Assembly: GCA_016938055.1 (NCBI GenBank)
Contig: JAFGVJ010000190.1
Location: 1 to 33,064 of the forward strand
Reading direction: 5' to 3'
Source of the DNA: Prolixibacteraceae bacterium
Lineage (GTDB): Bacteria; Bacteroidota; Bacteroidia; Bacteroidales; Prolixibacteraceae
Length of the DNA: 33,064 nucleotides
Under the pieces are notes generated by a model. The model ran no database searches. It had not been told where the DNA came from and saw only the letters and a program-made list of their open reading frames with translations. How positions within the stretch are numbered: the first letter of the stretch is position 1; each line of letters opens with the position of its first letter. The position numbers were made by a program, and so were the translations under genes. Below are positions 1-33,064 of this stretch, one piece after another.

Positions 1-126
1 CATCCGCTTGCACCACTCTACCGTGTTGATAAAGTGATGGATCTCACGCGCTCGCTTCATTCCGTTTCCATGGAAAAACTCCTCGAAATTGAGAAACTCA
101 TCCAAAACGAAATCGATAAAAAATAA
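1..126 (+). CDS. C-terminal fragment of an unidentified protein (truncated by window start)
   Basis: Open frame 1 from base 1 to TAA 124-126 (...KVMDLTRSLHSVSMEKLLEIEKLIQNEIDKK*), immediately abutting the next ATG at 127. Confidence 0.6.
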   Translation, partial: HPLAPLYRVDKVMDLTRSLHSVSMEKLLEIEKLIQNEIDKK

Positions 127-807
127 ATGCCCAAACCAGCAGAATACATCCGGGGTGATCAATACCTCTTCAACAATAAAGTGTTGGCCAATGACGAAGT
201 TGCCGAAGAAAAATTTCTGCTTCGCTTCGAAAAACAGTTCAACTTAAAAGCCGGACATGTGGTGGCCGTTGCTGTTGATCAAAGCCACGACCCTCGTATT
301 TACAGCGTTTGCAGCGGAGAGCAGGATCCCTACCTCCAAATTCTTTTCGATTTGAAAGAAGATGGCCTGCTCACCCCGCAATTAGCAAAACTAAAACCAG
401 GCGACTCATTTTACGTTTCTAAACCCTACGGTAGTTTTATGCCCGATGCCGCAACTCCCATGTGGTGGATAGCCACAGGCACAGGTATTGCCCCCTTTTA
501 CGCCATGATGCGTTCGGGCTTTAAGGCCGAAAGGCTTTTACACGGCTCCCGTTATGGTTCACATTTCTTTTTTGAAAGGGAATTCAAACAAGCATTCAAA
601 GAAAATTACCTTCGTTGCCAAAGCGGAGACGATGGCATTGGCGATTATTTCGGCCGCGTCACTTCCTATCTTGAAAACCAGGAGCAATTGCCAACCCACA
701 ATAAGTATTACCTTTGCGGCAGAGCGTTAATGGTAGTTGAAGTCAGGGATTTGCTCATTTCACGAGGGATTCCATATGGCAACATCGTCTCTGAAATCTT
801 TTTTTAG
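127..807 (+). CDS. Ferredoxin/flavodoxin--NADP+ reductase-like oxidoreductase
   Basis: FAD/NAD-binding features: 'RIYSVCSGEQDPYLQILF', 'YGSFMPD', 'WWIATGTGIAPFYAMM', 'YYLCGRALMVVEVRDLL', C-terminal 'SEIFF'. Confidence 0.85.
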   Translation: MPKPAEYIRGDQYLFNNKVLANDEVAEEKFLLRFEKQFNLKAGHVVAVAVDQSHDPRIYSVCSGEQDPYLQILFDLKEDGLLTPQLAKLKPGDSFYVSKPYGSFMPDAATPMWWIATGTGIAPFYAMMRSGFKAERLLHGSRYGSHFFFEREFKQAFKENYLRCQSGDDGIGDYFGRVTSYLENQEQLPTHNKYYLCGRALMVVEVRDLLISRGIPYGNIVSEIFF

Positions 808-879
808 AGTTGATGGTTGAAGGCCAATGGTTAATAGCCGATACTAAAACGCTAATAACTTTTACATGATCACGAAGAA

Positions 880-1010
880 TTGTGAAACAAGAAATAAGCA
901 ATAAGGAACAAGGAATAAAGAATTTGTCCGACATCGAACATCGAGCAACCAATATCGAGCAACCAGTATCAAGTATTCAGCATACAGCCCGCGATAGCTA
1001 TCGGGGCAAC
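880..1010. repeat. Low-complexity dispersed-repeat-like DNA overlapping the 5' end of rlmN, ending in a palindrome (cgatagctatcg 992-1003)
   Basis: Near-identical tandem 14-mers atcgagcaaccaat (940-953) / atcgagcaaccagt (954-967); purine-rich 'aataagcaataaggaacaaggaataaag'; translation 'SNKEQGIKNLSDIEHRATNIEQPVSSIQH' resembles short-period intergenic repeats recalled from Bacteroidota genomes. Confidence 0.55.
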
Positions 1011-2030
1011 AAACTTCCATTGTTTGGTAAAACGCTCGATGAACTTACTGCGTTGGTTTTGGAACTGGGCTTGCCCAAATTCACGGCCAAACAAATCACT
1101 GACTGGCTCTACAAAAAGGAAATCACCTCGATTGAAGAAATGACCAACCTCTCGAAGAAAGCACGCGAACTGCTTTCTGAAAAGTATGAGCTTGGTTTGG
1201 TCGCCCCCATCAAAGTGCAGGAAAGTTCCGATGGTACCCGAAAATATCTTTTTCCCACCGCCCACAACAAATACATCGAAACAGCCATGATTCCCGAACG
1301 GGAACGTAAAACCGTTTGTGTTTCGTCGCAGGTAGGCTGCAAAATGGGTTGTTTGTTCTGCATGACCGGGAAACAGGGATTTAACGGTCAGTTAACAGCC
1401 GGTGAGATTGTGAACCAGATTCGCATGATCGAAGAATATGGCTCGGTCACCAACATTGTGTACATGGGCATGGGTGAGCCCTTCGACAACCTCGATGAAG
1501 TGCTGAAAAGTACCGAAATATTGACCGCTGAATGGGGCTACGCCATGAGTCCGCGCAGGATAACCGTGTCATCCATCGGGATTGTTCCTGCCTTGAAACG
1601 TTTCCTGACTGAAAGCGATTGCAACCTGGCCATCAGCGTTCATACACCCTTTGATCTGGAACGCCAACAATTGATGCCGGTTCAGATGGCCTATCCGCTG
1701 CAAAAGGTGGTGGACGAGATCCGCTCCTTTGATTTCGATAAGCAGCGAAAACTCTCCTTTGAATACATCGTTTTTGGTGGATTGAACGATACATCTGAAC
1801 ATGTGAAGGAAATGGTCCGTCTCTTGAAGGGGATTCGAAGCCACATCAATTTAATCCGTTTCCATCCCATTCCCGGAACTCCTTTGCAACCGACCAACGA
1901 GGAACGATTGCAGGAATTCAAAGACGAACTGAATAACAAAGGCATTCTCACCACCATCAGGGCATCACGGGGACAGGATATTTATGCCGCCTGTGGATTG
2001 CTTAGCACCAAAGGATTACAGGAAACGTAA
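882..2030 (+). CDS. rlmN: Dual-specificity 23S rRNA/tRNA adenine C2-methyltransferase RlmN (radical SAM); GTG start at 882, N-terminus uncertain
   Basis: Radical SAM CxxxCxxC motif 'GCKMGCLFC', 'MGMGEPFDN', 'RRITVSSIGIVP', 'HPIPGTPL', 'RGQDIYAACGLL'. Core begins about 'LFGKTLDELTALV' (near nt 1020); no in-frame ATG before 'MTNLSKK'. Confidence 0.93.
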   Translation: MKQEISNKEQGIKNLSDIEHRATNIEQPVSSIQHTARDSYRGNKLPLFGKTLDELTALVLELGLPKFTAKQITDWLYKKEITSIEEMTNLSKKARELLSEKYELGLVAPIKVQESSDGTRKYLFPTAHNKYIETAMIPERERKTVCVSSQVGCKMGCLFCMTGKQGFNGQLTAGEIVNQIRMIEEYGSVTNIVYMGMGEPFDNLDEVLKSTEILTAEWGYAMSPRRITVSSIGIVPALKRFLTESDCNLAISVHTPFDLERQQLMPVQMAYPLQKVVDEIRSFDFDKQRKLSFEYIVFGGLNDTSEHVKEMVRLLKGIRSHINLIRFHPIPGTPLQPTNEERLQEFKDELNNKGILTTIRASRGQDIYAACGLLSTKGLQET

Positions 2031-2215
2031 GCTGAATCTGACTCCCCTTGTTTTCAGCAACTATTCTTGAAAGCCTTGCTAATCAAAATGAAATACAGTT
2101 TTGCAGCTTGTATAGTTTCATCTCTCGGATGAAATGATTATTTTTAGCCAAAAGCGAAACAGGCACTACATCAGTATGGCTGTTTCATTCAACAATTTCA
2201 TGCAAAATTTGATGT

Positions 2216-5146
2216 ATGCTAAGCAGTACCCGTTTGAAATTTCTGATCCCTAAGCTGCTCTTATGTCTGTTTCTTCAGATAGAGAGCATGGCTGTTGTTA
2301 AAGAAATAGGGGTGCCGGTGATTCAGAATTTTGAGCGCTCGTTTTACAATGCCGGGACTCAGAACTGGTCCATCGCACAAGGCAATAACGGGGTTTTGTA
2401 TTTTGGCAACAATCATGGTCTGTTGCGTTACGACGGACAATTTTGGCGAAATTTTCTTGTTCCCAACGGGTCGAATGTCAGGTCACTGCTTTATTCCGAG
2501 AAAGCCGGCGTATTGTATGCCGGTGCTTTCAACGAGTTGGGCTATTTTACCAATGACTCTTTGGGCGCCACCATGTATGTGTCGCTAAAGTCGCTAATTC
2601 CCAAAGAGTTCAATGAATTTGGCGATATCTGGAGGATTTTTGAAGGTCCCTGGGGCATCATCTTTCAAGCTTTTGAAGGCTTGTATATTTACAACGAAGG
2701 CAGCATTGAAGTAATTCCTCCGCGCAGCAGTTTTCACTTCTCGTATTATGTGAATGGTGTATTTTATGTTTTCGATCGTGAAAACGGTTTGATGGAATTC
2801 CGGAATGGTTTTCTGAAGAAAATCCCGGGGGGTGATTTCTTTCGCCATCTTGAGGTTTGGACCATGTTACCCTTGAGCGACGATGACCTGCTGATTGGTA
2901 CTGCCAAAGATGGTCTTTTCCATTACGATGGCATGAAGCTAAAACCCTGGAATACACCTGTAAACAATTTGTTAAAGGAACATCAGATTTATTCAAGCCT
3001 GGTGATCGATGATGAACATTACGCCTTTGGAACCATTCAGAATGGATTGATCATTTGTGACCGGCAGGGAAACCTGAAGCAATTGATCAACCGTGAAAAG
3101 GGGCTTCAAAACAATACCATTCTGAGCATGAGCCTCGATTTGGACGGGAATTTGTGGCTGGGGCTCGACAACGGGATTGATTATGTGGAATTGAATTCGC
3201 CCATCACCCTGTTACAGGATTTTTACCGTTTTGGAACAGGGTATACTTCCCTTACCCATGAAGGAAAATTGTATTTGGGAACCAACCAGGGACTTTTCTA
3301 TTGCTCACTCGATGAATTTAAAAAACCCAACCTCGATGCCGGAGATTTCGACATGGTCACCAATACTTCGGGACAGGTGTGGAGCCTGCAGCTTATTGAT
3401 GGTCAGTTGTATTGCGGACATAACAACGGAATTTTTTTGGTGAATGGTCAAACCGGCATTCAAATGAACGACATCCCCGGCGGATGGGCCCTTCATGAAA
3501 TCCCGGGCCGTAAAAATTATTACCTCGAAGGTACTTACAATGGTATTGAATTGAGTCAAATGGTGAATCAGCGGCTGGTGCACTTGCGCAACATTCGTGG
3601 AATCAACTATTCCTGTCAGGAAATGGCCTGTATGGATGATGGAGTCATTTGGGTAAGCCATGCCTTCAACGGGGTGGCCCAATACAGGCTCAACAACCAG
3701 CTCGACAGTGTTAAATTGGTGAAGCGCTATACCATGGATGATGGTTTACCAACTGCTTACATGAACAAAATCAAGTTGATGCGAAACGGCGACGTATTGC
3801 TCACTACTTCCGACGGAGTTTATCAGTTCAATCCCATGAACAATCAATTTTTTAAATCGGCCTACTACAACAACCTGTTTCACCAAAAGCCTGTAAACTA
3901 TATTCAGGAAGATCAGCGCGGAAATATCTGGTATGTATGTACCAATAACGAAGGCGGTGTTTTGCGTTATCTCGAAGATGGGACCTATTCCAACGTATCG
4001 TTTCCCTTTAGTAAGCTGAAAGGAAAATTCATCGGCAGCTTTTTCAACTTTAATGTAATCGACGATGAAAATGTGCTGATAGCACTCGAAAATGGTTTTG
4101 CGCATTACAATCCCAAAATGATCATTGATTATCGCAGGGGTTTCAACGCGGTGATCAACACTGTTTCGCTGCTTGGAACGGGTGAAGTATTGTACAACGG
4201 GGTTTGGTTTCAAAACGATTCGGCCAGGCAAACAAGCATTCCTCAAATTACCTACCGCGACAATTCCTTGCGTTTTACCTTTTCAGGTTTGTTTTTTGAG
4301 GGAAATAACGAAACCCAGTTCTCCTATTTTCTGGAAGGATTTGATAACTATTGGTCCGAATGGCAGCATGAATCCACCAAAGAATATACCAATCTTCCCG
4401 AAGGAGAATTTGTTTTTCGCATACGTTCCAAAAACAAGTACGGGGTAATGGCCTCACCTGCTCCATTCAGTTTTGAGGTTTTGCCTCCCTGGTACAAATC
4501 CATTCAGGCCATCATTGTGTATTTTATCGGCGCTATTTTCTTCATATGGTTCTGGATTTATTTGTTTCTGAAAAGGGTGGAACGAACCCGCTTGAAAGAA
4601 TTGGCCATTCAAAAGAAAACTTTTAAAGAGAAAGAAGAACAGCTCAGAACTGATGCCCTTGAGGCTGAAAGGGAAATTATTCGCCTGCGCAATGAAAAAC
4701 TCCGTGCCGAAATGATTCATAAGGATAAGGAGCTTGCCAATTCGGCCATGAACCTGGTACAGAAAAACAAGGAGCTGAATAAGATCAAGGTTGAGCTTAA
4801 AAAAATCCAGTCAGAATTGAAGGAAGAACTGGTGAAAAGCCGCATTGGCATGATCATTCGAAAAATTGACAAGGAAACCAGCAACGACGAGTCATGGTCG
4901 GTTTTTGAAACCAATTTTGAACAGGTTCACGAGGATTTTCTCAAGCGTATCAAGTCCTTGCATCCCAACATTACCCCCAAAGAGCTTAAGCTGACAGCTT
5001 ATTTACGGATGAACATTTCAAGCAAAGAAATTGCCACCCTGATGAACATTACCACGCGGGGCGTTGAAATTAGCCGCTACCGCTTACGTCGGAAATTTGA
5101 CCTCGACCGTTCGCAAAACCTGATTGATTACATCCTGTCGGTTTAA
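2216..5146 (+). CDS. Transmembrane one-component regulator: two-component-type beta-propeller sensor, Y_Y_Y domain, TM helix, coiled coil, C-terminal LuxR-type HTH
   Basis: Propeller repeats ('NGVLYFGNNHGLLRYDG', 'DGNLWLGLDNGIDYVE'); Y_Y_Y-like 'FSYFLEGFDNYWSEWQHESTKEYTNLPEGEFVFRIRSKNKYG'; TM 'AIIVYFIGAIFFIWFWIYLF'; HTH 'ITPKELKLTAYLRMNISSKEIATLMNITTRGVEISRYRLRRKFDL'. No kinase H/N/G-box seen. Confidence 0.85.
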   Translation: MLSSTRLKFLIPKLLLCLFLQIESMAVVKEIGVPVIQNFERSFYNAGTQNWSIAQGNNGVLYFGNNHGLLRYDGQFWRNFLVPNGSNVRSLLYSEKAGVLYAGAFNELGYFTNDSLGATMYVSLKSLIPKEFNEFGDIWRIFEGPWGIIFQAFEGLYIYNEGSIEVIPPRSSFHFSYYVNGVFYVFDRENGLMEFRNGFLKKIPGGDFFRHLEVWTMLPLSDDDLLIGTAKDGLFHYDGMKLKPWNTPVNNLLKEHQIYSSLVIDDEHYAFGTIQNGLIICDRQGNLKQLINREKGLQNNTILSMSLDLDGNLWLGLDNGIDYVELNSPITLLQDFYRFGTGYTSLTHEGKLYLGTNQGLFYCSLDEFKKPNLDAGDFDMVTNTSGQVWSLQLIDGQLYCGHNNGIFLVNGQTGIQMNDIPGGWALHEIPGRKNYYLEGTYNGIELSQMVNQRLVHLRNIRGINYSCQEMACMDDGVIWVSHAFNGVAQYRLNNQLDSVKLVKRYTMDDGLPTAYMNKIKLMRNGDVLLTTSDGVYQFNPMNNQFFKSAYYNNLFHQKPVNYIQEDQRGNIWYVCTNNEGGVLRYLEDGTYSNVSFPFSKLKGKFIGSFFNFNVIDDENVLIALENGFAHYNPKMIIDYRRGFNAVINTVSLLGTGEVLYNGVWFQNDSARQTSIPQITYRDNSLRFTFSGLFFEGNNETQFSYFLEGFDNYWSEWQHESTKEYTNLPEGEFVFRIRSKNKYGVMASPAPFSFEVLPPWYKSIQAIIVYFIGAIFFIWFWIYLFLKRVERTRLKELAIQKKTFKEKEEQLRTDALEAEREIIRLRNEKLRAEMIHKDKELANSAMNLVQKNKELNKIKVELKKIQSELKEELVKSRIGMIIRKIDKETSNDESWSVFETNFEQVHEDFLKRIKSLHPNITPKELKLTAYLRMNISSKEIATLMNITTRGVEISRYRLRRKFDLDRSQNLIDYILSV

Positions 5147-5231
5147 AACCACTGCCACTCTCGGAGTGAGATTCCTTTCTTAATTGAGAAATATTATTTT
5201 TTGTATTTGCCGTATTTGATTATTTTTTAAA

Positions 5232-5251
5232 ATCCATTTAATCAAATGGAT
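5232..5251. promoter_or_regulatory. Perfect inverted repeat atccattt-aatc-aaatggat, candidate operator upstream of susC
   Basis: 8-bp perfect arms (5232-5239 / 5244-5251), 4-nt spacer, in the regulator-susC intergenic region, 15 bp upstream of a TAnnTTTG match (5267-5274). Confidence 0.5.
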
Positions 5252-5266
5252 GAAAAATATCTGATG

Positions 5267-5274
5267 TATTTTTG
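5267..5274 (+). promoter_or_regulatory. Candidate Bacteroidota -7 element TATTTTTG for susC
   Basis: Exact match to TAnnTTTG; no TTG/TTTG found at the usual -33 spacing, where the inverted repeat lies instead. Confidence 0.35.
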
Positions 5275-5503
5275 TAGTGTTAAAGAAAGTGAATTGCTGT
5301 GTTTTTGTAGGGCAGTTTAATTTGACTTTGAATCCCCTTTCCCTTTCCTTCGTTGATTGAATGCTGTTCTGCAGTTTTCAAAACCAGTTGAATGTTCTGT
5401 TAAAACACAACAGAGGCCATCAACTGATCAACTTATCAAGAGTACTATTACTAAACCGATTGAAAGGCCAAGGCCAATCAGTCATAAATTAAACTAAAAT
5501 CGA

Positions 5504-8500
5504 ATGAAAAAAGGATTGCTTTTATTACTGTTGATGGTACTGTGGGGGATCACATATGCCCAACAGTACACTGTAACCGGTAAGGTGACCGCTGCTGAAG
5601 ATGGCAGTACCCTGCCGGGTGTTAGCATTTCTGTAAAAGGAACCACCACAGGGACCATCACCGATATTGATGGAGATTATACCCTAAGGCTCAACAACGA
5701 CAATGCCACGCTGGTATTTGCTTTTGTTGGAATGCGGACACAGGAAATTCCCCTGAACGGTCAAAGTGTAATCAATGTAACACTTGAAACCGATGTATTG
5801 GGTGTCGACGAAGTAGTGGTTGTTGGTTATGGCGTAACCAAGAAAAGTTTGGTAACCGGTTCGATTGCCAAAATTGGTGCCGACGATATCATGCAAGCCC
5901 GTTCGACCCGTGTTGAAAGTGCCCTGCAGGGAAAAACTTCGGGGGTACTGATTCAGCAAAGCTCCGGAGCTCCGGGAGCCGAACAAAACATCATCATCCG
6001 CGGGGTGGGTTCTGACAACTCCGTCAGACCAATTTATGTGATCGACGGGATGCGTACCGATGGTATCGACTGGCTCGATCCGGAAGATATTGAGTCCATC
6101 GAAATTCTGAAAGATGCCGCTTCGGCCGCCATCTACGGAACAGAAGGTGGCAACGGTGTTGTACTGATCACTACCAAAATGGGAAAAGGTGGCAAAACCA
6201 ATGTTTCTTTCAGTTCATCCTATGGAGTGCAAAGTGTGATTCCCGGTTTCCGTGTGATGAACACTCCTGAATACCTCAAGTATTACCGCACGGCCTACCT
6301 GAACGATAACCCGAAGAAAACCATCGATGATGCCATGGCCATCTACCCCGATACTGACGTTGATACCGATTGGCTGGGTGAGATCTTTACCAGTGCACCT
6401 ACCCAAAAACACAAAGTCAGCATCGATGGTGGTGATGAAAAAGCGAAATATTATTTTTCGGTATCCTACACCAACCAGGATGGAATCATTGGTGGCGGCG
6501 ATAAAAGTAATTTTACCCGTTATGCGACCAAATTGAACCTCGACAGCAAGACAACCGACTGGCTTACCGTAGGAGCCCGTTTCTCCTACACCCACAGCCG
6601 TAAAAAAGGAATCAGGCAAAACGACGTGTTTGGATCAGTCACCAACAATGCCGTGGTCCTTGACCCCACCACACCAGTTTATTACAGCGATATCAGCGGA
6701 TATAGTGACCTTGACCGCGCTAACATGGAAGCTGCCTGGGGTGATAAATGGTACCTGAACCCTACCCTGAACGATGGCAACGGCTATTTCGGGATTTCAC
6801 AAAAAGTATTGAACGAAACTCAAAACCCTGTTCACCAGTTGTACAACGACAACGATCAGGATGTGATCAACAAAATATTGGGTGGTGCCTATGCCGAAAT
6901 TGATTTGTTCAAAGGGCTGAAATTCCGTTCAAATTTCGACATTGACCTCTCTCACCAATACAACCGTAACTGGAGTGGCCGTCAGTATACCAACAGCATG
7001 AATGCTCCGGGTGTACGCAGCAGTGCCACCCAACAAATCAACATGTACTTTACCTGGCAATGGGAAGGCTATTTTACTTACAACCGTCAGTTTGGCGATC
7101 ATACTGTTAGTGCAGTCGCCGGTACTTCGGCCAAGGAATACAGTCATGAATACCTGGGCGGACGTGGTGAAGACCTCGTGAAAGAATCGGCCAATTACGG
7201 CTGGATCGATTACGGCCTTTACATCGATACCCTGAACAACACCTCGTGGGGTGGTTTGGGCGGATGGGAACGCATGGCTTCCCAGTTTGGCCGGATCAGC
7301 TGGTCGTACCAGGACAAATACATGCTCACTTCCAACTTCCGTCGCGACGGAAACTCCAAATTTGGCCCCGCCAACAAATTCGGGATGTTCCCATCGGTTT
7401 CAGCCGGTTGGGTCATTTCAAGGGAAGACTTTTTTGATGTAGCTGCTATTAACTTCATGAAAGTTCGCTATAGCTGGGGTAAAAACGGGATTGCTACCAG
7501 TTTGGGCTGGGATTGGCGTTACCTGCCCACCAGCTCATCGGGTTCTTATTTCTACATTGATGGAAACGATCAGTTGTTGCCCATTGTAGAACCAACCCGT
7601 TTGGTGAACCCTGAATATCAGTGGGAAAAAACCAGCCAAAGCGACTTTGGTCTCGACATGGGTTTCTTCGAAAATAAATTGACCCTTGCAGCCGATTACT
7701 ACGTGAAAAAATCGTCCGACTTCCTGTTTGAAGGTTCAGTGCCTGCGCTGGCCGGAAACGACCCGCCAACCGTGAATGCCGGAACCATTGTGAACAAAGG
7801 GGTGGAAATGGAATTGGGTTTCCATGAAAGCATTGGCGATCTGAAGATTCATGTGAAACTCACTGCTTCGCATAACAAGAGTAAGGTTGACCAGATTACC
7901 GAAAGCATCAGTTACATTACCGGTGGTAACGTTGGTACCTTTGGCGATTCGAAGCGTTTTGAAGTGGGTTACGAGCCCTGGTATTTCTATGGATACAAAA
8001 CCGATGGTTTATTCACTTCGCAAGAGGAATTGGATGCCCACATCAACCAGAATGGCAAACCTATACAGTTGAATGCCAATATTGGAGATGTAAGGTACAT
8101 GGACATAGCCGGTGGTGGCGATAGCCTTGACCAGCCCGATGGCTTCATCACCGATCTCGACAAAACCTACCTGGGTTCTCCTTATCCCAAAATTATTGGT
8201 GGTTTAAGCATCTCCATGGAATACAAAGGTTTCGATTTCAACCTTTCTTCCTATGGACAATATGGCAATAAAACTTTACTGGCTGTTTCGGTCCGCAACG
8301 ACTTGTCGAACACCAACAAGCCTGATTTTTACATTAACAATGCATGGATTTCGGAAGAAGAAAATGGCGGCATGCCACGTCCTTCGGTCCGCGACCGCAA
8401 CCAGAATTTCTCACGGGTGAATGACTTCCTCTTACAGGATGGATCCTTCCTCCGGATCAGCAACGTTACGCTGGGTTATACCTTACCTAAAACAATAACT

Positions 8501-8695
8501 TCGAAGGTTGGCATCGGTGCAGTTCGCGTCTATGTCGCTGTAGATAACCTTTATACATTCACCAATTACAGTGGTATGGAACCCGAAATTGGTGGCGATT
8601 ACTGGGGTTACCGTGGTCAGCAGTGGGCTGGCATCGACCGTGCAGTTTATCCAAAACCACGTACGGTATTGGGTGGTATTAATGTTAACTTTTAA
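5504..8695 (+). CDS. SusC-like TonB-dependent outer-membrane transporter
   Basis: Signal peptide; N-terminal carboxypeptidase-like domain 'TVTGKVTAAEDGSTLPGVSISVKGTTTGTITDIDGDY'; plug 'VVVGYGVTKKSLVTGSIAKI', 'ILKDAASAAIYGTEGGNGVVLITTK'; C-terminal barrel ending '...RTVLGGINVNF'. Confidence 0.96.
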   Translation: MKKGLLLLLLMVLWGITYAQQYTVTGKVTAAEDGSTLPGVSISVKGTTTGTITDIDGDYTLRLNNDNATLVFAFVGMRTQEIPLNGQSVINVTLETDVLGVDEVVVVGYGVTKKSLVTGSIAKIGADDIMQARSTRVESALQGKTSGVLIQQSSGAPGAEQNIIIRGVGSDNSVRPIYVIDGMRTDGIDWLDPEDIESIEILKDAASAAIYGTEGGNGVVLITTKMGKGGKTNVSFSSSYGVQSVIPGFRVMNTPEYLKYYRTAYLNDNPKKTIDDAMAIYPDTDVDTDWLGEIFTSAPTQKHKVSIDGGDEKAKYYFSVSYTNQDGIIGGGDKSNFTRYATKLNLDSKTTDWLTVGARFSYTHSRKKGIRQNDVFGSVTNNAVVLDPTTPVYYSDISGYSDLDRANMEAAWGDKWYLNPTLNDGNGYFGISQKVLNETQNPVHQLYNDNDQDVINKILGGAYAEIDLFKGLKFRSNFDIDLSHQYNRNWSGRQYTNSMNAPGVRSSATQQINMYFTWQWEGYFTYNRQFGDHTVSAVAGTSAKEYSHEYLGGRGEDLVKESANYGWIDYGLYIDTLNNTSWGGLGGWERMASQFGRISWSYQDKYMLTSNFRRDGNSKFGPANKFGMFPSVSAGWVISREDFFDVAAINFMKVRYSWGKNGIATSLGWDWRYLPTSSSGSYFYIDGNDQLLPIVEPTRLVNPEYQWEKTSQSDFGLDMGFFENKLTLAADYYVKKSSDFLFEGSVPALAGNDPPTVNAGTIVNKGVEMELGFHESIGDLKIHVKLTASHNKSKVDQITESISYITGGNVGTFGDSKRFEVGYEPWYFYGYKTDGLFTSQEELDAHINQNGKPIQLNANIGDVRYMDIAGGGDSLDQPDGFITDLDKTYLGSPYPKIIGGLSISMEYKGFDFNLSSYGQYGNKTLLAVSVRNDLSNTNKPDFYINNAWISEEENGGMPRPSVRDRNQNFSRVNDFLLQDGSFLRISNVTLGYTLPKTITSKVGIGAVRVYVAVDNLYTFTNYSGMEPEIGGDYWGYRGQQWAGIDRAVYPKPRTVLGGINVNF

Positions 8696-8706
8696 TTTGA
8701 AGAAGA

Positions 8707-10251
8707 ATGAAAAAAATAATCTATCAGATCATCATCATCTTTACGCTGCTGACTGTTTCTATCAGCTGCGATAAAGACTGGCTGGAACTGGAATTGACCG
8801 GTGCTGTTCCTTTCTCCAGCGAATTGCTCGATACCGATGAGAAAGTGTTTGAAGTGCTATGTGGCGCTTACGATTTCTTGCAGGTGAAATATTATTCAGG
8901 CTGGAGTTCTTACTACATGCTGGCGAACCTTGCCAGTGACGATGGCGTTCCCGTGGGCGGAGGTTTTTCCGACCGTCCGGAATACTGGGACTTTTATCAG
9001 TACGAAGTGACTGCCGAGAACCCGGCCATTCTGCAATACTGGAGAAGGAATTATTATGGTATTTATCGTGCCAACATCGTTATCAACGAAATTGATTTGG
9101 AAACCAATGCTGTCAAACAATACAAGGCTGAAGCAAAGTTCCTGCGCGCATATTTCTATTTTGAACTGGTGAAAGCATTTGGCGATGTAGCCTTCTACAC
9201 TACCAACCTGGCTCCATCGGAATACAACATTTCCAATACCGAGAAATCGGTCATTTATGCTCAAATTGAACAAGACCTGTTGGATGCCATTGAAGTATTA
9301 CCAAACAAGTCGCAACAATCAAGGGCCGACATTACTCGTGCCAGCAAAGGAGCCGCTCAGGCACTGCTGGGAAAAGTTTACCTCTTCCAGGAAAAATTTG
9401 CCGAAGCAGCAACAGTTCTCGGAACGGTCATCACATCGGGCGAATATGCCCTGACTGCTGAATACGACAGCATCTTCATGAAAAGTGAAGAATTTGGGAT
9501 TGAATCGGTTTTCGAAATCCCTTACATGTCATACATCCATGGTGATTTCTGGGGCAATGGCCGCGAATCGGAAGGAAACATCGAAGTGCAATTGGCCGGT
9601 CCGCGCGAAACAGCCATTACCGGAATTTACAATGCTGGTTGGGGCTTCGACATGATCGATTCCAGTCTCATTGACCTTTTCGATGCCGAAGGCGATGCCG
9701 TTCGTAAATACGGTACCGGTTACGGACCTGAACTGTTCAAGGAAGTGTTGGTAGTTGCTCCTGCCGACGATGCGAATAACAACGGTTTCCCCGATGCCAA
9801 AGAGAAAGAAGGCTGGACCGGATGGTATCAGAAAAAACGGGCTCCGTACATTGGTTATAACGATCCCGGACAGTCCCCCATGGAAGCTACCTACGAAAAC
9901 AACGAACGCATGATCCGTTATGCCGATGTATTACTGATGTATGCCGAAGCATTGAATCGCAAGAGCCCTGCCGACGATGGCAAAGCCCTGGATGCAGTCA
10001 ACGAAGTGAGGGAACGTGCAAAATTACCTGCCTTGTCGGGCTTGTCGGGTGCTGCTTTACTTGAAAGGATCAAGAAAGAGCGCCGGATGGAATTCGGGAT
10101 GGAAGGTCATCGTTACTGGGACCTCGTTCGCTGGGGCGACGGACCAGCCGTTCTGGGCAGCCGTGGATTTACTGCTGGTGTTCACGAAGTATGGCCACTG
10201 CCTCAGGCCGAAGTTGGTAAAACTTCCCTGGTTCAAAATCCTGGTTATTAA
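8707..10251 (+). CDS. SusD/RagB family glycan-binding lipoprotein
   Basis: Lipobox 'TVSISC'; 'YRANIVINEID', 'AEAKFLRAYFYFELVKAFGDV', 'LLMYAEALNR', 'IKKERRMEFGMEGHRYWDLVRWG'. Adjacent to SusC. Confidence 0.96.
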   Translation: MKKIIYQIIIIFTLLTVSISCDKDWLELELTGAVPFSSELLDTDEKVFEVLCGAYDFLQVKYYSGWSSYYMLANLASDDGVPVGGGFSDRPEYWDFYQYEVTAENPAILQYWRRNYYGIYRANIVINEIDLETNAVKQYKAEAKFLRAYFYFELVKAFGDVAFYTTNLAPSEYNISNTEKSVIYAQIEQDLLDAIEVLPNKSQQSRADITRASKGAAQALLGKVYLFQEKFAEAATVLGTVITSGEYALTAEYDSIFMKSEEFGIESVFEIPYMSYIHGDFWGNGRESEGNIEVQLAGPRETAITGIYNAGWGFDMIDSSLIDLFDAEGDAVRKYGTGYGPELFKEVLVVAPADDANNNGFPDAKEKEGWTGWYQKKRAPYIGYNDPGQSPMEATYENNERMIRYADVLLMYAEALNRKSPADDGKALDAVNEVRERAKLPALSGLSGAALLERIKKERRMEFGMEGHRYWDLVRWGDGPAVLGSRGFTAGVHEVWPLPQAEVGKTSLVQNPGY

Positions 10252-10280
10252 GATCAGATAAGCGTTGAAGAATACATACG

Positions 10281-10318
10281 AAAGACACTCCTCACCTTTC
10301 TGAGGGGGGAGTGTCTTT
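10281..10318 (+). terminator. Intrinsic-terminator-like hairpin after susD
   Basis: aaagacactc (10281-10290) pairs with gagtgtcttt (10309-10318), inner ctca/tgag, followed by T-rich DNA. Confidence 0.75.
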
Positions 10319-10455
10319 ATTTTCAAATTCTTTTTTTATTTTCTTTTGGTTCAAACAGGATAAACCCTGATTTTTTCATTGAAAGAATTGGAAATTGTTT
10401 TATTTTACAACCGATCTAATAATCTAATATATTGACGCTTACAATTAGAAATGCT

Positions 10456-12027
10456 ATGGAAGGTAAAAAAGGTTTTGTGGTAAAAGTATCGTTGATCGTG
10501 GCCCTGGGTGGATTCCTGATGGGTTTCGATGCTTCGGTGATTTCAGGAGTCATCAAATTTATTGAACCTGAGTTTAATCTGACAAAAATCCAGTTGGGCT
10601 GGGCAGTGAGCTGCTTGACCTTAACATCAACACTGGCCATGATGGTTGCAGGTCCCTTGAGCGACAAATTTGGTCGTAAATTGATCCTGAAATATGCAGC
10701 CATCTTGTACGCTATTTCAGCCATTCTTTCGGCCATTGCTCCCACCTTTGCCTTGTTGGTTGTAGCCCGCATGATTGGCGGTCTGGGCGTTGGTGCTTCA
10801 CTGATTATTGCTCCCATGTACATTGCTGAAATATCACCGGCAAAAATCAGGGGGCGTATGGTTTCTTTCAACCAGCTGAACATTGTTTTAGGGATTTCGG
10901 TGGCCTTTTTTACCAACTACCTGATTTTGCAACTTGCTCAGGGTGGAAGCACATTTGCCGCCTCGCTGGGAATTGATCAATATGCCTGGCGTTGGATGTT
11001 GGGGCTGGAAACATTGCCGGCAATTCTGTACTTCATTTTCCTGTTCTTTGTTCCTCCAAGTCCACGTTGGCTGGCCATGAACGGTCACGATGAACAAGCC
11101 TTAAAAATATTGACCCAGGCCAGTGGCTCGCAAAATGCCCATGAGGTACTCGAAGCCATTAAAACCAACCTGGCAGCGAATGTTGACAAAGCGAAAGCCC
11201 GTTTGTCCGACCTTTTTAAACCCGCCCTTAAGCTGGTGTTGCTCATAGGGGTGGTCATTGCCATATTGCAACAGATTACCGGGATTAACGCGGTTTTCTT
11301 TTATGCACCCATGATTTTTGAACAAACCGGGATTGGGGTTGACGCTTCTTTTTCGCAAGCCATTTTGGTAGGCTTAACCAACTTGGTTTTTACCATTTTG
11401 GCCATGTGGCTCATCGATAAGTTGGGCCGAAAATTTTTGTTGGTAGTTGGCTTCTCCGGAATCCTGATTTCCATGTCGATCCTGGCCTACTCTTTTGCAT
11501 CAGCAACTTATACCCTCAGCAATGAAGCCATTGCGAATCTCATGCAAACACTTCCTTCAGTGGACTGGAGCTCGTTGCAGAACATCACTTTTAACAGCGA
11601 CATCGCCATTAAAGAAGCTCTCCATAGCCTGATGGGGTCAGAACAGGCCAAAACTCATGCTGCCGACATTGTCAGTCAGTCCATCCACATCAACTCATGG
11701 CTGGTGCTGATTGGGATCATTGGCTTTGTTGCTTCGTTTGCCATTTCGGTAGGCCCTGTAATGTGGGTGTTGTTTTCCGAATTGTTTCCCAATACCATAC
11801 GCGGAATTGCCATTTCGTTCATCGGCTTTATCAATTCAGCCGTCAGCTTTTCGGTACAACTGGTATTCCCATGGGAACTCGAAAATTTGGGGAATGCAGG
11901 AACCTTCCTCATTTATGGCATTTTTGGCCTGTTGGGACTCGTTTTTGTGTTGGTATTCCTCCCCGAAACAAAGGGGAAGTCGCTCGAAGAGTTGGAAACC
12001 ATTTTAGTGAAATCTGATAAAAAATAA
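10456..12027 (+). CDS. MFS sugar porter family transporter (ATG 10456 preferred to the TTG at 10432)
   Basis: 'GGFLMGFDASVISG', 'GPLSDKFGRK', 'PSPRWLAMNG', 'QQITGINAVFFYAPMIFEQTG', 'FSELFPNTIRG', 'LPETKGKSLEELE'; about 12 TM segments. Confidence 0.93.
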   Translation: MEGKKGFVVKVSLIVALGGFLMGFDASVISGVIKFIEPEFNLTKIQLGWAVSCLTLTSTLAMMVAGPLSDKFGRKLILKYAAILYAISAILSAIAPTFALLVVARMIGGLGVGASLIIAPMYIAEISPAKIRGRMVSFNQLNIVLGISVAFFTNYLILQLAQGGSTFAASLGIDQYAWRWMLGLETLPAILYFIFLFFVPPSPRWLAMNGHDEQALKILTQASGSQNAHEVLEAIKTNLAANVDKAKARLSDLFKPALKLVLLIGVVIAILQQITGINAVFFYAPMIFEQTGIGVDASFSQAILVGLTNLVFTILAMWLIDKLGRKFLLVVGFSGILISMSILAYSFASATYTLSNEAIANLMQTLPSVDWSSLQNITFNSDIAIKEALHSLMGSEQAKTHAADIVSQSIHINSWLVLIGIIGFVASFAISVGPVMWVLFSELFPNTIRGIAISFIGFINSAVSFSVQLVFPWELENLGNAGTFLIYGIFGLLGLVFVLVFLPETKGKSLEELETILVKSDKK

Positions 12028-12031
12028 ACAA

Positions 12032-13333
12032 ATGAGAACCTTATATTTTCCGCTTATCATGGTCGTGCTTTTTGCGTCATGTCAATCGAAAAAACCAAAA
12101 ACGGCCGAAGAAGCCGGCCCTAAAAAGGTAGAAGTCATCAATACCGATGGTCAATACCGCTTGCACGTCGATGGCAAAGAATTTTACATCCATGGTGCAG
12201 GCTGTGAATTTGGCGATATAGCCTCCCTGGCAAAACATGGTGCAAACTCCTTCCGTACCTGGCGTACCGATAACGGCAAAAATACCGGGAAAGAAATCCT
12301 TGACCAGGCTTATGAAAACGGGCTGATGGTAATGATGGGCCTCGACATTCAGCGCGAACGTCATGGCTTCGACTACAACAATCCCGAAGATGTTCAGAAA
12401 CAATTGGAATACGTAAAGGGTGAGGTGATGAAATACAAGGACCACCCTGCCTTGCTGGCCTGGGGGATTGGCAACGAACTGAACCTGCGTGCTTCCAACA
12501 TGAAAGTGTGGGATGCCGTGATCGACATAGCAAAGATGATTCACGAGATAGACCCGAACCACCCGGCAACCACCATGCTGGCCGGTATTGGCAAACGTGA
12601 GGTCGATTATTTTGCCGAAAACTGCAGGGATCTCGACTTTATTTGCGTACAAATGTATGCCGACATCGAAAACCTGCAAACCCGATTAGCCGATGCTGGA
12701 TACAACGGACCCTATATCGTCACCGAATGGGGAGCAACCGGACACTGGGAAGTACCGCCAACTGAATGGGGAGCGCCTGTGGAACAAACCAGCCAGGAAA
12801 AACAAAATGCCTTTTTGCACCGCTACGAAGTGGCCATCAAAGCCGATGAAAAGCGCTGCATGGGATCCTATGCTTTCCTCTGGGGACAGAAACAGGAACG
12901 TACCCCTACCTGGTACGGCATGATCCTTGAAAATGGCCACACCACCGAAACCGTCGATGCCATGTACAAGATATGGAACGGCAAATGGCCCGAAAACCGT
13001 TGCCCAACCCTGGACTCATTGCGTATCAATGGCCTTAAAATTTACGACAACGTTACTGTGAAACCTGGCGAAACCTTTACTGCTTTTGCCGCAGCACGCG
13101 ATTACGAGGGCGAAGCGCTGACCTATCGTTGGGAGATTATGCACGAAAGCACCGATTTGGGTGATGGTGGCGACTTTGAATCCCGTCCCGAAACTTTGCT
13201 GAACGAAATGGGCGAAGCTGAAATGATCATTACTGCACCAGCCAATGGTGGAGCCTACCGCCTTTTCGTTTATGTAAACGACGGTCACGAACATTCAGCT
13301 ACTGCTAATTTTCCATTTCTGGTAAAAAATTAA
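12032..13333 (+). CDS. TIM-barrel glycoside hydrolase lipoprotein with C-terminal Ig-like domain (GH158-like endo-beta-1,3-glucanase candidate)
   Basis: Lipobox 'VLFASC'; TIM-barrel GH motifs 'HGANSFRTWRTDNG', 'LLAWGIGNEL' (E149), 'GPYIVTEWGATG' (E232); C-terminal Ig-like 'ARDYEGEALTYRWEIMHES'. GH158 assignment is a recollection. Confidence 0.7.
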   Translation: MRTLYFPLIMVVLFASCQSKKPKTAEEAGPKKVEVINTDGQYRLHVDGKEFYIHGAGCEFGDIASLAKHGANSFRTWRTDNGKNTGKEILDQAYENGLMVMMGLDIQRERHGFDYNNPEDVQKQLEYVKGEVMKYKDHPALLAWGIGNELNLRASNMKVWDAVIDIAKMIHEIDPNHPATTMLAGIGKREVDYFAENCRDLDFICVQMYADIENLQTRLADAGYNGPYIVTEWGATGHWEVPPTEWGAPVEQTSQEKQNAFLHRYEVAIKADEKRCMGSYAFLWGQKQERTPTWYGMILENGHTTETVDAMYKIWNGKWPENRCPTLDSLRINGLKIYDNVTVKPGETFTAFAAARDYEGEALTYRWEIMHESTDLGDGGDFESRPETLLNEMGEAEMIITAPANGGAYRLFVYVNDGHEHSATANFPFLVKN

Positions 13334-13337
13334 ACTC

Positions 13338-14240
13338 ATGCCCGTATACCTGAAGAATACTCACCTTAATGTGGTCATTGGCTGCCCGATGGAATGGTAT
13401 CGTGGCTCGCGGTTCGATCATTCGGGGAATATTCTTCAGGTAACGTTAAACGGGAAACATACCTTTTGCACCTCCGAAAAGCCCGAGCTATCACCTTATT
13501 ACGGATTTGGCTTGTTGAATGAGTTCGACATTGACCAGCCACAAGCTTACCACGAAACACCAGCCGGGAAGTATTTTGCAAAATTAGGTGTCGGTCAATT
13601 GCTGAAAGAGGATGATGGTCCCTACAATTTTTTTAACAACTACGAGATGCTTCCCCGGCAATTTTTCATCCAACAGCAGGATGAAAACAGTTTGATCTTT
13701 CAGTCGGAGCATGAACATTCTGACACAGAAATAACTGATTATCAGAAAAAATTATCCATCAACCAAAATCACTTGCTGATTGAATACCGTTTGGAAAACA
13801 AAGGCTCATCGGTATTGAAAACGAGCGAATATGCTCACAATTTTATTGCCGTCGACAACAGCCATGTTAATGGCAACTATTTGTTAGAATTCAACTTTGA
13901 ACTGAAACCGGATCAATTTGAAGCCAATCACAACATTGACACGCTCCTGAATTTCAATGGCCATCAACTAACCTGGACAAAATCCCCCGATAAGGATTTT
14001 TTTATTCGTCGCCTGAATGGGAGCCTTGCAAAAGGTCAATGGTGGAAGCTCACCAACCTGGCCGAAGGTGCCGGGCTGAAAGAAGAAGTCAGTTTCGAGG
14101 CAGGCCTTGTTAACCTGTGGGGGACCCGGCATGTTTTGAGTCCCGAACTTTTTAATGAGCTAAGCATAGAACCCGGCCAGGCGGTAACATGGTGGAGAAA
14201 ATATACTTTTTTTGATGAAGCACACATTGCTGGTGCTTGA
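13338..14240 (+). CDS. Aldose-1-epimerase/galactose mutarotase-like fold protein, no signal peptide
   Basis: 'GCPMEWYRGSRFDHSGNILQVTLNGKHTFC', 'GLLNEFDIDQP', 'LLIEYRLENKGSSVLKTSEYAHNFIAVDN' resemble mutarotase-like beta-sandwich proteins. Confidence 0.65.
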   Translation: MPVYLKNTHLNVVIGCPMEWYRGSRFDHSGNILQVTLNGKHTFCTSEKPELSPYYGFGLLNEFDIDQPQAYHETPAGKYFAKLGVGQLLKEDDGPYNFFNNYEMLPRQFFIQQQDENSLIFQSEHEHSDTEITDYQKKLSINQNHLLIEYRLENKGSSVLKTSEYAHNFIAVDNSHVNGNYLLEFNFELKPDQFEANHNIDTLLNFNGHQLTWTKSPDKDFFIRRLNGSLAKGQWWKLTNLAEGAGLKEEVSFEAGLVNLWGTRHVLSPELFNELSIEPGQAVTWWRKYTFFDEAHIAGA

Positions 14241-14253
14241 AAAATGATAAAGA

Positions 14254-17200
14254 ATGAAGAAGGAAATTCACATTGGAAATACACGGATACTTCAAAGTGA
14301 TAAACCGGTTCAGGGAAAATGGATCGATCGGGAAGGTGAGGCTTTTTATGTCATTAGCCATTTCGATGAAATGCCTCCTTTCTTCCTGTCCATTGTGAGT
14401 CATTCCGACCACTGGATGTATTTGTCTAGCAACGGAAGTCTTACCGCGGGCCGTACCAATCCTGAACTTGCGCTTTTCCCCTATTACACCGATGACAAAA
14501 TACACGATTACGCCGGAGTCACCGGTAGTAAAACTATCATCATGGTTACCATCAACGGGAAAACCAGTTTGTGGGAACCGTTCTCAAACCGTTACAAAGG
14601 GATCTACCAAACCCTGAAGCGGATATACAAAAATGGTACTGGAAACAAAATCATTTTTGAAGAAGTCAATTTCGATTTACAATTGACCTTCAGTTATAGT
14701 TGGATGAACAGCGAAAGGTTCGGGTGGGTCAGGAAAAGCTCCCTTTCCAATCAAAACCACAATGCTGTTGAAATAAACATTGTCGATGGAATTCAAAATA
14801 TTTTACCTTATGGCATTAATCGAACTATGCAAGGTATGCTTAGTACTTTGGTTGATGCATACAAGAAAACAGAACGAATTGGAAATTTAGCCATTTATCG
14901 CCTTAGTTCCATACCTGTTGACCGTGCTGAACCCAGTGAGGCATTAAAAGCCAATACCGTTTGGAGTGTTGGTCTCGAAAACACAACACTTTTATTAAGC
15001 AACAAGCAGCTCGATGGTTTTTGCAGCGGTGTTGAGGTGGAAAACGAAATGGAAAACCTTGGAACCAAGGGTGCCTATCTCATCAATTCTACCTTTAAAC
15101 TCGAAGCCAACGTTGTTAAAACCTGGTACCTCGTAGCCGAAGTCAACCAGGATAGTGCTCAAATAAAGGCTACACTGCATTTTATGAAGCAGCACAACTG
15201 CTCAGCAAAGCTGGAGGAGGATATTGAGGACGGAACCCAGAAACTGATTGGCATAGTGGCCAAAGCCGATGGCTTGCAACTGACTGCCGATACACTCAAT
15301 ACAAAACGCCACTTTGCCAACATCTTGTTCAATAGCATGCGGGGCGGGGTACCGCTCAACGATTACCTGGTGCAAACCAATGATTTTATTCGGCACATCG
15401 GGCAGTTCAATAAATCAATTTACGCGCAAAATGAAGCGTGGCTCAATAGTCTCGAAAAAGAAATACCCTATTATAAACTGATTGATCGGCTTAATCAGCA
15501 AGGCAAACCCGATTTGATTAGATTGGGACTAGAATATTTGCCGCTCATGTTTAGCCGCCGCCATGGAGACCCCAGCCGCCCATGGAATTTGTTCAACATT
15601 CAGTTGAAGAACAGCGATGGCTCACCTTCGTTAAACTACCAGGGCAACTGGCGCGATATTTTTCAGAACTGGGAAGCTTTGGCCATCTCGTACCCCGGGT
15701 TTTTACCGGGTATGATTGCAAAATTCCTGAATGCCTCTACCATTGACGGGTACAACGCTTACAAAATTACCCGAGATGGCATCGAGTGGGAAGTACTCGA
15801 CCCCGATGATCCCTGGTCGAACATTGGTTACTGGGGCGATCACCAGATTATTTACCTGGAAAAACTCCTCGAATGGTCGGAGAAATTTTTCCCCGGACAG
15901 TTGGTGAAATGGTTCAAGCAAAAACTGTTTGCATATGCCAACGTACCCTACCAACACAAACCCTATCAGCAATTACTGAAAAACCCCTACGATTCAATTT
16001 CTTTCAACGAGGCCAAACACCTGCGCTGCCTTCAACTCGAGAAAGAACTGGGAGCCGACGGTAAACTGATTCAAACAGCGAAGGGAACGCTTCAGGTAAA
16101 CCTGGCTGAAAAGCTCCTGGTTCCTTTGCTCTCGAAACTAAGCAATTTTGTCCCTGGTGCAGGAATCTGGATGAACACCCAGCGCCCGGAGTGGAACGAT
16201 GCCAACAATGCCCTGGTTGGGATTGGCGCATCAATGGTCACCCTTTATTACCTGCGCCGTTACGTTTCCTTCCTCGAAAAACTGTTGGGGGATACCGATT
16301 TCAATGAAGTTGAAATCAGCACCGAAGTACTGGAACTCTTCAACAACATCAACAGGGCCCTCATGGATAACCAGTCTGCCCTGCATGCAGCATTATCCGA
16401 CGAAACACGCAAAACAATCATGGATGGCCTGGGAGAAGCCGGTAGCCAATTCAGGGCAAAAGTTTATGCCGGACTGCAAGAAACCACTGGCATTCTTGAG
16501 CTGCCAACACTATCAGGTTTTCTGAAAACAGTCAAGCAATACATCCATCATTCCATAGAGCACAACCGTCGTTCCGATGGCTTGTACCATGCCTATAATC
16601 TCTTGCTGATCAAACCCGATAAAGTTGGGGTGCGTCACTTAACCGAAATGCTCGAAGGACAAGTGGCCCTTTTAAGTTCCGGTACCCTAAGCCCGTCGGA
16701 AGCACTGGAGTTATTGAACAATTTGCGAAACAGCCAATTGTACCGACCCGATCAGCGTTCGTACACACTTTATCCCAACAAGCAATTACCCTCGTTGCTG
16801 CAAATCAATAACCTTACCGCCGAAGAGGTGAATGTTTCGGCCTTGTTAAAACACTTGTTGGAAAGTGGGAATACCGATATCGTCAAACAGGATCTGGAAG
16901 GGGTTTTCCATTTCAACGGAAAATTCAACAATAGCAAAACATTGGCTGACCAGCTCAATCAGTTGAAAGTTGAAATGCCCGATCTTGAAAATGAAAAAAA
17001 ATACCTACTCGATTTGTACGAAAAATTGTTCGATCACCAATCATTCACGGGTCGATCGGGTACTTTTTATAAATACGAAGGGCTGGGCTGTATTTATTGG
17101 CACATGGTTTCCAAGTTGTTGCTGGCAGTGAGCGAAAACATACAACATGCAATCAGCACCAAAACTGGGGAACATGTTATTGCCCAACTCCGGAAGCATT

Positions 17201-17685
17201 ACAACGAAATACGTGAAGGCATTGGCAGCCATAAATCACCGGCCGAGTACGGTGCTTTCCCTTCCGATCCTTATTCGCATACACCATCAATGATGGGCGT
17301 TCAACAGCCCGGTATGACCGGACAAGTGAAGGAAGACATTCTCACACGGTGGTTCGAATTGGGTGTAGAAGTGAAAGGCGGCAGCGTCCATTTTCATCCC
17401 GAGATGATCGATCCTTCAGAATTCAACCTTCAGCTTCATGCTGAAAATCAATCATTCTTTGAGCGTCACTTCAAAATTACTTTACCAGCAAAGCACACCT
17501 TTGCGGCATTTTCATTTTGCCACATCCCGGTGCTGTATCTGAAAGGCCATCAGAACGAAGTACTACTTCAGCTAAAAGGCGATAAGACCTTTAAAAACAG
17601 TGGTCATGAAGTGGGTAAGGAATGGTCGGCAGCCATCTTTTCCCGAAGCGATGAGGTGCAGCAAATCACTGTTCACTTTGAATAA
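14254..17685 (+). CDS. Large (1143 aa) cytoplasmic GH94-superfamily-like protein; candidate beta-1,3-glucan/oligoglucan phosphorylase (GH94/GH149/GH161-like)
   Basis: No signal peptide; N-terminal 'DHWMYLSSNGSLTAGRTNPELALFPYYTDDKIHD'; central 'GYWGDHQIIYLEKLLEWSEKFFP' and 'GIWMNTQRPEWNDANNALVG' (WND motif like the GH94 catalytic Asp region; D649). Cassette context. Confidence 0.6.
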   Translation: MKKEIHIGNTRILQSDKPVQGKWIDREGEAFYVISHFDEMPPFFLSIVSHSDHWMYLSSNGSLTAGRTNPELALFPYYTDDKIHDYAGVTGSKTIIMVTINGKTSLWEPFSNRYKGIYQTLKRIYKNGTGNKIIFEEVNFDLQLTFSYSWMNSERFGWVRKSSLSNQNHNAVEINIVDGIQNILPYGINRTMQGMLSTLVDAYKKTERIGNLAIYRLSSIPVDRAEPSEALKANTVWSVGLENTTLLLSNKQLDGFCSGVEVENEMENLGTKGAYLINSTFKLEANVVKTWYLVAEVNQDSAQIKATLHFMKQHNCSAKLEEDIEDGTQKLIGIVAKADGLQLTADTLNTKRHFANILFNSMRGGVPLNDYLVQTNDFIRHIGQFNKSIYAQNEAWLNSLEKEIPYYKLIDRLNQQGKPDLIRLGLEYLPLMFSRRHGDPSRPWNLFNIQLKNSDGSPSLNYQGNWRDIFQNWEALAISYPGFLPGMIAKFLNASTIDGYNAYKITRDGIEWEVLDPDDPWSNIGYWGDHQIIYLEKLLEWSEKFFPGQLVKWFKQKLFAYANVPYQHKPYQQLLKNPYDSISFNEAKHLRCLQLEKELGADGKLIQTAKGTLQVNLAEKLLVPLLSKLSNFVPGAGIWMNTQRPEWNDANNALVGIGASMVTLYYLRRYVSFLEKLLGDTDFNEVEISTEVLELFNNINRALMDNQSALHAALSDETRKTIMDGLGEAGSQFRAKVYAGLQETTGILELPTLSGFLKTVKQYIHHSIEHNRRSDGLYHAYNLLLIKPDKVGVRHLTEMLEGQVALLSSGTLSPSEALELLNNLRNSQLYRPDQRSYTLYPNKQLPSLLQINNLTAEEVNVSALLKHLLESGNTDIVKQDLEGVFHFNGKFNNSKTLADQLNQLKVEMPDLENEKKYLLDLYEKLFDHQSFTGRSGTFYKYEGLGCIYWHMVSKLLLAVSENIQHAISTKTGEHVIAQLRKHYNEIREGIGSHKSPAEYGAFPSDPYSHTPSMMGVQQPGMTGQVKEDILTRWFELGVEVKGGSVHFHPEMIDPSEFNLQLHAENQSFFERHFKITLPAKHTFAAFSFCHIPVLYLKGHQNEVLLQLKGDKTFKNSGHEVGKEWSAAIFSRSDEVQQITVHFE

Positions 17686-17713
17686 ATTCAGACAACCAAT
17701 AAAATTGAATACA

Positions 17714-19960
17714 ATGAAACTGACAATCCAATTAAGCCTGATTTTTTTTCTTTTGATGCTGGTCAACGCTTGTGTACAGCAAGAGGAAAAAGATCCCGTT
17801 GAACAGCAAGTAAGTAGTTTGCTGGCGCAAATGACCCTCGATGAAAAACTGGGGCAGATGATGCAGGTCAATTATTACGGGAAACCCGAAGACTGGAATG
17901 AACAGCTTAAGAACGGGCAGATTGGTTCTTTCCTGAACCTTTCGGGCGTGATAGATGCCAACGAAGTACAACGCATAGCGATGGAGGAGAGCCGCTTGGG
18001 CATTCCCTTGCTCATTGGTCGTGATGTGATTCATGGTTTTAAAACCATCTTCCCGATTCCCTTAGGAATGGCTTCCAGCTGGAGTACCGAAATGGCCGAG
18101 GGTGCCATGGAAATTGCTGCCAAAGAAGCCAAGGCAGCCGGAATCAACTGGACCTTTGCACCCATGATCGACGTTACCTGGGATCCGCGCTGGGGACGGG
18201 TTGCTGAAACCTGCGGTGAAGATCCATACCTGACCTCCCAATTGGGTGTTGCCATGATCAGGGGTTATCAGGGTAACAATCCTTCCGATTCGTTACGCAT
18301 TGCCGCTTGTGCCAAGCATTACGTGGGTTACGGGATGAGTGAAGCCGGCCGCGATTACAATACCACCTACATCCCTGAAGCCTTGTTGCGCAATGTGCAC
18401 CTGCGCCCATTCAAAGCTGCCGCCGATGCCGGATGTTTAACCTTTATGTCGGCCTTTAACGATTTGAATGGTGTGCCAACATCCGGGAACTACTTTACCC
18501 TGAAAACCATCTTACGCGATGAGTGGAAATACGATGGGATGGTGGTGAGTGACTGGGCATCCATCCAGCAACAGGTGGTTCACGGGTACTGCGAAACCGA
18601 CAAAGATGCCGCTGAAAAATCTGTTTTAGCTACCGTTGACATGGAAATGGCCAGCAGGTGTTACGATCACCTCAAACAGCTGATCGAAGAAGGAAAAATT
18701 ACCGAGGAACTGATCAACGAAAGGGTGGCCAACATTCTTCGGATCAAGTTCAAAATGGGTTTGTTTGAAAACCCTTATGTTGATGAAACACTGGCCGAAA
18801 GGGTAACGCTTACTGACGAAAACCTCGATTATGCCCGAAAAGTTGCCCGAAACAGCATGGTACTGCTGAAAAATGAAGCACAAACCCTTCCTTTGAAAAA
18901 AACCCAAAAAGTAGCGCTCATTGGTCCCATGACCAACGCCCCGCACGATCAGATGGGAACCTGGGTTTTCGATGGCGATGAGAAAAATTCAATCACGCCG
19001 CTGACCGCTTTTCAGGAAGTGTTGGGCAGTAACTTAAACTATGCCCTTGGCCTGGAATACAGCCGTGATAAAAGCCGTGCCGGTTTCACGCAGGCCCTGG
19101 CAGCTGCCCGTAAATCCGACGTAGTGGTTTACCTGGTGGGTGAAGAAGCAGGGCTTTCGGGCGAAGCCAACAGCCGCGGAATCATCGACCTCCCGGGCCT
19201 TCAGTCTGAGCTTTTAAGCGAACTTTCCAAAACAGGCAAGCCCATCGTTCTGGTGGTATTGGCTGGCCGCCCCTTGGGGATTGGTGCCGAAATTGACCTG
19301 AGCGATGCCGTTTTGTATGCATGGCATCCGGGAACCATGGCCGGGCCTGCTTTAACCGACCTTATTTTTGGCGATTACTCACCATCGGCCAAACTCCCGA
19401 TAACCATGGTGAAAGGTGCAGGACAAATTCCGTTCTACTACTACCGGAAGAATACTGGGAAACCAACCGATCCTGAACGAATGACCTATATCGATGACAT
19501 TCCGCGTAACTCCAAACAATTGTCGCTGGGATTTACCTCTCTGCACATCGACTATGGCGTTACACCGCTTTATCCCTTTGGCTATGGCTTAAGCTATACC
19601 ACTTTTGATTACAGCGAAGTTTCCTTATCTTCATCAGAGTTAATGATGAAGGGTGATTTGACAGCTTCGTGCACCATCACCAATATCGGTAGTGTGGCAG
19701 CCGAAGAAATTGTGCAATTGTACGTACGCGATTTGGTGGGTAGCCTTACCCGCCCCATCAAAGAATTGAAAGGCTTCACACGAATTGCATTGCAGCCCGG
19801 TGAATCAAAAGAAGTTACCTTTACCATTCAACCATCCGACCTGGAGTTTCACAATGGTGAAGCCTACGTGATTGAACCCGGAAAATTCAGACTATGGATA
19901 GCCAAAGATTCCGAATCGGGCATAGCAAGCGAGTTTACGCTGCTTAATGAACAGAAATAA
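17714..19960 (+). CDS. GH3 beta-glucosidase lipoprotein (BglX-like)
   Basis: Real start likely ATG 17714 (MKLTIQLSLIFFLLMLVNAC lipobox), not 17600. GH3 motifs 'LLIGRDVIHGFKTIFPIPL', 'KHYVGYG', 'YDGMVVSDWASIQQ', 'LYPFGYGLSYTTFDYS', fibronectin III-like C-terminus. Confidence 0.95.
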   Translation: MKLTIQLSLIFFLLMLVNACVQQEEKDPVEQQVSSLLAQMTLDEKLGQMMQVNYYGKPEDWNEQLKNGQIGSFLNLSGVIDANEVQRIAMEESRLGIPLLIGRDVIHGFKTIFPIPLGMASSWSTEMAEGAMEIAAKEAKAAGINWTFAPMIDVTWDPRWGRVAETCGEDPYLTSQLGVAMIRGYQGNNPSDSLRIAACAKHYVGYGMSEAGRDYNTTYIPEALLRNVHLRPFKAAADAGCLTFMSAFNDLNGVPTSGNYFTLKTILRDEWKYDGMVVSDWASIQQQVVHGYCETDKDAAEKSVLATVDMEMASRCYDHLKQLIEEGKITEELINERVANILRIKFKMGLFENPYVDETLAERVTLTDENLDYARKVARNSMVLLKNEAQTLPLKKTQKVALIGPMTNAPHDQMGTWVFDGDEKNSITPLTAFQEVLGSNLNYALGLEYSRDKSRAGFTQALAAARKSDVVVYLVGEEAGLSGEANSRGIIDLPGLQSELLSELSKTGKPIVLVVLAGRPLGIGAEIDLSDAVLYAWHPGTMAGPALTDLIFGDYSPSAKLPITMVKGAGQIPFYYYRKNTGKPTDPERMTYIDDIPRNSKQLSLGFTSLHIDYGVTPLYPFGYGLSYTTFDYSEVSLSSSELMMKGDLTASCTITNIGSVAAEEIVQLYVRDLVGSLTRPIKELKGFTRIALQPGESKEVTFTIQPSDLEFHNGEAYVIEPGKFRLWIAKDSESGIASEFTLLNEQK

Positions 19961-19975
19961 ACCTAAATACGAATG

Positions 19976-20012
19976 AAGTGCCTTCGTTGGAGGACTGCTC
20001 CCGAAGGCACTT
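19976..20012 (+). terminator. Intrinsic-terminator-like hairpin between GH3 and GH16 genes
   Basis: aagtgccttcg (19976-19986) pairs with cgaaggcactt (20002-20012); inner ggag/ctcc; followed by tttctttc. Confidence 0.75.
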
Positions 20013-20038
20013 TTCTTTCGATAACCTAACAATAAAAA

Positions 20039-20842
20039 ATGATGAAAAATTACCTGATGATTTTGCTGATTGCATTCACCGCAGTGGCGTGCAACAAAGT
20101 GAAAGAACCTGCTTATGAGCTGGTTTGGAGCGATGAGTTCGACTACCAGGGTTTACCCGACAGCTCCCGCTGGAGTTACGATACCATTGGCAATGCCTGG
20201 GGTTGGGGAAATCATGAATTGCAATACTACACGGCCAACAGGATTGAAAATGCCGAAGTTTCGGATGGTACCCTGAAGATTCGTGCCCTGGAAGAGCCCT
20301 GGAACGATTTCAACTACACTTCGGCCCGCATCATCACCAAAGAAAAGGGCGACTGGCTGTATGGCCGGTTTGAAGTTCGGGCAAAACTACCTGATGGACG
20401 CGGTTTGTGGCCGGCTATCTGGATGCTCTCCACCGACTGGGAATATGGCGGATGGCCCCGCAGCGGCGAAATCGACATCATGGAAAACGTGGGCTACGAT
20501 CCCGATACCATTGTGGCTTCGGTGCATACCGGCAGTTATTATCATTCCATCGGTACCCAGCGGAACAATAAAATTTCGATCCCCGATAACCGTGAGCAAT
20601 TTCATGTGTATGCCATTGAATGGGACTCGGTTTCGGTCACCGCTTTTGTGGATGAAACGGCCTACTTCACTTTTGAAAAGGAATCGGACGATCCCAACGT
20701 GTGGCCTTTTAACAAGCGTTTCCATTTACTGCTGAATGTTGCCGTGGGTGGCGACTGGGGCGGAATTCACGGCATTGCCGATGGAATTTTTCCGGCCATC
20801 ATGGAAATCGATTATGTAAGAGTGTATCAAAAAACAAAATAA
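20039..20842 (+). CDS. GH16 endo-beta-glucanase (laminarinase-like) lipoprotein
   Basis: Lipobox 'FTAVAC'; catalytic motif 'GEIDIMENVG'; 'LVWSDEFDYQGLPDSSRWSYD', 'GRGLWPAIWML', 'RFHLLLNVAVGGDWGG'. Confidence 0.95.
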   Translation: MMKNYLMILLIAFTAVACNKVKEPAYELVWSDEFDYQGLPDSSRWSYDTIGNAWGWGNHELQYYTANRIENAEVSDGTLKIRALEEPWNDFNYTSARIITKEKGDWLYGRFEVRAKLPDGRGLWPAIWMLSTDWEYGGWPRSGEIDIMENVGYDPDTIVASVHTGSYYHSIGTQRNNKISIPDNREQFHVYAIEWDSVSVTAFVDETAYFTFEKESDDPNVWPFNKRFHLLLNVAVGGDWGGIHGIADGIFPAIMEIDYVRVYQKTK

Positions 20843-22596
20843 TGATCAGAATAAGCACCACTGTCATATTGATATTTTTTCTTTTTAACGCCTATTCACA
20901 AACAACAAGCTGTGACGATCCGGTTTGGACCGATGAATTTGATTATACCGGGGCTCCAGCTTCCGATAAATGGGGTTTCGATACCGGTGGAGGTGGTTGG
21001 GGAAATCAGGAACTTCAGACCTACACCAGCAAACGGGACAATTCCTGGGTCGCCGACGGAAAGCTCTTTATCAAAGCAATTAAAAGCAATAACGAATGGA
21101 CCTCGGCCCGACTGGTCACCAAAAACAAAGGCGACTGGCGTTATGGCAAAATTGAAGTTCGGGCAAAAATTCCTTCGGGAACAGGTGTTTGGCCGGCTAT
21201 CTGGATGCTTCCTACCGACAATGCCTATGGCTCGTGGCCCAAAAGCGGTGAGATTGATATCATGGAACATGTTGGTTATGAACCCAACCGGATTTATGGT
21301 ACCGTTCATACCGATGCCTACAACCATCGCCTGGGAACTCAAAAAGGGAGTAATACCATGCTGCCTACTGCTTATACCGAGTTCCATGATTATGCGGTGG
21401 AATGGGATGAAGAAAAAATTGTGGTGATGATTGACAATCAACCTTTTTTCACCTTCAAAAACGAATACAAAACCAGTAAAGAGTGGCCCTTCGACAAACG
21501 TTTTCACCTGGTTCTGAACATTGCCATTGGCGGAAGCTGGGGAGGCGCCAAAGGCATTGATCCCAATCTGGAGGAAGCCATCATGGAGATTGAACATGTG
21601 AGGATCTACAAAGCCAAGCCAATACCGGTCATTAAAGGAAGCGGAATGATTGTTCCCGGACAGGAAGTGAACTATTCAGTGAATAAGTATGATGGCTATC
21701 AATATGGGTGGAAGGTCCCCGGGGACGCTGTCATAGTCAACGGACAGGGTACCGAAACACTCACTGTACAATGGGGGGAAACTGAAGGGGCAGTAGCGCT
21801 TGAATTGATCGATGAGTGCGATACCATTGCTGCTGAACCGCTCAACATCCATTTTTTTACCGCTGAAGGAAGCTTTGAAATCATCAATACTGAATCAGAT
21901 TCTGTTCTGTGGAAAGTGGACAGCACCCTCAACAATACCGTTTCGATTCAAAGTGAGGAGCCCAACGATGTGAGGGTTAATTTTGACATTAGCTCTCCCA
22001 TCAAAAATCCGGGAATTTCCTATCACTTCGACACTCCGCATGATTTCAGTGAGGTGAATGAGATGGTGTTCTATCTAAAAGCGGAAGAAGGTCAAGCCCC
22101 TTCCAACATCCGAATTGACTTAATGGATGTGAATGGTGAGATTGATAAAAACAATCCCTTTAGAATTGATCAGATTGATCCAGGCAGTCACTATGTAAAA
22201 TATACCAATGCTTTTTATACTGGTGATGCTGCATCATTCAACATTCAAAAAGTAAAAAGTATTCGTATTTACTTCAATTACGGATCGAGCGGGAAAAAGG
22301 GCACAGGCTATTTTGTTTTCAGCCCCATAGAAATGAGAACGGAAAGAACTTCGGCTCCGTTGATCAACAAACAAGAATTTGAATGCTGGCCGAATCCAGC
22401 AACTGATTTTTTGATGCTGGACCAAGCATACGATGCTGTCAAAATTTATAACCTTCAGGGAGCCATCGTTCGTGTTGTTCCCGAGCATGAACTTGGTTCT
22501 GCTGTGCTCCAAATTCAGCACCTGCCCACGGGCTCTTATCTTTTGCAAGCCCTAAAAGGCGGGAATACCTTTCATGCAAAGTTCAGTAAAAAGTAA
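20842..22596 (+). CDS. GH16 endo-beta-glucanase with PKD-like region, uncharacterised beta-sandwich-like module and T9SS C-terminal sorting domain
   Basis: 'GEIDIMEHVG' catalytic motif; PKD-like 'GYQYGWKVPGDAVIVNGQGTETLTVQWG'; C-terminus 'FECWPNPATDFLMLDQAYDAVKIYNLQGAIVRVV...GSYLLQALKGG'. Confidence 0.92.
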   Translation: MIRISTTVILIFFLFNAYSQTTSCDDPVWTDEFDYTGAPASDKWGFDTGGGGWGNQELQTYTSKRDNSWVADGKLFIKAIKSNNEWTSARLVTKNKGDWRYGKIEVRAKIPSGTGVWPAIWMLPTDNAYGSWPKSGEIDIMEHVGYEPNRIYGTVHTDAYNHRLGTQKGSNTMLPTAYTEFHDYAVEWDEEKIVVMIDNQPFFTFKNEYKTSKEWPFDKRFHLVLNIAIGGSWGGAKGIDPNLEEAIMEIEHVRIYKAKPIPVIKGSGMIVPGQEVNYSVNKYDGYQYGWKVPGDAVIVNGQGTETLTVQWGETEGAVALELIDECDTIAAEPLNIHFFTAEGSFEIINTESDSVLWKVDSTLNNTVSIQSEEPNDVRVNFDISSPIKNPGISYHFDTPHDFSEVNEMVFYLKAEEGQAPSNIRIDLMDVNGEIDKNNPFRIDQIDPGSHYVKYTNAFYTGDAASFNIQKVKSIRIYFNYGSSGKKGTGYFVFSPIEMRTERTSAPLINKQEFECWPNPATDFLMLDQAYDAVKIYNLQGAIVRVVPEHELGSAVLQIQHLPTGSYLLQALKGGNTFHAKFSKK

Positions 22597-22597
22597 T

Positions 22598-24364
22598 ATG
22601 CATCATGCTATGGAAAAAAGAACCTATCTACTGCTTTCTCTTTTGATTTTCATATTTTATTCGGGCCTTGCACAAAACGGGTTTCTAAAAGCCGAGGCCA
22701 CAAAAATTGTGGATGCCAAAGGAAACGAAGTACTGCTCCGTGGCATGGGCCTTGGTGGCTGGATGTTGCAGGAAGGCTACATGCTGGAAACATCGCGCTT
22801 TGCCGGTCCGCAGCACCAAATCAAAAATACCATCGAAAAAACCGTTGGGACCGTTGCCATGAATGCTTTTTACGAAGCCTGGCTGGCCAACTACTGCACC
22901 AAACAAGATGTGGATTCCATGGCCGCCTGGGGCTTCAATTCCATTCGGCTGCCCATGCACTACAACCTGTTTACCCTTCCCATTGAAGTCGAACCGGTAG
23001 CAGGAGAAGATACCTGGCTTCAGAAAGGTTTTGTCATGGTCGATTCCCTGCTCGATTGGTGCGAAGTCAACCGTATGTACCTGATCCTCGATTTACATGC
23101 CGCACCCGGTGGCCAGGGCAAAGATGCCAACATTTCGGATTACGATCCGGAAAAACCCTCCTTATGGGAAAGTGCCGAAAACCAGCGAAAAACAATCGCG
23201 CTTTGGAAAAAGCTGGCCGAACGTTACCGCGATGAACCCTGGATGGGCGCTTATGACATCCTGAACGAACCCAACTGGGATTTCGACAATGCCGGTAACA
23301 AAAATGGTTGTAACTGCGAAAAAAATGAACTGCTCTGGCGTTTTTATACCGAAGCCATCAAAGCCATCCGCGAAGTGGACCAGAACCACATTGTGATCAT
23401 TGAAGGCAACTGCTGGGGGAACAATTACAAAAACATGCCCCACCCGAAAACTTTCGACAATAACCTGGTGATGAGCTTCCACAAATACTGGAACTATAAC
23501 AGGCTGGAAGAAATTCAATACATCCTCGATTACCGTGAACAATTCAAGGTGCCTGTATGGCTGGGCGAATCGGGCGAGAACTCCAATACCTGGTTTACCA
23601 ACGCCATTGCCCTGCTCGAAGCCCATCAGATTGGCTGGGCCTGGTGGCCTTACAAGAAAATCAACTCGGTCACAGGAACCGTCACCATTCCCAAGACTGA
23701 TGGATACCAGAATCTGCTCGATTACTGGAACGGAAACGGGCAACAGCCCACAAAGGAACAAGCCACCAACTGGCTGATGGAACAAGCCGAAATGATGAAG
23801 CTGAACAACTGCATGATCCGTTACGATGTAATTGATGCCATGTTTCGTCAGGCACAGGGCGATCAATCGGCCAAACCATTTAAGCACCACAGCATTCCCG
23901 GAACCATTGAGGCAGTCGATTACGATTTTGGTGCCAACGGAATAGCCTATTTCGATACCGATACGGCCAACTACCGTACCTCCACCAATAAAAGTACCGG
24001 CTGGAACAATGGTCGCAACTATCGCAACGATGGAGTAGATATTTCAAGAAGTACTTTAGATCAAAGCTTCTACGTAGGCTGGACCGAAGCAGGTGAATGG
24101 CTGCAATACACCACCACCGTTCCTGAAGATGCCGGGTACAGGGTCACCATTACTTACGCTGCAGTTGAAAAGCAGGGGAAAGTCAAGCTCCAGATAGCTG
24201 GAACCGACGGATACGAACTTATACTTCCTTCAACCGGAGGCGATCTGGAGTGGAAGAACATTAGCATCGACCATGTGGTTATGCCGAAAGGCACTCAACC
24301 CTTGAGATTAATGGTGCTTGAAGGTGGGTTCAACCTGAAATCCATTCATTTCGATCAACTTTAA
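22598..24364 (+). CDS. GH5-family (cellulase-like) secreted hydrolase with C-terminal CBM6 module
   Basis: Signal peptide '..LLLSLLIFIFYSGLAQ'; 'YDILNEPNWDF' and 'VWLGESGENSNTW'; CBM6-like 'YRNDGVDISRS...YVGWTEAGEWLQYTTTVPEDAGYRVTITYAA'. Start 22598 or 22610. Confidence 0.88.
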   Translation: MHHAMEKRTYLLLSLLIFIFYSGLAQNGFLKAEATKIVDAKGNEVLLRGMGLGGWMLQEGYMLETSRFAGPQHQIKNTIEKTVGTVAMNAFYEAWLANYCTKQDVDSMAAWGFNSIRLPMHYNLFTLPIEVEPVAGEDTWLQKGFVMVDSLLDWCEVNRMYLILDLHAAPGGQGKDANISDYDPEKPSLWESAENQRKTIALWKKLAERYRDEPWMGAYDILNEPNWDFDNAGNKNGCNCEKNELLWRFYTEAIKAIREVDQNHIVIIEGNCWGNNYKNMPHPKTFDNNLVMSFHKYWNYNRLEEIQYILDYREQFKVPVWLGESGENSNTWFTNAIALLEAHQIGWAWWPYKKINSVTGTVTIPKTDGYQNLLDYWNGNGQQPTKEQATNWLMEQAEMMKLNNCMIRYDVIDAMFRQAQGDQSAKPFKHHSIPGTIEAVDYDFGANGIAYFDTDTANYRTSTNKSTGWNNGRNYRNDGVDISRSTLDQSFYVGWTEAGEWLQYTTTVPEDAGYRVTITYAAVEKQGKVKLQIAGTDGYELILPSTGGDLEWKNISIDHVVMPKGTQPLRLMVLEGGFNLKSIHFDQL

Positions 24365-24405
24365 TTTTTCTTAACCTTGTCCTCAACCTTAATACTACCA
24401 GTCTA

Positions 24406-27162
24406 ATGAAACATCTTTTTTCAATTTTTCTGATCATTCTACTTCCTCTTCTTACTCTCAGTGCTCAACAAGTCGAAGGTTTTTTGCACGCCGATGGCAC
24501 CAGAATTTTAGATGGTAAGGGTGAGAATTATCTTTTGCGTGGTATCGGGACCGGTAACTGGATGCTCATGGAGGGCTACATGATGAAAACCGGTGGGATT
24601 GCCGGAACCCAACATGAATGGCGTGCACTTTTGAGTGATATCGTTGGAGAAGAGAAAACCAATACGTTTTTTGATGCCTGGTTGGCCAATCATTTTACCA
24701 AAACTGATGTGGATTCAATGCGTGCCTGGGGTTTTAACAGTGTGCGGGTAGCCATGCATTATTTGTGGTTTACTCCTCCTATTGAAGATGAACCCGTTCA
24801 AGGTGAGATTACCTGGTTGGACAATGGCTTTAACATGATTGATGAGCTGCTTGACTGGTGTGAAGCCAATGAAATGTACCTCATCCTCGACATGCACGGA
24901 ACGCCGGGGGGACAAGGTAAGAATGCCGACATTTCCGATTACGACCCCAAGAAACCATCGTTGTGGGAAAGTAAAGACAATCAGGATAAACTTACAGCAC
25001 TCTGGTATAAATTGGCCGAAAGATATAAAGATGAACCTTGGATTGGCGGTTATGACCTGATCAATGAAACCAACTGGGATTTTGAAAACAATCCTGACGA
25101 TGACAGCGGTTGGAGCAATACAAGAAATATCCCCTTGCTCAATATGCACAAACGTTTGATTGATACCATCAGGACCATCGATACCAATCACATGGTTTTT
25201 GTTTCCGGGAATAGTTGGGGGAACAATTACAGCGGTATGGATGAATTGGGAACTTACGATGATAATCTGGCATACACCTTCCATAAATATTGGAATACCA
25301 ACAACGAGAATGACCTGGATTGGATTATTGATAGGAGCGTACGTTTAAATGTGCCGCTTTGGATGAGTGAATCGGGCGAAAACTCCAATACATGGTTTAC
25401 CGATGCCATCGCACTTTTTGAAACCAACAACATAGGATGGTCATGGTGGCCGGTGAAGAAAGGAGGAATCAATAACGTTCTGCAAGTTGATTTTAACGAG
25501 AGTTATGACAATCTGGTTAAATATTGGCGAGGAGAAACCAACAAAAAACCAACGAGCGATGAAGCCTTTGAAGCGGTGATCCAATTGGCCGAAAATCACA
25601 AAATTGAAAATTGTCATGTTCAATACGATGTGATTGATGCCATGATTCGTCAACCTCACACCAACGAAACCAAACCCTTTGCTAAACATACTGTTGGAAA
25701 ACCAATTTTCGCAGCCGATTATGATTTGGGTAAAAATGGATTTGCCTATTTCGATGTTGATGTGGCAGACTATCATGTATCAGGACAGGATTACACTGCA
25801 TGGAATACCGGTTGGGCCTACCGCAACGATGGCGTCGACATTGAAACGTGCAACGATGTGCTCAGTAACGGCTACAGTGTGGGTTGGACCAACAAGGGGG
25901 AATGGCTGAGCTATACAATAAAAGTTGATTCAACGGCTGCTTATGACCTGAAGTTACGCTATGCCGCCAGTGGATCGGGGGGTAAGTTTCATTTTGAGCT
26001 GAACGGCATTCACGTTACACCTGTCATTACCCTATCGGCCACCGGAGGCTGGAGCACTTGGGCCGATTATTTGGTCGAAGATGTGGTGCTGGAAGAAGGA
26101 ACCCATCAGTTAAAGCTGTACATCGACAATGCCGGTTTCAATATCAATTACTTTGTGCTGGAAAATCCTAAAGCGCTGTCACAGTTGACTCCCGATTTTG
26201 TCCATCTTACGACCGATGGAACAGGTGAGGAACTTATATTGATGACCAACCTTGGCCTGGATTCACTTTCAGTCCCTGAACTAAGCGATTTTGAACTGAA
26301 AATCAATGGCTCGCCGGCAAACATTGTTGGCATAACCATGGATCCAGCGAATTCGAAAATCATCCGTTTGACTACTGATAATGGCTTCATTCAACGCGAC
26401 CGGTTGGTACTATCCTACAATGGGAAGAATCTTAAAACACCTGATCAAAGGGAATATGCTGCTTTTTCAAACCGGATAGTAGAAAATGTTTCACAGGCCT
26501 ACGTGGTGTTGCCGGCAAAAATTCAGGCCGAAGATTTTCTGGTGAACCAGGGTTTTCAGACCGAGGATTGCAGCGATACCGGCGGCGGTCTGAACCTGGC
26601 TTATGCCAACCCCGGCGATTTTGCCGATTACCCTGTTTATGTGGAAGAAGCAGGCAACTTTGTGATCGATTACCGGGTAGCCAGCAACAATTCTGGCCGC
26701 TTTAAAATGCAGCTGTTAAAGGATGGAGAACTGACCGATTTGCATACCATTACCGTATCGACCGGTGGATGGCAAAGTTGGAAAACCAACAGTGCTTCCG
26801 CTGCATTACCTCAGGGAAAAATTACCTTACGTCTGCAAGCGTTGAGCGGTGAATACAACCTGAACTGGTTTCAGGTGAAGAAGGACACAGGAACCGGAAA
26901 CGAATTTTTAAAAGAAAGGAAACCTTATTTCTCATGGACTGCTGACTCAAAAGCTTTGGTACTTCACCAACAAAGTGGATTATCAGGCACTGCTAAAGTT
27001 TTGGTTTATGACCTGACCGGGAGGCAACAAATCAGCCGCAACTTGCAGCTCAACGGCAACTCATGGCAGGTGATTGAAAACATCCTACTCTGCCCCGGGA
27101 TGTACCTGGTGAGATTTCAGCATGCTGAGACGCAGTTGGTTCAAAAGCTTTGGATTGAGTAG
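24406..27162 (+). CDS. GH5-family hydrolase paralog with two CBM6 modules, an intervening SwmB/Ig-like region and T9SS C-terminal sorting domain
   Basis: Clear similarity to the preceding ORF ('LLRGIGTGNWMLMEGYM', 'YLILDMHGTPGGQGKNADISDYDPKKPSLWES', 'PLWMSESGENSNTWF'); CBM6 'YRNDGVDIETC...SVGWTNKGEWLSYTIKV' and 'KIQAEDFLVNQGFQTEDC'; C-terminal 'AKVLVYDLTGRQQ...GMYLVRFQHAETQLVQKLW'. Confidence 0.88.
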   Translation: MKHLFSIFLIILLPLLTLSAQQVEGFLHADGTRILDGKGENYLLRGIGTGNWMLMEGYMMKTGGIAGTQHEWRALLSDIVGEEKTNTFFDAWLANHFTKTDVDSMRAWGFNSVRVAMHYLWFTPPIEDEPVQGEITWLDNGFNMIDELLDWCEANEMYLILDMHGTPGGQGKNADISDYDPKKPSLWESKDNQDKLTALWYKLAERYKDEPWIGGYDLINETNWDFENNPDDDSGWSNTRNIPLLNMHKRLIDTIRTIDTNHMVFVSGNSWGNNYSGMDELGTYDDNLAYTFHKYWNTNNENDLDWIIDRSVRLNVPLWMSESGENSNTWFTDAIALFETNNIGWSWWPVKKGGINNVLQVDFNESYDNLVKYWRGETNKKPTSDEAFEAVIQLAENHKIENCHVQYDVIDAMIRQPHTNETKPFAKHTVGKPIFAADYDLGKNGFAYFDVDVADYHVSGQDYTAWNTGWAYRNDGVDIETCNDVLSNGYSVGWTNKGEWLSYTIKVDSTAAYDLKLRYAASGSGGKFHFELNGIHVTPVITLSATGGWSTWADYLVEDVVLEEGTHQLKLYIDNAGFNINYFVLENPKALSQLTPDFVHLTTDGTGEELILMTNLGLDSLSVPELSDFELKINGSPANIVGITMDPANSKIIRLTTDNGFIQRDRLVLSYNGKNLKTPDQREYAAFSNRIVENVSQAYVVLPAKIQAEDFLVNQGFQTEDCSDTGGGLNLAYANPGDFADYPVYVEEAGNFVIDYRVASNNSGRFKMQLLKDGELTDLHTITVSTGGWQSWKTNSASAALPQGKITLRLQALSGEYNLNWFQVKKDTGTGNEFLKERKPYFSWTADSKALVLHQQSGLSGTAKVLVYDLTGRQQISRNLQLNGNSWQVIENILLCPGMYLVRFQHAETQLVQKLWIE

Positions 27163-27176
27163 AATTTTAACGGGTG

Positions 27177-27193
27177 TCGCGATTTTATCGCGA
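27177..27193. repeat. Palindrome tcgcga-tttta-tcgcga between convergent genes (possible terminator or dispersed palindrome)
   Basis: Perfect 6-bp arms, directly downstream of the 27162 stop and upstream of the convergent stop at 27261. Confidence 0.45.
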
Positions 27194-27260
27194 AGAAAAA
27201 GTTGCACTCAATTATTTGGGTTTTCAATTATTTACGGCGAATACCAATCGCCATACCCGA

Positions 27261-29030
27261 TTATTCTTTCAGAAACGACGCCTCCCAGTTGGTTATCCCA
27301 TGCATGACGCTTACAAGGTACCAGCCCTTTTCAAAAGTACTGACATCGATCTTGGGAACAGCATCCTCTGAATCTAAGGAGTATATGAGCGATCCGTTCA
27401 ATCGGTATATACGGATATGGGCAGGTGTTCCGGTTTCCGTGAGTTGAATGTTCAGTATATCTTTTACTGGATTTGGGAAAAGCGATACCTTGTTCTCATC
27501 CAACTCATTGATGCCAACCCGGTTCATGACCATTACTTTCACCTGGTCGTAGCTGGTTTCGATCCCATCAGAGACTGTTACCCTGAAGGTGTATGTGCCA
27601 TTGGTGAAGCCAGTAATTTCAGTGGTCGCATCTTTTGGCGTTTGTATGGTGATATCGTTTTTACCCGAGCTTTTGGTCCATTGAAAAGTCAGGCTATCTC
27701 CATCTTCATCTATACCTGTAGCAGCAAGAAAAACTGCGTTTTCGGGCTGGTACAGGGTGGTGTCTTCATCAGCAATTAATTCGGGAGCATGGTTCGGGCT
27801 TTTGTTGAAGTGAATCCAGTTAATGTTCAAAGAGCCAGTTGGGGTATAGAATTTCAAGCGGTGTTTGCCTTTGTTCAGTACAAGTTTTTGTTCCATTGTT
27901 TGCCAGTTTTGCCAGCCACCCGATGAGGGGATACTGAAATTTGCCAAACTGAGATCGTCCTCCAGTACATCCAAACTGGTTGGGGCATTGCCGGCAACCC
28001 TGATGTAAAGGAAATATTCGCCCGAATCAGGCACCTCCACGTTGTACTGCAACCAGTCGTCCGCATCGAACCAACCTACGTTGGCCAGCCCATCAAAATC
28101 AGCGGTAGCCTCCAGCTGAATACCACTCATGGCATTGTAGCTTTCGGCCTCGATTCTGCCCGGAACAGGATAGTAGGCTGCGGTATCGTGTACGGGGTAA
28201 AAGTTGAGATACAAATTTCCAAGTTCGGTGAGGGTTCCGGGTACTGATCCGTATATGTCGAGAAAAGGCCATTTCCCGCTACGGTCGCCGGTAAACCAAC
28301 TGTAGCGAAAAATATTCGTATCGTTTTCGAGATAGTCAATGGCACCCAATACATAGCTTTTTTGCATGTCGGGGGTGATGGTGGCCTGGTCCCAGCAGGC
28401 AAACTCGGTCAGCCATATCTTTTTGCCATACTTCAGGTAACCTTCAATGTTGCTTTGCAGGGCGCTGGCATAACACATGTAATTGTGCACGGCAATGTAA
28501 TCGACCCTGCAATCGGGGCATTCTTCAAAAAAAGCATCGAGCCAGGCATAGGGGCTCGAATCGGAATTTGTGCCAGGAATATCAACACACTGATCGCAAT
28601 AGTTGACAGCCGGGGCTACTATCTTCAGCCCGAATTCATCGGCCAGTTCCTCAATTCTTGGCCAGCTGGCAGCAGCCTTTGCCGGGGTCATGTTGGCCTG
28701 GGTCCTGAAATTGGGCTCGTTAAAACCCAGAATGTATTTTACCTGTGGATGATTCTTCAAAAAAACCTTCAAACGGGCAGTATCGGTACGTTCATTCCAA
28801 AGCATGGGCACAAAATCCATGTTGTAGTTTTCGTATGTTTCACGCACGCTATTGTCTGGTTCTGTAGCCCAGTTATACCACCAGCTCAAGCTTTTCGAGA
28901 CTGTTTGTAAATCGGCTTCGTGATGATAGCCAAAAGCAATTCCCCGTTTCTCACTCCGAAATTGAGCATTCAATGTGAAGGATTGCAGACTTAAGAAAAA
29001 CAGAAAAAACAGTGAAATAATACGATTCAT
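27261..29030 (-). CDS. GH128-like (Asl1-type) putative endo-beta-1,3-glucanase with CBM6, Ig/PKD-like domain and T9SS sorting domain
   Basis: Real start probably the minus-strand ATG at 29030 (MNRIISLFFLFFLSLQSFTLNAQ signal peptide). 'KRGIAFGYHHEADLQTVSKSLSWWYNWATEPDN', 'YILGFNEPNF', 'KKIWLTEFACWD'; CBM6-like 'RIEAESYNAMSGIQLEATADFDGLANVGWFDADDWLQYNVEVPDSGEYFLYIRVA'; 'VSLFPNPVKDILNIQL'. Confidence 0.87.
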   Translation of the reverse strand: MNRIISLFFLFFLSLQSFTLNAQFRSEKRGIAFGYHHEADLQTVSKSLSWWYNWATEPDNSVRETYENYNMDFVPMLWNERTDTARLKVFLKNHPQVKYILGFNEPNFRTQANMTPAKAAASWPRIEELADEFGLKIVAPAVNYCDQCVDIPGTNSDSSPYAWLDAFFEECPDCRVDYIAVHNYMCYASALQSNIEGYLKYGKKIWLTEFACWDQATITPDMQKSYVLGAIDYLENDTNIFRYSWFTGDRSGKWPFLDIYGSVPGTLTELGNLYLNFYPVHDTAAYYPVPGRIEAESYNAMSGIQLEATADFDGLANVGWFDADDWLQYNVEVPDSGEYFLYIRVAGNAPTSLDVLEDDLSLANFSIPSSGGWQNWQTMEQKLVLNKGKHRLKFYTPTGSLNINWIHFNKSPNHAPELIADEDTTLYQPENAVFLAATGIDEDGDSLTFQWTKSSGKNDITIQTPKDATTEITGFTNGTYTFRVTVSDGIETSYDQVKVMVMNRVGINELDENKVSLFPNPVKDILNIQLTETGTPAHIRIYRLNGSLIYSLDSEDAVPKIDVSTFEKGWYLVSVMHGITNWEASFLKE

Positions 29031-29174
29031 AAGATTGGATTTTGCGACAGGAAATTTAGCATGAATAGGTTTAGTACACAAACCAATCAATACATCAAAA
29101 CTTTCAGCGAACTGCTCACGATTACATCTTTCGTTGTTAAAAATTGAATTAACCTGGTTTTAACACTGTGTTGC

Positions 29175-29204
29175 TTTGCTGCAAGCCCGAATTGATTAAA
29201 TTTG
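29175..29204 (+). promoter_or_regulatory. Candidate promoter TTTG-N18-TAAATTTG for the PQQ propeller gene
   Basis: TTTG at 29175-29178 and TAAATTTG at 29197-29204 match the Bacteroidota -33/-7 pattern; ATG at 29229. Confidence 0.5.
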
Positions 29205-29228
29205 AATGATTTCCAAAAACCAGCTTTG

Positions 29229-30359
29229 ATGAGGATTTTATTTACGGGTGTTTTACTTTTCGTTGTTGTTTTTTTATTGGGTCAGACCGGTTCAAGTTGG
29301 CCCAATTCAAGGGGAAACATGCAGCTGCATGGTACCACCACCGTATCGTTTCCACGTCAGGTACAACTGAAATGGACCTTCGATGCCGACGGGGTTTTCA
29401 AATCGGCACCGGTGATTGCCGAGGGAAAAATTGTGGTGGGCAGTACCAACGGCACCCTGTATTGCCTGAGCATGAAAGGGGATTCCATCTGGGGCTTCAA
29501 AACCGGGAATTCCATCGAAGCACCTGCTTTGATTCATCAGGGGGTGGTTTATATCGGGAACCTGTCGGGAACCCTTTATGCACTGGAACTGACCACCGGT
29601 AAACAAATCTGGACGTATCAAACCGATAACCAAATCATGGGAGCGCCCACTTTACTCCGCGATGGCACCCGCGAAATACTGGCCGTGGGGAGTTACGATT
29701 ATTATCTGCACGGCATTGATGCCAAAACCGGAAAAAAACTTTGGCAGTACGAAACGGAAAACTTTTTGAACAGTGCTCCTGCGCTTTGGAATGGCAATGC
29801 CGTATTTGGCGGTTGCGATGGTTTTTTGCACATGGTGAATCTGAAAACCGGCATCAGCAGCGGAAAAGTTGAAGTAGCCACCTACGTAGCTTCTTCCCCG
29901 GCGGTGATTGCTAACCTGGCTTACATTGGCGATTACGACGGGGGCTTTACTTGTATCGATCTGGAAAAGAAAAACATCAAATGGCGCTACACCAACCCCG
30001 ACAACGACCTGCCTTTTATTGCCTCCCCCTCGCTGGTGGCCGACAAAATCCTCATTGGCAGTCGCGATAAATTCATGTATTGTTTCGACCGGCATAGCGG
30101 GAAATTGCTCTGGAAGAAAAATACCGGCAGCCGCATCGATGCCTCCACCGTTGCCAACACTCAGGAAGTTTTACTCATCAACATGCGGGGCGACATCATG
30201 GTTCTAAACATCGAAAATGGCGTACTGGTATGGAATTACCAGCTTGGCGTAGGGGCTATCAATGCCCCGGCAGTGATCAGCAATGCCATAGTGATTGCTG
30301 GTAGCAACGGGAATGTTTATTACTTAGCCTCCCCCAGCCATACCCGAGGAGGGGAGTAA
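29229..30359 (+). CDS. Secreted PQQ-type/BamB-like beta-propeller protein
   Basis: ATG 29229 gives signal peptide 'MRILFTGVLLFVVVFLLGQ'; propeller repeats 'GKIVVGSTNGTLYCLSMKGDSIWGFKTG', 'GVVYIGNLSGTLYALELTTGKQIWTYQT', 'DAKTGKKLWQYETE'. The ORF-track start at 29202 is a TTG. Confidence 0.87.
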   Translation: MRILFTGVLLFVVVFLLGQTGSSWPNSRGNMQLHGTTTVSFPRQVQLKWTFDADGVFKSAPVIAEGKIVVGSTNGTLYCLSMKGDSIWGFKTGNSIEAPALIHQGVVYIGNLSGTLYALELTTGKQIWTYQTDNQIMGAPTLLRDGTREILAVGSYDYYLHGIDAKTGKKLWQYETENFLNSAPALWNGNAVFGGCDGFLHMVNLKTGISSGKVEVATYVASSPAVIANLAYIGDYDGGFTCIDLEKKNIKWRYTNPDNDLPFIASPSLVADKILIGSRDKFMYCFDRHSGKLLWKKNTGSRIDASTVANTQEVLLINMRGDIMVLNIENGVLVWNYQLGVGAINAPAVISNAIVIAGSNGNVYYLASPSHTRGGE

Positions 30360-30391
30360 AGCCCATCCCTAACCCTTCCCCAAGGGAAGGG
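30329..30391. repeat. Two G/C-run hairpins spanning the 3' end of the PQQ gene
   Basis: ctcccc (30329-30334)/ggggag (30351-30356); perfect cccttccc (30373-30380)/gggaaggg (30384-30391). Confidence 0.6.
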
Positions 30392-30454
30392 AATCGAGGA
30401 TCGAAAAATTGATGTTTTTTTTGCTTTGAAGATAAAATAGGTTTTAAGAAAATT

Positions 30455-31813
30455 ATGGAGAAAAAATATAAAAACAATGATGCAAGTACTGATAAGTCCC
30501 CCCTTGGAGGGGACAAGGGGGGCTTGAACATCATTCAAATCATCCCCGGTTCGGGCGGGAGTTTTTATTGCGGCAACTGTTTGCGTGACAGTAAATTTGT
30601 CGATTCATTAAAAAGTTTAGGGCACACGGTGGTGAAAGTGCCCATGTACCTGCCCTTGTTTTCCGACGAGCATGATTTGGAAGACATCCCGGTGTTTTAC
30701 GGGGCCATTTCCATCTACCTGAAACAGCTTTATCCCATTTTTCGCAAGGCTCCGGCATGGTTCGATCGTTTACTCAACTCAAAGCCCCTGATGAAACTGG
30801 CTGCAGGCATGGCCGGATCGACCAATGCCAAAGGCCTCGAAGAAATGACCATCTCGATGTTGCTGGGCGAGCAGGGTCAGCAAGGGGAGGAGCTGGATAA
30901 GATGATTGACTGGATTGGTGAACATTGCCAGCCCGATGTGATCCACCTGTCCAATGCCTTGTTGTTGGGTTTGGCAAGGCGCATGAAAGAAAAATTGAAG
31001 GTGCCTGTGGTCTGTTCCCTTCAGGACGAAGATGTTTGGGTCGATCCCATGAAACCTTCGGCGCGCGATCATGTGTGGAAACTGATGAGCGAGCGGGCGG
31101 CCGATGTGGATGCTTTTATCGCCGTGAGCGATTACTATGCTCAAGCTGCCCAAAAGTGGATGAAACTTCCGGCAGAGAAAATCAACACGGTGCATTTGGG
31201 GGTCGATCCGGCCGATTATGAATTTTCAAATGCCGCCCAACGCAAGCGCGAAATTGGTTACCTCTCGCGCATGAATGCCGAGAATGGCATGGAAGTGCTG
31301 GTGGATGCTTTCATCCTCTTGAAAAAGGAAGCCAGGTTTGATGATGTACACCTTCACATCACCGGTGGAAAAACCGGGGAGGATACCGAATTCATCAAGC
31401 ACCAAAAACAAAAACTGGAGCATGCCGGGATCAGATCTTTTGCTCATTTCTGGGAAGGCTTTGAAGGTACTCACCGGAAGAACTTTTTGAAAAGAATGCA
31501 ACTCATGTCCGTGCCGGTTTTGAACGGCGAAGCGTTTGGTATTTACCTCACTGAAGCCATGGCCTCGGGCATTCCGGTGGTACAGCCTGCCCTGGGGGCT
31601 TTCCCCGAAATTGTGAATACTGCAGGTGGTGGTGTGATTTATGAACCCAATACACCTGAAGCACTGGCCAAAGCCTGGGCCGATTTACTCGATGATCCAA
31701 AGAAAATAGAACAACTCAGTAACGAGGCCCGTGCCAGTGTCGAAAAGCATTTCGACATTAATATTCAGGCCAGGGAGTTGGTGGAAATCTATAAGAATAT
31801 CAAATACTGTTAG
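30455..31813 (+). CDS. Glycosyltransferase family 4-like protein
   Basis: 'IIQIIPGSGGSFYCGNCLRDSKFVDSLKSLGHTV' donor-side start; C-terminal 'EAFGIYLTEAMASGIPVVQPALGAFPEIVNTAGGGVIYEP'. Confidence 0.85.
   Translation: MEKKYKNNDASTDKSPLGGDKGGLNIIQIIPGSGGSFYCGNCLRDSKFVDSLKSLGHTVVKVPMYLPLFSDEHDLEDIPVFYGAISIYLKQLYPIFRKAPAWFDRLLNSKPLMKLAAGMAGSTNAKGLEEMTISMLLGEQGQQGEELDKMIDWIGEHCQPDVIHLSNALLLGLARRMKEKLKVPVVCSLQDEDVWVDPMKPSARDHVWKLMSERAADVDAFIAVSDYYAQAAQKWMKLPAEKINTVHLGVDPADYEFSNAAQRKREIGYLSRMNAENGMEVLVDAFILLKKEARFDDVHLHITGGKTGEDTEFIKHQKQKLEHAGIRSFAHFWEGFEGTHRKNFLKRMQLMSVPVLNGEAFGIYLTEAMASGIPVVQPALGAFPEIVNTAGGGVIYEPNTPEALAKAWADLLDDPKKIEQLSNEARASVEKHFDINIQARELVEIYKNIKYC
30498..30522. repeat. Perfect 9-bp-arm hairpin ccccccttg...caagggggg inside the 5' end of the GT4 ORF
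   Basis: Arms 30498-30506 / 30514-30522; encodes 'SPLGGDKGG'. Confidence 0.6.
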
Positions 31814-31890
31814 TTAATCGATTTTGTATGCAGGGAGTTAATCAATTGAGGCTTTAATATTTTTTGTAATTTGCAATAAAAATTATCATA

Positions 31891-32103
31891 GTGGAAACTT
31901 CAGAAATAATAAAAGAAATAGAAAAACTGCCAGTTTCTAAACGTTTTTTAATTATTGAGAGAACCATCCAGTCAATTAAAAGAAACGAAGAAATAACAAA
32001 GATGGAAACTGCTGCGAGTGCCCTATTGACCGATTACGAGTCTGATTATGAATTGACTTCATTTACCGGCATTGATTTGGATGAGTTTTATGAGGCAAAA
32101 TGA
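31891..32103 (+). CDS. Putative antitoxin (70 aa, GTG start)
   Basis: Small acidic ORF immediately upstream of and overlapping a MazF/PemK-like ORF by 14 bp. Confidence 0.65.
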   Translation: METSEIIKEIEKLPVSKRFLIIERTIQSIKRNEEITKMETAASALLTDYESDYELTSFTGIDLDEFYEAK

Positions 32104-32434
32104 AATTTGGCTAATTAATCTGGATCCAACAATTGGTTCAGAAATTAGAAAGATAAGACCAGCAGTCATCGTCAGTGATGATGCTTTAGGAAAACTACCT
32201 TTAAAAATTATTGTACCAATAACAGATTGGAAAGATCATTATCAGTTAGCTCCCTGGATGATAAAGCTTAATCCTGATACATTGAATTTATTGGAAAAAG
32301 TTTCTTGTGCAGATTGCTTTCAAGTTCGATCTGTTTCTCAGATTCGTTTTATTAGAAAGATTGGCGTGCTTGATGATCATTCTAAGGAAGAAGTCCGATT
32401 AGGCCTTTCCAAAGTATTATCATTAAATTTTTAA
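32090..32434 (+). CDS. MazF/PemK-like toxin
   Basis: 'RQNEIWLINLDPTIGSEIRKIRPAVIVSDDALGKLPLKIIVPITDW' and 'QVRSVSQIRFIRKIGVL' match the PemK/MazF pattern; ATG 32090 gives a canonical N-terminus. Confidence 0.85.
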   Translation: MRQNEIWLINLDPTIGSEIRKIRPAVIVSDDALGKLPLKIIVPITDWKDHYQLAPWMIKLNPDTLNLLEKVSCADCFQVRSVSQIRFIRKIGVLDDHSKEEVRLGLSKVLSLNF

Positions 32435-32456
32435 TTAATAGTAAATTAAGATCATC

Positions 32457-33064
32457 ATGATAAGCATCCAAAACCTCACCAAATCTTATCCCTCTGCATT
32501 AGGAACTGCCCGGCACAGTGTGCTCAATCAGCTTTCGGCAGAAATCGCCAAAGGCGAAGCCGTGGCCATTGTGGGCCCCTCGGGTACCGGAAAAACCACT
32601 TTGCTGAACATCCTTGGAACATTGGACAAAGCTGATGAAGGAACCGTGTTGGTAGATGGTGTAAACCTGATGGATTTGAATTCCACTACCCAAGCTGAAT
32701 TCCGTAACCGGAAAATTGGCATGGTGTTCCAGCTGCATCATTTGTTGCCGCAATGTACGCTCTGGGAGAATGTGCTGCTACCAACCATTCCGTTGAATGC
32801 TCGTAAGGGAGTGGCTGAAAAAAGGGCAGAAACCTTGTTGAAAAGGACAGGTATCTGGGCACAGAGGCATCAGTTCCCTTCGGAGCTTTCGGGAGGTGAA
32901 TGCCAGCGGGCGGCCTTTGTTCGTGCGCTCATCAACGAGCCGTCCATCCTCCTGGCCGATGAACCCACCGGTGCCCTCGATGAAGAAAATGCCGACATGC
33001 TTTCGGAATTGTTGCTTGAACTGAATAAAGAATCGGGTACCACCCTGGTGGTGGTTACCCACTC
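32457..33064 (+). CDS. ABC transporter ATP-binding protein, LolD/MacB-like, truncated at window end
   Basis: ATG 32457 'MISIQNLTKSYPS'; Walker A 'GPSGTGKTT', Q-loop 'MVFQLHHLLPQ', signature 'LSGGECQRAAFVRAL', Walker B 'ILLADEPTGALD'. Open at the window end, so missing from the ORF track. Confidence 0.92.
   Translation, partial: MISIQNLTKSYPSALGTARHSVLNQLSAEIAKGEAVAIVGPSGTGKTTLLNILGTLDKADEGTVLVDGVNLMDLNSTTQAEFRNRKIGMVFQLHHLLPQCTLWENVLLPTIPLNARKGVAEKRAETLLKRTGIWAQRHQFPSELSGGECQRAAFVRALINEPSILLADEPTGALDEENADMLSELLLELNKESGTTLVVVTH

Follow-up and report, generated by a model that had tools for sequence, protein, structure and literature searches.

The window (the whole stretch of DNA analysed, 33,064 nucleotides) carries a PUL whose gene content fits beta-1,3-glucan use, with the following genes lying around and including that of the protein studied here, P0001:

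2216-5146, + strand: Reg_prop/Y_Y_Y sensor protein, probable locus regulator
5504-10251, + strand: SusC and SusD outer-membrane glycan uptake pair (TIGR04056, 844 bits; SusD_RagB)
10456-12027, + strand: MFS sugar porter, probable inner-membrane importer (Sugar_tr, E 7e-106; TIGR00879 over cut-off)
12032-13333, + strand: GH158-like endo-beta-1,3-glucanase with a lipoprotein signal, N-terminus MRTLYFPLIMVVLFASC (PDB 9oro, GH158, E 3.9e-90)
13338-14240, + strand: P0002, 300 residues, aldose 1-epimerase/galactose mutarotase fold, without signal peptide (AF2, Foldseek)
14254-17685, + strand: P0001, GH149 beta-1,3-glucan phosphorylase, 1143 residues (NF058639; PDB 6hq6; fold TM to 6hq8)
17714-19960, + strand: GH3 beta-glucosidase, probable lipoprotein (NF011678 BglX, 674 against 666 bits)
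20039-22596, + strand: two GH16 genes of laminarinase type, the second with a T9SS sorting tail
22574-27162, + strand: two GH5 genes with CBM6/CBM35, the second with a T9SS tail
27261-29090, - strand: GH128-type (Glyco_hydro_cc) protein with CBM6, PKD and a T9SS tail

The start of the GH3 gene was set at the ATG that opens MKLTIQLSL, because beginning at the listed GTG (17600) would make it overlap the GH149 gene. A preliminary description of this DNA placed P0001 between the MFS and GH3 genes; GH3 does lie directly downstream, however the MFS gene is separated from P0001 by the GH158 lipoprotein and mutarotase-like genes. The setting resembles published Bacteroidetes GH149 loci (PMC5827456) and agrees with the laminarin PULs of Formosa (PMC6246565). 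Of 90 rows that matched GH149, many with short flanks and a few being partial genes or one record twice, 48 have a homologue of the window's GH16 nearby, 19 one of its GH158, 18 one of its MFS and 18 one of its GH3. A PemK/MazF-like toxin gene lies at 32072-32434 (+ strand). No RNA features were found within the window, promoter-like sites are fewer than in shuffled sequences, and the 24 terminator-like sites (shuffle mean 15.5) fall mostly inside genes.

The reading frame of P0001 is open from its ATG to the stop, confirming the 1143-residue protein described earlier, with stops all along the matching frame of the reverse complement. The N-terminus, MKKEIHIGNTRILQ, carries no signal peptide, with a Kyte-Doolittle maximum of 1.09 (11-residue windows, first 60 residues) compared with 2.63 for the neighbouring GH158 lipoprotein, in line with the leaderless protein proposed from the outset. 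Given the missing signal peptide and the MFS gene in the locus, P0001 is most likely cytoplasmic and would act on imported oligosaccharides. The segment PEWNDANNALVG occupies residues 645-656, with WND at 647-649, so both the motif and the numbering of D649 had been given correctly. The region of ~490 residues remarked upon after this motif is likewise real (494 residues downstream of D649), however its length is not unusual, since this is the standard GH149 layout (6HQ6), and it had looked odd because the yardstick was the GH94 cellobiose phosphorylases of ~800 residues.

P0001 scores 1569.8 bits against the NCBIfam GH149 equivalog NF058639 (cut-off 1150), with an end-to-end alignment of residues 16-1142 on profile positions 2-1133 of 1134; this score, together with hundreds of relatives in public genomes, places the match far beyond chance. 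The best sequence match among solved structures is Pro_7066 (PDB 6hq6/6hq8), spanning residues 9-1140 at 1155 bits, with ~48% identity over the full length when identities are counted in the alignment. As the GH149 equivalog is passed, the new family or uncharacterised relative offered as an option in the preliminary description was rejected. No match to Pfam, PF17167 included, was obtained at E 0.001, which is no sign of novelty because Pfam has no model fitting P0001. In a tree of 88 rows, drawn from GH149 relatives alone, P0001 is nested among GH149 proteins, its sister (support 98) being a Prolixibacteraceae protein, L002, whose 58% identity is also the highest among the full-length relatives compared.

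Fold comparison bears on the same assignment. The AlphaFold (AF2) model of P0001, built from 25 aligned GH149 proteins (pLDDT 83.6), superposes on 6hq8/6hq6 with a TM of 0.92 at 47% identity (1149 columns, 6hq8). It shows the GH149 architecture of a beta-sandwich at the N-terminus, a helical linker, an (alpha/alpha)6 domain carrying two inserts, and a jelly roll at the C-terminus. As in Pro_7066, WND is followed by the second insert, the remainder of the (alpha/alpha)6 domain and then the jelly roll. The GH94-like fold on which the preliminary description depended is thus borne out, in its GH149 form. A GH161 beta-1,3-glucan phosphorylase, requiring chains of at least three sugars, belongs to the same clan, and the GH161 structures 9h8v and 9qqk do give weak matches to P0001 (61 and 60 bits), however these are in pieces only, whereas the GH149 match covers the full length with roughly twenty-fold more bits, and the model fits GH161 9gy9 with a TM of only 0.66 at 16% identity; this assignment is extremely improbable. 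An equally remote prospect is a GH94 enzyme, be it a cellobiose, laminaribiose or cellodextrin phosphorylase, which would have the WND motif and overall fold in common with P0001, yet there is neither a PF17167 match nor any match to classical GH94 PDB sequences in the search of solved structures, and the TM to the GH94 laminaribiose phosphorylase 6ggy is 0.56. Furthermore, the genome has its own GH94 genes elsewhere, with a PF17167 search returning two only, L094 (contig C194) and L095 (contig C376). The nearest solved structure to L095 is the chitobiose phosphorylase 8bou. Membership of either GH161 or GH94 was rejected on family scores and fold, and, of the three families named at the outset, GH149 is the one that the scores favour.

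The residues named for the Pro_7066 active site, R470, D471, W651, N652, D653, E951 and H959 (PMC6771811; published numbering equals the chain index with a constant offset of 19), correspond to R467, D468, W647, N648, D649, E942 and H950 of P0001, all seven being invariant in 25 GH149 proteins. These, and the counterpart of a Pro_7066 surface site, map to the window as follows, with positions taken from the alignment and active-site roles from PMC6771811:

15652-15657, + strand: R467-D468, RD motif, sugar-1-phosphate recognition (R470-D471 in Pro_7066)
16192-16200, + strand: W647-N648-D649, with D649 the catalytic Asp (D653 in Pro_7066)
17077-17079, + strand: E942 (Pro_7066 E951, which contacts bicine mimicking the donor sugar)
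17101-17103, + strand: H950, predicted phosphate-recognition His (Pro_7066 H959)
17194-17208, + strand: K981-N984-E985, at the Pro_7066 surface oligosaccharide site (E990, Y993, E994)

The model loops around the active site are of low confidence (437-446, 519-525, 650-655 and 933-945), and the predicted placement of D649 in the active site comes from alignment with the crystal structure, one such loop adjoining it. That P0001 is a catalytically inactive homologue has no positive evidence in its favour and is scarcely credible, with every named active-site residue kept, the frame open and the locus position conserved in a congener.

P0001 differs from other GH149 members in minor ways. Two of the three surface-site residues are replaced and the last Glu alone is kept, so a trait that marks a subgroup around Pro_7066 and does not define the family is missing here. 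No other of the 25 GH149 proteins compared has so divergent a jelly roll (residues 1041-1143, positions 17374-17682), its mean identity being 23% against 34% among the others. This C-terminal domain has diverged far faster than the remainder of P0001. Five near-invariant GH149 positions are altered, and no known catalytic residue is among them. Such changes could point to a GH149 enzyme of shifted specificity, acting for example on mixed or branched beta-glucan oligosaccharides, with K981/N984 in place of E990/Y993, the divergent jelly roll, and a locus holding GH158 and two GH5 genes, in which the GH158, MFS and GH16 neighbours are common to the sister locus, all being compatible with this. 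However, the donor-site residues are invariant, the five altered positions spare the known catalytic residues, and the surface motif, which binds laminarihexaose in Pro_7066, is reported to be less conserved in bacterial GH149 enzymes of lower identity to Pro_7066, with published members beyond the Pro_7066 group lacking it as well (PMC6771811), making shifted specificity unlikely.

The protein encoded directly upstream, P0002, gives no convincing match to Pfam, NCBIfam or PDB sequences, and its AF2 model (pLDDT 82.6) finds mutarotases as best Foldseek matches (E 2.7e-12, TM ~0.6). In a congener (L090) and a Lentisphaerae MAG (L005), a relative of P0002 again immediately precedes GH149. Elsewhere such proteins are rare: counting the window's own genome, 5 of 295 Bacteroidia-class genomes have one. 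A Prolixibacteraceae sub-branch of GH149 with altered chain-length or branch preference, and with a cytoplasmic mutarotase-like partner handling the anomer of the leftover glucose or oligosaccharide, is conceivable, though somewhat more doubtful still than shifted specificity by itself.

P0001 is thus almost certainly an ordinary GH149 beta-1,3-glucan phosphorylase (clan GH-Q), a prediction drawn from sequence and model, with a probable cytoplasmic location and imported beta-1,3-glucan chains as its expected substrate. This agrees with the activity on imported oligosaccharides put forward in the preliminary description, for which support now comes from fold and active site as well as from the family model and a solved relative aligned over its full length. 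Assays have shown Pro_7066 and EgP1 to be beta-1,3-glucan phosphorylases, and GH149 enzymes convert beta-1,3-gluco-oligosaccharides of at least two sugars to alpha-Glc-1-P by phosphorolysis (PMC5827456, PMC6484121); the linkage and chain-length preference of P0001 are presumed to be alike. In the proposed order of events, the secreted GH16, GH5, GH128 and GH158 enzymes would cleave beta-1,3-glucan outside the cell, SusCD would take the oligosaccharides up through the outer membrane, and they, or their trimmed products, would cross the inner membrane as the putative cargo of the MFS porter. The cytoplasmic GH149 enzyme would then remove one glucose per round from the non-reducing end, with D649 acting as general acid and inorganic phosphate attacking, so that alpha-glucose 1-phosphate is released and the chain shortens until glucose is left. 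Phosphorolysis in this manner would save one ATP per sugar released.

Alpha-phosphoglucomutase (PF02878) was not found in the window's own genome (G000, 80.7% complete) and is present in seven of seven congeners; this was not taken as a biological oddity, an assembly gap being the most likely cause. Likewise, an apparent second GH149 copy in the congener G005 was discounted, as its two matches cover profile positions 2-540 and 539-1132 and most likely come from a single gene split between contig ends. Some GH149 genes (L014, L003, L078, L010) lie in contigs that carry the labels Brockarchaeota, Actinomycetota and Acidobacteria; either horizontal transfer or misbinning of MAG contigs may explain this.

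P0001 is a rather diverged addition to the characterised GH149 family that raises no new mechanistic question. It supports the presence of a complete pathway for beta-1,3-glucan in this uncultured genome, and offers another candidate biocatalyst for the synthesis of beta-1,3-gluco-oligosaccharides. Of the known systems, Pro_7066 shares its domains, among them the lengthy region beyond WND (~500 residues beyond D653, and 494 beyond D649 in P0001), its active-site residues and its fold (TM 0.92), with the replaced laminarihexaose-site residues and strongly diverged jelly roll setting P0001 apart. The locus of the sister protein (L002, Prolixibacteraceae MAG Tobar14m-G4, same record as L087) is similar beyond the 58% identical GH149, with MFS, GH158, GH16 and GH5 genes at 67-75% identity to those of the window, however its GH3 gene lies upstream of GH149 and the flank compared showed no mutarotase-like gene. 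GH161 (9GY9, 9QQK; PapP) has the clan, fold, WND-type catalytic site and probable reaction in common with P0001, but at 16% identity and a TM of 0.66, with no full-length sequence match. More distant again in fold, the GH94 laminaribiose phosphorylase PsLBP (6GGY, 6GH3) is shorter than P0001, with 11-12% identity and a TM of 0.56, yet retains the same donor site and overall domain order.
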